NCBI RefSeq assembly: GCF_900103485.1 | Contig: NZ_FNHW01000001.1 | Coordinates: forward strand, 1,399,418 to 1,463,417 | Direction: 5' to 3' | Length of the DNA: 64,000 nt | DNA from: Fictibacillus solisalsi | Lineage (GTDB): Bacteria > Bacillota > Bacilli > Bacillales > Fictibacillaceae | In this document: one piece after another, positions 1-64,000 of the stretch | How positions within the stretch are numbered: position 1 is the stretch's first letter | Layout of the letters: the number at the start of each line of letters is the position of its first letter | Position numbers and translations under genes: made by a program | Notes under the pieces: model-generated | Database searches by the model: none | The model's input: only the letters and a program-made list of their open reading frames with translations | What the model was told of the DNA's origin: nothing

Positions 1-174
1 ATAACCAACAAAGAAAAAGTAGCCTTTGCAAATAAAGGGTTAGAGAAGGATCAGTTTATTGATGATTGTCTGCGCTTATCCTGTCAAATCTTTGTAAATG
101 GAGATATTACTGTTCGTCCAATCATGACAGTAAAAAACACTGGTACTGCTGCAGGTCCGAGACCAGCGGACTAA
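1..174 (+). CDS. C-terminal end of a 2Fe-2S ferredoxin-like protein (partial)
   Basis: The first frame is open from the window edge to TAA at 172-174 (57 residues). It contains CLRLSCQIFVNGDITVRP, which resembles the C-terminal strand of plant/adrenodoxin-type 2Fe-2S ferredoxins: the last cluster cysteine followed by a basic-polar-CQ motif and a short beta strand. The tail AAGPRPAD is polar. The N-terminal cluster cysteines lie outside the window, so the assignment rests on this one motif. A rho-independent terminator follows about 50 bases downstream, consistent with a real gene end. Confidence 0.5.
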   Translation: MTNKEKVAFANKGLEKDQFIDDCLRLSCQIFVNGDITVRPIMTVKNTGTAAGPRPAD

Positions 175-220
175 ATGTAGACATCATAGCCCAAATCGAT
201 ATCCACATATGAACTGCTCA

Positions 221-249
221 ACCACTCTATCCACTTGAGTGGTTTTTTT
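221..249 (+). terminator. Rho-independent terminator after the ferredoxin-like gene
   Basis: ACCACTC (221-227) pairs with GAGTGGT (237-243) and is followed directly by a run of T. It closes the upstream plus-strand gene before the LysM/GH18 gene. Confidence 0.75.
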
Positions 250-310
250 AATGATAATCCATAAAACAATTACATATATTTAATAAAAAATGTAGAAATG
301 AGGGCGTTCT

Positions 311-1570
311 ATGTTTATTTATGTAGTTAAAACGGATGATTCCTTATTTTCCATCGCAACAAAATATCAAGTTTCTATAGATAGTATACGGATGATGAAT
401 GGATTAAAAACAGATAGATTAGTACCAGGTCAAGATTTACTCATTCCAACGAATATGTATAATGTTCAGCCTGGTGATTCGATATATAAAATTGCACAAA
501 TGGCTTTGATTCCAGTTGAAACTATTCGTCTATATAACGGTCTACAATCGGATATGTTAATGGTCGGAATGAGGTTGTATTTGCCTCCCCGACCTAAGTA
601 TGAAGCAGATGGCTTTAGTTATGTAACACCATCTACCTCAGAAAGGAATCAAATGATCGTCCAGACCTTTGCACCAATTAATACTTACTTTGGAATCTTC
701 GAGTACCATGTTCAAGAAGATGGAAGTTTGAGTACTTTAAATGATCACCAACTTATTAGGCTATCAAAAGAGAATAAGGTAGCACCCCTTGCGGTTATTA
801 CGAATTTGACACCGACAGGATTTAGTCCCGAATTAACAAGGCGGGTATTAAATACTCCTGAAATAAGAGAGCGATTAATTAATAATATCTACAACCTAGT
901 CAAGACCAAAAACTATGCTGGGGTAAATGTTGATTTTGAACGGCTACGTGAAAGTGAAAGGGATTTGTACAGTGGCTTCTTACGTTCGTTAAGTGAAAGG
1001 TTGAGGCCCGAAGGATATTATACATCCGTTGCGGTACCGGCTAAAACAAGTGATGATATTCCTTGGTTAAAGGGGTATGATTACGGAGGAATTGGAGCAG
1101 CTGTTGATTTTATCTTTATTATGGCCTATGACTGGCACGAAACAAGCACTCCACCTGGACCTGTTGCTCCTATTACGGAAGTAAGAAAAACAATCGAATA
1201 TGCTCTTAATCACATGCGGGGAAATAAAATTATCCTTGGTGTTCCACGCTATGGGTATGATTGGACAATGATTAATGGAACGGTAGATAGTGCCCGTGCC
1301 GTTTCTGTCTCTAGGGCAGTAGAAACGGCTATGAAATATCAAGTGCCAATTCAATACTCTACAGAATATCAGCAGCCTTTCTACCAGTATCGAGACGAAA
1401 CGGGTAAGAGACACATTGTATGGTTCGAAGATGCGAGGGCTCGTGCTCAAAAACTCCAACTGATGGTTGTCTATCGTTTAAGAGGGATTGGAGCTTGGCA
1501 ATTAGGATTACAATTTATTCAATCTGCTATTTTAGTGAATGAATTTATGATTCCCAAAAAAATCATTTGA
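311..1570 (+). CDS. sleL: Spore cortex-lytic N-acetylglucosaminidase, LysM x2 + GH18 (SleL/YaaH type)
   Basis: A 419-residue protein with two N-terminal LysM modules (about residues 2-46 and 48-92, the second starting YNVQPGDSIYKIAQ) and a GH18 barrel. The GH18 motif GVNVDFERL places the catalytic acid at Glu210. No secretion signal precedes the first LysM, as in SleL/YaaH proteins that are packaged into the spore. Known members are N-acetylglucosaminidases acting on muramic-delta-lactam cortex fragments during germination. The ATG at 311 follows GAGGGCG at a short distance. The length matches the family. An LysM-only remnant lies at 2818-2935 on the other strand but is not adjacent. Family assignment is firm; the exact substrate is inferred. 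Confidence 0.9.
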   Translation: MFIYVVKTDDSLFSIATKYQVSIDSIRMMNGLKTDRLVPGQDLLIPTNMYNVQPGDSIYKIAQMALIPVETIRLYNGLQSDMLMVGMRLYLPPRPKYEADGFSYVTPSTSERNQMIVQTFAPINTYFGIFEYHVQEDGSLSTLNDHQLIRLSKENKVAPLAVITNLTPTGFSPELTRRVLNTPEIRERLINNIYNLVKTKNYAGVNVDFERLRESERDLYSGFLRSLSERLRPEGYYTSVAVPAKTSDDIPWLKGYDYGGIGAAVDFIFIMAYDWHETSTPPGPVAPITEVRKTIEYALNHMRGNKIILGVPRYGYDWTMINGTVDSARAVSVSRAVETAMKYQVPIQYSTEYQQPFYQYRDETGKRHIVWFEDARARAQKLQLMVVYRLRGIGAWQLGLQFIQSAILVNEFMIPKKII

Positions 1571-1879
1571 TAAACAAAATCTCCTATAATTAGAGATTAT
1601 GTTTAGTAAAAAGTAGATAAAACTGATCTTTTTTTGAATCCTTTGAGAAACCCTTATTTCGAAAGTAAGGATAACGGATTTACGAGGAGCTTTTTTCTTG
1701 AATCATTTACAAATAATATCTACTGACTTATCCGTAACAGTTACTAAATTTAAATTGTAAAGTACAAAATAATTGACTTCTTGAGTTCGATTAACGAAAA
1801 GTGTATATTGAGTTTACTACACGGGAAGTAAACTTGGCATCATCTTTGATACGATCCATTTGCTGCAACAATCGATTTT

Positions 1880-2104
1880 TTAACAAGATTCTTCCTCCTC
1901 TACACTGTCCATAAAGCGCCAATCCTCACTTCCGATTGGTCGATAGAAGAACTTGATAACGCCATTTTCATTCTTCGCTTGTTTGTATTCATGAGTTTTA
2001 TCCTCAAAGTAGATGCCTGCGGAATCTTCCATGGTTTGTGTAGCGATAATTCCAAAGTGGATCTTCAACATATTGCCTGTCACGGGTAATGTAGCTGTTA
2101 TCAT
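1880..2104 (-). CDS. Small hypothetical protein (74 aa)
   Basis: A 74-residue acidic protein starting at ATG 2104, with the strong site AAAGGGGAG seven bases upstream. It is predicted soluble and beta-rich, with the Trp/Phe-rich stretch IKFFYRPIGSEDWRFMDS and an acidic tail EEEESC. No family was recognised. It is followed by nothing obvious downstream and lies 40 bases after the terminator of the next minus-strand gene, so it is probably transcribed on its own. The ribosome binding site is the main reason to believe it. Confidence 0.55.
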   Translation of the reverse strand: MITATLPVTGNMLKIHFGIIATQTMEDSAGIYFEDKTHEYKQAKNENGVIKFFYRPIGSEDWRFMDSVEEEESC

Positions 2105-2130
2105 TCAAATCTCCCCTTTACCTCATCCAT

Positions 2131-2160
2131 ACAAAAAAGACACCTCAATGTTGAGATGTC
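2131..2160 (-). terminator. Terminator of the membrane-anchored hypothetical gene
   Basis: On the minus strand GACATCTCAA, a short loop and TTGAGGTGTC form a stem with one G-U pair, followed by TTTTTTG. The stem overlaps the end of the coding region at 2145. Confidence 0.7.
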
Positions 2161-2681
2161 CTTTGATATTCGTCATATAAGGTTGTTAATATGTCTAAGC
2201 TTGATGCATGTTCAACCCGCAAATTCCATAATGACGTTTTTAATTCGCTTCTCGTCATATTTGGGTCGTCCAATATTGTTTCAAGAGAATCGTCAATCGA
2301 TTCATATGTATAAATGAGCTGTCTCAATTGATCTCGGTCATAACGAGTTAGCTTTAATTTTCGGGTATCAAGATAAACGTAATCGTCCCGTAACTCCCGA
2401 ACTTCCTTTTGCATACCGATAAGCTCATAAATATTTAATCTGACATCACCTTTCGTTTTCAGCCAAGGTTGCTCCAGATAGTAAATCGATTTTTGAATAT
2501 ACTGGTTCAATTCAGTGTTTATTTTCTTTTCAAGAACTTTATTTTGTAACGATTTGAGGTCCTTGCTGAATTGGCCAATCAAATGATTATCACCATTCAA
2601 AGTATACTCTTTTTTTACTGCAAGAAAGGAATACGGAAAATACCAATTGCAGAACAATAAAATGACTACAATAGCAATCAA
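2145..2681 (-). CDS. Membrane-anchored hypothetical protein, uncertain start
   Basis: One N-terminal hydrophobic segment (MIAIVVILLFCNWYF) is followed by about 150 mostly charged, helical residues outside the membrane. The coordinates use the first standard start, TTG at 2681, which has no ribosome binding site. The frame stays open upstream, where a strong AAGGGGGTGAG lies just before an in-frame ATA at 2705-2703. Starting there adds KRKVFKAL, a typical basic signal-anchor leader. The true start may therefore be a non-standard ATA, or a start codon was lost by mutation. No family was recognised. A terminator at 2131-2160 ends the transcript. Confidence 0.6.
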   Translation of the reverse strand: MIAIVVILLFCNWYFPYSFLAVKKEYTLNGDNHLIGQFSKDLKSLQNKVLEKKINTELNQYIQKSIYYLEQPWLKTKGDVRLNIYELIGMQKEVRELRDDYVYLDTRKLKLTRYDRDQLRQLIYTYESIDDSLETILDDPNMTRSELKTSLWNLRVEHASSLDILTTLYDEYQRTSQH

Positions 2682-2764
2682 AGCTTTAAAAACTTTTCTC
2701 TTTATACACTCACCCCCTTAACTCCATATTCAACATACCATTAATTTCTAAATTATGGAATAAA

Positions 2765-2797
2765 TATCAAAAAAATACAGGTACACTGGGTACCTGC
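2765..2797 (-). terminator. Terminator downstream of the LysM remnant
   Basis: CAGGTAC (2778-2784) and GTACCTG (2790-2796) form an inverted repeat. On the minus strand it runs into a T-rich tract. It lies 20 bases past the stop of the decayed LysM reading frame, which suggests a former complete gene. Confidence 0.6.
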
Positions 2798-2817
2798 CTT
2801 CATTTACATTAGGGGTG

Positions 2818-2935
2818 TTAGGAAACACAAATTTTTTGGCCTAAGCTGATCTTATTGACGTTTTTCACCTTCGGATTCAGGGCCTTAATTTTCGCGGTAG
2901 TCGTTTTGAACGTTTCCGCAATCTCCCTTATTATA
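2818..2935 (-). pseudogene. Remnant of a LysM-domain protein (C-terminal LysM only)
   Basis: Read on the minus strand, an open stretch ends with REIAETFKTTTAKIKALNP and then KVKNVNKISLGQKICVS before TAA at 2820-2818. This is the C-terminal two thirds of a LysM module: the IA-x-x-F...I-x-x-LNP...L/V-x-x-GQ-x-I signature ending in the usual ICVS/ICVP. No start codon or upstream LysM half (GDTLW-like) is present. The remnant still has its terminator at 2765-2797. It is probably the tail of a former spore-coat or cell-wall protein. Confidence 0.7.
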
Positions 2936-3187
2936 TAGCAACATATGTTCTTATATCAATAGACCTTAAACAAACCTCTAGTTTGAATTGCATAGAACCT
3001 GTGTTATGCGCAATTATAATATATCTTATGTAGGGCTTATTAGTCTCCCCCTCTCTTGATGATTAATGACATAAATGTGTTGACCTTGTTTTTGCTATGC
3101 AACACTCTAATCAACATTGAAGTGGCAACTAGGATACTATAATATTAATTATGTAATTACTTTGGAAATTCCTTAGGAGGTTTTCCC

Positions 3188-3379
3188 GTGGATGGTGGTA
3201 CAGTAACTGGACCAGAGGATTTTATGATTCAATTTGGCCCCATAATTATTGTTTCATTTTCAGCTTTAGTTATCGCTTTCATCATATGGGTTCTTATCAG
3301 ATTAACAAGAAAAATTGGTAAGGGATTATTACGAACGTTTAGATCTGTATGTATGTTGGACGGACTGGTAGTATATTGA
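3188..3379 (+). CDS. Small single-span membrane protein (63 aa)
   Basis: The GTG at 3188 sits eight bases after a strong TAGGAGG. The product has a short polar N-terminus, one membrane helix (about residues 17-42, PIIIVSFSALVIAFIIWVLI), then a basic segment RLTRKIGKGLLRTFRS. The last residues (VCMLDGLVVY) look less natural, so the reading frame may have been altered near its end. No family was recognised. It has no close neighbour on the same strand. Confidence 0.5.
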   Translation: MDGGTVTGPEDFMIQFGPIIIVSFSALVIAFIIWVLIRLTRKIGKGLLRTFRSVCMLDGLVVY

Positions 3380-3474
3380 CGCGTCTTCGTATGGGGCATT
3401 CAAGTGGAAAAATTAGAATCCAATAGTCGCTAAACCATTGAGACACCATATATACCATCTCCCTTACTTAGTCA

Positions 3475-3600
3475 TCAGCTACTTGTTCTTTGTATCTCGC
3501 TATACCAGTATTCTGCATCGTCGTTAGCATACTTTGCTTTAAGTATTGTAGGGATCAGAGAAGCGCCAATACCAATGGCTGTAACATTTAGTTTTATGTC
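3475..3600 (-). pseudogene. Short unrecognised coding remnant without a start codon
   Basis: A 41-codon open stretch on the minus strand, bounded upstream by TAG (3603-3601) and ending in TGA, reads DIKLNVTAIGIGASLIPTIL and then a polar tail ending QRTSS. The composition looks like genuine coding sequence with one membrane or amphipathic segment, but no start codon is in frame. It could be the tail of a lost gene or chance. The family is unknown. Confidence 0.25.
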
Positions 3601-3608
3601 CTATTATT

Positions 3609-3628
3609 CGTAAAATAAGTATTTTACG
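3609..3628. repeat. Perfect 20-bp palindrome
   Basis: CGTAAAATA and TATTTTACG flank a two-base centre (AG). It lies just upstream of the minus-strand remnant at 3475-3600, so it may be a former operator or part of its promoter. There is no T-run, so it is not a typical terminator. Confidence 0.45.
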
Positions 3629-3717
3629 CAAAATTAAATATTGAACTAGCAATGATAAATATTAATATATCGTGGGTCTTCCCTTATCTCTCTTTGGACT
3701 AGGAGATTCCATAATAA

Positions 3718-3742
3718 GCGACCAAGGGGATGACTTGGTCGC
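3718..3742. repeat. Strong hairpin GCGACCAAG/CTTGGTCGC
   Basis: A nine-base-pair GC-rich inverted repeat with a seven-base loop lies 65 bases beyond the stop of the minus-strand gene 3809-3985. Reading on that strand, the sequence after the stem is only weakly T-rich (TTATTATGG), so it may be a weak terminator for that gene. Confidence 0.45.
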
Positions 3743-3808
3743 GTAAAAATTGAGGTATCTATTCTCTTTTATATCAACGAAGGTCAACACAATTATAACA
3801 GGTGGCAC

Positions 3809-3985
3809 TTAGTTTACTTTAGTATATCCAACAGTTCTTACTTTTTCTAAATCTACCTTTCGAATAAGAACATATGTATTTGAATCATTTGTAATAATGA
3901 CTTCATCGCCCTCTAAGTCCTTAGTTGCTATCTCTAAAGAATCATATACGAAACCCTTTATTCTCTCATCATTAACTATTATCAT
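3809..3985 (-). CDS. Small hypothetical protein (58 aa)
   Basis: The ATG at 3985 is preceded by TATGGAG seven bases upstream, so the 58-residue form MIIVNDERIKG...YTKVN is preferred over a longer frame beginning at 4114 whose extra N-terminus looks like non-coding translation. It is predicted soluble, with alternating strands and acidic patches (DLEGDEVIITNDSNTYVLIRK). It has no cysteine or histidine cluster. No family was recognised. A hairpin at 3718-3742 may end its transcript. Confidence 0.45.
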   Translation of the reverse strand: MIIVNDERIKGFVYDSLEIATKDLEGDEVIITNDSNTYVLIRKVDLEKVRTVGYTKVN

Positions 3986-4207
3986 GCTATACACTCCATA
4001 TGCTTCAAATGTGTTCCTTTCTATATATTCTAACAAACTGTATATAAATTGGGCACACAATAATACAAATTTCAACCTACTAAAGAATCTTCCTGGCTTC
4101 CTGATCCCTAACATAAAGTAAAATCAAACAGAATCCATGAGAATTCTTCTTAAAAGCATTGGATTATCGTTTAATGAAAAGTTTCCTTCTGGAAAATGCA
4201 GATGTTG

Positions 4208-4600
4208 TCACAGATTTTTATTCGTTACATTATTAATTACTGTTGTTACGCTTGCGTTTTCATCACTACTTGACTCACCATGACCAGGTCCAAAAAGATT
4301 CAATATTACAACCCCTACAAGAATTAAAACTATACCAGTAACGCTGGCAACGTTAATTTTCTCTTTCCAAATCAAAATTGATATTATAGTGGTAGCAATA
4401 ATCCCAAAGCCAGACCAAAGTGCATAAGCGGTATTAAGTGGAATAGTCTTTATTGCTAATGATAAAAAGAAAAAAGAAGCAATAAAAGAAATAATTGTTC
4501 CAACTGTAGGATAGATCTTTGAGAATCCTTCAGATGCCTTTAGCATAGATGTACCAGTAAGCTCACTGATAATCGCGAGTACTAAAAATAAATATGACAA
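4208..4600 (-). CDS. Small multidrug resistance (SMR/EmrE-type) efflux protein
   Basis: Four hydrophobic helices in about 105 residues, with the family's essential membrane glutamate at Glu13 (LAIISELTGTSMLKAS), the motif TAYALWSGFG in helix 3 and LILVGVVILNL in helix 4. A polar tail (GHGESSSDENASVTTVINN) extends beyond the usual end. SMR proteins act as dimers that exchange protons for cationic drugs or guanidinium. The start is TTG at 4600 with GGGAGG about ten bases upstream. It stands alone rather than as the paired type (EbrAB, YkkCD), so a homodimer is inferred. The specific substrate is unknown. Confidence 0.88.
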   Translation of the reverse strand: MSYLFLVLAIISELTGTSMLKASEGFSKIYPTVGTIISFIASFFFLSLAIKTIPLNTAYALWSGFGIIATTIISILIWKEKINVASVTGIVLILVGVVILNLFGPGHGESSSDENASVTTVINNVTNKNL

Positions 4601-4790
4601 TACTTAATATCCTCCCTTCCTTTCCAAATGATTTATGATTAGGATATAATTGTAAGTCTACAATAGAATTTATAAATTTATAAGCCTTTAATTTCTCCAA
4701 TAAATATGCGCAAACTTATATGAATTTAAACTTTTTAAAACATCAAGAAACAACAGAGGTGCGGTTACTCTCACCATCCAATATGGAAGT

Positions 4791-5048
4791 TTACCCTCTT
4801 GCTTTAATATCTTCCAATCCGTGGGATGCAGGATAAATAAATTTACAATTCAAGCATCGAAATGTCTTCTTTTCATTAACAGGTCCCTTCCTAAAACAAA
4901 AATTCGCCAGAAGAAGAGAGAATCTTTTAATCGTGATACATGGCAAATTGAATTTCCGGGAGAAAATATACGGGCCAAAAGCAGTTATTGCAACTTGAAA
5001 CCTTTCACATGCGCCTTGGTAATGGATAATTTCATCCTTATCATTCAT
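4791..5048 (-). CDS. Doubtful hypothetical ORF with CxxC motif
   Basis: An 85-codon frame from ATG 5048. The frame is open a further 31 codons upstream (LKLKEEYEDQLAFAKDM), a plausible charged helix, but no start codon or ribosome binding site is found there. The C-terminal part has FRCLNCKFIYPASHG, which could be one half of a zinc-binding site. The middle is rich in rare combinations and may have shifted frame. It is probably the decayed remains of a gene; no family was recognised. Confidence 0.25.
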   Translation of the reverse strand: MNDKDEIIHYQGACERFQVAITAFGPYIFSRKFNLPCITIKRFSLLLANFCFRKGPVNEKKTFRCLNCKFIYPASHGLEDIKARG

Positions 5049-5172
5049 ATCTTTAGCAAACGCTAATTGATCCTCATACTCTTCTTTTAACTTTAAAAGT
5101 CCTAAAAAGAGCCGTGTTCAATAAAAAAGCCGCAATCTTAAAACTAATGTATCCGTTAGCTTACTAACAACT

Positions 5173-5766
5173 TCAATGTTTTAGAAAAAATTCAACCATT
5201 CTATTAAACGCTTTTTGTGCTGATTTTATATTATACTTTTGAGAATATGGATCACAAAATCCATGTTGTCCGTTAAATTTATGTACTTCGATATTCTTTT
5301 TTTCTAAGCTTATAATTAAGCCGTCAACATTAAATGATTTCTCTTCTTCTGGAAAAAGAAGCATTGTTGGACATAAAGGTTCTATCCCTAAATAGTTTCT
5401 AATTTGAGAACCATAGTATCCAACTATTCCATCGAGACCATCTTCCTCACTACACAACCAAGCAATAGTTGCCCCCACACTAAATCCAACAATATATACT
5501 TTTTCATAGTTATCTTTAATATGTAACAGTACATTTTTAATTTGGTTTGAAGCATTCATAAAACCGATATTTTCTATAAAATTACGATATGCAAGCTCTT
5601 CTTGAGAGTATTCAAATGGAGCTTCGTCATCTAATAAATTGGGACAAATGACATCAAAATTTTTTTGTGAGAGTGATTGGCAAATATTTATCATATGATT
5701 GTTAATTCCATAGATTTCATGAACAATAATGATGACAGTGTTCGAATTATTATGTATGTTTATCAT
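5173..5766 (-). CDS. Dienelactone-hydrolase-like alpha/beta hydrolase
   Basis: A 197-residue alpha/beta hydrolase of the DLH branch. It has the early HEIYGIN loop (the HE/YG motif that helps orient the nucleophile), the nucleophile elbow VGFSVGA (Ser instead of the Cys of classical dienelactone hydrolase), and the late FNGQHGFCDP motif with the catalytic histidine. It is cytosolic with no signal peptide. The ATG at 5766 follows GGGAGG. It is a single gene with no operon partner, so the substrate is unknown. The family is clear; use of Ser rather than Cys is common in uncharacterised members. Confidence 0.82.
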   Translation of the reverse strand: MINIHNNSNTVIIIVHEIYGINNHMINICQSLSQKNFDVICPNLLDDEAPFEYSQEELAYRNFIENIGFMNASNQIKNVLLHIKDNYEKVYIVGFSVGATIAWLCSEEDGLDGIVGYYGSQIRNYLGIEPLCPTMLLFPEEEKSFNVDGLIISLEKKNIEVHKFNGQHGFCDPYSQKYNIKSAQKAFNRMVEFFLKH

Positions 5767-6097
5767 TTTTTCCTCCCATAGCCTTTGATCTTAGTATAAG
5801 GTTAAATCTAAAGTTGTACGTATAAATCCTTAGATAAACTGCATCATAGTTTAAGCACATTACTTTCCAATCTTTTTCGTAATTTTAGCATTTTCACAAC
5901 TTGTTTACTCACAATCGAACCCGTTTTGAATAATTACTTTGAATGAACTGTAAATGCATTCCTTCAGGATTTTTTCTTTCAATAGAAAACTAACAGTATA
6001 ATTTTTACTCCTAAAGACGACTCTTTCTTGTCAATTACTTAAAAGGACAATACAAATGGATGTATATAGGAATTATCGAAGGTAGCATTAAAAGAAA
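5767..6097. other. Intergenic stretch, nothing recognised
   Basis: AT-rich and without a gene on either strand that has both a start and a ribosome binding site. A 28-codon minus-strand open run (FKTGSIVSKQVVKML...) near 5850-5935 is the only coding-looking piece, and it is too short to identify. Confidence 0.4.
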
Positions 6098-6125
6098 AAA
6101 GCCCATCAGTGCGATGGGTTTTTTT
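6098..6125. terminator. Bidirectional terminator
   Basis: CCCATC (6102-6107) pairs with GATGGG (6113-6118), flanked by an A-run on the left and a T-run on the right. It can end the minus-strand transcript from the gene at 6270-6815. Confidence 0.75.
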
Positions 6126-6269
6126 CTTATGTTATTGACAATCATATTAGTTGTCGTTACCCCTTGCTTCCCCTACGAAAATCTAGCTTGATCCTTTCGT
6201 GAATTTACGATGAGATATCAGTCACATTTTTTTGTCTTTTTTAAAACCACTAGTAGCCATTTGTTTAAT

Positions 6270-6815
6270 CTAATTCTGTTTATTTTTAGGGATTAAGTGT
6301 ATTTCCCCTCGCACATTTTTCCGATAGAGAATACTGGTTTTCTCTATCAGTTTTGTTAAGATATTCAAGGCTTTTTTTAGACCTTCTTCTTTCCCTAAGA
6401 GAAATTGAGATTCTGCCGATGTCTGGGTTGCTTGATTAGAAATCGTGTTAGCTTCTTCTTCCAACAATCCTTTTAGTATGTGTAATTGCAACTGTCCAAG
6501 CTCCCTGTCCAGTAAACGTTCATCCTCCACAGCCTTTTGTTTATTTATCATTTCATCCGCTAATTGATCTATATCCTTTGACTTATAGTGATGGGCATTT
6601 TTAAGGATGTCCATATATTCATTCGTTTTGCTTCGAACCAATTTCACGGAATGGTCAGAGTGATCCTTTAAAAAATTAAAGATCAGTTGGCCGCTTTCTA
6701 AATGACAGTTATGCAGTAAGGAGTACTCACCTTGAAAGCAATGCCCTTTTTTATCATACTTGCCCAATCGGCTATATTCGTGGCATGTTGGACAGTAAAT
6801 TAAAAATTCTTCCAT
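6270..6815 (-). CDS. Hypothetical protein with Cys/His zinc-ribbon-like N-terminus, downstream of groEL
   Basis: The preferred start is ATG 6815, which has GAGGTG seven bases upstream. The product is 181 residues. The N-terminus MEEFLIYCPTCHEYSRLGKY has a CxxC pair, followed by Cys/His residues (GHCFQGEY...HNCH) that could complete a metal site. The rest is long, charged and helical (about residues 60-181). No family was recognised. It lies 74 bases past groEL, beyond groEL's terminator, on the same strand, so partial read-through from the CIRCE-controlled promoter is possible. A role in handling protein folding is only a guess from position. Confidence 0.6.
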   Translation of the reverse strand: MEEFLIYCPTCHEYSRLGKYDKKGHCFQGEYSLLHNCHLESGQLIFNFLKDHSDHSVKLVRSKTNEYMDILKNAHHYKSKDIDQLADEMINKQKAVEDERLLDRELGQLQLHILKGLLEEEANTISNQATQTSAESQFLLGKEEGLKKALNILTKLIEKTSILYRKNVRGEIHLIPKNKQN

Positions 6816-6843
6816 AGAATTCACCTCAATAGCTATGGAATAA

Positions 6844-6870
6844 AAACCCGTCCGTATGGCAACGGACGGG
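6844..6870 (-). terminator. Terminator of groES-groEL
   Basis: CCCGTCCGT (6847-6855) pairs with ACGGACGGG (6862-6870). On the minus strand the stem is followed by TTTTTATT. It lies 19 bases past the groEL stop. Confidence 0.9.
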
Positions 6871-6888
6871 CTAACGGTGTACATTAAT

Positions 6889-8809
<1,921 letters not shown>

Positions 8810-8838
8810 ATAAGGCCCTCCTTTTTTATATTTTTTGG

Positions 8839-8865
8839 TTAGCACTCATTAACCTAGAGTGCTAA
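8839..8865. promoter_or_regulatory. CIRCE operator (HrcA binding site)
   Basis: TTAGCACTC (8839-8847), nine-base spacer, GAGTGCTAA (8857-8865): a perfect match to the CIRCE consensus. It lies between the promoter and groES, the standard arrangement for HrcA repression relieved by heat shock. Confidence 0.97.
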
Positions 8866-8874
8866 ACCACTATT

Positions 8875-8903
8875 AATATAAAATGGTTTTTTTGGGGAAT
8901 CAA
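8875..8903 (-). promoter_or_regulatory. Sigma-A promoter of groES-groEL
   Basis: On the minus strand TTGATT (8903-8898), a 17-base spacer and TATATT (8880-8875) form a good vegetative promoter, placed so that transcription starts at or just before the CIRCE element. Confidence 0.8.
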
Positions 8904-9050
8904 GCTCAAAAAAAAGTGGATTTAGATATTTTTCGCATAAAAATGGTTAAATAAATGAATGTCTTTAATGCTTTTCTGAAAATTTTATGGATTTTCGTAA
9001 ATTTTTGAGAGAATTATCCTATATTTGGATAAATAAAAAAGAACATCCAC

Positions 9051-9080
9051 AAAAAAACCGCCCACCAATGGATGGGTCGG
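9051..9080 (-). terminator. Terminator of the copper/ferredoxin gene group
   Basis: On the minus strand CCGACCCATCC and GGTGGGCGG form an imperfect GC-rich stem followed by seven T. It lies just beyond the stop of the ferredoxin-like gene at 9092. Confidence 0.75.
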
Positions 9081-9091
9081 ATGATTATCAT

Positions 9092-9442
9092 TTAATCATT
9101 TTCTTTTTTTTGTTCAGTGGATGAAACAAACTTCTTTCCGTTGAAGGAATAAGCGATACACTCTTGTAGTTTTTGATTTTGACTTATGGTCTGTATCAGT
9201 TTATAGCCTAATTTGGGAGTCATATGTTTATACCAGTCACCATCGGGATAAACCACTACCGTTGGACCATCTTGGCAGCGACCATTACATAGTGTAAGAG
9301 TCGTATGAATGTCATCGGATAACCCTTGATCTTTGATCTCACTCCTAATGGCTTTCGTCGTTTCTTCAGCACCCTTGCGCTTACAACTGGCACCGTTACA
9401 TAATAAGACATGTTTGTTTACACCTGACAGTTCCATTTTCAA
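9092..9442 (-). CDS. Thioredoxin-fold (2Fe-2S) ferredoxin
   Basis: A 116-residue cytosolic protein with LLCNGASCKRKGAEE near the N-terminus and LCNGRCQDGPTVVVYPDGDWY in the middle. The four cysteines (C-x4-C and C-x3-C) match the 2Fe-2S ligands of thioredoxin-like ferredoxins, and GPTVVVYPDG is the family's strand signature. Such proteins transfer electrons, and some sit in metal or cobalamin clusters. The start has AGGTG upstream. It is 18 bases downstream of the secreted copper-associated protein, so it probably belongs to the copA transcript. Its redox partner is unknown. Confidence 0.85.
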   Translation of the reverse strand: MKMELSGVNKHVLLCNGASCKRKGAEETTKAIRSEIKDQGLSDDIHTTLTLCNGRCQDGPTVVVYPDGDWYKHMTPKLGYKLIQTISQNQKLQECIAYSFNGKKFVSSTEQKKEND

Positions 9443-9460
9443 AACACCTCACTCGTGAAC

Positions 9461-10288
9461 TCACGATTTCACTTCAACAACGTAAGGATACACATGGACT
9501 TTCCCATTGAATTTAAATTCAGCCCAGATTTTATACACTCCTGGTTGATCAAATTGAGTTTCAAATTTTGTTTCCTTTTCTGAAACTGGATGGACGTGAA
9601 CGTATTTGTTTCCTTTTTCATCTAGGATCACCACATGTCCAAGCGCTCCTAAATAAGGTTCTGGGAGGCCTTTGTTAAACGAGAAACTTAATGTGACGGG
9701 TTCTTTCACTTTAAAAGTCTCTGGTCTTATGGTGACCGTCTGATCTCCTATTGTTTTCGTAAAGGTGGTTTCTGGTTTTAATGTTGCATCTTTATCATGG
9801 GCACGATTGGTTCCTACTTCTATCGGTAGTGGCTTCACCATGTATTCTTTATTTTTGGGTTTAATGTCGATAAACGCTTTGTAATTACCCTCCGACAGTT
9901 TTTTCGTTACCTGGAATTGCCCTTTTCCTATTTTCTCGGGATGCAAGTGGTAATACTGTTTTAAATCCTCACTAACGATAATCAAATGCATGATTTTCTC
10001 ATGATTCACTTCTAGTTGGTCAACGGGTTCCCCGACCTTATCTTTTAACTCAATACGTATCTTTCCATCTGTATAAACCATCATAGGATCTACTTCACTT
10101 TCTGTTTGCATCTCCCCATTATGTTCCTCATGGATACCGTGTTTGCTCGACTCTTTAGCAGAATTGTGTTCGGTATGATTGTCTGTTGGATTACCAGCTA
10201 ATGACGCGTATACAGAATATCCACCGATCACTAGTACAAGGATGATAATAGCTGATAATGCCCAACGTATGACGATATTATTTTGCAC
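9461..10288 (-). CDS. Membrane-anchored His-rich secreted protein of the copper operon (YtkA/FixH-like)
   Basis: A 275-residue protein with an N-terminal membrane anchor (residues 8-30) and a His-rich linker (NHTEHNSAKESSKHGIHEEHN). Two beta-sandwich-like repeats follow, each with metal-ligand-like motifs: YYHLHPEKIG and YVHVHPVSEKE. The fold resembles YtkA-like domains. The GTG at 10288 follows AAAGGGGG. It is 15 bases after copA, so a role in extracytoplasmic copper binding or delivery is inferred from position and histidine content. Exact function is unproven; it may be a copper chaperone at the outer face of the membrane. Confidence 0.75.
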   Translation of the reverse strand: MQNNIVIRWALSAIIILVLVIGGYSVYASLAGNPTDNHTEHNSAKESSKHGIHEEHNGEMQTESEVDPMMVYTDGKIRIELKDKVGEPVDQLEVNHEKIMHLIIVSEDLKQYYHLHPEKIGKGQFQVTKKLSEGNYKAFIDIKPKNKEYMVKPLPIEVGTNRAHDKDATLKPETTFTKTIGDQTVTIRPETFKVKEPVTLSFSFNKGLPEPYLGALGHVVILDEKGNKYVHVHPVSEKETKFETQFDQPGVYKIWAEFKFNGKVHVYPYVVEVKS

Positions 10289-10303
10289 TGGTGAAAACCC
10301 CCT

Positions 10304-12739
10304 TTACAATTTCACTTTTTGTAATCTTAATGCGTTTAGTACAACCGAAACGGAGCTAAAGGCCATCGCAGCTCCCGCAAGCCACGGTGCTAAAAATCCA
10401 AGAGCTGCAACAGGAATACCCAACACGTTGTAGCCAAACGCCCAGAACAGATTTTGTTTGATGTTTCGAATCGTTTTCTTACTCATATAAATGGCATCAG
10501 CAATACTGTTCAGATCGCCTCTTATTAACGTGACATCGGCAGCTTCCATCGCCACATCGGTTCCCGTTCCGATGGCCATTCCTATATCTGCAAGGGCAAG
10601 AGCCGGCGCATCATTAATGCCGTCTCCTACCATCGCCACCGTTTTGCCTTGTTGTTGAAGCTTTTTCACTTCTTCTGCCTTTCCTTCCGGTAAAACTTCA
10701 GCAATGACATGATTAATTCCCACTTCTTTAGCAATAGCGTCCGCTGTCTGTTGGTTATCACCAGTAATCATGATGACATCAAGTCCCATACTCTTCAATC
10801 GCGAAACTGCACGTTGTGAAGTATCCTTGATGGTATCAGCAACAGCGATAATTCCTGCATAGTAGTTGTCAATGGCCATCAGCATCGCTGTTTTTCCGTT
10901 TCGCTCAAGTTCATCCATAGTCGTTACTGCATCGTTAATGGCTATGTTGTTTTCTTTCATTAATTTGCGTGTACCGATGAGTACCTTCTTGTTGTTAACT
11001 ACGGCTTGAATACCGTATCCTGGAATGGCATCAAATTCACTGGAAGAAGGAAGGTCGATACCCTTCTCCTTGATTCCTTGTACAATGGCTTGAGCCAGAG
11101 GATGTTCTGAATTTTTCTCTGCAGCTCCTACTAGTGTTAATACCTGTTTCTCGGTAAATGGCTGCTTTACCAAAACGTCCGTTAATTCAGGTGTTCCATT
11201 GGTCACGGTTCCGGTTTTATCTAATATGATCGTATCAATCCTGTGAGTGGTTTCTAAATGCTCCCCGCCCTTAAACAATATCCCATATTCGGCTGAACGC
11301 CCTGATCCAGCCATTATGGATGTTGGCGTAGCTAAACCTAATGCACAAGGACAAGCAATAACGAGTACGGCAATTAGTTTCTCAAGTGCGGCCGCAAAAT
11401 CCCCAGGGCTCACCCATAGGTACCAGATCAAGAAAGTTAACACAGCGACTCCTACCACGATAGGTACGAAAATTCCGGATATCTTATCGGCTAAACGTTG
11501 GATCGGAGCTTTTGACCCCTGAGCTTCCTCTACTACCTTTATGATTTGGGCCAATGCTGTATCCCGGCCTACTTTAGTGGCTTTAATTTTTAAGAAACCA
11601 TTCTTATTAATGGTAGCTCCAATCACGGTGTCCCCAACCGTCTTGTCGATCGGTATACTTTCACCTGTAAGCATGGATTCATCTAAAGCAGAACGCCCCT
11701 CAATAATTTCACCATCTACAGGAACTTTTTCGCCGGGTTTAATATAAACCACATCACCTACTTCCACCTCTTCAATCGGAATTTCTTTTTCTTCCCCGTT
11801 TCGAAGAATAGTGGCTGTTTTCGCTTGCAAACCCATTAATTTTTTGATGGCTTCAGATGACCGTCCTTTTGCCTTCGCTTCAAAGAGCTTCCCAAGAAGA
11901 ATCAGTGTAATTAACACAGCAGAAGTTTCAAAATAGAGCTCTGTCATCTTTTCTTTTGATCCAATGGATAGAATAGAAAGATACAGACTGTAAAAATAGG
12001 CGGCTGAAGTGCCTAAAGCAACAAGTACATCCATATTGGCACTTTTATTTCTTAACGCTTTATAGGCTCCCACATAAAACTGTTTGCCTACAACAAATTG
12101 GACGGGAGTGGCAAGAGCCAGCTGAACCCAAGGATTCATAAACATCTCAGGCATATAGATAAACGATGTGAATTCAAAGTGAGTCACCATGGCCCAAAGT
12201 AAAGGGATTGATAAAATAAGTGAGAAAGTGAACTTTCCTTTTTGTTTTTCAATCTCTATCGCTCGGTGATCCACATTTTCTTGATCATTTTCCTTTTTAA
12301 GACTTGCATTGTATCCAAGGTTTTGGACCTTTTTCACCATTTCCACAATTGATACCTCGGAAGGATTGTATTTAACCGTAGCGGTTTCTAAAGCTAAATT
12401 CACATTGGCGTTTGTTACACCTGGGAGCTTATTCAAGCCTTTCTCTATTCGTGTAGCACAGGCTGCACACGTCATGCCAGTGATACTAAATTCAGCTTTT
12501 TCTGAAACAATCCCATAACCCAAATCCTCAATCTTTTTATGCAAATCAGCTACTTCAATAATCTTTGGATCATAAGAAACGGTTGACTTCTCTAATGCGA
12601 GGTTCACACTAGCCTGGTTGACCCCCTCTAGCTTATTCAGTCCTTTTTCAATACGGATTGCACAAGCGGCACATGTCATTCCCGTAATTTGTAAGTTGGT
12701 TTCTTTTGAGTGGGTTTCTTTTGATTTTGCAGATTCCAT
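10304..12739 (-). CDS. copA: Cu(+)-exporting P1B-type ATPase CopA
   Basis: An 811-residue P-type ATPase with two heavy-metal-associated domains (GMTCAAC at about 20-26 and 88-94). The membrane metal site is CPC at 463-465 ([13 protein letters not shown]), the phosphorylated aspartate is Asp507 in DKTGT, and the hinge is [13 protein letters not shown]. This is the full set for Cu(I) export driven by ATP. The length is typical. The ATG follows GGAGG, and a CsoR-type operator sits 19-37 bases upstream. The separate operator and a hairpin after copZ suggest copA has its own copper-inducible promoter as well as read-through from csoR-copZ. Confidence 0.97.
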
Positions 12740-12757
12740 TCCTATACCTCCTATATA

Positions 12758-12776
12758 TACCCAACAGGGGTATAAT
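12758..12776. promoter_or_regulatory. CsoR operator upstream of copA
   Basis: TATACCC, five bases, GGGTATA: a perfect two-fold match to the ATACCC-N5-GGGTAT pattern bound by CsoR. It lies in the copZ-copA gap just ahead of the copA ribosome binding site. Confidence 0.85.
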
Positions 12777-12791
12777 TCGATTCAAAAGAGA

Positions 12792-12809
12792 GCGTGCTTC
12801 ACAGCACGC
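12792..12809 (-). terminator. Hairpin after copZ (attenuator or terminator)
   Basis: GCGTGCT (12792-12798) pairs with AGCACGC (12803-12809). On the minus strand it is followed by TCTCTTTTG, a weak T-run. It would reduce read-through from csoR-copZ into copA. Confidence 0.6.
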
Positions 12810-12818
12810 AAGTTTATC

Positions 12819-13025
12819 TTAAGCAACTTCATATCCTTGGTCATCAATGGATTCTTTAATTTGTTCTAAGGAAACCTTATTTGAGTCAAACGTAACATCT
12901 ACTTTTCCTTCGCTTAAGCTAACCTTTACATCGGTTACACCTGCTAGTTTACCCACGTTGCTCTCAATCGAATTCACACAATGATTACAAGACATCCCTT
13001 TAACAGTTAACGTTTTCTTTTCCAT
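12819..13025 (-). CDS. copZ: Copper chaperone CopZ
   Basis: A 68-residue single HMA domain with GMSCNHC near the N-terminus, the Cu(I) ligand loop, and the usual beta-alpha-beta-beta-alpha-beta pattern. It carries Cu(I) to CopA or CsoR in the cytosol. It lies between csoR and copA on the same strand, 20 bases after csoR. Confidence 0.95.
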   Translation of the reverse strand: MEKKTLTVKGMSCNHCVNSIESNVGKLAGVTDVKVSLSEGKVDVTFDSNKVSLEQIKESIDDQGYEVA

Positions 13026-13045
13026 TTTTGTTTACCTCACTTTTT

Positions 13046-13375
13046 TTATTTCATTAATTTTTTAACCGTAACAAGAAACTCATCCAGCACTTCTTCATCG
13101 CCTTCTTGAATTCGCTCTAACACACAACTTTTCAAATGGCCTTCAAGCAAGATTTTTCCCACACTATTAAGTGCAGATTGTATAGCAGATAGTTGAGTAA
13201 GAACATCATCACAATAGGTGTCTCGCTCAATAAGCCCTTTTACACCGCGAATTTGTCCTTCGATGGGATTTAAACGTGTTGTTAGGTTGTTTTTTACTTT
13301 TTCAGATTGATGACTTTTACGTTCTTCACTAGAACAACAGCTTTCTGGTAATTCCTCTGGAAGGTTTAGTTCCAT
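13046..13375 (-). CDS. csoR: Copper-sensing repressor CsoR
   Basis: A 109-residue all-helical DUF156 protein. The Cu(I) ligand set is visible as Cys in RDTYCDDV, His in LLEGHLKSC and Cys in HLKSCV, and the DNA-binding face includes RLNPIEGQIRGVKGLIERD. The N-terminus carries an extra Cys pair (ESCCSSEERK), seen in several Bacillus CsoR proteins. It represses copper genes and is released when Cu(I) binds. It heads the csoR-copZ transcript, next to a G-tract element at 13404-13422 and the operator at 12758-12776. Confidence 0.94.
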   Translation of the reverse strand: MELNLPEELPESCCSSEERKSHQSEKVKNNLTTRLNPIEGQIRGVKGLIERDTYCDDVLTQLSAIQSALNSVGKILLEGHLKSCVLERIQEGDEEVLDEFLVTVKKLMK

Positions 13376-13403
13376 GAAACCACCTCCTTTTTCTTTATAA
13401 TAC

Positions 13404-13422
13404 TATACCCCCCTACCCTATG
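13404..13422. promoter_or_regulatory. G-tract element upstream of csoR, possible second CsoR site
   Basis: On the minus strand ATAGGG-TAGGG-GGGTAT carries one perfect CsoR half-site (GGGTAT), but the other half is ATAGGG instead of ATACCC. It overlaps the expected csoR promoter. Autoregulation is plausible but the match is imperfect. Confidence 0.45.
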
Positions 13423-14235
13423 CAAAGCCCAAATATCAAAAAGGTTACAAGGGCCCATGTTTTCAAGGGGAGATTCTTCACAAGGATTTGTTCCTTTGAC
13501 TTTTCCATTTACCCCCATGATTTGGCCATATTACGTCCATGCTCCCTATGCCTAAGTCCGGTTTCTTAGTTGTACAAAATGGTTGTGCCCGCCTTTGTAT
13601 CGTTCTTCTCTTGTTGTTTGAGTAACGGAGAAGGTTCAAATCCCATCTTCTATAGTTTTAGAATCAAGAAAGTCCTGGCTGTCCTTGTCACCTATTTGGA
13701 TGATAGCTTTTCTCCGCAAATTACCGGCCACCACATGGTTTCGAAGTCTAAACAAGATCACCAGTTTATAAATTAGTTATTTTTCAGTGCTCCGCTGAAA
13801 ATCGGTTAAGAATGCTATTTTCAGTATACCGACAATCAATTGAACCATCCTGCTGGTTGTTCCGCAAAACGTAATACAATTTTTGTTCTGCGATGACGGA
13901 TCGGGTAAAGGATCCCATGCATCGCTTTTTAGGTGAGAATTATTTATAAGCGCATGAATGATGAATCCTAAAACACTAAGTAATTTGCGTACAAGTGTAA
14001 ATATATGTTTAAAACACAAACGTTTACGCAAGTGCACACGAAAAATACAAACGATTTATTTATTCGTTGCGACTTTTGAAGCATTAAACGCGAATTCAGA
14101 ACCAGAATGTACATTCATTAATCTAATGAATTTAGGTAAATTAAATTGATCACCAACTATTGAGATTGGTACTTTTAAATCCTACTGATACTGATGTAAG
14201 CATCTCTCTAAAATCAAATGTTACGAAAATAGCCA
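13423..14235. other. About 0.8 kb without a recognisable gene
   Basis: Several short frames (63-86 codons) exist on both strands, but none has a convincing ribosome binding site or family motif. The minus-strand run near 13780-14000 (QLIVGILKIAFLTDFQ) looks somewhat protein-like and may be old coding debris. No RNA gene or mobile element was recognised. Confidence 0.4.
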
Positions 14236-14261
14236 AGAAAAAAAACTTTCAAGAAGAAAGT
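14236..14261 (-). terminator. Terminator downstream of the FAD oxidoreductase
   Basis: ACTTTC (14245-14250) pairs with GAAAGT (14256-14261). On the minus strand the stem runs into seven or more T. It lies about 125 bases past the oxidoreductase stop. Confidence 0.6.
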
Positions 14262-14386
14262 CTGTCTTGAATCTCATCTAGTTATGTCAGCGATCTCTTC
14301 AATTTGACCCACGCAATTCCTCATGTGGTTCTAATCTTTTTAGTCTATATGAAACAACCATGATGGTAATCTTGGTCTCTTTGTTT

Positions 14387-15580
14387 CTATCGAAGCTTAC
14401 TGCCTAAATCCCATGCAGCGCTCCTAAATTTCCAAGCAGACTTTCCCGTTACAATCACATCTAGTCCCCATTTGTGTGCCCACACCAATCCGCGATTTTC
14501 CCCTAGGCCGATGCAGTAAAGATCCAACGGCGCCGATTTGTGAACAGGTGAGGGGCGGCCCTCTAGATCAGCCTTCACGATTTTCCCTAGTCGTTCATCC
14601 TGTAGCGCAATTTCTGCACACCTCATCAGAGCTGCCTTGCCGGTTTTTGGATCGACGATTCTCGCACAGTCGCCAATGCTGTATACGGACGGTGCCCCTT
14701 GGACGCGATAAGATTCATCCACCAGCACTTGGCCATCAGGAGTAAGTGGCAAGCCCATCATGCGAAGGGCAGGATTCGGAATCAGGCCAATCGTCCATAT
14801 ACATAGACCAACTAGCAGACGATCGCCATTGCTCAACGACACTACTCCTACTTCCTCCCGGATCGCCTTGCGGTTGTAAAGCACTGTCACTCCACATTCG
14901 CTAAGTATCTGATCCAGTTTGAGTCCAACTTTCTCAGGTCCTTCCATGAATAAACGATCCTGTGCACTTAGCAAATAGACGGAGATATCGGACGGGTTCA
15001 GTCCTAGTGATAATGCTTCTTTCTGCATCTTAAGTGCCAGCTCGGCGGATGTCTCAATGCCACTGACACCCGCCCCCGCAACTGCGACTGTCATCAGTCG
15101 TTTTCGTTCTTTCGGATTTGTCTCGCTGGCAGCTTGCTTTAGATTGGCGCGCCAACGCTCTCGGATAACTTTTGCGGTTTGCAGATCGTTTAACGAAATG
15201 CCACCCTGATCAGGATCAGGTTGCCGAGCAACACTACCGACCGCCACAACTAAAATGTCATATTGAATTTGGGCATTATTCCCTTGCGCATCCTCATACC
15301 GAATCTGTTTATCCGTACTATCCACGGAGGTAACTGTACCTTGCACGAATTTGACTCCTTCAAAAAATTCATAATGCGTCCAAGGAATCATAATCTCTTC
15401 TTCGCCAACTGCTGGCCGGAACAACAGCAATTTGCGCACATGACCGGGCTGTTTGTCTAACAAAACAAATCGAATCTGCTGTCCATTTGCCATGCCTTCT
15501 GTCTTTTCCTTTATTGCTTTAAGCGCTGCAAGCCCTGCATGGCCGCCACCAATAACGATGCATGTCAAGTCTTTCATCAT
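14387..15580 (-). CDS. FAD/NAD(P)-dependent pyridine nucleotide-disulfide oxidoreductase (NDH-2/AIF-like)
   Basis: A 397-residue flavoprotein from ATG 15580 (AAGGAG upstream; a longer frame to 15607 has no site). It has an N-terminal FAD Rossmann motif CIVIGGGHAGLAAL, a central NAD(P) motif VAVAGAGVSGIETSAELAL and the FAD-binding VYSIGDCARI. There is no CxxxxC redox pair, so it is not a disulfide reductase. It resembles type-2 NADH:quinone oxidoreductases and AIF-like enzymes. The sequence uses more GC-rich codons than its neighbours. It stands alone; its electron acceptor cannot be told from sequence. Confidence 0.85.
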   Translation of the reverse strand: MMKDLTCIVIGGGHAGLAALKAIKEKTEGMANGQQIRFVLLDKQPGHVRKLLLFRPAVGEEEIMIPWTHYEFFEGVKFVQGTVTSVDSTDKQIRYEDAQGNNAQIQYDILVVAVGSVARQPDPDQGGISLNDLQTAKVIRERWRANLKQAASETNPKERKRLMTVAVAGAGVSGIETSAELALKMQKEALSLGLNPSDISVYLLSAQDRLFMEGPEKVGLKLDQILSECGVTVLYNRKAIREEVGVVSLSNGDRLLVGLCIWTIGLIPNPALRMMGLPLTPDGQVLVDESYRVQGAPSVYSIGDCARIVDPKTGKAALMRCAEIALQDERLGKIVKADLEGRPSPVHKSAPLDLYCIGLGENRGLVWAHKWGLDVIVTGKSAWKFRSAAWDLGSKLR

Positions 15581-15838
15581 TCTTTCAACTCCTTTTTTAT
15601 GTTTCATCCATATAACGAAGTAAGATTCTAATTTGTGACATCAGAAACGAACGAATGAAAAAATTTTTTGCTTAGTTGTCATTAGAATGTTTTTCTACAA
15701 AATCAAGGATCCTAGTATTAACTTCGTTACAGAACTCACCATTGATTGCGTAGGTTGAAGAATAGATTAAAACAAATTAACTTGACAAAAAGTAAAGGCT
15801 TTTGCTCTAACTCTACAAATCCATTTTTATATTCATTT

Positions 15839-16075
15839 TCACTTTTGTATACGAAAGTGTACTGTGTCAGCCACAGATATTCCTTTACCATCAACATCAA
15901 ACGCACCTTCACATTGCCAAATTTGAAAACGATTTGTATAGTCTTGAGCGCCTGAATTCTAATCTAACAAAACAAGAAGTATTACTAGATATTTCGCAGA
16001 AGTAACATTTAGTTCATATATCGTTCCGCTGGTGTATTTGGTTTTACACCGATCCAGTTTTTGCTTCAGAATCTA
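15839..16075 (-). pseudogene. Decayed coding remnant, family unknown
   Basis: In one minus-strand frame, a coherent stretch ending ...DYTNRFQIWQCEGAFDVDG, then KGISVADTVHFRIQK and TGA (15841-15839), is preceded in the same frame by KTKYTSGTIYELNVTSAKYL, separated by a single TAG at 15961-15959. A second frame over 16020-16070 reads WIGVKPNTPAERYMN. No start codon is present. This looks like a gene interrupted by a stop and possibly a frameshift. The product was probably a beta-rich secreted or structural protein; no family was recognised. Confidence 0.4.
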
Positions 16076-16277
16076 GGAAAATTGGCTACTTAATATGGTG
16101 TTTATCCAGATCGTCATACACACCAGCTATGTATGATTTTTATGTTAAGTAAAAAGATTGTTCCAAAGCACATTGATTGACCAAGCTAAAATAGGCATTT
16201 TTTAAGTCTGTCTCACTGTTTCGAAGTAACTTAATTTACTAAGTGATCTGTACAGATAATTTTCTTAAGGTGTATTT

Positions 16278-16306
16278 ACATATATTTTTCCTTTCCATCC
16301 ATACTA
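16278..16306 (+). promoter_or_regulatory. Sigma-G-like promoter of the SASP gene
   Basis: ACATA (16278-16282), a 17-base spacer and CATACTA (16300-16306) resemble the forespore sigma-G pattern. It lies about 40 bases before the SASP start codon, matching expected late-forespore expression. Confidence 0.6.
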
Positions 16307-16346
16307 TAAATGTTTCATTTTGTTAAAACATTTAGGAGATGATCAA

Positions 16347-16559
16347 ATGACAAAACGACAACAAAGTAACTCTAACCAAATTTTAGTTTCAAATTCTTGG
16401 GCAGCTATCGAACAAATGAAAAATGAAATTGCCTCAGAGTTTGGAGTGCAACTTGGACCTGATACAACATCTCGCGCCAATGGGTCTGTCGGTGGCGAGA
16501 TCACAAAGCGTTTAGTCACAATGGCTCAACAACAAATGAGCGGTGGAATACTTCATTAA
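16347..16559 (+). CDS. Alpha/beta-type small acid-soluble spore protein
   Basis: A 70-residue SASP from ATG 16347 with AGGAGATG upstream (a frame extended to 16320 has no site). Family marks are [19 protein letters not shown], which contains the GPR protease site (EIAS-EFG), and the C-terminal [19 protein letters not shown] that contacts DNA. The protein coats spore DNA, shifts it to A-like form and protects it from UV and heat; it is degraded by GPR at germination. A sigma-G-like promoter and a terminator bracket the gene. Its specific Ssp letter cannot be assigned. Confidence 0.95.
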
Positions 16560-16597
16560 TTTATTTCTTAAAAAGCGATACTTAATGAAAACATCAT

Positions 16598-16636
16598 AAA
16601 AGGATGAGGGTTTATAACCACTCATCCTTTTATTTT
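16598..16636 (+). terminator. Terminator of the SASP gene
   Basis: AAAAGGATGAG (16598-16608) pairs with CTCATCCTTTT (16621-16631), followed by ATTTTG. Confidence 0.85.
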
Positions 16637-16798
16637 GATCTTGAGTAATGTTTAGATTTACTCCTGTTATTCATTCTTAATCACAGTACTGATACTTTTT
16701 CTGCACCCCCTTCTGTCTCCGCACTTTTTAATATCGGTCTTACAAGAATTTTTATCTGAATTTAATAGGCTCTAAGCTGATCTGAAACTGCTTCGATT

Positions 16799-17153
16799 TT
16801 AATAAATTTCATTAAGACAACAATTACATATTTTTGTATTCTTCACTTCAATTAATTCGTCATTGCTTTTGCAGATAATGCATATATCTGATTACCCTGT
16901 AAGGAAAACACTATCCTTATAAAAAACTTCAATAGGTTGACCGGGCTCCGAGGCAAACGGTTTTCTCACTTCGATTGAATCACAAGGCGGCCATATGAAT
17001 CAAATCCTCTTGCTTAGGCTTATCCGCCGTGATTCCGGATTAGAATTCCTAACATAAACTCCATTTAAATCGGATGTAATCTCCACATGTTCACGGATAT
17101 CTTTTGGGATAACAATGCGCCTATTCGTTTAAAACTACTCCAGTATGCTTCAT
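16799..17153 (-). pseudogene. Decayed AbrB/SpoVT-family transition-state regulator
   Basis: From ATG 17153 the sequence reads MKHTGVVLNE; after a frame change it continues RRIVIPKDIREHVEI, together the AbrB N-terminus (MKxTGVVRxxDELGRIVIPKELR). A later frame gives SEPGQPIEVFYKDSVFLTG, the second half of the AbrB fold. After an in-frame stop comes CIICKSNDELIEVKNTKIC and NCCLNEIY, a CxxC...CxxC tail found in some Bacillus AbrB-like proteins. Stop at 16801-16799. At least two frame changes and one stop make it non-functional. AbrB-family dimers normally repress stationary-phase genes. Confidence 0.75.
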
Positions 17154-17297
17154 AGTCAACAGCTAGTGAAGGCTTATCCAGTGCTCATCATTCAAGTTTT
17201 TCTTCACCCCTTCATACAGGAACCGAGTGAAAAAAGAAAGCAAAAAACTATATTACAGTAGAAAAAATTGAAAAATAATCTGGGAGAAAATAACGCT

Positions 17298-17405
17298 TTA
17301 ATTTATGGAAAACATAAAAAGGATAGCAACTCTTCCCTTTTTCTGCTTCTTGATGGTGATCTTATATTTCCCATCAGAACCCGATTCTTGTTGAAGGGGT
17401 GCGCC
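17298..17405 (-). pseudogene. Fragment of a bacterial Ig-like (Big-type) surface repeat
   Basis: A minus-strand open run reads QQESGSDGKYKITIKKQKKG followed by a tail to TAA. D/G-KYKITIKKQK-G matches the final strands of Ig-like repeats (ADSxGKYSVKIxKQKAGT) common in Bacillus surface proteins. No start codon or further repeats are present. An open 85-codon frame on the opposite strand at 17399-17656 shows no family and was not called. Confidence 0.4.
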
Positions 17406-17888
17406 ATGAAATGCTGATTTACACCGTTAAGGAAATTACATATAAAAAAGCCCAATTAAAGCACCTGATAATAGAGGATGACGTAAGGTCTTCTACTCGG
17501 TGCACAGTTGTAGAAAGAAAATCCTATCAGTTATTTTCCTTTTCTGCCGAGATCATTAAAAACATAGGTGTTGGAGTCTCATCCTTCATTTCAGGAATAC
17601 TCATTAACATTTCATTAGAAGGGCCTGATTTCTTTAATGTATATTGTATGAAGTAAATATAGAGCCCAAGCCTACTAAGAGATTTTATAGACCTTTGTAA
17701 ATGAAAAACTACAATTATGTGGATAAACTGAAGAGGAAACGCCAGGATGCATCATTCTTCTCTCTCTACCCTAGAGCGATTTGACAATAAGCTCTTTCGC
17801 AGCAGTCGCAAACCTCGAAAACTGCTGATCATGGTAATGACAGTGATGGGAAAGAGCCCCATGCGGCTTTAATGAATTAAGTACAAAT

Positions 17889-18166
17889 TCAAATTTCCAG
17901 TGATTTTTCAAATACTTTTTTGTGTATCATAATCAGCATCTTGAACCCAAAGTGATAAATATTCCTCTCTTGCTACGCCAATCCGTTTAATCGCTCTGCC
18001 ACCTGCTTCTTCATTTAGATAACAGGCAGCTGTATCAATCAGTCGATAGCCTGCCATAATAGCGTCATAAACGCTTTGTTCACATTCATTTTGATCTGCG
18101 CGATTTGAAAACACTAAAAACGAGTATAGGCATATCAACACCATTGTTCAAAATTACTTTTTGCAT
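17889..18166 (-). pseudogene. Truncated, frameshifted aldo/keto reductase
   Basis: ATG 18166 starts MQKVILNNGVDMPILVFSVF, an aldo/keto reductase N-terminus. A frame change near 18085 is needed to continue into QSVYDAIMAGYRLIDTAACY and LNEEAGGRAIKRIGVAREE, which holds the catalytic Asp and Tyr of the YRLIDTA-x-x-Y motif. The block LFITTKL is replaced by YLSLWVQDADYD, and the reading ends after about 90 residues, whereas the family has about 275. The ATG overlaps the stop (TAATG) of a further remnant ending GVRHLGTPVPPYPLEKQAV, so this was once an operon. Confidence 0.85.
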
Positions 18167-18412
18167 TACACCGCCTGTTTTTCCAAAGGGTAAGGAGGAA
18201 CCGGAGTACCTAAATGACGGACGCCTATCCTAGCCAGGAACGCCCTACAACCCGCGGATAAGGGCACTGGTTAGCCAAACCTGTATGAATGTCACATTCT
18301 TCTCCTGGCGACGAAATGCCTGAGGAAAAAAATATTAAATTTCTACAGTACAATCCGTAGCAGGGGATGTATCTGGTTTATGAGTAGCTAATCAAATTAT
18401 GTTCTCTTTGAC

Positions 18413-18439
18413 ACAAAAAAACAGCCTGTTTGGCTGTTT
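18413..18439 (-). terminator. Terminator of the nitroreductase remnant
   Basis: AACAGCC (18420-18426) pairs with GGCTGTT (18432-18438). On the minus strand it is followed by TTTTTGTG, just past the remnant's stop at 18451. Confidence 0.7.
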
Positions 18440-18450
18440 AAATCTTATTG

Positions 18451-18681
18451 TTACAATATTTGTACCAAATTATTTGATATCTCCTTAATGGCTTCTGGAT
18501 CAAACCCAATTATCGGGCAAGTATTCCATCCCTTATCCTTCGCTGCGAGCATAAACAACATGGCAGAGAGTGAAGCATTCCGAATGGCTTCATCTTTTTG
18601 AGACACTTCACCTCTATTTTTATACATGAGGTTGTATCTTTTAACCTCATAATCATTATCTTTTAAGTTGAATGAAAACAT
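18451..18681 (-). pseudogene. Nitroreductase-family fragment
   Basis: A 76-codon stretch whose centre, [20 protein letters not shown] followed by [14 protein letters not shown], matches the FMN-binding second half of YdgI/NfsA-like nitroreductases (Ser-x-x-x-x-Met...GWxTCPMxGFD). The N-terminal 100 or so residues carrying the first FMN contacts are missing, and the C-terminus stops early (SNNLVQIL). It retains a terminator. A separate short run ending [20 protein letters not shown] lies immediately upstream at 18684-18757 behind AGGAGG but has no usable start. Confidence 0.75.
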
Positions 18682-18792
18682 GATTAAAGCGAGTAAACTA
18701 ATGGACCTATTAAAGCTAATCCTATAGAAATGACAATGAGGGTTAAATTGTATTCATAACCTCCTACTGTATTTGAAAATCCTTTTGCACCA

Positions 18793-18810
18793 CGGGGGAA
18801 TAACCCCCCG
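18793..18810. repeat. GC-rich hairpin CGGGGG/CCCCCG
   Basis: CGGGGG (18793-18798) and CCCCCG (18805-18810) flank a six-base loop in otherwise AT-rich DNA. No T-run follows on either strand, so it is not a standard terminator. It lies 115 bases past the dioxygenase stop. Confidence 0.4.
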
Positions 18811-18926
18811 GATAAAATCTTGTTAAAGCCTCCGGCGAGCCTTTAGATTTTCAAGAAAATTTATTGAGCAAGCGCAGGTATTATCTATGGCGCATATACG
18901 CAAGACTCATTTGAGTAATTTTCCTT

Positions 18927-19904
18927 TTATTCTTTGATGAATTCCTTTGTACTTCTCACTGTATCAATTGGGCGCACTAATTTTTCTATTTCTGCACGTT
19001 TAGGCTCTAAGAATGGGGGCAAGGATAATTTTTCTCCAAGTGTTTCGTAAGGTTCATCTCCCATAAAACCAGGGCCATCTGTTGCAAACTCAAATAAAAT
19101 TTGTGGTGCCACTCTTGCGTATAAAGACTCGAAAAAGTGACGATTGACATAACCGGATGTAGAGAATCCAAAACTACTTAATCGCTGGGTCCATTCATCT
19201 AATACTGCACGATCCTCTACCCGGAATGCTGTATGATGTACCGTGCCATAACCTTGTCGGGCTTGAGGAAGAATCGTATTATATTCAACAATGACAGAGG
19301 CGCCATTGCCACCTTCTCCTACTTCAAATAAATGGAATGATCCTTCCTCCGCAGTCTCTTTAAATAATAGAACTTTTTCCAGCATTTCTTTAAAATAATC
19401 AAAGTTCGCAATACGAACAAAGATAGGCCCTAAACCAGTAATGGCATATTCCAGTGGGATAGGACCCTTTTGCCAAGGTGTACCAGATTCCACGCCTTTA
19501 TTGAATTCATCTGAAATTAATTGGTATTGTTGATCATCAAAATCCACGAAAGAGAGGGTTTTCTTGCCAAATTGCTCTTTAATTCCAGTATGTTGGACTT
19601 CTAAACGATCAAAACGTTGTACCCAATATTCTAGTGCTGCATCACTAGGTACACGGAAAGAGGTCTTTGAAATCTCGTTCGAACCATGTACACCTTTTGG
19701 AATGCCAGGGAAGTCAAAGAACGTCATGTCTGTTCCTGCACTCCCTTTATCATCAGCAAAGAATAAATGATAGGTTTGAATATCGTCTTGATTGACTGTT
19801 TTTTTAACTAAACGCATTCCTAAAACATAGGTGAAAAATTCATAGTTCTTTTCTGCACTACTTGTAATAGCTGTTACGTGGTGTATTCCTTTTAGATGGT
19901 TCAT
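18927..19904 (-). CDS. Ring-cleaving dioxygenase, two-domain VOC type (MhqA/MhqO-like)
   Basis: A 325-residue protein of two glyoxalase/VOC modules. Metal ligands are suggested by GIHHVTA at the N-terminus, VHHTAFRV in the second half and FEFATDGPG near the end. RLVKKTVNQDD and YHLFFADDKGSAGTDMTFFD are hallmarks of the Bacillus MhqA/MhqE/MhqO group, which cleaves catechol or hydroquinone-type rings and protects against quinone stress. A disrupted paralog follows upstream and a MarR-type regulator is next, the usual MhqR arrangement. Regulation by that MarR protein is inferred. Confidence 0.88.
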   Translation of the reverse strand: MNHLKGIHHVTAITSSAEKNYEFFTYVLGMRLVKKTVNQDDIQTYHLFFADDKGSAGTDMTFFDFPGIPKGVHGSNEISKTSFRVPSDAALEYWVQRFDRLEVQHTGIKEQFGKKTLSFVDFDDQQYQLISDEFNKGVESGTPWQKGPIPLEYAITGLGPIFVRIANFDYFKEMLEKVLLFKETAEEGSFHLFEVGEGGNGASVIVEYNTILPQARQGYGTVHHTAFRVEDRAVLDEWTQRLSSFGFSTSGYVNRHFFESLYARVAPQILFEFATDGPGFMGDEPYETLGEKLSLPPFLEPKRAEIEKLVRPIDTVRSTKEFIKE

Positions 19905-19978
19905 TTTATTTTCCTCCTAGGAAATTTATTTTTAATAGTAAGCTTGGTTTAATTGATGGGATCCTGTTCGTTTGTTAA

Positions 19979-20688
19979 TTAATACTCCTCAATGAGTTTT
20001 AGATTTTCTTCAATTTCAACTCTACAGTCTTCTAAAAATGGTGGTAAATCTAATTTTTCACCTAGTGTTTCGATGTCTCCATCGATGGTGAAACCTGGTC
20101 CATCGGTTGCAATTTCAAATAGAATTCCGTTTGACTCGCGGAAATATAGGTTCTTAAAGTAGAAGCGATCCACTATACCAGTTGATTGGAAGCCACGTGC
20201 TCGTACTTGCTCTTCCCAAAAGATAAGCTGTTCTTCGTTTTTTACACGAATGGCTAAATGATGAATACTGCCACGGCCTGGTTTTTTAGACGGACCGTCT
20301 AAATATTTCACGAAGATTTCTCCAAAAACCTCTCCTTTGATTGATTGAAAAATCGCTTCGTCATCTGTACGGTTATCTCTGTATAGCCAAATAGGTCTGT
20401 AAGTGTGCTTGCTAGTTTATCCCTCAAAACGTGCTTTCCAATAGAATAAACTTGCTTCTGATGGTACGAGTTTTTCCTACTAGTGGAATTTCAAAAAATG
20501 ATAATTCGGTACCTGGGCTACCTGTTTTATCTCCATAAAAGAAGTGATACATCGATGGATCATCTTGATTCACTGTTACTTTCACACGACGTAGACCAAG
20601 CACATGTCGGTAAAAGTGATTATTTTGACTTGCGTTTTTTGTAATCATGGAAATGTGATGATGTCCTGGAATTTTATATATAGATCAT
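19979..20688 (-). pseudogene. Second ring-cleaving dioxygenase, broken by frameshifts and an internal loss
   Basis: From ATG 20688 the frame changes after four codons into YKIPGHHHISMITKN, then QNNHFYRHVLGLRRVKVTVN, YHFFYGDKTGSPGTELSFFE, a VOC first half. It shifts again near 20475 (LVPSEASLFYWKARFEG) and lacks most of the central domain junction. The second half reads GRGSIHHLAIRVKNEEQLI...FEIATDGPGFTIDGD to the stop at 19979. It is homologous to the intact gene at 18927-19904. With roughly 235 codons against 320, it is not functional. Confidence 0.88.
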
Positions 20689-20766
20689 TCCTCCATTTTC
20701 AATTAACTAGTCAAGTGATAATGAAAAAAATTAATAGCATAGCATTTACCACAAGCAAAGGGATTC

Positions 20767-21213
20767 TTAATTTTCTAATTTATTTTCAGTATGTTTTTGT
20801 AGCTTAGTCATCAGCTTGTATAGTGTTTTTTGCTCATCCTCTGTTATACACTCATTGACAATGGACGTTTGGAAGGTAAGTTGGTGTTCAAAAACTTCAT
20901 GCATTTTATCTTCCCCTTTTGAAGTAAGGGTAATCCATTTAGTTTTCCAGTCCTGCTTACGCTGTATATATCCCTCTTGCTCAAGTCGAGTGAGCATACG
21001 TGAAATTCCCCCCTCTGACACCGTTACTTTTACAGCCAGCTCACTTTGAATGATCGGTTGATAAGTCAAAATCTGATTTAATACATCAAACTGTGCAGCT
21101 GTAATACCAAACTGTTTTAAGAATTCATTCGATAGTAAATTACTTTGATGTGTAAAACGAGCAATACGCAACCAGATTAGTGAACCAAGTGTATTTTTTC
21201 TCAATTGACTCAT
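20767..21213 (-). CDS. MarR-family regulator (MhqR-like)
   Basis: A 148-residue winged-helix protein: [24 protein letters not shown], the recognition region [22 protein letters not shown] and the wing [17 protein letters not shown]. It lacks an obvious thiol switch. Placed directly upstream of the two dioxygenase genes on the same strand, it resembles MhqR, which represses quinone-detoxification genes. The upstream region contains TATCTC-N6-GAATA at 21268-21286, a weak partial match to the MhqR box. The ligand is inferred to be a quinone-like compound. Confidence 0.85.
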
Positions 21214-21397
21214 TTCCTTTCGTTACTATCACTTTACACCTCAATTGATAGAAATGCAATAAAAGTATCTCAAATTAAGAATATTTTTTACGCATCTATG
21301 AATTTCATGCTGAACTATTCTTCTCCTTTAACACGAGAGAATAAACTTGCAGTTGGGATTTCCAGGAGATTAATTGTTGAATAAGAGGAAAAGACCA

Positions 21398-21552
21398 TAA
21401 TAGGTTCTTATTCAAGACAAAACAGCTTGACTACAGCCTTACGTGATATGGGCCGAATAGAAAGAGCGATCTTTATTTTGAATTACATTTCGGATGAATC
21501 ATTAAGAAGAAAATACAAAGAGGATTGAATAAAGGAGAAGCCATGAATAGTT
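21398..21552 (+). mobile_element. Remnant of a Tn3-family transposase (TnpA C-terminal region)
   Basis: Frame one reads SYSRQNSLTTALRDMGRIER and AIFILNYISDESLRRK; after a one-base shift it continues IQRGLNKGEAMNS. This is the conserved block of Tn3-family TnpA (ALRExGRIERTLFxLDWL...LRRxxxxGLNKGEAxNALARA). Only about 50 of roughly 1000 residues survive. It ends abruptly against a GNAT remnant on the opposite strand. No terminal inverted repeats or resolvase were found. Confidence 0.8.
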
Positions 21553-21715
21553 GGAAACTTGTCCCTTTTAAATTTTGGGTGTTCTGTGATTACACGCATT
21601 AACCATTTGCTAAGTCCACGTCCTCTATATTCTGCAATTACAAAAATATCACCTAGCCAAGAAAATCTGACAAGGTCAGATACAACTCGGGCAAAAACAA
21701 AAAATAGGGCTCGTT
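21553..21715 (-). pseudogene. GNAT acetyltransferase fragment
   Basis: The minus strand reads ARVVSDLVRFSWLGDIFVIA followed by EYRGRGLSKWLMRVITEHPK. The acetyl-CoA loop R-G-x-G (YRGRGLSKWL) and the preceding strand identify a GNAT N-acetyltransferase. The N-terminal half and the C-terminal strand are missing. It abuts the Tn3 remnant at about 21553, which suggests that a transposon or a later deletion broke the gene. Confidence 0.7.
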
Positions 21716-21890
21716 TTATTTATTATTTCTTCAAATTTACTTTGCGGTCTACAACAGGAACCCTGTCACTAAGCCTACTAGTATCTCTTAGTGATGAATA
21801 AGGTTATGTAAAAAGGCATATTTGCTTTTATTTACTTTCGACCGCCAGAATATTCGGTCAGTTAACTTTACCTGTCATCTTTTACTATGT

Positions 21891-21916
21891 TATATTGGTT
21901 TGGACAAACCAATATA
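21891..21916. repeat. 26-bp perfect inverted repeat upstream of the DUF2187-like gene
   Basis: TATATTGGTTTG (21891-21902) and CAAACCAATATA (21905-21916) flank a two-base centre. The symmetry is typical of a dimeric repressor site. There is no T-run in either direction, so a terminator is less likely. It lies 60 bases before the small gene at 21978. Confidence 0.55.
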
Positions 21917-21977
21917 TGCCTAGTAATCTGCACTTGGGCATATTTATTATGAACTTATGTAAGGATGGTGAGAGATC

Positions 21978-22157
21978 ATTGAAGTAGAAATTGGTAACCA
22001 TATCGAAACAAAAGATGGGATAAAGGGACAAGTTATAGCCCTACTAACAAACACGGTAGTTATTGATGTATCTACATCTAAAGACAACATTATTAACTTT
22101 GATCATCCGAAACAAGTAGTTAGAAAAGCTATGATAAAAAATGTTGAAACTAAATAA
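21978..22157 (+). CDS. DUF2187-like small protein with a non-standard start
   Basis: A 59-residue frame that begins at ATT 21978, since no ATG, GTG or TTG is in frame. AAGGATGG lies 10-17 bases upstream. The sequence EVEIGNHIETKDGIKGQVIA, then VVIDVSTSKDN and KQVVRKAMIKNVETK, resembles the KOW-like DUF2187/YkvS family of Bacillus small proteins (GDxIxFKDGLxGxVEKVxxNSVIVD). Either ATT initiates translation, as known for infC, or the start codon was lost and this is a pseudogene. A clean terminator follows. Confidence 0.55.
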   Translation: MEVEIGNHIETKDGIKGQVIALLTNTVVIDVSTSKDNIINFDHPKQVVRKAMIKNVETK

Positions 22158-22188
22158 ATTGGAGAGCGCATCTCTCCTATAAGTAAAC

Positions 22189-22218
22189 AAAAATCCCGCT
22201 ATTATAAGCGGGATTTTT
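22189..22218 (+). terminator. Terminator of the DUF2187-like gene
   Basis: AAAAATCCCGCT and AAGCGGGATTTTT form a stem with a five-base loop, flanked by A- and T-runs so it can work in both directions. A smaller hairpin (GGAGAG/CTCTCC) precedes it at 22161-22177. Confidence 0.85.
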
Positions 22219-22325
22219 AATAAAAAGACCATTATTTCTTATTTTCACCTTCATAATTACAAATGCTTACGTATACAAACGTTTGTGCATTGTTAATGGT
22301 TCACTCATTGCCTATTTGTATATAA

Positions 22326-22628
22326 CTAAAGTGAAGGATTAAACATAATAAACCTAGGGTTATCAAATAAAGATCCTTCTTGTAATGTTACATCTAAAGT
22401 ACCTTCTAATATTGGGTAGTCAAAAGATAACGGTTTTTCGCTTAAGGATTGTAGAGTTTTATCAGCAAAATCATAGGCCGATTGTAATGTAATCTGAGAT
22501 TTAAGTATGGTATCTTTATGTTTGACTGTTTTTTCGTCTGTCCTCTTTATGATGTAACGTCCCTCTATTACTTGTCCTTCATTATAACGCCGGTATGTTT
22601 GTCTAAAAATGTAACGAGCTTGCTTCAT
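22326..22628 (-). CDS. Hypothetical protein (100 aa)
   Basis: ATG 22628 has GGAGG six bases upstream, preferred over a frame extended to 22688. The product is soluble and basic at its N-terminus (MKQARYIFRQTYRRYNEGQVIEGR...), with an amphipathic helix (LQSAYDFADKTLQSLSEKPL) and a beta-rich end. No family was recognised. It lies downstream of a decayed homing-endonuclease-repeat gene on the same strand, so phage or mobile-element ancestry is possible. Confidence 0.5.
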   Translation of the reverse strand: MKQARYIFRQTYRRYNEGQVIEGRYIIKRTDEKTVKHKDTILKSQITLQSAYDFADKTLQSLSEKPLSFDYPILEGTLDVTLQEGSLFDNPRFIMFNPSL

Positions 22629-22691
22629 TCCTGTACCTCCAGTTTGGTCTCTATATATCATCGGGAAGCACATACAAATGTTTAACATCTT

Positions 22692-23093
22692 TCAAGCATC
22701 CTTGTTCTTCTTGTAAAGCCCTGCTGCACGAGTGACAGTACTCCACGAACCGAATAGCCCATGTACAGTATCTATCGAAGGACGTATACCCCTTTTCACA
22801 TATTCCTGAACGGTTATATATGACTGATCCACTGCACCTCTTTGTAGTGCTCGAATAACTTGTTGCTTTGTATACTTTCCCGCAACTTCACGATTAAAAG
22901 GAATACCTGCGGCTTTTAACGCCCTGTTCCACGTACCCAAACTTTTTCTTATCGTGTTTAATGTTGGAGAATAATTTTTCTATCTATAAAGGTTATATGT
23001 AATATTATATGCGTTCACATGATAGTAATGCTGCAGTCGTTTGATTATTTCCTCTGGAATAACTTTTTGCAAACTTTCATTTGTTTGGCTAAT
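22692..23093 (-). pseudogene. Homing-endonuclease-associated repeat protein, interrupted
   Basis: Two repeats are visible, each about 50 residues with the pattern PS/PT-x-x-TI-x-x-x-G-x-W-x-x-A-x-x-AG: TLNTIRKSLGTWNRALKAAG and RPSIDTVHGLFGSWSTVTRA. This is the repeat found next to HNH homing endonucleases and in phage proteins. Upstream in the same frame, VIPEEIIKRLQHYYHVNAYN continues the protein but is cut off by an in-frame TAG just before KNYSPTLN. A TTG at 22940 could start a truncated 82-residue product, but it has no ribosome binding site. Confidence 0.65.
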
Positions 23094-23110
23094 CCCCGCT
23101 TGTTATCAGT

Positions 23111-23290
23111 ATGGTAAGTAAAACATGGACGAAGGAACAAAAAGAAAGATTTTATTCTTTACTGGCGGAGCGGCTTAAAAAGGAGTGCGGTATCTCCCCG
23201 CAAGATCTTATGGTTTCGATTACAGAAAACGGAGCGGCCGATTGGAGTTTTGGTCGAGGTGAGGCTCAATTTCTTACAGGTAAGTTATAA
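23111..23290 (+). pseudogene. C-terminal half of a tautomerase-family protein
   Basis: Reads [20 protein letters not shown], then [20 protein letters not shown] and [13 protein letters not shown] to TAA. This is the conserved second half of the roughly 125-residue tautomerase (4-oxalocrotonate tautomerase-like) family. The N-terminal half with the catalytic Pro1 is absent, and the ATG at 23111 has no ribosome binding site. It is therefore a truncated gene. A strong terminator follows. Confidence 0.8.
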
Positions 23291-23297
23291 ACGAAAT

Positions 23298-23335
23298 AGA
23301 AGGCTGACGAAACAAGCCTTCTGTTTTTTATTTAT
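23298..23335 (+). terminator. Terminator of the tautomerase remnant
   Basis: AGAAGGCT (23298-23305) pairs with AGCCTTCT (23315-23322), followed by GTTTTTTATTT. Confidence 0.85.
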
Positions 23336-23689
23336 GTTAGACTCAATGAGATTATGTCGATTACTAATGTCGTGATCTTTGTTATTCAGAAACTATTTAC
23401 GTTTAAAAGGAAGGATAGAGAGGTAAATGTAAAGATGGTTAAAAAGACTTATAAGATTCTTCCTATGCCAATTACCTGTAATTGGTTTTTGACATGTCCC
23501 TACTATAAAATTCGTGAGAAAGGAGAAAGGAAAATCAACGAAATGGGATCTATTTTGTATGTTCTATTACATGTTTTCATTTCATTAAAAGCATCCTAAA
23601 ACAAACCCTATCAAACGTATAACCTAAAATGAAATGACAAAGAGCTTTCACGATGATAAAAACATCAAAAGTTGAAGGGAGAATTATCA
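23336..23689. other. Intergenic stretch, nothing firmly recognised
   Basis: An 81-codon plus frame at 23354-23599 has no ribosome binding site and no family features. The last 30 bases hold the leader of the next gene. Confidence 0.4.
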
Positions 23690-24349
23690 GTGAAACTGTA
23701 TCAAGTAAGAAAAGGCCAGTTTGTCTACTTTAACAATGAATTACACAGGGTTTATGGAGTAAAACACATGTATAAGCAATCCGTTCATCTCATACGGCTT
23801 AGAGATTTAACACAACACTTAACCAATGCCGTCAGTGTGGAGAAATACAAGCCTAAGGAACTGGACAGCTTTATCTTTAACCATAAGGAGTATACGCTCA
23901 GAAGTGATCAAAAAGCACAAGTAGGGGATTATGTTCTGATCCACAATCCAATGCCTGATTCCCTCGATACATATTCTCTAAATGAAATTGATGAGGTAGA
24001 AACAGTGGATGCTAAAGGTGTCATGACTAGTAGATCACACGGCATTAAACATAATGAATACATGTTGATGGTTCCCGGACGTTCAAATAACAGCCATGCC
24101 ATTGATTATCAGGATATTAACCGTGTACCAGATCACTTGCAGAATACTCAGTTTTCTCAGCCAAAAGAAGAGATTCTGCCAACACTAGGAGATATCTACA
24201 GAAAGCACGACAGTAACGAACCTTATGAGGCAATGGTCATAGCAATAACTGGTTCAACGGTTTTCCTGGGAAACGGTTTGCAGCTATCTCAGAAAGAACT
24301 GATGAACACGGATCAGTGGGAACTACTTTATAATCTGCTTGATAACTAA
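23690..24349 (+). CDS. Hypothetical protein preceding opuD
   Basis: A 219-residue soluble protein. The GTG at 23690 follows GGGAG eight bases upstream and is preferred over TTG 23672, which has no site. The N-terminus VKLYQVRKGQFVYFNNELHR suggests a small beta-barrel (KOW/SH3-like) fold, repeated in outline near residue 85 (QVGDYVLIHNPM) and near 170 (LPTLGDIYRKHDSNEPYEAM), so three related barrels are possible. No family name was recognised. It is 52 bases ahead of opuD on the same strand and may be cotranscribed, but no functional link is evident. Confidence 0.7.
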   Translation: MKLYQVRKGQFVYFNNELHRVYGVKHMYKQSVHLIRLRDLTQHLTNAVSVEKYKPKELDSFIFNHKEYTLRSDQKAQVGDYVLIHNPMPDSLDTYSLNEIDEVETVDAKGVMTSRSHGIKHNEYMLMVPGRSNNSHAIDYQDINRVPDHLQNTQFSQPKEEILPTLGDIYRKHDSNEPYEAMVIAITGSTVFLGNGLQLSQKELMNTDQWELLYNLLDN

Positions 24350-24401
24350 CTCTATTTTGAATGCAGCTTACAGGTTTCAGACATTTTATTAGGAGGATTC
24401 T

Positions 24402-25928
24402 ATGGACAGAAAAAACACCGGAAATAGTGTTTTTATTATTTCAATACTTATTACATTGATTTTTATTATCTGGGGTGTGTTTTTTACAGATAATCTCGCC
24501 AAAGTTACCAATGCCATTTATAATGGTTCCATTGATTATCTGGGTTGGTTCTATCTTGGTGCCACGTTATTCTTTGTTATCTTTTCCGTTTATTTATTGC
24601 TGTCAAAGTATGGAGATATCCGTCTTGGCAAAAAAACAGACAGACCTGATTTTAACACAGCGTCCTGGCTCGCCATGTTATTCGGTGCAGGAATGGGAAT
24701 CGGAATTGTGTACTGGAGTGTGGCTGAACCGATTACGCACTACACTGCCCCGCCTTACGGAAAAGGATATACGGTCGACGCAGCAAATACAGCAATGAAA
24801 TTCACATTTTTCCATTGGGGTTTAGACCCCTGGGCTATTTATACTGTGATTGGTTTGGCTCTGGCCTTTTTTCAATACAACAAACGGCTTCCTGCCGCTA
24901 TTAGTTCGGCATTTCATCCAATATTGGGTGACAAAATTTATGGGCCGATCGGTAAGACCATTGATATTTTATCCATTTTTGCCACAGTTTTTGGAATCGC
25001 GACGTCTTTAGGTCTGGGGGCGATGCAGGTTACTGCCGGCATGCATGACATATTTGGCGTTCCCAACGGATTAGTTGTGCAGCTCATCGTGATTGCGGTC
25101 GCTACCGTCCTGTTTATCATATCGATCAATACAGGCTTAGAAAAAGGGATTCAATATTTATCGAATACAGCTATGATCTTATCTTTCGCTATAATGCTTG
25201 TTATTTTGGTTGTTGGTCCGACCTTGACCATATTTAAAGTTCTTTTTAACACCACCGGTATCTACTTAAGTGACTTTATACACATGAGTTTACGATTAGA
25301 ACCTTTTGGGGAAGGAAAATGGATAGCATCCTGGACATTATTTTATTGGGCATGGTGGATTGCCTGGGCACCTTTTGTGGGTATGTTTATTGCCCGTGTT
25401 TCAAAAGGACGAACAGTCCGGGAATTTGTTATTGGAGTGTTGGTCGTGCCCACCCTGGGCACATTTCTCTGGATGTCCATCTTTGGAGGCTCAGCTCTTG
25501 AACTTGTCCAAAAGCAAGATAATCATCATCTGGCAAACTTTATTACAAAAAATGTTTCGTTGTCGATCTTTACATTCTTTGATTATCTCCCATTAAGCTC
25601 AGTACTCAGCATTTTAGGGTTCGCAGTGGTAGCCATTTATTATATTACAGTTGCAGATACGGCAACCTTTGTCCTGGGCATGCTTAGCGAGGGCGGAACA
25701 TTAAATCCATCTAATAAAATTAAAGTAATTTGGGGCGTGATTCAATCGGCCGTAGCGGCTGTATTACTGTTGGCGGGTGGATTAAACGTATTGCAAACGG
25801 CCTCTATTGCCGCTGCCCTCCCTTTTGCTGTCATCATGGTGGTCATGTGCTACTCGTTATTGAAAGGTCTAAAAAGTGAAGTTAAAGTACAGCGAGGAAG
25901 TAAAGGCAGAGCCCCTGTTCAGCCTTAA
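24402..25928 (+). CDS. opuD: BCCT-family glycine betaine transporter OpuD
   Basis: A 508-residue, 12-helix carrier of the betaine-choline-carnitine family. It has the Gly-rich MLFGAGMGIGIVYWSVAEP in helix 3, WGLDPWAIYTVIGLALAFF and the signature TLFYWAWWIAWAPFVGMFIARVS segment in helix 8. These proteins import glycine betaine with sodium for osmoprotection. The length matches OpuD. The ATG follows TAGGAGG. A strong two-way terminator follows. Choline or another betaine cannot be excluded as substrate. Confidence 0.92.
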   Translation: MDRKNTGNSVFIISILITLIFIIWGVFFTDNLAKVTNAIYNGSIDYLGWFYLGATLFFVIFSVYLLLSKYGDIRLGKKTDRPDFNTASWLAMLFGAGMGIGIVYWSVAEPITHYTAPPYGKGYTVDAANTAMKFTFFHWGLDPWAIYTVIGLALAFFQYNKRLPAAISSAFHPILGDKIYGPIGKTIDILSIFATVFGIATSLGLGAMQVTAGMHDIFGVPNGLVVQLIVIAVATVLFIISINTGLEKGIQYLSNTAMILSFAIMLVILVVGPTLTIFKVLFNTTGIYLSDFIHMSLRLEPFGEGKWIASWTLFYWAWWIAWAPFVGMFIARVSKGRTVREFVIGVLVVPTLGTFLWMSIFGGSALELVQKQDNHHLANFITKNVSLSIFTFFDYLPLSSVLSILGFAVVAIYYITVADTATFVLGMLSEGGTLNPSNKIKVIWGVIQSAVAAVLLLAGGLNVLQTASIAAALPFAVIMVVMCYSLLKGLKSEVKVQRGSKGRAPVQP

Positions 25929-25945
25929 CATTCATTAAAAACGAA

Positions 25946-25979
25946 AGGCTGCCCCGATTCATCGGGGCAGCCTTTTTTA
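25946..25979. terminator. Bidirectional terminator between opuD and the GH31 gene
   Basis: AGGCTGCCCCGAT (25946-25958) and ATCGGGGCAGCCT (25961-25973) form a perfect 13-bp stem, with A-rich DNA on the left and TTTTTT on the right. It serves the two converging transcripts. Confidence 0.95.
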
Positions 25980-28373
25980 TTAGTCCTGCAGTTTGAAAAA
26001 AGTGCCATTGTCATAGGCTAATCCGTTTACAGTAAGCTTGCGGTGTTCCTGCTCCGGGACGATAAATGATACTTCTTTAAAAGGCAAATCATAGGTTCCT
26101 TCCTTATGAACGGTAATCGAAATCTGATCTTTTGATACTTCTGTTTCTACTGTTAAAAACGCAAAAACGTCCTCAAATTGATTACTGATGCCATCGTCCT
26201 CATAACATTGATAGGAACTGACTCCGCTTCCCTTTTGAGGGAAAAGCAAGAAGGCTCTCTCATCCTTTTCTTTCGTTTCAAAAGTTACTTCGGCTTGATT
26301 GACAGGTATAATGCTTCCCGCTTTTGCAAGTAAAGGTACATAGCTTAGAGGCGCAGGAATTGTAACATGCTGCCCTCCCTCGTACCATTCCCCAGTATGC
26401 AGATCATACCATCCTTCAGCATGCTTTGGAAGGTAAACCGGACGTTCACGCTGATTCTTTTCAACCACGGAGGCGACAAGAAGGCTATCTCCGAGCATAA
26501 AATCATCATTTTCTTCAAACGTCTGATCATCATGCTCGAAATCCCAAAATGTCGGCCGGATGATGGGCAAATGAGAAGCATGCGCCTCATAGAGTGACGT
26601 ATACAAATATGGAATAATTTTGTTCCTGAACTTAATGAGTTCACGGATTTCAGGAAGGACTCCCGGATACATCCACGGTTCGTTTACAGTCTCATCATCA
26701 TTCCACGAATGAATGGTAAACCTCGGATGTACAATACCGTTTTGAACCCATCGTACAAAAAGCTCAGGTTCCGGCGCGGGCCCGGAGAATCCTCCCACAT
26801 CATGGCCAAAGTTATAAATTCCGGACAAGCTAAGTCCAATGCCCATTTTGTTGTTGAACTTAATGGTCTTCCAGCTGGTTCGGTTATCTCCTGTCCAAGT
26901 CTGAACATAGCGGTGCATGCCGACACACCCTGATCTTGAAATCAAATAGGGACGAGTGTCAGGGTTAAATTCTTTTTGAGCTTCATAGGAGGCTTTCATC
27001 ATAAGCAGGGGCTGCACCGCTCGGATCACATCAAAATCAATGGTTTCACCAAATCCATCACAGCTGGCGGATTGACTCCAAATTTCAAATTCATTATTGT
27101 CATTCCAGGTTGCATCAATCCCATATTCCATCAGTTTCTCTTTGACTTGCTGTTTCCACCAGTCATACGTTTCCCGTTTGGTAAAATCAAGATATGCTCC
27201 AGTTTCATCCCAGAATTGCGCAATTTCCGGCTGTCCTGTTCCTTGATTTTTGATGAACATTTCTTTTTGCTTTAATTTATCAAACAGCGGATGATTATGA
27301 AGCAAACAAGGTTTGATGTTGGCACATAGCTTTACGCCCTGCTCATGGAAATCTTGTGCCATTTTTTGAGGATTGGGAAATTTGGAATCATTCCAGTGAA
27401 ATACATAACGCTTATCCTCTATGGAAGTATAGCCGGAAGACAACTGAAACGAATCACATAAGATGTCATGCTCTTTACAATGCTGCAGGAACCGGCTGAG
27501 CTGTTCCTGAGCATTTGGAGCATCCGTATAACTCATCGTTGAGCCTGAATAGCCCAAGCTCCATTTTGGAGGAAGAATTGTTTTTCCTGTCATCCATGCA
27601 AATTTCCGAGTCACATCTTTAACCCGGGGACCCGCAATGATGTAATAGTCCAGGTCGCCTTTTTCTGCTTCATAATACCGGTAATACCCATGGTAATTAT
27701 CCAGCTCAGAACCCATTTCAAAAATTGAATTGGCCAGATTATCATAAAAGATCCCAAAGGATAATCCCGTTTTCTGGTTCCTTGTAATGTAAAACGGAAT
27801 ATGCTTGTACAGCGGATCTGTAAATTCAGCATCATACCCCATTGCATCAATCGTCTGCATACGATAGCGTTTACCATGCTTGTCCACATGGCCGCTTTTT
27901 TCGCCAAGTCCAAAATATTGTTCTTCATGGTTGCGTTTTAAATAATGTGCCGGTCCGTTTGTTCCCAATTCATAATGATAAGCCTGGGTTTTACGGTCAC
28001 TGGCCAGAGGAATCCACTCTTCTCCCTGACGATAAAACCAGTTCAGTTTAAATGCATCTCTTTTGATTGTTAATTTTAACTTTTTTGTTTTTACTGTATA
28101 TTCTTCTCCCACAGATTCACACGTGTATACCGGCAGAGCAAAGCCACTTGTGTCCAAACGGCTCCGGCCCTCGGCTGGTATATCATCCATACCGGGTGCC
28201 ACGCTCCATGTTTTCTTCACTTGCAGGGTGCCGTCCGTGACAAATAACACACGGATTATGTCTTCTTCCAGGATCATTATTTTTACTTCCATATGATCCA
28301 GTTCTGATTGGAAATGCAAGATATTGCTTTCTTCTTTTACCAATGTAAAGGCTTGTTTGACTAGAATACTCAT
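25980..28373 (-). CDS. GH31 family glycosidase (alpha-glucosidase/alpha-xylosidase type)
   Basis: A 797-residue GH31 enzyme: N-terminal beta-sandwich, barrel starting near residue 265, catalytic nucleophile Asp425 in DATWNDNNE, general acid Asp496 in TGDNRTSW, and C-terminal beta domains. There is no signal peptide, so it acts in the cytosol on an imported alpha-linked glycoside. It is the last gene of the TRAP transporter operon (27 bases after DctM), which implies that its substrate enters by TRAP. GH31 also includes sulfoquinovosidases, so an acidic alpha-glycoside is possible. Specificity cannot be read from sequence alone. Confidence 0.92.
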   Translation of the reverse strand: MSILVKQAFTLVKEESNILHFQSELDHMEVKIMILEEDIIRVLFVTDGTLQVKKTWSVAPGMDDIPAEGRSRLDTSGFALPVYTCESVGEEYTVKTKKLKLTIKRDAFKLNWFYRQGEEWIPLASDRKTQAYHYELGTNGPAHYLKRNHEEQYFGLGEKSGHVDKHGKRYRMQTIDAMGYDAEFTDPLYKHIPFYITRNQKTGLSFGIFYDNLANSIFEMGSELDNYHGYYRYYEAEKGDLDYYIIAGPRVKDVTRKFAWMTGKTILPPKWSLGYSGSTMSYTDAPNAQEQLSRFLQHCKEHDILCDSFQLSSGYTSIEDKRYVFHWNDSKFPNPQKMAQDFHEQGVKLCANIKPCLLHNHPLFDKLKQKEMFIKNQGTGQPEIAQFWDETGAYLDFTKRETYDWWKQQVKEKLMEYGIDATWNDNNEFEIWSQSASCDGFGETIDFDVIRAVQPLLMMKASYEAQKEFNPDTRPYLISRSGCVGMHRYVQTWTGDNRTSWKTIKFNNKMGIGLSLSGIYNFGHDVGGFSGPAPEPELFVRWVQNGIVHPRFTIHSWNDDETVNEPWMYPGVLPEIRELIKFRNKIIPYLYTSLYEAHASHLPIIRPTFWDFEHDDQTFEENDDFMLGDSLLVASVVEKNQRERPVYLPKHAEGWYDLHTGEWYEGGQHVTIPAPLSYVPLLAKAGSIIPVNQAEVTFETKEKDERAFLLFPQKGSGVSSYQCYEDDGISNQFEDVFAFLTVETEVSKDQISITVHKEGTYDLPFKEVSFIVPEQEHRKLTVNGLAYDNGTFFKLQD

Positions 28374-28400
28374 AATTTCAACCCGCTTTCTCTTTGATGC

Positions 28401-29696
28401 TTACAGTCCAAATAGTTTTGGCAATGCCAAACTGACCTGTGGAATAAAGGTAACGATCATTAAGACCATAATGATCACGGCATAAAAAGGTAGTAGTGGC
28501 TTTACGACTTGTTCTATTTTTACTTTTCCAACACTGGCTCCGACAAATAAAGCACTCCCTACCGGTGGAGTAATGTTTCCAATGCAAAGGTTAAACGCCA
28601 CCATGATTCCAAAGTGAACCGGGTCCATTCCAAATGACGATACAATCGGCAAAAAGATCGGTGTGAAAATAAGGACCGCTGGCGTAATATCCATGAAGGT
28701 TCCGATAATCAATAGAATGATGTTCATAATGAGCAAAATGACCACCGGATTATCCGTAAAACCTAACAACCCCTGGCTGATCGCTTCGGGAATCCCTGTA
28801 AACGACATGACGAGTGATAAAATTGTGGATGTACCGATCAGCAGCATAATGACTGCTGTCATCTCCACCGTTTCAAGCAGCATTTTTGGTAGTTGATTCC
28901 ATTTAAACGTCCGGTAAACCATCGACAAGATTAACGAATAGGCTACTGCGATCGCCGCTCCTTCAGTGGCTGTGAAAATACCCGCGATGATTCCACCGAG
29001 AACAATGACAATCAGCATTAAACTTGGAATAGCCTCCCAAATGACTTTCAAGCCTTCTTTTAAAGGGATCCGCTGGGAAATTAAGTACTTTTTCTTTTTG
29101 GCAATTACATATGCGACGACCATGGTGGCAATTCCCCAAAGAATGCCCGGAACATAACCGGCCATAAACAGTGCGGCAACAGACGTGCCGCCGCTTACTA
29201 GTGAATAGATGATTAAAAGGCCGCTTGGAGGAATCAATAAACCCGTCGGAGCCGATGCAATATTTACAGCAGCAGAGTAGGTTTGGTCATATCCTTCTTT
29301 TTTCTGAATGGGTGACATTACACCGCCGATCGCTGCGGCTGCAGCAACCGAAGATCCTGAAATGGAACCAAACAGCATATTGCCCATGACGTTTGTATGG
29401 GCCAATGATCCCGGCAGTCTTCCAGATAAAAGTTTGGCCACATTAATTAATCGAAGCGCAATCCCGCCGTTGTTCATAATAATGCCAGATAAGATGAAAA
29501 ACGGAATGGCCAGAAGTGCAAAACTATCAAGTCCGGTTACCATTTTCTGAGCTGAAGTAAACACGGCAATATCAAATGGAAACAGGATCAGCATGGTCGC
29601 AATTGATGCACCGGCAATGCTTATGGCAATCGGCACCCCGACAAATAACAAAATAAAGAAAATACTTAATAAAAGAATTCCTGCAGTTAACGTCAT
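28401..29696 (-). CDS. TRAP transporter large permease (DctM)
   Basis: A 431-residue, 12-helix protein with GVPIAISIAGASIA near the N-terminus, GSISGSSVAAAAAIGGVM, LLIPPSGLLIIYSLVSG and FNLCIGNITPPVGSALFVG, the repeated signatures of DctM. It is the ion-coupled transport subunit working with the DctQ and DctP encoded just upstream (14-base gap to DctQ). It is membrane-located. Confidence 0.95.
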   Translation of the reverse strand: MTLTAGILLLSIFFILLFVGVPIAISIAGASIATMLILFPFDIAVFTSAQKMVTGLDSFALLAIPFFILSGIIMNNGGIALRLINVAKLLSGRLPGSLAHTNVMGNMLFGSISGSSVAAAAAIGGVMSPIQKKEGYDQTYSAAVNIASAPTGLLIPPSGLLIIYSLVSGGTSVAALFMAGYVPGILWGIATMVVAYVIAKKKKYLISQRIPLKEGLKVIWEAIPSLMLIVIVLGGIIAGIFTATEGAAIAVAYSLILSMVYRTFKWNQLPKMLLETVEMTAVIMLLIGTSTILSLVMSFTGIPEAISQGLLGFTDNPVVILLIMNIILLIIGTFMDITPAVLIFTPIFLPIVSSFGMDPVHFGIMVAFNLCIGNITPPVGSALFVGASVGKVKIEQVVKPLLPFYAVIIMVLMIVTFIPQVSLALPKLFGL

Positions 29697-29710
29697 TGAG
29701 ATACTCCTTT

Positions 29711-30235
29711 CTACCCGTGCAGCTGGGTTACAGATTCGCCGTCCATTTCTTTTGAATACAACTCTACTTTTCGTTTTATAATCGCTTCATATATATTGAT
29801 TACGCTATAACCGATAACAAGAATACCGCTAACTGGAAGCGACAGATAAATGTAACCCATCGGAATGCCCAATGAAGCTGAGGATTGAGCCATCGTAATG
29901 TTTACGGTCATAATCCCCCCAACGACCATAACAATCACGGCGAATAAAACAACCAATATTTCAATGAGGATGCTCATCCTTAGAGCTTTTTTAGGCGAGA
30001 GCTTTTCTACAATAAATTCAATGGCGATATGCTTTTTATTACCGAACGCATACGCTGCTCCAAGCATGGAGACCCAAATGAGAGAATAGCGGAGCAACTC
30101 TTCTGAGATTGTGCTTGGTGAATTCAATACATAACGTGTAAATACTTGCCAAATGGCTACAAGCACCATAAAGCCCATGATGGTGCAGGTAATAAACGCC
30201 AACCCCTGGTCCAGCTTCTTTTTTACATTATTCAT
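29711..30235 (-). CDS. TRAP transporter small permease (DctQ)
   Basis: A 174-residue, four-helix protein with VFTRYVLNSPSTISEELLRY and AAYAFGNKKHIAIEFI, typical of DctQ (RYxxxxSxxWxEExxRY...G...HIxVxxL). It pairs with DctM to form the TRAP membrane complex. It is located between DctP and DctM. Confidence 0.93.
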   Translation of the reverse strand: MNNVKKKLDQGLAFITCTIMGFMVLVAIWQVFTRYVLNSPSTISEELLRYSLIWVSMLGAAYAFGNKKHIAIEFIVEKLSPKKALRMSILIEILVVLFAVIVMVVGGIMTVNITMAQSSASLGIPMGYIYLSLPVSGILVIGYSVINIYEAIIKRKVELYSKEMDGESVTQLHG

Positions 30236-30252
30236 TGTCCAGAACCTCCCTT

Positions 30253-31260
30253 CTAGTCTCCTGTAGCTTCTGCTCTGATTTCTTTATAATAACGGGACGT
30301 TGCTTTCTTTTTTGCAAATTCCTTATGCAATGGCTCTACTGCTTTTTTAAACGGTTCTTTGTCTGGTTTATTAAATGTGACATTCATCTTTGCTTTGGCC
30401 TCTTTTGTTGCTTTGTCAATCGCTTTTTCCCACTCTACTTTGTGAAAGGCAGTGGATTCTTTGGCGGCTTCTGTTATGGCTTTTTTTTGTTTGTTACTCA
30501 ATTTGTCCCACTTTTTATTGTTCATGATGAGGATATCCGGCACAATGGTATGCTCACTATATGAGTATTGTTTAGCTACCTGACCGTGGTTGTTATCTGT
30601 TAAAGCGGTTTCATTATTTTCAGTACCGTCAATTACTCCTTGCTGCAATGCGGTGTACACTTCGCCAAAAGACATTGGGGTGGGTGATCCTCCCATTAGT
30701 TCAATCATTTTAATGGATGTCGCACTCGGTTGTACCCTTATTTTCAGTCCTTTTAAATCCTCAGGTTTCATAATGGCTTTATTTTTGGTATAGAAGTTTC
30801 TCGTACCCGCATCATAAAATGTAAGCCCTCTGAATCCCACATCTGTTGTAGTTTTATAAATGTCCTGAGCAATACTGCTGTTCATTACCTTATAAAATTG
30901 ATCTCTGCTATCAAATAAATACGGAAGACTGAAAAGTGAATACACCGGCGAAAAGCTTTCCAGTGCACTGGCACTCACTTTTGCAAAGTCCACGGCACCA
31001 GTCTGTGTTAATTCAATCACTTCTCTTTCAGATCCAAGCTGGCCGTTTGGATAAAGCTTGATTTTTACCGTTCCATTCGTTTTCTTATCTACTAATCTTG
31101 CGAATTCGACGAGTGATTTATGTACTGGATGTGTCTCGCTTTGATTATGGGCCAACCGCATGGTTATGGTCTGATCTTCACTTTTTGCTGTCGTGCTGCA
31201 TCCAGAAAACAAGGACAGAACTAAAACGCATACAAAAGTGATTGAAATCCAAGTTTTCAT
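30253..31260 (-). CDS. TRAP transporter substrate-binding lipoprotein (DctP)
   Basis: The preferred start is ATG 31260 (AAGGTAGG seven bases upstream), giving MKTWISITFVCVLVLSLFSG with a lipobox Cys. An alternative is ATG 31284 behind AAAGGGGG. The mature protein has the DctP motifs HPVHKSLVEFARLVDKKTNG and GLKIRVQPSATSIKMIELMG, where the Arg normally grips a carboxylate, and SFGEVYTALQQGVIDGTENN. It is tethered outside the membrane and hands ligand to DctQM. The conserved Arg suggests an acidic ligand, interesting beside a glycosidase. It is the first gene of the operon, controlled by operators at 31337-31424. Confidence 0.92.
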   Translation of the reverse strand: MKTWISITFVCVLVLSLFSGCSTTAKSEDQTITMRLAHNQSETHPVHKSLVEFARLVDKKTNGTVKIKLYPNGQLGSEREVIELTQTGAVDFAKVSASALESFSPVYSLFSLPYLFDSRDQFYKVMNSSIAQDIYKTTTDVGFRGLTFYDAGTRNFYTKNKAIMKPEDLKGLKIRVQPSATSIKMIELMGGSPTPMSFGEVYTALQQGVIDGTENNETALTDNNHGQVAKQYSYSEHTIVPDILIMNNKKWDKLSNKQKKAITEAAKESTAFHKVEWEKAIDKATKEAKAKMNVTFNKPDKEPFKKAVEPLHKEFAKKKATSRYYKEIRAEATGD

Positions 31261-31320
31261 CGGTGAACCTACCTTGCTGATCATTTGACTAGAATCCCCC
31301 TTTACATAATGGTTCAAAAC

Positions 31321-31335
31321 TGACAGCGCTTGCAA
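31321..31335 (-). promoter_or_regulatory. Candidate cre site upstream of the TRAP operon
   Basis: On the minus strand TTGCAAGCGCTGTCA matches the cre pattern WTGNAARCGNWWWCA with one mismatch. It lies between the operator palindrome and dctP, so CcpA repression by preferred sugars is likely. Confidence 0.7.
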
Positions 31336-31336
31336 T

Positions 31337-31368
31337 ATCATAAAATAACAACGTTGTTATTTTATGAT
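31337..31368. promoter_or_regulatory. Operator 1: 32-bp perfect palindrome
   Basis: Left arm ATCATAAAATAACAAC and right arm GTTGTTATTTTATGAT are exact reverse complements with no spacer. The core TAACAACGTTGTTA, with a central CG, is the classic shape of a LacI-family operator. It lies upstream of dctP. Confidence 0.85.
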
Positions 31369-31410
31369 TTAAGGATTTACTTCTTTACCAGTTCAAATAT
31401 ATAATCGTAT

Positions 31411-31424
31411 TAACAACGTTGTTA
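31411..31424. promoter_or_regulatory. Operator 2: second copy of the core
   Basis: TAACAACGTTGTTA again, identical to the core of operator 1, with centres 65 bases apart. It lies upstream of the divergent LacI-family gene, so the regulator probably controls itself and the TRAP operon, possibly by looping. Confidence 0.85.
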
Positions 31425-31482
31425 TTGACCAGTATAAGCCGTATTCTGAAAATTATCAACATTGGATTTAAGGAGGACTGTG

Positions 31483-32463
31483 ATGAGTGTTACCATAAAG
31501 GACATTGCACGAGTTTCCGGAGTAAGCTATTCGACCGTATCAAAAGCGCTCAATGACAGCTCTCTGGTAAAACCCGAAACGAAACGCAAAGTGGTAGAAA
31601 CGGCAAGAGAGTTAGGGTACACCCCAAATCTTTCAGCAAAGAACCTGGTGTCGAAAAAAAGCCGGACCATCGGTCTTGTCTGGCCCGCGATTGATCGTGT
31701 TGCTCTTACAGAACTGGTAGCTAAAATCAACGAGATTGTTACCGAGAAAAATTACTTCATGATCCTGTCAGTAAACTCTGCCGACCATGCGGTAAAAATG
31801 TTTGAAAGTTTTCAAGTAGAGGGCATTCTTTTATTTGAAGGAGGAATTGAAAATCAGCTTCCTCCACTCTTCTCTTCTTCCGTACCGATTCTAACATATG
31901 GCGTGGCTCGAGAAGAACACCCTTATCCAATTGTGGATGTCTACCATAAAAAAGCCATTCGCAAAGCAGTTGAACATCTTGTGTCGTTAGGCCACTCAAA
32001 CATTCACTATATCGGAGAAAATTCCCACGCTGATAAACGGCAATACGAAAAATGGAACGGCTTTCAAGAAGCAATGGTCAATGCCCAGCTCGCTGTGAAT
32101 CAAACGGATACAAATGGATTAAGCTGGTATGACGGATACCTGGCAGCACAAAAAGTGCTTCAGCAGGACTTCCTCCCCACCGCTTTGATCAGTGGGAGTT
32201 ATGACATCAGCATTGGTATTCTTCGGGCAGCGAAAGAACAGCATCTGCGGATTCCTGAAGACCTTTCTCTCGTTTCGTATGATAATATCCCGCAAATGGC
32301 CAGCTTAGAAACCGAGTTAACAAGTGTAGGGGTTCCCATTGAAACACTGGCCCATACGATGGTCGATTCGCTACTTTCTCTTATTGATTCCAAAGACACC
32401 GCGCATTTTACCCAACGGTTGGAGCCCGAAATACAGATCAGAAAATCTACATCACCTGTATAA
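31483..32463 (+). CDS. LacI-family regulator of the TRAP-GH31 operon
   Basis: A 326-residue protein from ATG 31483 behind AAGGAGG. The N-terminal helix-turn-helix and hinge read TIKDIARVSGVSYSTVSKAL and TPNLSAKNLVSKKSRTIGLV, followed by a periplasmic-binding-type sensor domain (LVSLGHSNIHYIG, PTALISGSYDISIGILRA). It is divergent from the TRAP-GH31 operon with two identical operators in the shared gap, so it most likely represses that operon until a substrate-derived inducer appears. Confidence 0.93.
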   Translation: MSVTIKDIARVSGVSYSTVSKALNDSSLVKPETKRKVVETARELGYTPNLSAKNLVSKKSRTIGLVWPAIDRVALTELVAKINEIVTEKNYFMILSVNSADHAVKMFESFQVEGILLFEGGIENQLPPLFSSSVPILTYGVAREEHPYPIVDVYHKKAIRKAVEHLVSLGHSNIHYIGENSHADKRQYEKWNGFQEAMVNAQLAVNQTDTNGLSWYDGYLAAQKVLQQDFLPTALISGSYDISIGILRAAKEQHLRIPEDLSLVSYDNIPQMASLETELTSVGVPIETLAHTMVDSLLSLIDSKDTAHFTQRLEPEIQIRKSTSPV

Positions 32464-32474
32464 TTTTTTACCAA

Positions 32475-32505
32475 AGGGTCAGCTTTCCAAAGCTACCCTC
32501 TTTTT
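32475..32505 (+). terminator. Terminator of the LacI-family gene
   Basis: AGGGT and AGCTTT pair with AAAGCT and ACCCT (one mismatch in the stem), followed by CTTTTTC. Confidence 0.75.
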
Positions 32506-32616
32506 CGTTGTTTGGTTAATTTATTTTAAAACACAGTAAAATTTTAACTCGATTTTCATACGACTTTATTATCGATTAGTACCGCATATAAAAATCAGAA
32601 TAATCTAAATTTACTA

Positions 32617-33765
<1,149 letters not shown>

Positions 33766-33977
33766 GCTGAGATAAAGCAATAAAAAAGGCGAATTCACAA
33801 AGAAATGACCGATCTAGTCATCGGAAGGAGTGACTGCCATCACCCACTATTTCTTGCGATCCGCCCGCACTCCCATTCCAAGGAGCAACTATAAATTATA
33901 TAGTAGCCCCTGATTTTGTGCAAACATTGCTTTTGTTTGTCTGGTTGATGTACCAAAAAATTTGAGGGGGAAATTCT

Positions 33978-35243
33978 TTGAAAAAGTTAGGTAAAACATT
34001 TCTCTTGTCCTCTGCTCTTGTGCTCGCCTTAAGTGCTTGTAATCAACAATCAAGTTCGGATGAGGGCGGAAACGTTCAATTAACCCTGTTTTCCACTGTT
34101 ACCAATGAATCGGATAAAGCCGCTCTTAACGATGCAATCAAGGAATTCGAAAAGAAAAACCCAAACATTGATATTAAGGAAAACTTCCCGGCCGACAAAT
34201 ACGAAGGGATGCTTCGTGTCAAAATGGCGGCAAACGATATGCCTGACTTATTTGATACCCATGGCTGGTCAAAGGACCGATATGGTGAATATGTTGAAGA
34301 TCTGCAGGATATGAAGTGGGTCAAGGATCTGGATCCTGCCATGGATAATATCCTTAAGGATCAATCGGGAAAAGTCTATGCCTACCCATTAAATCAAGCG
34401 AAAGACGGGATTACATACAACGCGACCCTGTTGAAAAAATACGGTATCACACCGCCTTCAACGTTTGATGAATGGATGAATGCCATGGAAACGGTCAAGA
34501 AGAAGAGCAAGGGTGAAGTCACACCGCTTTGGTTTGCCGGGTCCGATAAAAGTTCATTTGGACAATATTTCGATCAGTTCGCCACTCCGCTCCTTGTCAC
34601 CGACAGTAAGCACGATTATCGAAAAGAATTGCTGAATGGCACATTCAAGGACTGGTCCAAATTTGATTTTCTGCCAGAAAAACTAAAAGAAATGCAGGAG
34701 AAAGGCTTGCTGAATAAAGACGTTCTTACCGCACAAAACCAGCAGATGACCGATTTGATGGCACAAAACAAAATCGCATTTGTCATTGGCGGCGGCTTGC
34801 TTGGTCCATCCGTCAAGGAACTGAACCCCGATGTGCAGCTCGGTGTCATTCCGATGCCAATCATCTACAAAGGCGACCAGCCGAGCTGGATTGGCGGAGA
34901 ACGGCATACCTTGGCTGTTTGGAAGGACTCCGAACACAAAAAGGAAGCAAAAAAGTTCCTTGAATTTCTTGCACAGCCAGAGATGGTCAAAAAGATCGCT
35001 GAAGCAACCTCCCTGCCTGCCGGCCTAACAAACGCCAAAGCAGATAATTACTTTGCCAAAGACTATGAAAAATATAAAGATGTAAAAGTTGAACCGTATT
35101 TTGACCGTGTTTACCTCCCTAGCGGCATGTGGGATGTACTTGGAGCGTCCGGCCAGGAGCTGTTATCGAAATCGATGAACCCTGAGCAAGTGTCAAAGAA
35201 AATCGGTGAAGAATATAAGCGATTGTACAAACCGAAAAAGTAA
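33978..35243 (+). CDS. CUT1 sugar ABC transporter substrate-binding lipoprotein
   Basis: A 421-residue family-1 solute-binding protein. The TTG at 33978 follows GAGGGGG, and the signal peptide ends LVLALSAC with the lipid-modified Cys. The mature part has the domain pattern TNESDKAALNDAIKEFEKKNPN..., GKVYAYPLNQAKDGITYNATLL and WIGGERHTLAVWKDSEHKKE typical of oligosaccharide binders. Two permeases follow; no ATPase is encoded nearby, so a shared MsmX-type ATPase is inferred. The sugar is not known. Confidence 0.92.
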   Translation: MKKLGKTFLLSSALVLALSACNQQSSSDEGGNVQLTLFSTVTNESDKAALNDAIKEFEKKNPNIDIKENFPADKYEGMLRVKMAANDMPDLFDTHGWSKDRYGEYVEDLQDMKWVKDLDPAMDNILKDQSGKVYAYPLNQAKDGITYNATLLKKYGITPPSTFDEWMNAMETVKKKSKGEVTPLWFAGSDKSSFGQYFDQFATPLLVTDSKHDYRKELLNGTFKDWSKFDFLPEKLKEMQEKGLLNKDVLTAQNQQMTDLMAQNKIAFVIGGGLLGPSVKELNPDVQLGVIPMPIIYKGDQPSWIGGERHTLAVWKDSEHKKEAKKFLEFLAQPEMVKKIAEATSLPAGLTNAKADNYFAKDYEKYKDVKVEPYFDRVYLPSGMWDVLGASGQELLSKSMNPEQVSKKIGEEYKRLYKPKK

Positions 35244-35284
35244 GTGGCTTTTTTCATCCGTGAATTCAAAAGGAGCTGAAATTC

Positions 35285-36217
35285 ATGAATACCGTAGTCG
35301 GTGTGAAAAAGGAGAAAGCGGCACTTGCAAAGGTTAACAAACGCACGAAGCATTCTTTACAGTCCTCACTTTGGTGGATGTATTTACCTGCCCTTGCTCT
35401 AGTCGTCTTTTTCATTCTTTATCCGTTCTTGAATGGCTTAAAAATTTCATTAACCAATTGGAATGGTTTTTCGCAAACCTTTGATTTTGTCGGTTTAAAG
35501 CAGTACAGCCGGTTGTTTAAGGACCCCGATACCTGGCTTGTCGTTAAAAATACGCTGCTTTACGGCTTGGGAAGTACACTGTTTCAAAATATTATTGGCT
35601 TATTGTACGCATTATTGCTCAACCAAAGCATTAAGCTACGGGGTCTTACACGAACCATCATTTATTTGCCGGTAATTATCAGCCCGTTGATTATGGGTTA
35701 TATTTGGTACTTTTTCTTCGCCTATCAAGGCGGCGCGTTGAACGATATTCTTACAGCCATGGGGATGGAAAAAATTAATGCATTGGCTAATCCTGAGGTG
35801 AATACCTGGCTGATCGTTTTTGTGAATACGTATCAGTTTGTCGGGGTGGCGATGATTATCTATCTTGCGGGTCTGCAGAGTATTTCTAAGGATTATTATG
35901 AGGCGGCCCAGCTCGACGGGGCTTCCGCTTTTAATCAGTTTAAGAATATTACGCTGCCCCTTTTAATGCCTTCCATCACCATCAACATTGTCATCAATGT
36001 GATCGGCGGGTTGAAACTATTTGATGTGATTGTTTCACTTACTGGCGGCGGGCCTGGGAATGCATCTCAATCCATGTCAACATTCATGTACGATTTGTAC
36101 TTTAACCGTCAGGATGCCGGTTATGCAGCGACGGAAGGTGTGCTAATGGCGCTCATCATCCTCATCATAAGCCTCTCTGCCCTGCTCTTTTTTAAACGGA
36201 AGGAGGTTGAAGCCTGA
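35285..36217 (+). CDS. CUT1 ABC permease, MalF-like
   Basis: A 310-residue protein with six helices. The cytoplasmic EAA loop [24 protein letters not shown] docks the ATPase. [20 protein letters not shown] is the typical first-helix motif of sugar permease subunit 1. It lies 41 bases after the binding protein and overlaps the next permease by one base. Confidence 0.94.
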
Positions 36218-37047
36218 TGGAGAAGACGAACCGGAAGCCTAAACTATTTTTGTCGGTTATAGCCTTAATTATCGCCCTCTATCACCTGGTCCCGTTCTAT
36301 ATCCTGCTTACCACTGCCTTCAAGGCGAAGGGCGATTTTAGTTCAAAGTGGATATTTCCCAAACAGTTTTCTTTTGATAACTTCCGAGAAGCCTGGGAAA
36401 TGGCCAATTTGGGACAGTCATTATGGAATACTGTCATCATTACCTTCTTTTCAGCAGGGCTTCTCATCATTTTAGGCTCGCTCGCAGCCTATCCGCTTGC
36501 ACGGCGTACCACAAAAGCAAACAAGCTGGTTTATGTCTTTTTTATCGCGGTAATGGTCATTCCTCCATTAACTGCATTGGTGCCTCTTTATCAATTGGTG
36601 GTTGATATTGGAATGATGAACACACGTACCATTGCTGTGCTTAATAACGTTGCCGCTTATCTGCCACTGGCTATCTTTTTATATGCAGGTTTTATTCGCT
36701 CCACCATACCAAAGGAATTGGAAGAAGCAGCAAAAATGGACGGAGCGAATACACTCTCCATATTTTTCAGAGTCGTGTTTCCATTGTTGAAACCAGTCAC
36801 CGCTTCAATTCTTATCATTTCTTGTGTATACATTTGGAATGATTATCAATTTGCGATTTTCTTTCTCCAGGCGGAAGAAGTAAAAACCATTACTGTTGCC
36901 TTATCCAGTTTCTTCGGACAAAATACAAGCAACCTTAATCTCGTAGCTGCAGCGGCCATCATGGCCGTCGCTCCCATGGTTATCCTCTTCCTCTTGCTGC
37001 AGAAACACTTTATCCAGGGTCTGGCATCTGGTTCTGTAAAAGGATAA
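36217..37047 (+). CDS. CUT1 ABC permease, MalG-like
   Basis: A 276-residue, six-helix protein with AYPLARRTTKANK, the EAA loop ELEEAAKMDGANTLSIFFRVVFPLL and the C-terminal KHFIQGLASGSVKG. It completes the transmembrane dimer with the MalF-like subunit. Its ATG overlaps the stop of that gene, showing translational coupling. A terminator follows at once. Confidence 0.95.
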   Translation: MEKTNRKPKLFLSVIALIIALYHLVPFYILLTTAFKAKGDFSSKWIFPKQFSFDNFREAWEMANLGQSLWNTVIITFFSAGLLIILGSLAAYPLARRTTKANKLVYVFFIAVMVIPPLTALVPLYQLVVDIGMMNTRTIAVLNNVAAYLPLAIFLYAGFIRSTIPKELEEAAKMDGANTLSIFFRVVFPLLKPVTASILIISCVYIWNDYQFAIFFLQAEEVKTITVALSSFFGQNTSNLNLVAAAAIMAVAPMVILFLLLQKHFIQGLASGSVKG

Positions 37048-37049
37048 GA

Positions 37050-37081
37050 AAAAGACAGAGACGAAATGTCTCTGTCTTTCT
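37050..37081 (+). terminator. Terminator of the CUT1 ABC operon
   Basis: AAAGACAGAGAC and GTCTCTGTCTTT form a perfect 12-bp stem with a five-base loop, followed by CTTAT. Confidence 0.85.
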
Positions 37082-37187
37082 TATAAAGTCCCGCTAATTG
37101 TTGCTTTAAGGGTTAAAACCGCCATTGTGCGTTGTCCGTCTTTCAACACCCCAATTACAGCGGTGCGGGAAAGAACTTCTTGCATTT

Positions 37188-38285
37188 TTATATTTTATTT
37201 TTAAAGTGTTTACGGCAACTCCATTCTGGTATATATGAGACATACTCTGCAGAACACGGTTCACCATTTGTAATTTCAAATGACTTGCTGGATAAATTTA
37301 AAATGATTGAGAAAATGGTATTGCTGGCAGCCATTCTTCCAAGATCAGTGGGACAGGTATTGCCATGGCGGCAAATGGAATCAGGATAACCATGATGGTC
37401 AGCCAAAAAATGTTTGATTTGCTCTGTATTTACTTTCTCTGTACGATCATTCAGAAGCTCTTTGCAACGCCATAATCTTCCATACGTATCCGGAAACTTT
37501 ACTCTCCCTGTATCCACCACATTCATCTGGCTGCTTATAAAATGATTGGTATGGCAGAGCCTGCCTTCTTCAGGAAAGAGTACATCAAAATCTGTGCTTG
37601 TGGATTCAACATTAAAGGCGCTCCCCTCACTGTCTGCGATTAAAAAATTCGCTGCAGTCCCTCTCTCTGCTCTTGAAATTTGGCCGATGGCTTGAGAAAT
37701 GGAGCGGCTGTTTAAAATTCCTCGGAGAATAATATGAATAGGAACACCATGAGCGTGTTGCTTGGCGCCAAGCAGGTTCAAACAAACTCCTACTCCTTCA
37801 CTGTTTAATCCGATTTTCCCTACAATTCCCGCCTCGGTTGCCATAAGTATGGTTGGGCGTGGATCCTGGTTGATTTCAAGCAGAATAACTCCTTGGTTGA
37901 TTTGTGGATTCCAGTCCCAGTTTTTTGCTAACAAGGTTTCCCTGTTTTCAGTAGCTTTAGGCACAAATGCCATGCTTGTACAGCCATCAGAGTTTAATAA
38001 AATTTCACTGCGGGCATTTAATGCAATGATATCCAGCAGGTCCTGTCCAGAACCTTCGCTGATGCCAATGATTTCATCAAAAATTTCCTGGTCGTATTCT
38101 GCAATGCTTTGAATATATAACTCGGCAGATCTGCGTGCCTCTGACCAGCCGATGTTGCCCATCTCAAGAAATATCTTTTTATAAGTATCGATGTTATGAA
38201 TGATGTATTCCCTGGCTTCCACGCCAATCCTTTTGCCCCGTTCCAGGGGAGAGCCTTGAACGCGAATAAGAGGAAAAGTTTTCAT
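37188..38285 (-). CDS. C45-family autoproteolytic acyltransferase/hydrolase (Ntn fold)
   Basis: A 365-residue protein like acyl-CoA:6-aminopenicillanate acyltransferase. Residues 1-101 form the pro-part (PLERGKRIGVEAREYI), and the DGC-TSMAF junction places the self-cleaving, catalytic Cys at 102. NWDW (about 119) and GLNSEGVGVCLNLL are further family motifs. Members cleave or form amide bonds. No signal peptide is seen, so it is cytosolic. Its ATG overlaps the amidohydrolase stop by four bases, so it is the last gene of the DUF3311-symporter-amidohydrolase operon and probably hydrolyses the imported amide. The natural substrate is unknown. Confidence 0.85.
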   Translation of the reverse strand: MKTFPLIRVQGSPLERGKRIGVEAREYIIHNIDTYKKIFLEMGNIGWSEARRSAELYIQSIAEYDQEIFDEIIGISEGSGQDLLDIIALNARSEILLNSDGCTSMAFVPKATENRETLLAKNWDWNPQINQGVILLEINQDPRPTILMATEAGIVGKIGLNSEGVGVCLNLLGAKQHAHGVPIHIILRGILNSRSISQAIGQISRAERGTAANFLIADSEGSAFNVESTSTDFDVLFPEEGRLCHTNHFISSQMNVVDTGRVKFPDTYGRLWRCKELLNDRTEKVNTEQIKHFLADHHGYPDSICRHGNTCPTDLGRMAASNTIFSIILNLSSKSFEITNGEPCSAEYVSYIPEWSCRKHFKNKI

Positions 38286-39922
38286 CGTCTCACTCCGGAA
38301 GGACGCATCAGTTGCTCATTCTTAAATAAAACCTGTCCGTCGACCATGGTCAGCTCAACACCTAAATCTTTTATCCTTGCTGAATCGATCGTTAGCAGGC
38401 TTTCACTCAATACAACCAGATCAGCCAGTTTTCCTGCCTCAATGCTTCCTTTCCTTTCTTCGTCAAAACTCGCAAATGCTCCATTGATGGTATAGCACCG
38501 AAGAGCTTCCAGCACATCCACTTTTTGTTGTTCTCCCACTTCCTGCCCTGTTTTTGATTTCCTGTTAACAGCAGCATGAATACCAAGCAGCGGATTCACA
38601 AAAGTCACTGGCGCATCTGAACCGAAGGCGGCAACGATTCCCTGTTCCTGATAATCACGGGCAGGATACATGACATTTATCCGCTCTCCATAGTATTCCT
38701 TGTATACATCTCCGTTTACATACATGAATACAGGGTTTGGAATCGGAATGACTTCAAGCTCTTTCATTCTTTGCTGCAAATCCGGCGAAGCGATTCCGGC
38801 ATGCTCAATTCGGTGGCGGTGATCGTTTCGCGGATATTCCTTCAGCGCTTTTTCAATACAATCAAGCAGCATCTCAATGGAACGGTCTCCCTGGGCATGG
38901 GCAGTAATCTGGAAGCCTTTTTTATGAGCATTTCCTAAATAACAATCCAGGTCTTCCTGGCTGTAATATATAATTCCGCTGTTTTTTGGATCACTTGTAT
39001 ATGGCTGGCGTGTCGCAATAGTTGGACCTGTACTGCTTCCATCAGTAAACAGCTTCACCGGTCCAAGTTTAAAATAATAATCACCTAATCCGGTGACCGT
39101 TCCTGCTTGTACCATTTGATGAACAAAATCATGAGAATTCGTCAACGAACCCATGATGGCATAGACTCGAACCCGGATATCTTTATTTCGGACCGCTTGT
39201 TGCATGATACGAAGAGTTTCAGAGCCCTTGCCATATGCACCAGCATCGTGAATGCTTGTTATTCCCTCTTTGATAAATGCATCAGAAGCCAATTTCATGG
39301 ATATACTCAGTTCCTCACTGCTGTAACTGGCAACTTTAAACATTTGCATATGGGCGTTTTCAATCAGCTTTCCTGTAAGTTGACCATTATCATCTCTTTC
39401 AATAATGCCGCCTTCAGGATCAGGTGTGTGCTCGTCCATATTTGCGATCTCCAAAGCTTTGCTGTTGGCAATGCACATATGATTGCACGTTCGGATGACA
39501 AGAATGGGATGCTCTGTCGATATCTGATCCAGTTCCTCACGTGTGGGAAACCTTTGTTCATTAATTTCCAGCTGGTCAAATCCCCAAGCTCTTACCCATT
39601 CTCCTTTTGGTGTTTCTTCCGCTTTCTTTCGGAGATCAGTAAATATGTCCTCCAGGGAATGGATGTGGGATTCAATACAGCTTACACCCAAAAGATTGGT
39701 CCCATAAATCGTAAGATGCACATGTGAATCAATAAAACCTGGAACCAATGACTTTCCTTCAAGGTCGATGACTTCTGTTTGTTCTCCAATGTATGACTTT
39801 ATATCGTCGTTAGTACCAACCGCAGCAATCACGTTTTCTTTGACGGCAACGGCTTGCTGTCTCGAGTTGTGCTTGTCCACCGTAAGCACCTCCCCGTTAA
39901 TAAAAACAACATCTGCTTTCAT
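38282..39922 (-). CDS. Amidohydrolase family 3 protein (YtcJ-like)
   Basis: A 546-residue metal-dependent hydrolase. The N-terminal beta domain leads to the metal motif VPGFIDSHVHL; later come HAQGDRSIEMLLD, HRIEHAGIASPDL and GSDAPVTFVNPLLGIHAAV with the catalytic Asp, and a returning beta domain GKLADLVVLSESLL. YtcJ-like enzymes deacylate or deaminate small amides, and few have known substrates. It is four bases downstream of the symporter and overlaps the C45 gene. Confidence 0.9.
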   Translation of the reverse strand: MKADVVFINGEVLTVDKHNSRQQAVAVKENVIAAVGTNDDIKSYIGEQTEVIDLEGKSLVPGFIDSHVHLTIYGTNLLGVSCIESHIHSLEDIFTDLRKKAEETPKGEWVRAWGFDQLEINEQRFPTREELDQISTEHPILVIRTCNHMCIANSKALEIANMDEHTPDPEGGIIERDDNGQLTGKLIENAHMQMFKVASYSSEELSISMKLASDAFIKEGITSIHDAGAYGKGSETLRIMQQAVRNKDIRVRVYAIMGSLTNSHDFVHQMVQAGTVTGLGDYYFKLGPVKLFTDGSSTGPTIATRQPYTSDPKNSGIIYYSQEDLDCYLGNAHKKGFQITAHAQGDRSIEMLLDCIEKALKEYPRNDHRHRIEHAGIASPDLQQRMKELEVIPIPNPVFMYVNGDVYKEYYGERINVMYPARDYQEQGIVAAFGSDAPVTFVNPLLGIHAAVNRKSKTGQEVGEQQKVDVLEALRCYTINGAFASFDEERKGSIEAGKLADLVVLSESLLTIDSARIKDLGVELTMVDGQVLFKNEQLMRPSGVRR

Positions 39923-39926
39923 ATCC

Positions 39927-41426
39927 TCATCCCTCTCTTTTTAGAATGCTGTTTTCCACTTCTTTTAACGATGCAGACTTTACGGCAAAGGCCCTGGTAA
40001 TGAAGCTTACGGCCAGCATGACAATGACGTTAATGATTAACGCGATGAATCCAAGACTAATATCGTTGATCATATGAGGAACGTCAGGAAGAAACGTGCT
40101 AATCTTAATTTCTTTTGCTGTAACAAAGAGCACCAAAAGAACACTTACAATAATCCCCGCACCGGCTCCATACTTGTTTACGACATTTTTGTTAAACAAA
40201 CTAAAGAGTAAAGATGGAGCCAATTGTGTAACCAGACTATATGACATGATATTTAACATCGCCAGTGCCTCTCCTCCCGTTATGGTTAATACCAATGCCG
40301 CAAAAGAGATTAATAGAATGAATAGTTTCGAAACCTTTAATTGTTGTTTTTCTGTTGCTTGCGGTACGAGGACCTGATAAAAGCTTTTGGTAAGTCCCAC
40401 CGACGCGGCCATAAGCATGACCGATGCCGGGACCAACGCTGTCAACAAGCCGGCAGCTCCGATCAATCCAATGATCCAGGGATCAAAGGTTTGGATAGCG
40501 AGCCTCAATAATGACAAATCACCATCAGCGCCTTCTAAGCCAGGGATCTTGAGCAAAGCCGCAAACCCAATAAAGAATACAAATAACAGCAGAAGTGTAT
40601 ACAACGGCAAGGTAATCGAATTTTTTCGAATGGATTTCTCGCCATTTGCTGACAACACGACGACAAATGAATTAGGCAGCAAATAAAATCCCAATGCATT
40701 CAACAGTACAGTAGATATAAACCAGGCAGGACTAAGTCCTTCCGTTGACAAGGTCAACAACTCTGGTTTTACTGCCTGGACATTTTCAAACATTGGCTGA
40801 ATACCGCCAAAATAATGAAAAGGGATGTAGATTCCAAGAAAGATAACGATCGCAAGAATCATAAAATCTTTAATCAATGCTGTCCATGCTGATCCATGAA
40901 TACCGGACACCATGACATAGGTGGTCACCACCACAGCTCCAATGATACTTGCTGCCAAAGGAGGAATAGCACCATAAGATGCTTCTCCAACAATAATGCC
41001 CAACCCTTTGAACTGGATCACAATGTATGGAACCAGGGCCATGCTGCCCACAATAGCAACAATGATCCCAAGAACTCGGCTGTTGTATTTGGAGGCGAAA
41101 AAATCCGGCTGCGAAATAATGTTATGATCTTTCGCATATCGCCATACCTTTGGAGCGAGCCAGTAGGAAAGAACATAAGCCAGAAATATGTATGCAGGAA
41201 CATAATAGGCTGGAGCACCTTTGGAATAAGCCCAGCCACTGCCACCGAGGAATGTAAATGTGGTATAGACTTCTCCAGCAATAAGCAAAAATATGAACAA
41301 CGTGCCGAATCCTCTGCCACCAACTGCAAATTGTTCCATATTCATGTCCTTGCCTCTTTTAGCCCGTATACCAAGATACAAAGAGAACAACAGGAACAAA
41401 AGAATGATCAGCATTGCACTGTTCAT
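39927..41426 (-). CDS. Sodium:solute symporter (SSS family)
   Basis: A 499-residue protein with about 13 helices. The N-terminal GGRGFGTLFIFLLIAGEVYTTFTFLGGSGWAY and QPDFFASKYNSRVLG motifs and AAGLLTALVPASVMLMAASVGLTK are SSS signatures. It imports a solute with sodium. It begins on the stop codon of the DUF3311 gene (one-base overlap), the pairing usual for PutP/PanF-like carriers with a small accessory membrane protein. The substrate is presumably cleaved by the two downstream hydrolases. Confidence 0.92.
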   Translation of the reverse strand: MNSAMLIILLFLLFSLYLGIRAKRGKDMNMEQFAVGGRGFGTLFIFLLIAGEVYTTFTFLGGSGWAYSKGAPAYYVPAYIFLAYVLSYWLAPKVWRYAKDHNIISQPDFFASKYNSRVLGIIVAIVGSMALVPYIVIQFKGLGIIVGEASYGAIPPLAASIIGAVVVTTYVMVSGIHGSAWTALIKDFMILAIVIFLGIYIPFHYFGGIQPMFENVQAVKPELLTLSTEGLSPAWFISTVLLNALGFYLLPNSFVVVLSANGEKSIRKNSITLPLYTLLLLFVFFIGFAALLKIPGLEGADGDLSLLRLAIQTFDPWIIGLIGAAGLLTALVPASVMLMAASVGLTKSFYQVLVPQATEKQQLKVSKLFILLISFAALVLTITGGEALAMLNIMSYSLVTQLAPSLLFSLFNKNVVNKYGAGAGIIVSVLLVLFVTAKEIKISTFLPDVPHMINDISLGFIALIINVIVMLAVSFITRAFAVKSASLKEVENSILKREG

Positions 41427-41623
41427 CAGCTATCCCTCCTCCGATTCTCAGGATCCAGTTTATAAATCACAGTTAGTAAAATAGAAGACAACACCATCCA
41501 AAATACAATGTAAAACAATAAAAATGGCAATCCAAATACATAAGGTTCAATCCGGTTGGCTGCGGGAATGAACCCCAACAGACCAATAAATGGAACAAAA
41601 AGAAGTAGCTTTACTGATTTCAA
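41426..41623 (-). CDS. DUF3311 small membrane protein, symporter accessory
   Basis: A 65-residue two-helix protein (LLLFVPFIGLLGFIPAANRI; FGLPFLLFYIVFWMVLSSIL) ending in a charged tail DPENRRRDS. The PxxxPxxxxxxFGxPxxxFY pattern matches DUF3311, whose genes typically precede SSS symporters. It is the first gene of the operon, behind a 27-bp palindrome in its leader. Confidence 0.88.
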   Translation of the reverse strand: MKSVKLLLFVPFIGLLGFIPAANRIEPYVFGLPFLLFYIVFWMVLSSILLTVIYKLDPENRRRDS

Positions 41624-41653
41624 ACAACAACGCCTCCCTCTTTTAATTGATAT

Positions 41654-41680
41654 AGTTTAAAAATTTCAAATTTTTAAACT
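41654..41680. promoter_or_regulatory. 27-bp perfect palindrome, likely operator of the symporter operon
   Basis: AGTTTAAAAATTT and AAATTTTTAAACT flank a single central base. It lies just downstream of a TATAAT-like -10 (41693-41688 on the minus strand) and 31 bases before the DUF3311 start, a repressor-type position. No regulator gene is adjacent. Confidence 0.7.
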
Positions 41681-41883
41681 AATTCCCATTATAATTATTC
41701 ATACATGAAAATTCATTGGACAATGTGTAAGTATTTTTCTATGATTGGTTAACAAAGTGGTAAATAATGAATAACTCGACAATGAAAACGCAACAATTCC
41801 TTAATTTTTCTTACATTAGAGGAAAAGTAATCCAGCTTGTCGAAAAATCTTATAGTTAAAATTTTTTATTTAGGAGGATTTGA

Positions 41884-43224
41884 ATGAAAAAGAAAAAAAT
41901 CGCGGCAACACTACTATTAAGTACGGCAGCTTTCTTTGGTACGATTTCCCCACAGGTCCATGCTTCTTCCGCTGAGGAAAGGTTTGTTGTTTTGTTCAAA
42001 GATACAGACAGCCTCCCCTCAGGGTATGAACAGACCATTAAAGATGCTGGCGGAAATGTTGTGAAATCACTGGACAAGCTTGGAGCGGTTGAAATCAAAA
42101 CAAATAACCCTAATTTCGCTTCTCAGGTAAAAAAATCGTCCCTTATTCAGGATGCAGCCAAAGAGCATGAGGTAACGCCTGAAACTGCAGTAGATTCAGA
42201 TTTACTTCCGGATTTTGAAGCGGGGGCAGCAAATGATTTATATCATACATATCAATGGGATATAAAACAGGTAACCCATGACGGTGCATCATGGAAATTG
42301 CCAGGGGGTACAGGCAAATCTGTAAATGGAAAAGATATCGTTGTTGGGATTATTGATACTGGCATCGATTATGATCATCCTGATTTAAAACAAAATTATG
42401 CTTATGGAAAATCTTTTGTTGCCGGTCATCCTAGTCCAAAAGATGAAGAAGGACATGGAACCCATGTAGCTGGTTCGATTGCGGCTAAAGGAAGAGTGCT
42501 GGGGGTTGGTCCGGATTTAAAAGTGGCTGCCTATCGGGTTTTCGCACCAGGTGCTTCTGCCTATACATCTGATATTGCAAACGCCCTAATGACAGCAGCT
42601 GATGATAATGTTGATGTAGTAAACATGAGTCTTGGAGGATATGATTGGTTCCAGGATCCTGAATACGCAACGAAAGACATTGTTGCTGATGTCCGGCTGT
42701 TTAATCGTGCCATTCAATATGCAATTAAAAAAGGAGTGACTGTTGTCGGCTCAGCAGGAAACAATGCTTCCGATATTTCAAAGCCAGGACAACTTTCCGG
42801 TGACAATAACGGAGCGACACACCGCAGTCCAAGCAGCCAAACCATGATTCGGGTATCTTCAAACGGAGAAGCTAAAAACCTGGCTTACTACTCCAATTAT
42901 GGAGTTGGAAAGATTGATGTCATGGCACCAGGAGGAGACTATGGCCTTGATTGGCTTGAAACAAGAGATCCCGCGTTAAGAGTAGGAACAAAACGTTGCC
43001 TGTCCACTGTACCTGGCGGTTATGCCTGGATGCAGGGAACGTCTATGGCGTCACCAAAAACAGCAGCTTTAGCAGGCGTTATTATTGCTCAACATGGAAA
43101 GGATGTACTCTCACCTTCACAAGTAAAACACATCATTCAAAAATCAGCAGATGACGTCTTTAAACCTGGCAATGACAGTTATTCCGGATTTGGATTAATT
43201 AACGCGGAAAACGCGCTTCGTTAA
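41884..43224 (+). CDS. Secreted subtilisin-family (S8) serine protease
   Basis: A 446-residue preproprotein: signal peptide (residues 1-27, ending VHASS), propeptide to about 125, and a catalytic domain with Asp158 (GIIDTGIDYDHPD), His191 (GHGTHVAGS) and Ser387 (GTSMASP). VVGSAGNNASDIS carries the oxyanion Asn. All catalytic residues are intact. It is about 60 residues longer than subtilisin E and shares features with lantibiotic leader peptidases, but no lantibiotic genes are near. The ATG follows AGGAGG. It is a single gene with its own terminator. Secretion is clear; the target is unknown. Confidence 0.93.
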   Translation: MKKKKIAATLLLSTAAFFGTISPQVHASSAEERFVVLFKDTDSLPSGYEQTIKDAGGNVVKSLDKLGAVEIKTNNPNFASQVKKSSLIQDAAKEHEVTPETAVDSDLLPDFEAGAANDLYHTYQWDIKQVTHDGASWKLPGGTGKSVNGKDIVVGIIDTGIDYDHPDLKQNYAYGKSFVAGHPSPKDEEGHGTHVAGSIAAKGRVLGVGPDLKVAAYRVFAPGASAYTSDIANALMTAADDNVDVVNMSLGGYDWFQDPEYATKDIVADVRLFNRAIQYAIKKGVTVVGSAGNNASDISKPGQLSGDNNGATHRSPSSQTMIRVSSNGEAKNLAYYSNYGVGKIDVMAPGGDYGLDWLETRDPALRVGTKRCLSTVPGGYAWMQGTSMASPKTAALAGVIIAQHGKDVLSPSQVKHIIQKSADDVFKPGNDSYSGFGLINAENALR

Positions 43225-43232
43225 TAAACAAA

Positions 43233-43266
43233 ACACCAGCCTTCTTTTTTAAGGCTGGTGTTTTTA
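43233..43266. terminator. Bidirectional terminator after the subtilase
   Basis: ACACCAGCCTT (43233-43243) pairs with AAGGCTGGTGT (43251-43261), then TTTTT. It also lies just beyond the stop of the converging MFS gene. Confidence 0.9.
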
Positions 43267-43274
43267 TTTTATAC

Positions 43275-44576
43275 CTATTTTTGTATTATAGCGCCCTTTT
43301 CTTTACGTTGATTAAGTATAACGACTCTTTGCTCCGATCCAGGCATAAACACACTCAAAACGATTGAAAGTGTTAATCCTGCCATCATAAATCCACCGAA
43401 TACCCATGGCGACGGACCGAATGATTCTGCCATGGCTCCCCACATAATGGGACCAAAGCCTGCAAGGGCTGCAGCCACCTGATAGCCGACAGACAAGCCG
43501 GTATACCGGACATTGGCGGGAAACAGTTCAGAGAACAACGTCCCCTGTGTTGCAAAAATCGCCCCCCACAATACCCCAAGCATGATGGCCTGCATCAGAT
43601 AAAGCCAGCCGGCACCCTCATCAATAATCGAAAAGTAAGGAACAACGAGGAGAAACATTAACACCAAACCGCCTATGTAAATTAATTTTCGGCCAATATA
43701 ATCGGATAAATATCCAAAAACTGGGATGGATACCAGCATGGTGGCACAGCCGATTGTGAGCGCCGTTAATGCAGTGTCACGGGAATAGCCGAGATACACG
43801 GTGGCAAAAACGAGCAAATAGGACATGGAAAAAACGTTGAAGAACCCATCGCCCACCTTTAAACCTATTGCACGGAGAACGTTCTTCCAATCCTTCCTGA
43901 AGGTTTCAACAATCGGCACAGCTGCGATGTTGCCGCTTTCCTTTTCCTTTTTGAAAGCGGGAGTTTCTTCAATTCCGCTTCGTACCCAGATTGCCAAAGC
44001 AATTAATACGCCGCTCAGCAAAAAGGGAATCCTCCATCCCCATGCCATAAACTGACTGTCGGTTGTCAGATAACTGATCAACGTTAAGCTGAATGAACCT
44101 GTAACCAAGCCGATTGGAACACCCATTTGTGGAATTGATCCATATAACCCGCGCAAGCCTTTCGGGGCATACTCCGTTGCCAGCAAAATCGCTCCTCCCC
44201 ATTCGCCGCCAAGTGCAATACCCTGAATCAGACGAAGCGCAACCAGCAACACAGGCGCGAGTAATCCAACCTGTGCATAGGTGGGGAGTACGCCAATCAG
44301 CATCGAACTGCCTCCCATGCCAATTAATGTAAATATCAAGGATGCTTTTCTTCCCATCCGGTCTCCCATATGACCGAATACGATACTCCCTATAGGTCTT
44401 GCAGCATACCCTGCTCCAAAGGTTAAAAAAGCAAGAAGAAGAGAGATAGCCGGATCATGTGAAGGAAAATAAAGCGTCGAAAAAACAAGACCTGTAGCTG
44501 TTCCATACAAATAAAAGTCATACCATTCAATGACCGATCCGGCCAGACTTGCGAATAAAATTCGGCTTTTTTTCAT
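43275..44576 (-). CDS. MFS transporter, metabolite:H+ symporter (MHS) type
   Basis: A 433-residue, 12-helix carrier. SVIEWYDFYLYGTATGLVF in helix 1, GHMGDRMGRKASL between helices 2 and 3, RLIQGIALGGEWGGAILLATEYAP and FGYLSDYIGRKL are the MHS (ProP/ShiA/KgtP) signatures. It imports an organic acid or betaine-like metabolite with protons. It lies 28 bases downstream of an acyl-CoA synthetase on the same strand, so the substrate may be a carboxylic acid activated by that enzyme. Confidence 0.92.
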   Translation of the reverse strand: MKKSRILFASLAGSVIEWYDFYLYGTATGLVFSTLYFPSHDPAISLLLAFLTFGAGYAARPIGSIVFGHMGDRMGRKASLIFTLIGMGGSSMLIGVLPTYAQVGLLAPVLLVALRLIQGIALGGEWGGAILLATEYAPKGLRGLYGSIPQMGVPIGLVTGSFSLTLISYLTTDSQFMAWGWRIPFLLSGVLIALAIWVRSGIEETPAFKKEKESGNIAAVPIVETFRKDWKNVLRAIGLKVGDGFFNVFSMSYLLVFATVYLGYSRDTALTALTIGCATMLVSIPVFGYLSDYIGRKLIYIGGLVLMFLLVVPYFSIIDEGAGWLYLMQAIMLGVLWGAIFATQGTLFSELFPANVRYTGLSVGYQVAAALAGFGPIMWGAMAESFGPSPWVFGGFMMAGLTLSIVLSVFMPGSEQRVVILNQRKEKGAIIQK

Positions 44577-44604
44577 GATGCATGCTCCTTTGTTTATGTA
44601 ATGG

Positions 44605-46134
44605 TTAAATTGAATAATTCTTTGAAAAGCGGGCTCGAAGCTCCTTTTTCATGATTTTCCCATAGGCATTCTTGGGCAAGGTGTTTACAAAATGAATAAT
44701 GGATGGCTTTTTATAGCTAGCTAAATTCGCTTTGCAATACTCCTTTATTTCCTGCTCTGTAATGATCTGACCTTCTTTTAAAACGATGGCTGCACAGACC
44801 GCTTCACCCCATTCCGGATCAGGAATGCCAAATACATTCAATTCTTCGATTTGTGGATGCTGAAGCAACACGTCCTCCACTTCACGAGGATAAATATTGT
44901 TGCCTCCACTGATGATCATGTCTTTTGTTCGGTCCAAAATGTATAAAAATCCTTTATCATCGATGAAACCGACATCCCCTGTGTAGAGCCAGTCATCTTT
45001 TATAGCTTTTTCAGTGGCTGACTGGTCATTCCAATAGCCTTTCATCACCAAGTCTCCTTTCACGGCTACTTCTCCAATTTTCCCGGCTGGCAGTTTGCCG
45101 TCCTGCTGATTAAAGATGGCAATCTCAACTCCCGTTCGTGCCGTTCCCGCAGATGATAAAACGGTGCTATCCCCCAGTTGATGCTGTTCGCGGCTTAATC
45201 CGGTAATGGTCATTGGGCATTCCCCCTGGCCATACACCTGTGCAAAAATTGGACCAAATGAGTGAATGGCCGCTTTTAAATCCTCCACATACATCGGTGC
45301 ACCTCCGTAAAGAATGCATCTAAGACTATCCAGCCTATATTGTTTTTTCTTATCCGAGTCCGTTAACCGCTTCAAGATGGTGGGCGCCAGAAACGGCAAA
45401 ACGCTCACTTTATGCTTTTCTATAAGCTCAAAAACACGTTCAGGCATAAAGTTGCTTGATTCTAAAATAACCTGGGTTCCGCCTTGAGCGATAAGAGGTA
45501 AAGCATATAAACCAGATCCATGACTTAAGGGTGCCGCATGCAAACCAATATCACTTTGTCTGAAAGGATACAAATCAGTACATAAACTAAGGACCATAAG
45601 CAGCAAATTTCGATGTGTCAGCATGGCTCCCTTTGGACGGCCAGTCGTTCCAGATGTGTAAAAAAGCCAGGCCAGATCTTCACCACTAACAGTGGCAATT
45701 TCCTCATGCTTATTCCCTTGACTTAGAAAATTCTCGTAGTTTTGGTCAAAGGAAATGAACAGCCGGGCTGATAAATTTCCCTTCATTCCTGCAACTTGTT
45801 CCTGATACACGCCATCATAAAAAAAAGCGGCTACTTCACTGTGATTTAAAATATACAAGACTTCGTTTTCATGGAGACGGAAGTTTAGCGGCACAACAAC
45901 CAGGCCCGCCTTCCAAACTGCAAACATCACTTCAAGGATTTCCGGTCGGTTTGGAGAAAGAATAGCGACTCGATCCCCGGGATTTAAGTTAGCTTTCAGT
46001 ACAGACGCCAATTGAGTAACCCGATAACTCAGCTGTTGAAATGTTAGAGCCTTTCCTCTATAGACGATGGCATTATGATCCGGATAAGCGGCTGCAGACT
46101 TGCTCAACAAATACGCCAGATTCATAGCTGTCAT
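44605..46134 (-). CDS. AMP-forming acyl-CoA synthetase
   Basis: A 509-residue ANL enzyme: P-loop LFYTSGTTGRPKGAMLTH, the A5-like motif QVYGQGECPMT, the hinge WLYTGDVGFIDDKGFLYILDRTKDMIISGG and the C-terminal catalytic Lys in AYGKIMKKELR. It activates a carboxylic acid with ATP and CoA. It is followed by an MHS-type transporter, suggesting an uptake-and-activation unit for an aromatic or short-chain acid. ATG 46134 has GGAG ten bases upstream. A possible cre-like site lies at 46154-46168 with two mismatches. Confidence 0.92.
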   Translation of the reverse strand: MTAMNLAYLLSKSAAAYPDHNAIVYRGKALTFQQLSYRVTQLASVLKANLNPGDRVAILSPNRPEILEVMFAVWKAGLVVVPLNFRLHENEVLYILNHSEVAAFFYDGVYQEQVAGMKGNLSARLFISFDQNYENFLSQGNKHEEIATVSGEDLAWLFYTSGTTGRPKGAMLTHRNLLLMVLSLCTDLYPFRQSDIGLHAAPLSHGSGLYALPLIAQGGTQVILESSNFMPERVFELIEKHKVSVLPFLAPTILKRLTDSDKKKQYRLDSLRCILYGGAPMYVEDLKAAIHSFGPIFAQVYGQGECPMTITGLSREQHQLGDSTVLSSAGTARTGVEIAIFNQQDGKLPAGKIGEVAVKGDLVMKGYWNDQSATEKAIKDDWLYTGDVGFIDDKGFLYILDRTKDMIISGGNNIYPREVEDVLLQHPQIEELNVFGIPDPEWGEAVCAAIVLKEGQIITEQEIKEYCKANLASYKKPSIIHFVNTLPKNAYGKIMKKELRARFSKNYSI

Positions 46135-46307
46135 TCTTCACACTCCTTTCACTTTGATAGCGGTTACGCATAGAACTGATTCGTTATGTTATCTCACATA
46201 ATGATCATTCCTCTCCGTTAAAGATGAAGTTATCAGATTATTCAGCTATTAAATTATCTTCTATAATAGACCTGCCTCCCCAAAAAGTAAATCCTTGTAA
46301 AAGTAAA

Positions 46308-46331
46308 AAGCAACTTCCGAAGAAGTTGCTT
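46308..46331 (-). terminator. Terminator of the yhf-like operon
   Basis: AAGCAACTTC (46308-46317) pairs with GAAGTTGCTT (46322-46331). On the minus strand it runs into TTTTACTTTTAC. It overlaps the stop codon of the phosphatase gene and would end the whole nine-gene transcript. Confidence 0.85.
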
Positions 46332-47136
46332 ATAAATCCGTCATATACCTTTTTTTGTTTCTAAAATACGCCCACTCCCGGAACCCGATCTCCTTTAACC
46401 GCTTCTGGACTTCTTCAAATTCATCGCCGACCCGCTTCGGAGTGTGAGCATCAGAGCCGAACGTTACAGCTACACCATGAAACAGAGCCCGTTCAAGTAG
46501 TTCATCAGCAGGATACCATCCACCACAGTCTTTGTTCTTTCCAGATGTATTAATTTCAATGGCAATTTCGTACTGCGAAATGGTTTTCAACGTTTTGTCA
46601 ACGGCCTCGGTTTGGATTGTGGAAAAAGCAGGATAGTATCCTTTCATGGCATCAATATGGCCGAGGATCTGAAAAATCCCGCTTTTGGCCGATTGCTCGA
46701 TCAAACCATAGTAGGTTTCTTTCGTTTCGTGCTTTTGTTTTTCGGTTAACCCCTCCCAGCGTTTTCTTTTAAAAATACTTAACCCGGTCACATGATGAAC
46801 CGATCCGATAATGTAATCGAGCGGAAATTGCTCATAGTATTGACGGTACATTTCGACATGCTCAGGGAAAAAGTCTGATTCCACACCCAATAGCACTTCT
46901 ATTTTTCCCTGGTACTCTTCCTTGAGCTGAATGACCTCCTTGATGTATTGGGGAAAATGACTTTTGGCCATCGCAATACCTGGAAAGAGATGATCTTCTT
47001 CGCTGTAAAGATAGGGTGAATGGTCAGAAATTCCGATCATGTCCAAATGGTTTTCAATTGCAGCCTCAATGTATGCGCGAATACAATCTTCCGCATGGCC
47101 ACAGCGGTCATGGTGAGTATGATAGTCAAATTTCAT
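46330..47136 (-). CDS. PHP-family phosphatase, histidinol-phosphatase (HisJ/HisK) like
   Basis: 268 residues from ATG 47136 (AGAGGTGG upstream; an in-frame GTG three codons earlier is less well placed). The metal motif is FDYHTHHDRCGHAEDC (His6, His8, His9, His14); further ligands are in GISDHSPY, LGVESDFFPEH, GSVHHVTG, LGHIDAMKGY and GSDAHTPKRVG. The length equals that of Bacillus HisJ. No histidine-biosynthesis genes are nearby. As the last gene of the yhf-like operon, it may instead remove phosphate from that pathway's intermediate. E. coli's cluster has YhfW here instead. Confidence 0.88.
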   Translation of the reverse strand: MKFDYHTHHDRCGHAEDCIRAYIEAAIENHLDMIGISDHSPYLYSEEDHLFPGIAMAKSHFPQYIKEVIQLKEEYQGKIEVLLGVESDFFPEHVEMYRQYYEQFPLDYIIGSVHHVTGLSIFKRKRWEGLTEKQKHETKETYYGLIEQSAKSGIFQILGHIDAMKGYYPAFSTIQTEAVDKTLKTISQYEIAIEINTSGKNKDCGGWYPADELLERALFHGVAVTFGSDAHTPKRVGDEFEEVQKRLKEIGFREWAYFRNKKRYMTDL

Positions 47137-47171
47137 GTAAACCACCTCTTTTTAAATTAAAGTCTAGTATC

Positions 47172-48461
47172 TTATTTTTTGATGGAGGTATAAACAATAT
47201 TGGCGATTTCCCTTGAAAGCGGACCTGTACTTGGATAACTCCCACTTGGGAGTGGTCCGTTATTCTGCTTGTTGGTCAGCACGATAATCTGCAGGTTGTA
47301 TGCCGGATCAAAAATAACCTGTGTGCCAGTAAAGCCGGTGTGTCCGAAAGCTTTGGAAGAGTAATAGTCTCCCATGTACCAGTTTTTAGCCTTTTCCCAG
47401 CCATACCCCTGCCCAAATGCATGCTCCGAAGTGAAGTTTTGAATGGTTTTCGGGGTATACACCTTTTCCTTCCCATAAGAACCGCCGTTCAGCATCATTT
47501 GGCCGATGACGGCTAATTCCCTTGCTGTAGAAAACAATCCTGCATGGCCAGCAACTCCTCCATTGGCATAAAAACTGTTGCCATCATTCACTTCTCCTAC
47601 CAGCGTGTAATGCCGCCAGCCAGGAAACATGTCCGGGTCCTCTTCTACATAATAGCCGAAATCGGGATCATCTATCATTTTATATTCGTACGGATTTCCC
47701 CAAGAGGTCGCTGCAATCTTATGCCTCAGTCTGGCATCGGGGGTAAACATGGTATTTTTCAGTTTCAGTGGCTGATAGATTTGAGTTTCCAGATAAACAT
47801 CAAGCGGCTGGTGAGTGATTTTTTCAATGACAAAGCCCAGGGTCATAAAACTAAAATCACTATAAACGCGTTTGGTGCCTGTTGGGTATTCCAGGGGTAA
47901 GTTGTTAATGATCTTCAACACTTGCTTGGGATTTCCGGCATATAAGTAGGTTGGTTTCCAAGGGGTTAATCCTGAAGTATGAGTAAGTAAATCGGCAATC
48001 GTCACATGCTCTTTTCCATTTTGTCCGAAGTCAGGGATATACTTTACAACCGGGTCGGAGAGCTTCAGCTTTTTTTCGTCAATGAGCTTCATGATGCCTT
48101 GTGTGGTACCCATTACTTTGGTCACAGAAGCTAAATCAAATAGTGTGTTCTTTTTCATTTTACGGGGATGGGAAAGCAGAACACCCATGTCATATTTTTG
48201 CGCATCTCCGTACGCGGTTTCTTTTACGACCTTCCCGTTTCTCGCGACCAAGACGACAGCGCCAGGCGTCATTCCGGTTTGAATCGCCTGCTTAGCCACC
48301 CCGTCAATTTTCCGTAACGCCCCAGAACTCATTCCTACAGATTCAGCATGCCCGTATGTGAGTTTCGCAACATGAGCAGAAGCCTCCGCTCCGGCAGGTA
48401 TGGCAGCCGATAGAACACAAAAAGTAATGAAAACACTCAACCACTTCTTCAAAACAATCAC
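47172..48461 (-). CDS. Exported serine hydrolase (class C beta-lactamase/PBP-like)
   Basis: A 429-residue protein with a signal peptide (residues 1-27, AIPAGAEASA). The active-site Ser112-x-x-Lys is in DLASVTKVMG, the Tyr motif is YSD in KRVYSDFSF, and the third box is near FGHTGFTG. The fold is that of class C beta-lactamases, DD-peptidases and esterases. It lies 18 bases after yhfX in the yhf-like operon, which suggests that the pathway's substrate is released outside the cell from a peptide- or ester-linked precursor. That is inference; antibiotic resistance is not implied. Confidence 0.85.
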   Translation of the reverse strand: MIVLKKWLSVFITFCVLSAAIPAGAEASAHVAKLTYGHAESVGMSSGALRKIDGVAKQAIQTGMTPGAVVLVARNGKVVKETAYGDAQKYDMGVLLSHPRKMKKNTLFDLASVTKVMGTTQGIMKLIDEKKLKLSDPVVKYIPDFGQNGKEHVTIADLLTHTSGLTPWKPTYLYAGNPKQVLKIINNLPLEYPTGTKRVYSDFSFMTLGFVIEKITHQPLDVYLETQIYQPLKLKNTMFTPDARLRHKIAATSWGNPYEYKMIDDPDFGYYVEEDPDMFPGWRHYTLVGEVNDGNSFYANGGVAGHAGLFSTARELAVIGQMMLNGGSYGKEKVYTPKTIQNFTSEHAFGQGYGWEKAKNWYMGDYYSSKAFGHTGFTGTQVIFDPAYNLQIIVLTNKQNNGPLPSGSYPSTGPLSREIANIVYTSIKK

Positions 48462-48479
48462 TCCTTTACCCTTTTATTT

Positions 48480-49643
48480 TTACATTCCTCTCCGCTGAAA
48501 GTGAACAATCTCCGGGTTAGGGGAATTTGTTCGTCGAATAAAAGCTACATGGGATCTCGTGACAAAAATCTGTGATCGAAAGGCATAGATCACTGAATCT
48601 CCAACATTCATTTCATTGTTTTTCTCTAGACTTCCATAATAATCGATATTTTCATAAGACGGAGGCTGAACTCTTGCCTCTTGTTTCAATAGACGTTGAG
48701 GGGTATTGCCATAAAACGCTTTTTCCATATTGGACCTAGCGTAAAAACCTCCAGCAATCGTATAAGCCGCGTAATCATCCATATGGGAAATTTCTGAAAC
48801 ATAAACCATACAGGGAGTTTCGTCCAGAGATGGTAAATAGGCATGAAGCGGTGTGGTTCCGGTCATGGCATGCCCTGGCTCTCCATGTGTAATACCATGT
48901 TCTTTTAAAAGAGGGATGGTAAAACAGCTGGTTGACCCTGGCGCATTGATATGAGTCACCCGCACACCTTGATCCTCCATGATCCCTCTCGCTTTTTTTA
49001 AGGTTTCGAGGTTCGTAGTAAAATCAAAACCCGTTTTATTTTTGTTGAGCTGCAGAACCGGAAAGCTTGTCAGCCCGATCACGTTTATTCCTGGAAGCTT
49101 GTTCAATTCAGGGATCACATCATTCATTGTTTTGAGAGGAAATCCTCCATGCTGGCCAGGATACAGCACATCGTGTTCACTGATAACACGAAGTATCACA
49201 TCCTGCGTTTTTCCAAGAGACAACGCCGCATCAGACAGCTGTTTTGCCCGCTCCAAAGAAAATAGGGTGATCACTTCAGAACAGATTTGGGTAAGAACTG
49301 CTTTCCATTGCATGATCCCAGGCTGAACCAAATGCCCGAGGTTACCAATTTGGCAGCCTGCTTCCTTAAGATTAAATCCTTCATCGATATCCACAGCAAC
49401 TGCTTTTGAAATACCGTTCTGTTCAATGACCTTTCCAATATAACCGCTTCGCCCGATTTGTTTCGTCATATAATACAATTGCAAATCATGCTTTTTGGCA
49501 CATCGGGAGAGCCTTTGAACATTGAGGGAAAAGGAATCGAGATCAACCACATACGTATTGGGTGGAATGGACCCGTTTTGATGAAGGGCTGCAGCAGTTT
49601 TGATTAAAGCTGGGTTTCTCTTTAACATTACGTCTGTAAACAT
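48480..49643 (-). CDS. yhfX: PLP-dependent alanine racemase/decarboxylase-like protein YhfX
   Basis: A 387-residue fold-type III PLP enzyme, with an N-terminal barrel and C-terminal beta domain. The Schiff-base Lys is probably Lys61 in LQLYYMTKQIGRSG, after YVVDLDSFSLNVQRL. Later HINAPGSTSCFTIPLLKEHG and HAMTGTTPLHAY match the YhfX family rather than true alanine racemase. Substrate and reaction are unknown in any organism known to me. It sits 14 bases after yhfS in the same order of families as the E. coli yhf genes, though rearranged. It is probably cytosolic. Confidence 0.85.
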   Translation of the reverse strand: MFTDVMLKRNPALIKTAAALHQNGSIPPNTYVVDLDSFSLNVQRLSRCAKKHDLQLYYMTKQIGRSGYIGKVIEQNGISKAVAVDIDEGFNLKEAGCQIGNLGHLVQPGIMQWKAVLTQICSEVITLFSLERAKQLSDAALSLGKTQDVILRVISEHDVLYPGQHGGFPLKTMNDVIPELNKLPGINVIGLTSFPVLQLNKNKTGFDFTTNLETLKKARGIMEDQGVRVTHINAPGSTSCFTIPLLKEHGITHGEPGHAMTGTTPLHAYLPSLDETPCMVYVSEISHMDDYAAYTIAGGFYARSNMEKAFYGNTPQRLLKQEARVQPPSYENIDYYGSLEKNNEMNVGDSVIYAFRSQIFVTRSHVAFIRRTNSPNPEIVHFQRRGM

Positions 49644-49657
49644 TTGCCGGCAGCCCC

Positions 49658-50767
49658 TTATGTTATGTCTTCCATTATATGGTGAAATATCGTTATCACG
49701 GTGAGTGCGGAGGCTTTCATCGGATTGACGCGGAGACCAAATTCTTTTAAGCGCGGCTGATGTTCAAGGAAACTTCCAGATACCCGGTAAATCATGGGCA
49801 ACAGTTCATATTTCGATTCAGCGCCAACCGGGTAGGTCGCTGCACCATGGCGGCTTGCGTTTTCAATCACTTTTTGGGCAATAGGCTCCTTCAGCTCTAT
49901 GATCACATTTTTTGACTGGGAATTGGTAATATACGCTTCTTTTACGAAAGGGACCTCTCCTTTATTTAGTCTTTCGCACAATTCTTCCACCTGTTCATTT
50001 TGGATGGCCAGCATGACAGGTGCCATCGTCATGGCGCGAAGCAATTCATGGGCTTCATGTCCTTGAACCTGTCCCCCTCCTGAATAATTGCGCCTATGGA
50101 GTGTTTCGATGAAATCTTTCGTTCCCAAAATGACTCCAATTCCTTCCGGCCCCAGAACTTTAAAGCCGGAAAAGGTGGAAACATGAGCCCCATATTCAAC
50201 GCCTATTCCCTTCATTTTTAAAGCGCAATAGTTATCATCAACCATGATCATCACATCCGGCCGGAGAGCTTTGACGAGAGCGATCACTTCCTCAACCCGA
50301 TAGGTGTCTGTTGGCTGCTGCCTTGCGTGCTGAACATAAAATACCTTGGTTTCTGTATTTTTTTGCAAGGCTTTAATCAGTTGCTCCTTGTGGTTGTAAT
50401 TTACCGGTTGCTGCACTAACCCCATTAGGCGAAAGGTTTCCTTTGTGGTCATGTACATCGGTGCATCATGGACAAAAACAGGATCTCCCGGTTCAGCAAC
50501 AATACTTAACGCTAACCGGATGGCACCGGTGCCGCTTCCTCTTACCAGGGCACACGCTTCACTGCCAAATACATTGGCGATGACTTTTTCCACCTTTGCT
50601 GTCGTTTGCGGCCGATGATGGTCAGGATGCAATCCGACATCGCCGAGGGTAAAGAATGAATTGTGGTGAAAGACCCTGGTCATCTCTTCTACCAATCGGA
50701 ACTGCAGTTTCTTTGCTTCTTCCATTGTTCGGTTCTCCAACACGGAGTCACCATATTTCAGTGGCAT
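49658..50767 (-). CDS. yhfS: PLP-dependent aminotransferase-like protein YhfS
   Basis: 369 residues from ATG 50767, placed behind the strong AGGAGGTGA; the longer open frame back to 50854 lies inside php. It is fold-type I: VRGSGTGAIRLALSIV binds the PLP phosphate, MIMVDDNYCALKM has the pyridine-nitrogen Asp, and TFSGFKVLGPEGIGVI carries the Schiff-base Lys203. It resembles YhfS of the E. coli cluster and class V or selenocysteine-synthase-like enzymes. The reaction is unknown. It is five bases from php, so the two are probably translated together. Confidence 0.85.
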   Translation of the reverse strand: MPLKYGDSVLENRTMEEAKKLQFRLVEEMTRVFHHNSFFTLGDVGLHPDHHRPQTTAKVEKVIANVFGSEACALVRGSGTGAIRLALSIVAEPGDPVFVHDAPMYMTTKETFRLMGLVQQPVNYNHKEQLIKALQKNTETKVFYVQHARQQPTDTYRVEEVIALVKALRPDVMIMVDDNYCALKMKGIGVEYGAHVSTFSGFKVLGPEGIGVILGTKDFIETLHRRNYSGGGQVQGHEAHELLRAMTMAPVMLAIQNEQVEELCERLNKGEVPFVKEAYITNSQSKNVIIELKEPIAQKVIENASRHGAATYPVGAESKYELLPMIYRVSGSFLEHQPRLKEFGLRVNPMKASALTVITIFHHIMEDIT

Positions 50768-50772
50768 ACCAT

Positions 50773-51693
50773 TCACCTCCTCTCCTTGATGCTGAACGCT
50801 TTTTTTGGATTTTCCATCAACAGCTTCTCGATGACCGATTCTGATACTCCCCATTTTTTCAGTGCGGGAACAAAGGACCGGAGGACAACGTCATACCCTT
50901 GTCCTCCGAAAGAACGCAGATGGGATTTTCTTGTAAGATCACTGGAAAGCAGAAGCTGGTCTTCATATCCCTCTTTCAAAAAAAGAAGCAGGGCATTCAA
51001 GCGATCCTGATCGGATCGGTAATTTTCTTTACCGATCGTGTCGAGAGCGACATATGCCCCGCTTTTTAATACGTCTAAAACTACTCCGTTATCCCGGTTT
51101 AAGTCCTGATGTCCAATGATGACCTGATGAAGAGGCAATCCTTCTGTTATAAATAAATTGATCTGGTCAGCAGCACAAGTACCCAGGGTGGTATGGGTGG
51201 AGAGAGGCAAACCCGTCTGACGGGCTGCCTCAATCGCGCCATGGAACAATTCTGATTCAATGGGTTTAAATTCGTTAAAGCTGCTGCCAATCTCGCCAAT
51301 AACCCCGGGTTTGATGGCTGTTCCAGCAATACCGTGACAAATTTCATCTGTCATCCACTCAGCAAACTGATCACGGGTCCATTGCTTTTTTTCTTCAGGG
51401 ATAAAAGGGTCCTTATAACAGCCTGTGCTTGCGACAATATGAAGGTCGAGTGTTGTGCTCAAATGTTTCAAGATCTCCGGGTTCCTGCCCATTCCATCAT
51501 TCGTGACCTCGATCACCGTCCGGCCGCCAAGCGCTTTAAATTGCTCCAAGTCTTCTGCGACTAACTTTTCATCCTGCAGACAGCAATCCTGGTCGTTTTT
51601 AATATGACTTAAATCCACATACAGGTGTTCATGACAAGCACAGATGCCCAATTCATCTGGCTCTATCGGGCCTTTCACAGTTTGTATAGGCAT
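50773..51693 (-). CDS. php: Phosphotriesterase-homology protein Php
   Basis: A 306-residue amidohydrolase-superfamily barrel. The binuclear metal set reads His21 and His23 (CACHEHLYVDL), Glu134 (GVIGEIGSS), His167 (LSTHTTLG), His195 (VIIGHQDL) and Asp252 (LLSSDLTRK). Glu replaces the carbamylated Lys of true phosphotriesterases, as in E. coli Php. Spacing of the ligands matches that protein. The reaction is unknown; related enzymes open lactones or cleave phosphoesters. The ATG follows AAGGAGG. Confidence 0.9.
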   Translation of the reverse strand: MPIQTVKGPIEPDELGICACHEHLYVDLSHIKNDQDCCLQDEKLVAEDLEQFKALGGRTVIEVTNDGMGRNPEILKHLSTTLDLHIVASTGCYKDPFIPEEKKQWTRDQFAEWMTDEICHGIAGTAIKPGVIGEIGSSFNEFKPIESELFHGAIEAARQTGLPLSTHTTLGTCAADQINLFITEGLPLHQVIIGHQDLNRDNGVVLDVLKSGAYVALDTIGKENYRSDQDRLNALLLFLKEGYEDQLLLSSDLTRKSHLRSFGGQGYDVVLRSFVPALKKWGVSESVIEKLLMENPKKAFSIKERR

Positions 51694-51705
51694 GTGTTCT
51701 CCTCC

Positions 51706-53004
51706 TTAGCCTGCAGGCGGTATGTACAATCCAATCCACACGAGGATGTTTCCGAGGATTCCAACGGCAATAGCCCCGATTGGACCCACAGCCATGCGGA
51801 CAATTGGCCGGCCAGCTGCCTCGTTCAGCAAGTATAGTCCGGCAATCACAAAAAAACCGAATCCTGGGACAATGGCGTTGGCTGCGTTCGCACCGCCGAT
51901 CAGCAAAGCCACTTCAAGCACCCGTGTCATGGCTGTACGAATGTTTTCGCCCGATTCGCGAATACCCGGGTAGCGGTCAAGCACTTTGGCTAACTGTGTC
52001 AGCAGCATTACTTCGGTAAAGATAATGACTGCCCCCAGAATGGCGGCGAGGAAAGGATTGGGTGAAAAAATACCTGCGCCAAAAACAAAGGTAAATCCAA
52101 CAGGACCATATACCCCCGTTGCAATAGCGGTACTTGCGATTAATGGGACGAACCCAATCGCTTTTGCGAGTGAAGCAATGCCGCCTTCGGAAATCTTGCC
52201 GTCAGAAAGCAGGTTAAGAGAAATGGGATCACCGGCAATCATAAGCTGATTGGTGGCAACTGCCACGAGAGCCCCGCTGATCATTAAAACCCAGGAGTAC
52301 TTCCTGATTTTTGCGACCCGTTCGGTAAACAATGAGGCAAGTATGGAAAGATTCTGGTCTTCAGATTTTTCCTTGATGGCAAACGTAAGCAAAAAGATCA
52401 TTCCAATGATTAAGGCAATACCTTCTGGACTTAACACGATTTGTGTTCCGTTAATTGAAATCAGTTTTTCGGTGTTGGCAAAAACAATAAGTTGACGCGC
52501 AATGGCTGCGACAATAAAAGTAAGTACACCTTTCTTGATGCTGAATTGCAAGGCAACAGCAATGGCTGGAAACACCATAAAAGAAACTACCACCGGTTCG
52601 CCGACTTTATTGAATCCATCCACGAAATTAAGAGGCAGCAGTTTAAATACTTCAACGACCGACTGGAGTCCATAATAAATGCCAAGTCCATATAGCGCTC
52701 CCGCTATACCAGCCAATATGGCATTCACTTTGCTCCGGTTAAACGCGAGACCGATGATATCAGTACCAAGCAAGATACTGTGAATTAAGATAATACTCCC
52801 TGCAATCGAGATCGGAATTCCAAACCCGATGACAAGACCAAAGCTCATGGCAAAAGCAGTTACCCCTAATTCTTTGCGGCTCATCCGTCCTTCCAGATTT
52901 TCTGGTACGATCGGACGGAGACCATCATTAAAAACCGCGATGCCCAAATTAGCCATAACTGCAGCAAGCGCACCAATACAAACCATTAACCCCGCTTCCA
53001 GCAT
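51706..53004 (-). CDS. yhfT: YhfT-family polytopic membrane protein, probable transporter
   Basis: A 432-residue protein with about 11-12 hydrophobic helices and conserved Asn/Gly/Pro-rich stretches (LMVCIGALAAVMANLGIAVF near the start; FTFVFGAGIFSPNPFLAAIL later). It does not match MFS or ABC signatures and belongs with YhfT of the E. coli cluster. Its place among PLP enzymes and Php suggests that it imports the pathway substrate. The ATG follows AAGGGGG. Function is inferred from context only. Confidence 0.8.
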   Translation of the reverse strand: MLEAGLMVCIGALAAVMANLGIAVFNDGLRPIVPENLEGRMSRKELGVTAFAMSFGLVIGFGIPISIAGSIILIHSILLGTDIIGLAFNRSKVNAILAGIAGALYGLGIYYGLQSVVEVFKLLPLNFVDGFNKVGEPVVVSFMVFPAIAVALQFSIKKGVLTFIVAAIARQLIVFANTEKLISINGTQIVLSPEGIALIIGMIFLLTFAIKEKSEDQNLSILASLFTERVAKIRKYSWVLMISGALVAVATNQLMIAGDPISLNLLSDGKISEGGIASLAKAIGFVPLIASTAIATGVYGPVGFTFVFGAGIFSPNPFLAAILGAVIIFTEVMLLTQLAKVLDRYPGIRESGENIRTAMTRVLEVALLIGGANAANAIVPGFGFFVIAGLYLLNEAAGRPIVRMAVGPIGAIAVGILGNILVWIGLYIPPAG

Positions 53005-53029
53005 GATTTATCCCCCTTATTTTTTTGAC

Positions 53030-53395
53030 CTATGTGTATTGTTTCAGCAAAGCCCCCATTACGTATTCCACCGCTTGTTCCTTGTGATCTCCTGTAAAAC
53101 CAAATGCTTTTGCTCCTGATTCCACCGCTTGTTCCACTTGTTCTTTAACCGGCTTTTTACCAGGCATGGAAATAGTGGCACATTGCGGCTTTCCCAATAG
53201 AGCAATGGCCATGGCAAGTGCTCCGCCTCCCCCGGTATGGCAGGCTCCGAGGTAATAATCCGCTCCGCCTGATTTAATGAGCATGGCCGCTTCAAGATCC
53301 GATTTTATAACAACGTTAACCTGTTCTCCTCCCGCTGCCTTGACCAACTGTTGAATTTCCTGCTTTTCCACTTGTCCTCCGATTGCAATCCTCAT
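53030..53395 (-). CDS. yhfU: DUF2620 protein YhfU
   Basis: A 121-residue protein with a Rossmann-like start MRIAIGGQVEKQEI, a strongly conserved-looking loop YYLGACHTGGGGALAMAIAL (Cys-His followed by Gly-rich turn), and ESGAKAFGFTGDHKEQAV near the end. This matches the DUF2620/YhfU family. The Gly-rich loop suggests binding of a small phosphorylated ligand or cofactor. Its size and partnership with the YhfT membrane protein suggest a sugar-PTS-EIIB-like or accessory role, but that is a guess. Confidence 0.8.
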   Translation of the reverse strand: MRIAIGGQVEKQEIQQLVKAAGGEQVNVVIKSDLEAAMLIKSGGADYYLGACHTGGGGALAMAIALLGKPQCATISMPGKKPVKEQVEQAVESGAKAFGFTGDHKEQAVEYVMGALLKQYT

Positions 53396-53410
53396 TTGTC
53401 TCCCCCTCTG

Positions 53411-53755
53411 CTAAGCTGATAGCACATTCACAAAATGCAGGTACAAAAACTCTTTTTCTTCTTCCGGCAAGTTTTGATTTAACAGTTTTTCAATCCAGCC
53501 GACTCGTCCACGTGCTTCCTCCATTTTCGGAGATTGATAGACTTCCATCATGATATCCGTTGGCGGCGGGAGCAGCTCCTGCTCTCTTTCTATTCTTGTT
53601 AGTGCCATTGCGAGATGTGTAATCAGCATGGTGTACTGGTCCGCTTCATTCTCGCTTACAAATTTCTGAATGGTCTTCCGGCAAATGGCATAAGCCGTCT
53701 CGGTTATGGAATCGCTGTTTTTTAACAACTCCAGGCGTTCCAGTAATCCTTTCAC
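53411..53755 (-). CDS. yhfY: PRD-domain protein YhfY
   Basis: A 114-residue all-helical protein with one PTS-regulation-domain (PRD) pattern: TAYAICRKTIQKFVSENEAD, then LITHLAMALTRIEREQE, where the His is the usual phosphorylation site. It lacks any DNA-binding or RNA-binding domain. In the E. coli cluster YhfY has the same make-up. It may sense phosphorylation state, with the adjacent YhfZ as the DNA-binding partner. The ATG follows AGGAGG. Confidence 0.8.
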   Translation of the reverse strand: MKGLLERLELLKNSDSITETAYAICRKTIQKFVSENEADQYTMLITHLAMALTRIEREQELLPPPTDIMMEVYQSPKMEEARGRVGWIEKLLNQNLPEEEKEFLYLHFVNVLSA

Positions 53756-53783
53756 ATGAATCCTCCTTTCAAAAAAGCCTTCA

Positions 53784-54713
53784 TTAGTATTTAGGAAGAT
53801 GATCTCCCGTTTCTACCAATTCTTGAATCTGTTTTATCTTTTCTAAATTAATCAGGCTGAGTCCATAAGCCCCCTTTTTATTGTCTTTCCGAGCTACACA
53901 TACAGCTTCCCCCATGTACTCTTCCATCTTTTTAGCTAGAGGCGAAGAAAGCGGCATGGTATGATAGCGTTCATTATCCACCTCATCCAGATTCCAAATA
54001 GTAGCGTCGATTGTTTTTGCCTGAATATGCCGAAGCAAATGCATGTAATTCAGCTCGATGTATTGCACATTTTTATTCTTCGTTTCTTCTTTAATCAAAA
54101 CTTGTTGGTCGGTTGAGAACGGATCTATTCCTATTTTCATGCCGTCTTCAACGCTGATGTATTTTCGGTCTGAAAAAATAACCGCATGTTTGGAAACATA
54201 GGAATGGCTTCCAAACGAAAGAAGAGTAGAAAGTTCAGGATGTTCCTTCATGGCTTCGTTTGCTGAAAACCTGGAAACGATGGCAAATTCGTACCTGCCC
54301 TGTATCACCTCCTGAAGCCGGAGCTTTGCTCCTCTCATGAATGCAATACTTAATTCCATTCCCTGCACCTGACACTCTGCAGAAAGTCCGGATGCGAGAC
54401 CTTCGTACTTTTTGGAATAAGGCAATGGCATGATTCCCGTTAATCGCTCCATGCCGCAAAATCTCAACAGCTGAGGGATGTTTTTATACCGTAAAAAAGT
54501 TCCCAAATGTCCTTTGGCTTCGAGCCTGATACTTCCGGTTTCCTCCAAGTATTTTAGAACCGTCTGGATCGTACCTCTACCCACACCGTTTACACTCGCC
54601 AAATCACCAATTTTTGGAATGCGATGATCCACTTCAATGAATAAGAAAGATTCTGCTATTTTCTGCAGGATCATTCCTTTTTTTGATAAAAGCCGTTCAT
54701 TCATTTGTGTCAT
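53784..54713 (-). CDS. yhfZ: YhfZ-like transcriptional regulator, HTH + periplasmic-binding-like domain
   Basis: A 309-residue protein. The N-terminal GntR-like winged helix reads VDHRIPKIGDLASVNGVGRG followed by TIQTVLKYLEETGSI; a type-2 periplasmic-binding-like effector domain follows (residues 95-309: GIMPLPYSKKYEGLASGLSA, FAIVSRFSANEAM, IDATIWNLDEVD). It matches the YhfZ family and should control this operon. It is the first gene. A 14-bp palindrome lies 12-25 bases before its ATG, fitting autoregulation. Only a weak ribosome binding site (GTGGG) precedes the start. Confidence 0.85.
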   Translation of the reverse strand: MTQMNERLLSKKGMILQKIAESFLFIEVDHRIPKIGDLASVNGVGRGTIQTVLKYLEETGSIRLEAKGHLGTFLRYKNIPQLLRFCGMERLTGIMPLPYSKKYEGLASGLSAECQVQGMELSIAFMRGAKLRLQEVIQGRYEFAIVSRFSANEAMKEHPELSTLLSFGSHSYVSKHAVIFSDRKYISVEDGMKIGIDPFSTDQQVLIKEETKNKNVQYIELNYMHLLRHIQAKTIDATIWNLDEVDNERYHTMPLSSPLAKKMEEYMGEAVCVARKDNKKGAYGLSLINLEKIKQIQELVETGDHLPKY

Positions 54714-54724
54714 CCCACGCTTTG

Positions 54725-54738
54725 TACAAAATTTTGTA
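54725..54738. promoter_or_regulatory. Palindrome upstream of yhfZ, candidate autoregulatory operator
   Basis: TACAAAATTTTGTA is a perfect 14-bp palindrome 12 bases before the yhfZ start codon, within the promoter or leader of the nine-gene operon. No second copy was found in the window. Confidence 0.6.
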
Positions 54739-54794
54739 TTTTCAACAACAACATACCATATGTCAAAGAAGGAGACAACAAATTTTTAGAAAAT

Positions 54795-54826
54795 TAAAAA
54801 AAGAGCCACCTAACAGGATGGCTCTT
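54795..54826 (-). terminator. Terminator of the MetE-like gene
   Basis: On the minus strand AGAGCCATCC and GGTGGCTCT form a stem with one bulge, followed by TTTTTTTAATTTTC. It separates this gene from the yhf-like operon. Confidence 0.85.
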
Positions 54827-54852
54827 GTTCCCTTACTATTTAATTGGATGTT

Positions 54853-55956
54853 TTATTTCCATACCTCGTTAGCTATAGAAACCACATGTCTGATTTTCTC
54901 CCACTGCTGTTCCTCTGTCAGCAGGTTTCCTTCCTCTGTGGAAGAAAAACCACACTGAGGACTGAGACAGATTTGATCCAGTGGCACATATAGGGAAGCT
55001 TCACGAATTCGTTTCTTAATAAGCTCGGGATCTTCCAATTCGCCGAACTTTGATGTAATGAGGCCCAGAACAATCTGTAAATCGGAGCGATTCACATGGC
55101 GAAGCGGTTCGAAACTCCCTGAACGTTCATCATCAAATTCAAGAAATAACCCGTCCACTTTTAGTTTGCCGAAAATATACTCGGAAGCATTATCATAGCC
55201 TCCGCTTGCCGTATAGCTGGACTTAAAGTTTCCTCTGCAGATGTGCATGGTGATGACCATGTCTTCAGGCTTTTTGGCAATGGATTCATTAATGGCACGT
55301 GTAAATCGTTCAAGCAATTCATCTATTGAGTAACCTTTCGCGGCAATCTGTTCCTGACCCTTTTCAGAGAAGAAGACAGCCCACGCCGTGTCGTCTAGCT
55401 GCAGATACCGGCAGCCAGCATCATAAAAGGCTTGAATGGCTTTTTGGTAAACCGTGATCAGATCGTTAAAAAATTCATCTTTGTCTGGATATACCTTTTC
55501 ATCAATCGTTCCCCTGAAAAACAGCATGTTAGGGCTGGGGATGGTGAATTTTGCGGCATGGTCCCCTGCAAGATCATGAAGGAATTTATAATCTTCAAGC
55601 ATCGGATGGTCGCTAAAGTCCAGTTTCCCAACGACCTTGATTCCGTGCGCTTTTGTTTGTACACCGTTAAACTGAATGCCGGCGTCTGTTTCGTAAAGCT
55701 CCACGCCTCCTAATTGAGACAGAAAATCAAAATGCCACCATGCACGGCGAAACTCTCCATCTGTTACGGCCTGTAGCCCTGCTTCTTTTTGTTTTTCAAC
55801 AAGACGGATAATCTCTTCATCTTCAATTTTCCGAAGCTGTTCTCTCGTAATGTCTCCATTTTGGTGAAGGACACGGGCTTCTTTAACTCGCTCAGGGCGC
55901 AAAAAACTCCCGACATGATCGGCTTTGTAAGGTCCTTTTGTTAACGTTGTTGTCAA
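54853..55956 (-). CDS. Cobalamin-independent methionine synthase-type methyltransferase (YxjG/YxjH-like)
   Basis: A 367-residue protein similar to the catalytic C-terminal half of MetE. Zinc-ligand motifs are His and Cys in VITMHICRGNF, Glu in GLFLEFDDERSG and Cys in LSPQCGFSS. GPYKADHVGSFLRPERVKEA is the usual N-terminus of the short YxjG/YxjH proteins. Such enzymes transfer a methyl group to homocysteine from folate or other donors. The TTG start at 55956 has AAGGAG nine bases upstream. No SAM riboswitch or T-box was seen. It is expressed as a single gene. Confidence 0.9.
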   Translation of the reverse strand: MTTTLTKGPYKADHVGSFLRPERVKEARVLHQNGDITREQLRKIEDEEIIRLVEKQKEAGLQAVTDGEFRRAWWHFDFLSQLGGVELYETDAGIQFNGVQTKAHGIKVVGKLDFSDHPMLEDYKFLHDLAGDHAAKFTIPSPNMLFFRGTIDEKVYPDKDEFFNDLITVYQKAIQAFYDAGCRYLQLDDTAWAVFFSEKGQEQIAAKGYSIDELLERFTRAINESIAKKPEDMVITMHICRGNFKSSYTASGGYDNASEYIFGKLKVDGLFLEFDDERSGSFEPLRHVNRSDLQIVLGLITSKFGELEDPELIKKRIREASLYVPLDQICLSPQCGFSSTEEGNLLTEEQQWEKIRHVVSIANEVWK

Positions 55957-56571
55957 TTGTGACAGCTCCTTGAAAATTTTTTAACCCTATTATAACCATA
56001 AAATTCAGCTATTTACTATGGTTTTGTCTTAATTCATCAAATTATGAAAATCTTATGTATTTTTGCTATAGCAACGGGGCTCTCCTTGTCATTGAAGGGA
56101 CAGTATACTCAACTGTCCCACCAAAAGTAGAATATTCACTTAAAATATGACAAAGAGCAGAAGTGATGTGTGCGTGGGTGGGGAAATCACAATCAACGAA
56201 AACGGGAAGAACCAGCGTCTTCAAGCTGGGGTTTCGCATTAAACATCCCTTACCAGGGCATATGCAAAGCAAGCCTGTTCAGTGCCAAATAAAAACCCTA
56301 CCTTTTTAATCATGTGGGGTTTTTATGGTTTACTCAACTAGCGCATCATTTTATTGAATAACTGTTTTTATAGAGAACACGCCTTTATCTCTCGAGCATG
56401 ACGCACCTTAAACTCATCTTTTTTCTTCAGGATGAGGTAGTACTACGTCGCTGTCACTGCCCCTAGTAGTAACGATGCCCCGCACGCTTGCTCAACACCT
56501 CTTCTCATTCCTGAAATGCACCTTATAGTTCGCCTTATCCGGCCGGGTGTAACTTCTTTGACTTTTCAGTA
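55957..56571. other. Gap with a terminator and one coding remnant
   Basis: AAAAACCCTAC...GTGGGGTTTTT at 56291-56324 is a two-way terminator. At 56508-56368 on the minus strand, MRRGVEQACGASLLLGAVTA is followed after one TAG by YYLILKKKDEFKVRHAREIK, a membrane-protein-like remnant of unknown family. The 68-codon frame at 56066-56272 has no site and no family and is not called. Confidence 0.4.
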
Positions 56572-56940
56572 TTAAAGATAAGAGTTATCTTTTTTTTCAG
56601 CTGGACATAAAACCTCGATGGTAAAACCCCCAGGTGCATTTACATAAAATGTCCAACCATGTGCTCTTTTGGGTGATCCCACTTCAAAACCATCATCTCT
56701 CAAACGCTGATTGATCAGGTTTACCTGTTCTTCATTCTCCTGGACAAAACCAATATGAAATGTTTTTGGGTAGTTAACTGCATTACTTTTCATCAATGTA
56801 AGGACAAAGCCGTCCTCGTCACTTAGTACTGCGAAGGATTCACCCCTCGAAGCCCTGGTATGTAATTGAAAATATTTCTCCAAGAACTTTCGAGCCTCGT
56901 TAACATCTGCAACTGTAAGATTGAGATGGTTTAATCTCAT
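56572..56940 (-). CDS. VOC (glyoxalase/bleomycin-resistance-like) protein
   Basis: 122 residues from ATG 56940, with AAAGGAAAG upstream; a longer frame to 56988 has no site. MRLNHLNLTVADVNEARKFL is the typical first strand-helix with a metal His, SFAVLSDEDGFVLTLMKSN the middle, FHIGFVQENEEQV the second half and GFTIEVLCPAEK the C-terminal Glu ligand. It acts in the cytosol as a dimer; members isomerise, open or bind small molecules. The substrate is unknown. Confidence 0.88.
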   Translation of the reverse strand: MRLNHLNLTVADVNEARKFLEKYFQLHTRASRGESFAVLSDEDGFVLTLMKSNAVNYPKTFHIGFVQENEEQVNLINQRLRDDGFEVGSPKRAHGWTFYVNAPGGFTIEVLCPAEKKDNSYL

Positions 56941-57027
56941 AGAGTTCACTTTCCTTTCTAAATTCGCTTTTTTAGGATTTGTTTTCACAAGCGCAAACTC
57001 AAGTGTATTGGTTTTAATATAAAAAAA

Positions 57028-57457
57028 TGATTACTGCCTTAATATTCAATTTACAGCTACAACACAGCAAGTAAAGAACCCTAAATTTATACTTGTAATT
57101 ATTCCAATCGGAATTTCAACTGCATTTTTAATTAATGATTGGGGTTTTAATTACTTTTGGAGGTTAAAACATTCATATAAAAACTTATCGCTCGCTTCTG
57201 TCCCATTTAATTTAGGGTTGTTCCCAATATTGGGATGCTTGTTTATAAGCTCCATTTACTACGCAAAACTTAAAACATTTCTTTCGCTAGCCCTGTTTAC
57301 AATTTTCACTACATTGATCGAATTTTGTGCTTTAAAAGAAGGGGAAATTATCTATCGAAACGGCTGGAATATCGGTTTCACGGCAATTAGTTATTTCATT
57401 GGTTATTTGATTGTATTTATTTATTTTAAATTAATGCGAAAATATAAAATACTGTAG
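57028..57457 (+). pseudogene. Membrane protein of CBO0543-like type, lacking a proper start
   Basis: The frame is open from 57028 to TAG 57457 and reads TTQQVKNPKFILVIIPIGIS, INDWGFNYFWRLK, SVPFNLGLFPILGCLFIS and a tail with two more helices (residues ending FKLMRKYKIL), about four membrane spans. It resembles small CBO0543-type Bacillus membrane proteins. No ATG, GTG or TTG is in frame before TTG 57218, which would cut away half the protein and has no ribosome binding site. The N-terminus has therefore probably been lost. Confidence 0.55.
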
Positions 57458-57537
57458 ATATGTTCATCTTTCTCAAAAGTGAACACGCTTACGCAACAGG
57501 CAGGTTCGGCCTTATTCTTTAGAGGTTATTAGTTTTC

Positions 57538-58767
57538 TTATATTGATTCAATCGAACCCGAGACGATTTTTCCTTTGAACATCGTAGCTATTCGTTTCGC
57601 CCTTCTCGCAATCGCTTCGGCAGAACAAGATGCCTCAACTACTACGATGCTAGCTTCATCCCCGGCTTTTGGCCAAACTTGTTCACCTTTAGAATTAAGC
57701 GGTGTTTTTCCATCTGTAATAAAGGAGAGCGTTTGAGCTAATGATTGTTCATCTACCCATCCTGAAATTTCTGCTAAACGACCAGCACGTTCTAATACAT
57801 CTCCATTACCAAAGGGAGACCAAACATCAAAAATATTATCACATCCAACGGCAACTAATACCCCTTTCTCGTGCAATAAGCTTATCGGCGGAAACCTTCG
57901 ATCAATCGGAATGCTGGAAATAATGGTTATACCGGCATCAGCGAGTAATTCTGCTATTTCTTCTGCCTGAGATAATGGGATATCCCCGAGTCCAAATGCA
58001 TGGCTAATCGCAACCTTACCTTGCAGACCGGCTTCTTTTGTTAACTGAGCCAATCTTTTCATAGTGAAAATCCCCAGATGATCGGGATCATGCAAATGCA
58101 AATCAATTCCTGCATTTCCTTCTACGGCAAGTTCAACCATCTTTTGTAAAGATGCTTCTATATCGCCGTCCACGGTAGCCGGATCAACTCCACCTACAAA
58201 GTTTGCACCTTTGGAAAGTGCCTCCCTTACTAAATCTTTCGTATTCGTTCGCAATAAACCATGTTGCGGAAAGGCAACAATTTCATATGATAGTTTCCCT
58301 TCAAATGTTTGCAATGCTTGTTTTACTTCTTCCAAATTCTTCAACCCGACCTCTGGATAAATATCTACATGTGTTCGTACATGCGTTACGCCGGATATCA
58401 AATAACGTTCAAGTAACTTTTCCGCACGTTCTTTCGTAGTTGTCTCCAGGGTAGGTAGAACTTCTTTTTCAATTTCAAGTCGTTCAAAGATACTATTGAC
58501 AGCTGTGACCGGACGCCATCGATCTCCAAGCATCGTTTTGTCTAAATGACAATGTTTTTCGATGAACGATGGAAGCACCAGCTTCTGTTTCGCATCTCTT
58601 TTTGGTAAATCATCAGTTATCGTTTCAGCGGACGGTACAATCCTCGCAATCTTTTGTCCTTTGATTAGTAGGTGGAAACATTCCGTCTTTGTCCCTGAAA
58701 TGACACCATTCTCGAACTGGTAGCCTGTCTCCAACCGTGCATTTGTTATCCAAAAGGTGGAATTCAT
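57538..58767 (-). CDS. Cytosine-deaminase-like amidohydrolase, copy 1
   Basis: A 409-residue metal-dependent deaminase/hydrolase. KHCHLDKT supplies the HxH, GNAGIDLHLHDPDHLG a further His pair, KVAISHAFGLGD another His, and VAVGCDNIFDVWSPFGNGD the catalytic Asp region, as in the CodA/AtzC type. It is cytosolic. It has a close paralog directly upstream (58796-60025) and belongs to the same minus-strand cluster as nucleoside deaminases under LysR control. The substrate is probably a pyrimidine- or triazine-like amino heterocycle, not settled by sequence. Confidence 0.87.
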   Translation of the reverse strand: MNSTFWITNARLETGYQFENGVISGTKTECFHLLIKGQKIARIVPSAETITDDLPKRDAKQKLVLPSFIEKHCHLDKTMLGDRWRPVTAVNSIFERLEIEKEVLPTLETTTKERAEKLLERYLISGVTHVRTHVDIYPEVGLKNLEEVKQALQTFEGKLSYEIVAFPQHGLLRTNTKDLVREALSKGANFVGGVDPATVDGDIEASLQKMVELAVEGNAGIDLHLHDPDHLGIFTMKRLAQLTKEAGLQGKVAISHAFGLGDIPLSQAEEIAELLADAGITIISSIPIDRRFPPISLLHEKGVLVAVGCDNIFDVWSPFGNGDVLERAGRLAEISGWVDEQSLAQTLSFITDGKTPLNSKGEQVWPKAGDEASIVVVEASCSAEAIARRAKRIATMFKGKIVSGSIESI

Positions 58768-58795
58768 ATATGATCTATCCCTTCTAATTCAATAC

Positions 58796-60025
58796 TTAAA
58801 GTGCCCCGAAAACCATATTTCCTTCAAAGAAAACAGCCATCCTTCTTGCTCTCCTTGCAATCGCTTCGGCTGAACAACTCGCATCAACGAAAACGAGATT
58901 GGCAGCATCTCCCCTATTTGGCCAAACACGTTCTCCTTCTTTATTTATTGGGGTTATACCACCTGTAATAAATCCCAGGGTTTGTCCAAGTGAACATTCA
59001 TCAATCAGGTTAAAACGTTCCGCTAATGTCCCTGCTTTTTCCAAACTGTCTCCTTTTCCAAAAGGAGACCAGTGATCTGTGATACTATCGTCACCAAGGG
59101 AGACCTTTACTCCTTTCTTCTGCAGGAGAGGAATCGGAATTGTCCTTCCAATAGGAACTGATGATGTAACCGAAATTCCCTGATGTGCGAGTAACTCTGC
59201 GACTTCACTTGTTTCTTCAGTTGAGATATCCGCAAAAGCAAATCCATGACTTATGGTAACTCTACCTTGCCATCCGGCTTCTTCGGTCAAAGCGGCTAAT
59301 CGTTTAAACGTAAAAATACCGAGATGACCCGGGTCATGTAAATGAAGGTCAATGTCTGCATCGCCTTCAACTGCAAGTTCAATTACTGTTTGCAAGGATT
59401 TCTCAATATTTTCATCAATTGATGCAGGATCAACACCACCTACTAACGAGGCTCCGTTTCGCAGTGCCTCTCTTACGAGTGAAACCGACTTGCTTCGTAA
59501 TAATCCATGTTGCGGAAAAGCGACAATTTCAACGGAAGCCTTTCCTTTATAAGCTTCCACTGCTTGTAAAGTTGCTTCCAGATTTTTTAATCCGATAACA
59601 GGATCAACATTACAATGTGTACGAATGTGAGTCGAGCCTGAATTCAATAGTAAGTCGATTAATTTTTCCGCTCTTTCCTCTGCAACCGGCAACAAGAGCG
59701 GAAGTAATTCTCGCTCTTCCTCCAACCTTGTCAAAAGACCCTTCGTTGGAACCGTCGGTGCTTTCCAAGGACCTCCGTAGTATGTTTTATCAATATGGAT
59801 GTGCATATCTCTGAAGGATGGAAGCATTAAATAGTTTTTCGCATCCAGGTGAGGTAAATTCGTCATTAATGGTTTTTCAGCTGAGACAATTTCTTTTATC
59901 TTCCCATCTTCAATCCGTACATGAAAATGTTCTGTTGTTGTTCCAGTTACTGCACCATTTTCATATTGGTACCCTGCTTCCAAACGGACATTCATTAACC
60001 AATAAGCATTGGATGTCATGTTCAT
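58796..60025 (-). CDS. Cytosine-deaminase-like amidohydrolase, copy 2
   Basis: Also 409 residues, collinear with copy 1 throughout, e.g. VEIVAFPQHGLLRSKSVSLV, GGVDPASIDENIEKSLQ and LHLHDPGHLGIFTFKRLA. The HxH is DMHIHIDKT, and the Asp region is VSLGDDSITDHWSPFGKGD. The paralogs differ at the metal-proximal residues (FRDMHIHID against IEKHCHLD), which suggests different substrates. The ATG follows GAGGAAGG. It lies 43 bases after the nucleoside deaminase. Confidence 0.87.
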   Translation of the reverse strand: MNMTSNAYWLMNVRLEAGYQYENGAVTGTTTEHFHVRIEDGKIKEIVSAEKPLMTNLPHLDAKNYLMLPSFRDMHIHIDKTYYGGPWKAPTVPTKGLLTRLEEERELLPLLLPVAEERAEKLIDLLLNSGSTHIRTHCNVDPVIGLKNLEATLQAVEAYKGKASVEIVAFPQHGLLRSKSVSLVREALRNGASLVGGVDPASIDENIEKSLQTVIELAVEGDADIDLHLHDPGHLGIFTFKRLAALTEEAGWQGRVTISHGFAFADISTEETSEVAELLAHQGISVTSSVPIGRTIPIPLLQKKGVKVSLGDDSITDHWSPFGKGDSLEKAGTLAERFNLIDECSLGQTLGFITGGITPINKEGERVWPNRGDAANLVFVDASCSAEAIARRARRMAVFFEGNMVFGAL

Positions 60026-60068
60026 TAGCCTTCCTCACATTATGATTGTAAAAAAGTTCTGCTATCAA

Positions 60069-60536
60069 TCACTTAGAATTTAATTCACTCCAATGTTGGT
60101 ATACCTTAATACTTTCAGCATCTGGTTGTTGAACCATAGGCAACCGGCGATCTTTAATTGGCTTGCAGTATTCATCATAGAATGTTTCCAGTTCAAAGTA
60201 TTTACGATCATCTTGGTAGTAAGGTGCGTAATCTTCACGTGTGGTAATATAAATTACCTTTTTGGGGCTGCAATAATAAAGAGCCCCCAAACACATTGGG
60301 CAAGGACTGGCAAGAATATAAATTTCGCAATCTGTTAAATGTTCCGTTTGCAGTTTTTTACATGCTTCTCTGATGGCAAGCACTTCAGCGTGGGCCGTTG
60401 GATCGTTTGTTTGTGCCACCAAGTTTGGACTTTCAGCTATAATTTCTCCATACTGTACGATCACTGTAGCAAATGGACGACCTCCTGCTTCAACATTTTC
60501 GCGTGCCAATTCGATAGTACGTTGCACAAAATCCAT
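60069..60536 (-). CDS. Zinc nucleoside/guanine deaminase (CDA fold, GuaD-like)
   Basis: A 155-residue deaminase with the zinc motif HAEVLAIREA (His and catalytic Glu) and SPCPMCLGALYYCSPKKVIY (two Cys ligands). The tail FELETFYDEYCKPIKDRRLP resembles guanine deaminase of the GuaD type. It removes an amino group from a purine or related base. ATG 60536 follows GAGGTG. It is part of the amidohydrolase cluster. A broken copy lies immediately upstream. Confidence 0.9.
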   Translation of the reverse strand: MDFVQRTIELARENVEAGGRPFATVIVQYGEIIAESPNLVAQTNDPTAHAEVLAIREACKKLQTEHLTDCEIYILASPCPMCLGALYYCSPKKVIYITTREDYAPYYQDDRKYFELETFYDEYCKPIKDRRLPMVQQPDAESIKVYQHWSELNSK

Positions 60537-60609
60537 TGAAATTCACCTCATTTTTATCTTTAAACGTATTGCCAAAAGGATTCGGGTTTATCAATGCCTT
60601 CTAAGTCGG

Positions 60610-60996
60610 TTATAACTTCAGTTGAAGCATCTTAGCGGCTCTTTCTTCACGTGATAGAGAAAGTTGATTGTATACATAGACTTGGCTCGGTAATGGGGGC
60701 ATAAAAATATAGTGTTTTAATTAGGGTATAATAAATGGCACTAATACACATCGAGCATGGCTCGATGCTTCCATATATTTTGCAACCTTGGAAATTGGTT
60801 GTATTCAATCTTTTACAAGCTTCTCGAACTGCCTGGATTTCTGTATGGGTGGTATGGTCAATGGTTGTTAGAACCTGGTTAATTCCAGTGCCTGTAATTT
60901 GTCCTTCTTTGACGACAACGGCACCAAGTGGCATACCCGGATTATTTTGCTCATTCACATTGGCGAGGTCAATTTCATAAAATCAGTTTGTTTCAT
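60610..60996 (-). pseudogene. Frameshifted nucleoside deaminase
   Basis: ATG 60996 (behind GAGAGGAAG) starts MKQTDFM, then a frame change is needed into DLANVNEQNNPGMPLGAVVV and THTEIQAVREACKRL (zinc His and Glu), SIEPCSMCISAIYYT (zinc Cys pair). A second frame change near 60665 leads to SREERAAKMLQLKL and TAA 60612-60610. The active-site residues survive, but at least two frameshifts break the gene. It shares its layout with the intact deaminase at 60069-60536. Confidence 0.85.
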
Positions 60997-61059
60997 TTAA
61001 TCTTCCTCTCCTCTTTATTATTTACATTTGTTGTTATTCCTGTTATAGATTTTGTTCGG

Positions 61060-61776
61060 CTATGCCCCAGCCTCTTTTAATATATCTACAATTTCATGGT
61101 ATCCATTATTTTGAGCATGCTCTAAAGGCTTTACCCCATCTCCATCGCTAATATTGAGATCGGCCCCATGGTCCACTAACAATTGCACGATTTTTTGATG
61201 ATCCTTCCCTCCATTGCTTAGAATGATCGCTTCCAATAATGCGGTCCAGTTCAAATTATTAATATGATTAACATCTGTATCAGAATGCGCTAAAAGTTCT
61301 TTGACGACGGCAACATGTCCTCGTTCTGAAGCAGGAATAAGTGCTGTTCCGCCATACCGGTTTGTAAGCGTTGTATCAGCTCCCGCTTCAACTGCAAGTT
61401 TCACGATGTCTAGAAATCCCTCAGCTCCGGCATATAAGAGCACATTATCCTGGATGTTATTTTGTATATTTATATCTGCGCCTTGTTGTATAAGCACCTC
61501 CACAGTTTCTGTTTTATGATTTTTGGTCGCAGCCAATACAGCTGTTATCCCGTGTTCATTCGTTGTATTGATATCTGCTCCATCTTTAAGGAGATTCAGA
61601 ACTTTTTTCGTATCACCACGTTTAGCGGAATCGATTAATTGTTGATTCATTGTGTCTTCCTCCTTTGCTTTTGGTTGTGTTTCTTTCGACAAGTTTTCCA
61701 AGGATTCAGAAATTGATTGACAAGCGGTAAGCAAAAAAATGAACAGCAGAATAAACAACGTTCGCCACATTATCAT
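61060..61776 (-). CDS. Ankyrin-repeat lipoprotein
   Basis: A 238-residue protein. The signal peptide ends FIFLLTAC with a lipobox Cys19. About five ankyrin repeats follow (e.g. NEHGITAVLAATKNHKTETV, NRYGGTALIPASERGHVAVV, DGDGVKPLEHAQNNGYHEIV). It is anchored to the outer face of the membrane and likely binds another protein. Being first in the strand order ahead of the deaminase cluster, it may be cotranscribed, though a gap of about 60 bases separates it from the broken deaminase. Its role there is unclear. Confidence 0.85.
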   Translation of the reverse strand: MIMWRTLFILLFIFLLTACQSISESLENLSKETQPKAKEEDTMNQQLIDSAKRGDTKKVLNLLKDGADINTTNEHGITAVLAATKNHKTETVEVLIQQGADINIQNNIQDNVLLYAGAEGFLDIVKLAVEAGADTTLTNRYGGTALIPASERGHVAVVKELLAHSDTDVNHINNLNWTALLEAIILSNGGKDHQKIVQLLVDHGADLNISDGDGVKPLEHAQNNGYHEIVDILKEAGA

Positions 61777-61887
61777 CGTTCCTTTCCTCCTTTATAAAAA
61801 TGGTATCATGAAGATATACATACGAAAAATATTAAAAAAATTAATTTCACTTAGGTTTTTCATATACCGCGAAGGGGGTTATTTACG

Positions 61888-62772
61888 ATGGATATCAAAC
61901 AGCTACGATACTTCATAGCAATTGTTGAGGAAAGGAAAATCTCTGCCGCTGCTAAACGTCTACACATTTCTCAGCCACCATTAAGTCAACAGCTGAAATC
62001 AATGGAAGAAGAACTTGGATCCAAGTTAATAGAAAGAGGTGGGAAATACTTTGAAATAACTGAGGCGGGAAAAACGTTATATAAATATGCCTTGCAGGTG
62101 ACACAATTAATGAATGAAGCTAAAGTGGAGGTAAAAGAAGTGGGAGCAGGGGTAAGCGGAACACTTGAGATCGGTGTTAACACCTTATCTGTGGCTAACT
62201 TATCTGAAACTCTTCAACAACTTCAGAAACAATATCCTAAAGTTACCTATAAAATCCAACAAAATGAATCATCGGTTCTCTGCCAGCTTATAAAAGATAG
62301 AGCCGTAGAAGTAGCATTTATACGATTGCCACTTGAATTGGATGATTTTTCAGTTCTTCATCTTTATACGGAACCGTTTTATTTTATTACATCCAAAAAA
62401 GTGAAATCAATCAACCATGGTGTTTCACTTGATGAAATTCAAAACTGGCCACTTTTCTTACCAAGTACAGAGGGATTAGGTGTACATTATTTAATTTTGG
62501 AATCTTTTTCCCACCTTCACTTACATCCCAATATCATTGGGGAGTGTTCCGATATTACGCTTTTATTAGATTTAGTTTCTGCCGGCTTTAGCGCATCAAT
62601 TGTTCCAGAAACGGTACTTAAACAGCATAAAGGATATCCTATACATGTCCACAGAATTTCCGATACCAAGTTTTCAACCCCAATCAGTTTGATATGGCTA
62701 AAAAACCATAGCTTATCCAGGGCTGCTCAGAACTTTATTGAGTTATTCAAAAAAGGAATATCAAATCAATGA
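61888..62772 (+). CDS. LysR-family transcriptional regulator
   Basis: A 294-residue LTTR with the N-terminal HTH MDIKQLRYFIAIVEERKISA and AAKRLHISQPPLSQQLKSME, followed by the effector domain (LEIGVNTLSVANLSETLQQL, EVAFIRLPLELDDFSVLHLY). The ATG follows AAGGGGG. It is transcribed away from the ankyrin/deaminase/amidohydrolase cluster, with 111 bases between, the usual LysR arrangement, so it probably activates that cluster in response to a pathway metabolite. Confidence 0.94.
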   Translation: MDIKQLRYFIAIVEERKISAAAKRLHISQPPLSQQLKSMEEELGSKLIERGGKYFEITEAGKTLYKYALQVTQLMNEAKVEVKEVGAGVSGTLEIGVNTLSVANLSETLQQLQKQYPKVTYKIQQNESSVLCQLIKDRAVEVAFIRLPLELDDFSVLHLYTEPFYFITSKKVKSINHGVSLDEIQNWPLFLPSTEGLGVHYLILESFSHLHLHPNIIGECSDITLLLDLVSAGFSASIVPETVLKQHKGYPIHVHRISDTKFSTPISLIWLKNHSLSRAAQNFIELFKKGISNQ

Positions 62773-62906
62773 TGTCATTTACAACATTTCCAATGCCATT
62801 ATCGCATTTCTGATGTATTTAATGTCAATACCGTATCATTAATATATTTCGCATTCGATTTCCTGTAGGCAATGAAAGGAATTTCGAAAGCTAAACGCAA
62901 AAAAAA

Positions 62907-62948
62907 GGCATCTCAAAGTGGGAAATTCGACTTTGAGATGCCCTTTTT
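62907..62948. terminator. Strong bidirectional terminator
   Basis: GGCATCTCAAAGT (62907-62919) pairs with ACTTTGAGATGCC (62930-62942), with an A-run before and CTTTTTCG after. Confidence 0.92.
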
Positions 62949-62985
62949 CGTTTGATAAATATGATTTCCTCATTATTCACAAGTG

Positions 62986-63117
62986 TTATTCTAAATCCCT
63001 GTGATACTCACGTAAACCTATCGCTTTCGCGCCTTATACTGCTCCTGCACCAGGAACAAGGAAATCTAAACCCGTGGCAATACCATCTGTCCGTCCACCT
63101 TCCCCACGTCGAAGCAT
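62986..63117 (-). pseudogene. Short coding remnant, family unknown
   Basis: From ATG 63117 the minus strand reads MLRRGEGGRTDGIATGLDFL and VPGAGAV, then one in-frame TAA, then GAKAIGLREYHRDLE and TAA. The continuity across the single stop suggests old coding sequence. No ribosome binding site or family was recognised. Confidence 0.3.
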
Positions 63118-63186
63118 TCAGATTTAAAGATGTCTGTTTATACTTGCTTTTCAACAGGGTATTAGAGTTGAAAGGAGGAGAATGCA

Positions 63187-64000
63187 TTGTTTGAACTTTT
63201 CACATTAAAACAAATTCAAACCAGTGAAGCCACACTGCGAGTCCGCATTGGCGGAGAAGGACCACCACTACTTTTGCTTCATGGCCACCCCCAGACTCAT
63301 GTCATGTGGCATAAAACAGCACCCCTTTTGGCCAAACACTTTACAGTGATCGCTCCTGATTTAAGAGGATACGGCGGAAGCTCGAAGCCACAAACGGATG
63401 AGAACCACTATCCCTATTCCAAGCGGGCCATGGCAAAGGATATGATATCGCTCATGAATCAGCTTGGCTATAAAGAATTCGCGGCAGCCGGCCACGACAG
63501 AGGCGGCAGGGTGGCCTACCGGTTAGCCCTTGACGAACCCGAAAAGGTGACAAAGCTGGCAGTCCTCGACATCGTACCAACCGGTGAAGCTTTCCATAGG
63601 ACGACGATGGACTTTGGCATGGGGTACTTTCATTGGTTCTTTCTGGCCCAGCCTTACGACCTTCCTGAAAAAATGATTGGTGTAAATCCCGGTCACTTTT
63701 ACTTCAAAGGAAAAAAGGATCTATTTGACCCAGCGGCACTTAAGGATTATATGCGTTGGATCAAGGAACCCGGAACCATCCATGCGATGTGCGAGGATTA
63801 TAGAGCGGGCGCCTCGATTGATTATGAGCTTGATATAGCGGACCGAGGGAATAAAAAAATCAAATGTCCCACTCTTGTGCTCTGGGGCAAAAAAGGGATG
63901 CTTCCACGTTGGTATAATGTGCTTGACGTATGGAAGGACTGGGCGTACCACGTCGAAGGCAGGGAACTTGATTGCGGACACTATCTGGCTGAAGAAGCGC
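63187..64000 (+). CDS. Fluoroacetate/haloacetate dehalogenase-like alpha/beta hydrolase (partial at window end)
   Basis: Begins at TTG 63187 behind AAAGGAGG and is still open at the window edge. LLLLHGHPQTHVMWHKTAP is the oxyanion loop; the nucleophile is Asp104 in AGHDRGGRVAYR; the halide-binding pair His149-Trp150 is in GMGYFHWFFLAQP, and the catalytic His is in LDCGHYLAEEA. This set matches fluoroacetate dehalogenases, which replace a halogen on a short acid by hydroxyl. Related epoxide hydrolases share most of it, so the dehalogenase call is likely, not proven. Codon use is more GC-rich than in the flanking remnants. Confidence 0.85.
   Translation, partial: MFELFTLKQIQTSEATLRVRIGGEGPPLLLLHGHPQTHVMWHKTAPLLAKHFTVIAPDLRGYGGSSKPQTDENHYPYSKRAMAKDMISLMNQLGYKEFAAAGHDRGGRVAYRLALDEPEKVTKLAVLDIVPTGEAFHRTTMDFGMGYFHWFFLAQPYDLPEKMIGVNPGHFYFKGKKDLFDPAALKDYMRWIKEPGTIHAMCEDYRAGASIDYELDIADRGNKKIKCPTLVLWGKKGMLPRWYNVLDVWKDWAYHVEGRELDCGHYLAEEA

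Follow-up and report, generated by a model that had tools for sequence, protein, structure and literature searches.

A nine-gene yhf cluster in Fictibacillus solisalsi: a conserved operator-like palindrome and an exported serine hydrolase co-inherited with YhfT

The cluster and the closest described systems

The yhf operon is present in E. coli K-12 and in many Firmicutes, its pathway is not known, and no functional study of it was found in the literature searched. In K-12, yhfZYXW-php-yhfUTS forms one same-strand run that opens with yhfZ and yhfY. E. coli K-12 tolerates loss of yhf genes, strain DGF-298 being devoid of yhfY to yhfS (PMC10652928). A second cluster, EF_0829-EF_0839/AHA_3910-3917, resembles yhf in its PRD protein, EF_0830 (a distant relative of YhfU), membrane proteins, amidohydrolase, fold-type-I PLP enzyme and HAD phosphatase, and also contains a DgaE-like ammonia lyase and a DgaF-like aldolase. 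Its membrane proteins EF_0832 and EF_0833 have no profile link to YhfT, and YhfX, YhfW and the serine hydrolase SerH described below found no match among its ORFs. SerH is itself akin to E. coli YfeW, whose gene follows murQP in a muropeptide recycling locus. The corresponding B. subtilis locus is murQRP-amiE-nagZ, in which the amiE product is an extracellular MurNAc-L-Ala amidase (PMC5061867).

Here we analyzed a 64,000-nucleotide stretch of the Fictibacillus solisalsi genome (contig NZ_FNHW01000001.1; hereafter the window), in which the yhf cluster comprises nine ORFs, all on the minus strand (Table 1). The preliminary description of this DNA had reported nine same-strand genes with small gaps, the first seven belonging to the E. 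coli yhf families, and both claims stand. The gaps are 28, 15, 25, 12, 5, 14, 18 and 26 b, the last becoming 35 b if the phosphatase gene begins at its better start, ATG 47136. Pfam matches above curated cut-offs were obtained for all seven yhf families (YhfZ_C and HTH_41, PRD, DUF2620, YhfT, PTE for Php, YhfS-like_C, and YhfX-like_C with Ala_racemase_N) and for Beta-lactamase (SerH) and PHP. YhfZ is in addition a member of the NCBIfam equivalog NF041241 (346 bits, cut-off 260). The yhfS frame as listed begins at 50854, ATG 50767 being the likelier start, and the predicted model of YhfT (pLDDT 87) found no clear match among the structure chains compared.

Table 1. Features of the yhf cluster, in window coordinates
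Feature	Position	Strand	Basis or remark
Promoter-like site, TTGACA-17-GAAAAT	54738..54766	-	consensus match only, 10/12
Candidate YhfZ operator, AAAATACAAAATTTTGTACAAA	54721..54742	-	overlaps -10 element; core TACAAAATTTTGTA, perfect, 54738-54725
yhfZ, GntR-like regulator	53784..54713	-	PF14502, PF14503; PDB relative 2OZZ
yhfY, lone PRD domain	53411..53755	-	PF00874, 43 bits
yhfU, DUF2620, predicted RpiB/LacAB-fold protein	53030..53395	-	structure model
yhfT, polytopic membrane protein, putative transporter	51706..53004	-	PF10797, 603 bits
php, phosphotriesterase-family (amidohydrolase superfamily) enzyme	50773..51693	-	PF02126, 254 bits; PDB relatives 4LEF, 1BF6
yhfS, fold-type-I PLP enzyme	49658..50767	-	PF22475; PDB relative 4J8L
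yhfX, alanine-racemase-like (fold type III) PLP enzyme	48480..49643	-	PF21279, PF01168; PDB relative 4KBX
SerH, exported serine hydrolase, PBP4B/YfeW branch	47172..48461	-	PF00144 (Beta-lactamase)
PHP-family (HisJ-like) phosphatase	46330..47145	-	TIGR01856, NF005596; likelier start 47136
Intrinsic terminator, hairpin with T-run, over last stop codon	46308..46331	-	terminator prediction

The differences from E. coli lie in content and order. The E. coli cluster has yhfW and lacks SerH and the PHP phosphatase, and its order is X-W-php-U-T-S whereas that of the window is U-T-php-S-X, a divergence already pointed out in the preliminary description. Unlike the E. coli and B. subtilis muropeptide recycling loci, the window's nine genes include neither murQ nor murP. 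Fictibacillus enclensis NIO-1003, the nearest named relative, carries all nine genes in an identical arrangement. The previously noted terminator overlapping the last stop codon was recovered, and a second terminator-like site (54826-54801) closes the gene upstream of the cluster; the segment from 46000 to 55200 contains 18 such sites, with 9.7 expected. The promoter-like site is the best match in that segment, promoter-like matches as a class showing no enrichment there (7 seen, 15.2 expected).

A conserved palindrome upstream of yhfZ

The palindrome noted earlier before yhfZ is a perfect 14-b one that overlaps the promoter-like match and ends 11 b upstream of the yhfZ ATG. An operator-like palindrome is conserved before yhfZ across relatives, with the consensus AATATAC-N8-GTATATT. 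At two or fewer mismatches this pattern occurs in 65/86 yhfZ upstream regions, each of which took in 60 b of reading frame except those of the window and E. coli, compared with a mean of 0.5 and a maximum of 2 in 30 shuffles. By sequence, the window palindrome fits this putative YhfZ operator; it has four mismatches to the consensus over the 14 fixed positions, a level that alone is not unique within the window, and none to TACARWWWWYTGTA. Scanning 44 hand-chosen whole genomes of the 80 compared below gave 46 exact sites, summed for the forward pattern, against 4 for a reversed control pattern, and 34 exact sites lie inside the 44 yhf loci of those genomes. Sites with at most one mismatch also precede 16 of the 728 other ORFs in the 80 loci.

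SerH, YhfW and the PHP phosphatase

Across 397 genomes of the order, SerH scores fall from 564 straight to 285 bits with the gap empty, indicating a separate subfamily. This yhf-type SerH (>560 bits) is encoded by 18/33 YhfT-bearing genomes versus 0/364 others (Fisher 1.6e-22; by genus 8/8, 1.1e-8). The yhf-type SerH is co-inherited with YhfT, every genome with the former also carrying the latter (18/18 in the order sampled). The remaining 15 YhfT-bearing genomes lack it, so SerH is not essential to the yhf system. Three genomes whose YhfT match falls under the family cut-off (G142, G519 and G546) were not counted as YhfT-bearing, and neither the 17-bit matches of loci L059 and L065 nor weaker second copies in L042 and L043 were counted as SerH. 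Seven yhf-type SerH genes are placed separately from the cluster, and four of these have an operator with at most one mismatch (L045, L087, L208 and L209), as do two more distant SerH genes (L082, 400 bits; L098, 281 bits). The separately placed copy of L069 has just a two-mismatch site, which it shares with yhfZ, and those of L086 and L210 have no operator at three or fewer mismatches. Together these data suggest that SerH is a dedicated yhf partner.

The window SerH is 36% identical to E. coli YfeW and falls below the PBP4B/YfeW equivalog cut-off (NF002968, 306 vs 385 bits), making it a relative rather than a member; AmiE presumably belongs to the same family as both. Its translation has SxxK, YSD and HTG motifs and a signal-like start. 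Identity as a class C beta-lactamase was rejected: SerH scores 75.9 bits against NF033085 (cut-off 415), and in the 25 families listed all class C models are far from reaching their cut-offs.

The neighborhood comparison used the best 80 of 336 YhfT-encoding stretches, the ones most like the window; L072 and L211 seem to represent a single contig. yhfW is kept in 74 of these 80 loci and in 11/11 further loci, so the label of a Firmicute version without yhfW, used in the preliminary description, was too broad. One of the six loci without a match (L095) stops after yhfX and was not counted as a loss. The absence of yhfW from the window cluster is real and extends to the whole genome, and YhfW is likewise missing genome-wide from five relatives. 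The best window-genome match scores 113 bits to E. coli YhfW and 81 bits to a Fictibacillus YhfW, and is a DeoB-like gene adjoining what by eye are nucleoside-phosphorylase-like ORFs.

The phosphatase exceeds HisJ-family cut-offs (TIGR01856, 183 vs 90.2; NF005596, 231 vs 202) and does not reach the HisJ equivalog (NF005996, 108 vs 133); the window genome holds two further HisJ-like paralogs. By alignment it appears to retain the His, Asp and Glu residues that we take to be metal ligands in 2YXO. Orthologs are missing in 22 of 39 hand-chosen genomes of the 80, those present sit in varied contexts, and five yhf-neighboring phosphatase genes all lack an operator of their own at two or fewer mismatches. 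Nevertheless, all five YhfW-less relatives carry an ortholog, and the tree requires two or more changes in its adjacency to yhf. The preliminary description had proposed a survey of how often the two hydrolases replace YhfW; the tie that emerged is that of SerH to YhfT, and replacement of YhfW by the phosphatase is suggestive only.

A candidate pathway and its alternatives

The predicted model of YhfU has the RpiB/LacAB sugar-phosphate isomerase fold, its nearest folds being ribose-5-phosphate isomerases B. Cys52 is invariant and Thr54 near-invariant in 64 sequences, and the motif aligns to the CGTG of 2ppw and of E. coli RpiB, so that the modeled fold and the CxTG motif, whose Cys we take to be catalytic, are common to YhfU and RpiB/LacAB. 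YhfU is shorter than E. coli RpiB (121 vs 149 residues), and sequence alignments gave no evident match in it to the remaining active-site His and Arg residues, the oligomeric site or the C-terminal part of RpiB. Against the EF_0830 model it scores 17.9 bits, under the cut-off of 141.1, which makes it distant kin and not a member. A NagB-like gene lies on the same strand inside or directly next to the operon in 8 of the best 80 loci; both of the two proteins checked exceed the glucosamine-6-phosphate deaminase model TIGR00502 (297 and 310 vs 236.9), and the gene of L100 has its own exact operator. NagB and a GlcD-like oxidase are each found in few clusters, and the window has neither. Inspection by eye turned up no MurQ-like gene in the clusters that would point to a muramic-acid route.

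Our leading interpretation, to which we give slightly less than an even chance, is that the nine genes form one YhfZ-repressed unit through which a phosphorylated amino-sugar conjugate, once released by SerH, is imported and catabolized or salvaged. YhfZ would repress a single transcript at the palindrome over the promoter. SerH would act outside the cell on a larger compound, cell-wall-like or conjugated, and split one of its amide or ester bonds, and YhfT would bring in the product, treated as a phosphorylated amino sugar or a sugar acid with an amino-acid-like group. The bond hydrolyzed by Php may be of the acyl, lactone or phosphoester type, PLP chemistry on the amino group would fall to YhfX and YhfS, and YhfU may isomerize or bind the sugar phosphate. 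Where present, YhfW would shift phosphate and NagB would free ammonia. The window cluster, which lacks YhfW, may have its PHP phosphatase take phosphate off instead, and YhfY may report phosphorylation state. The core genes include no kinase, leaving the source of a phosphate unaccounted for. The functional interpretation in the preliminary description, of a released substrate imported by YhfT and processed by the PLP enzymes, Php and the phosphatase, is supported in part. More specific, and rather doubtful, is a previously undescribed route for extracellular amino-sugar compounds derived from muropeptides or glycoconjugates. In it, an exported, YhfZ-controlled amidase of a new AmiE-like subfamily would supply YhfT, a new-fold transporter, and the PLP/PTE/RpiB-like set would break the imported compound down. 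The products would be ammonia, a sugar phosphate and either an amino acid or a hydroxy acid, and the phosphatase could stand in for YhfW.

The substrate could instead be a pentose or nucleoside-derived phosphate, in which case YhfW would genuinely act as a phosphopentomutase and YhfU would isomerize a pentose phosphate. E. coli YhfW exceeds the phosphopentomutase model NF009049 (740 vs 254 bits), the folds nearest to the YhfU model point the same way, and a nucleoside hydrolase gene (PF01156; closest NCBIfam UriH, 359 bits, below the cut-off of 450) follows SerH in L042, with a similarly sized gene at that position in L043. However, the hydrolase was seen only in this one close pair of loci, and NagB and amidase-like genes suit nitrogen chemistry better. 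The separate DeoB-like gene of the window genome, paralleled in the other YhfW-less genomes by matches of equal strength to the same query region, implies that general phosphopentomutase activity does not depend on YhfW, and we judge the pentose substrate unlikely. We regard as similarly improbable that YhfU and YhfT make up a PTS-like or other phosphorylating transporter, with YhfU an EIIB-like phosphocarrier via Cys52 that is sensed by YhfY. Least probable of all is that SerH and the phosphatase are bystanders co-transcribed by chance: the SerH-less YhfT genomes and the patchy, operator-less phosphatase would agree with this. For SerH, however, chance is hard to reconcile with its distribution and with the operators found at distantly located copies; for the phosphatase, the recurrent changes in adjacency and its presence in all five YhfW-less relatives count against it.

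These data provide new handles on the yhf operon, namely an operator that outlines a yhf regulon and an exported enzyme whose yhf-type form tracks yhf in the order sampled. In addition, DUF2620 gains a concrete, if model-based, biochemical class. Together, the operator, SerH and the DUF2620 class render yhf function testable.

Content and borders of the yhf cluster

The nine genes of the yhf cluster are arranged on one strand of the window, and all of the products scored above their Pfam cut-offs, namely YhfZ, a lone PRD protein (YhfY), DUF2620 (YhfU), YhfT, a PTE-family enzyme (Php), YhfS, YhfX, a PF00144 serine hydrolase (hereafter SerH) and a PHP phosphatase. The nine-gene run of the preliminary description is thus borne out, as is its terminator over the last stop, and profile searches, which it had named as a possible refutation, matched YhfT, DUF2620 and YhfX to their own families rather than to unrelated ones. 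Gaps described as 5-36 b were found to be 5-28 b, or 35 b if the last gene begins at its own ATG. The MetE-like gene upstream is closed by its own terminator-like site, and such genes are found no more than 10 kb from yhf in four of the 80 loci surveyed below (L028, L083, L094 and L097; L-numbers denote yhf loci from other genomes). The closest named relative of the window genome is F. enclensis (YhfT 97%), and no match for the window AMP-ligase and MFS genes was detected in the 4.6 kb examined downstream of its twin cluster (L028).

Coordinates of features in the window and in other yhf loci
Stretch	Feature	Position	Strand	Remark
Window	GroEL-like ORF	6889-8493	-	by eye; no obvious GroES among window ORFs listed
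Window	MFS-like transporter (by eye) and AMP-ligase (PF00501)	43275-46134	-	3' of yhf terminator
Window	Terminator-like site	46331-46308	-	over stop codon of last yhf-cluster gene (PHP phosphatase)
Window	yhf cluster	54713-46330	-	nine genes
Window	Terminator-like site	54826-54801	-	closes gene upstream of yhf cluster
Window	MetE-like gene	54853-55956	-	NF005085, 543 bits (over cut-off); directly upstream of yhf cluster
Window	Two similar tandem amidohydrolase-like ORFs, then nucleoside-deaminase-like ORF	57538-60536	-	translations, by eye
L024	APH/homoserine-kinase-like gene	6260-7270		9 b upstream of yhfZ
L046	M23 peptidase gene	6971-8068		immediately upstream of yhfZ
L048	Exact operator-like site	1110		before FAD-linked oxidase gene preceding yhfZ
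L053	Exact operator-like site	1115		before FAD-linked oxidase gene preceding yhfZ
L068	Exact operator-like site	365		before FAD-linked oxidase gene preceding yhfZ
L061	yhfY-U-T standing alone, then yhfU-T again within nearby full cluster	9247-20476		
L098	Two operator-like copies (1 mismatch each)	292-2801		between distant SerH (-) and + strand gene

The window cluster is a lineage variant of the known orphan yhf operon. In the literature searched, which left out most subscription papers, the yhf operon, DUF2620 and PF10797 appear in lists and deletions, and no functional study was found. The operon is listed among riboswitch predictions (PMC4448311), and a DUF2620 gene and a YhfX-family gene are among the markers of an L. 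rhamnosus clade (PMC7513527).

YhfW and the PHP phosphatase

A YhfT profile search returned 336 encoding stretches, of which we inspected all of the best 80, the ones that most resemble the window, together with 11 further Bacillota loci, one Cetobacterium plasmid and E. coli. Because yhfW is present in 74 of these best 80 loci and in 11/11 of the further Bacillota loci (split in L023), describing the window cluster as the Firmicute version was too broad. The gene is missing from L028, L030, L042, L043 and L072; the sixth locus counted without a match, L095, ends at a contig edge. Its reported absence from the window does hold, as a Fictibacillus YhfW query scored at most 99 bits across the whole window genome and the genomes of these five loci, and 456, 585 and 910 bits in three YhfW-bearing controls. 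The best match in the window genome is a DeoB-like gene adjoining ORFs that by eye are nucleoside-phosphorylase-like.

PHP phosphatase orthologs (>330 bits) were found in 17 of 39 genomes searched from among those of the 80 loci, comprising 5/5 YhfW-less versus 12/34 YhfW-bearing genomes. The phosphatase lies within 10 kb of yhf, at either end, in 5/80 loci, four of the five being YhfW-less, and elsewhere its neighbors differ (aldose epimerase, glycosidases, LysR and others). It also stands near yhf in L213, outside the 80, where YhfW is retained. That it replaces YhfW, the question for which a neighborhood survey had been proposed, is a plausible reading. A tree of 81 rows based on four proteins, built by a quick method with 17/78 inner branches open and one long-branch join flagged, requires at least 3 changes for YhfW, 10 for SerH, 2 for the phosphatase, 5 for an amidase-like gene and 8 for NagB.

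A putative YhfZ operator

The palindrome noted 5' of yhfZ is present and proved to be conserved among relatives. We examined 86 yhfZ upstream regions, from 79 of the 80 loci, five further loci, E. coli and the window. AATATAC-N8-GTATATT occurs with up to two mismatches in 65 of them (30 shuffles: mean 0.5, maximum 2), and a shorter form, TACARWWWWYTGTA, is exact in 37 (shuffles 0.1). The window palindrome matches the shorter form exactly and the longer consensus with four mismatches; E. coli matches the shorter form only at two mismatches. Exact sites in 44 whole genomes total 46, versus 4 for a reversed control pattern, with 34 inside the 44 yhf loci; in the 80 loci, sites number 104 versus 1 at up to one mismatch and 160 versus 19 at up to two.

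At up to one mismatch, sites in the 80 loci precede yhfZ (43/79 genes), yhfY (40/81), yhfU (4/81), SerH (4/13), a GlcD-like FAD oxidase (3/3, one clade), the amidase-like gene (2/28), NagB (1/9), php (1/80) and other ORFs (16/728), and none precedes the 81 yhfT, 80 yhfS, 80 yhfX, 74 yhfW, five phosphatase or four MetE-like genes. The window site shares bases with the -10 of the best promoter-like match there, an arrangement that would fit repression. The FAD-linked oxidase bearing the site in L048 (GlcD-like by NCBIfam), L053 and L068 suggests a 2-hydroxy-acid step in that clade. In L098 the + strand gene beside the two copies encodes a product with a weak LPXTG anchor match, possibly a surface member of the YhfZ regulon.

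SerH, accessory genes and the proposed pathway

YhfT exceeds its cut-off in 33 of 397 genomes of the order, and yhf-type SerH (564-986 bits; next match 285) occurs in 18, all within those 33 and in 0/364 others (Fisher 1.6e-22, a figure inflated by kinship). By genus, 8/8 with yhf-type SerH fall inside the YhfT-bearing 17/135 (Fisher 1.1e-8, fairer yet also affected by kinship). Since 15/33 YhfT-bearing genomes are without it, SerH is, judged by this distribution, a dedicated partner of the yhf cluster that is accessory rather than universal, a stronger tie than the added hydrolase of the preliminary description.

A SerH scoring above 270 bits is encoded in 13 of the best 80 loci: in seven it comes immediately after yhfX or yhfW, and in six it is transcribed apart from the cluster. 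Four of these six (L045, L082, L087 and L098) have an operator-like site with up to one mismatch within 300 b; L069 has a two-mismatch site common to divergent yhfZ, and L086, closely related to L087, lacks any site within 330 b even with four mismatches allowed. Of three order-sample copies far from the cluster, L208 and L209 carry a one-mismatch site 27-50 b upstream and none was found for L210. Strong sites thus precede 4/7 separately placed yhf-type SerH genes, or 6/9 including distant forms. SerH is a relative of E. coli YfeW (36%), whose gene follows murQP, and scores under the cut-offs for PBP4B and, among the families listed, for class C beta-lactamases.

Eight of the 80 loci (L046, L056, L058, L061, L064, L066, L068 and L100) carry a NagB-like gene within the cluster or immediately behind it; L097 has one close by, and L038 contains one on the opposite strand. 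Both NagB-like proteins scanned with NCBIfam scored above the cut-off of TIGR00502, the glucosamine-6-phosphate deaminase equivalog, and in an alignment of nine such proteins D72, H143 and E148 (E. coli NagB numbering) are retained, with D141 replaced by N. A short amidase-signature relative occurs in 28/80 loci, in 17 of them between yhfT and php; four of six scanned were over the PF01425 cut-off and two slightly under. L042 and L043 each carry a second SerH-like gene with a weaker match, together with a large gene; in L042 the large gene is a GH3 member closest to beta-N-acetylhexosaminidase (201 versus cut-off 207 bits). The M23 peptidase gene of L046, with a gene of equal size at that position in L056, would be in keeping with a cell-wall link. 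A PfkB/ribokinase-like gene stands two genes past yhfW in L096.

We propose, at close to an even chance, that the cluster is a YhfZ-repressed route in which a phosphorylated amino-sugar-like compound would be freed by SerH, imported and catabolized. Two of the six operator-like SerH sites stand before distant forms (L082, 400 bits; L098, 281 bits), which slightly lowers our confidence in this route and slightly raises that in SerH and the PHP phosphatase being co-transcribed bystanders, an explanation we still consider improbable. With a putative operator, a dedicated hydrolase and an RpiB-like YhfU, the function of yhf becomes testable.
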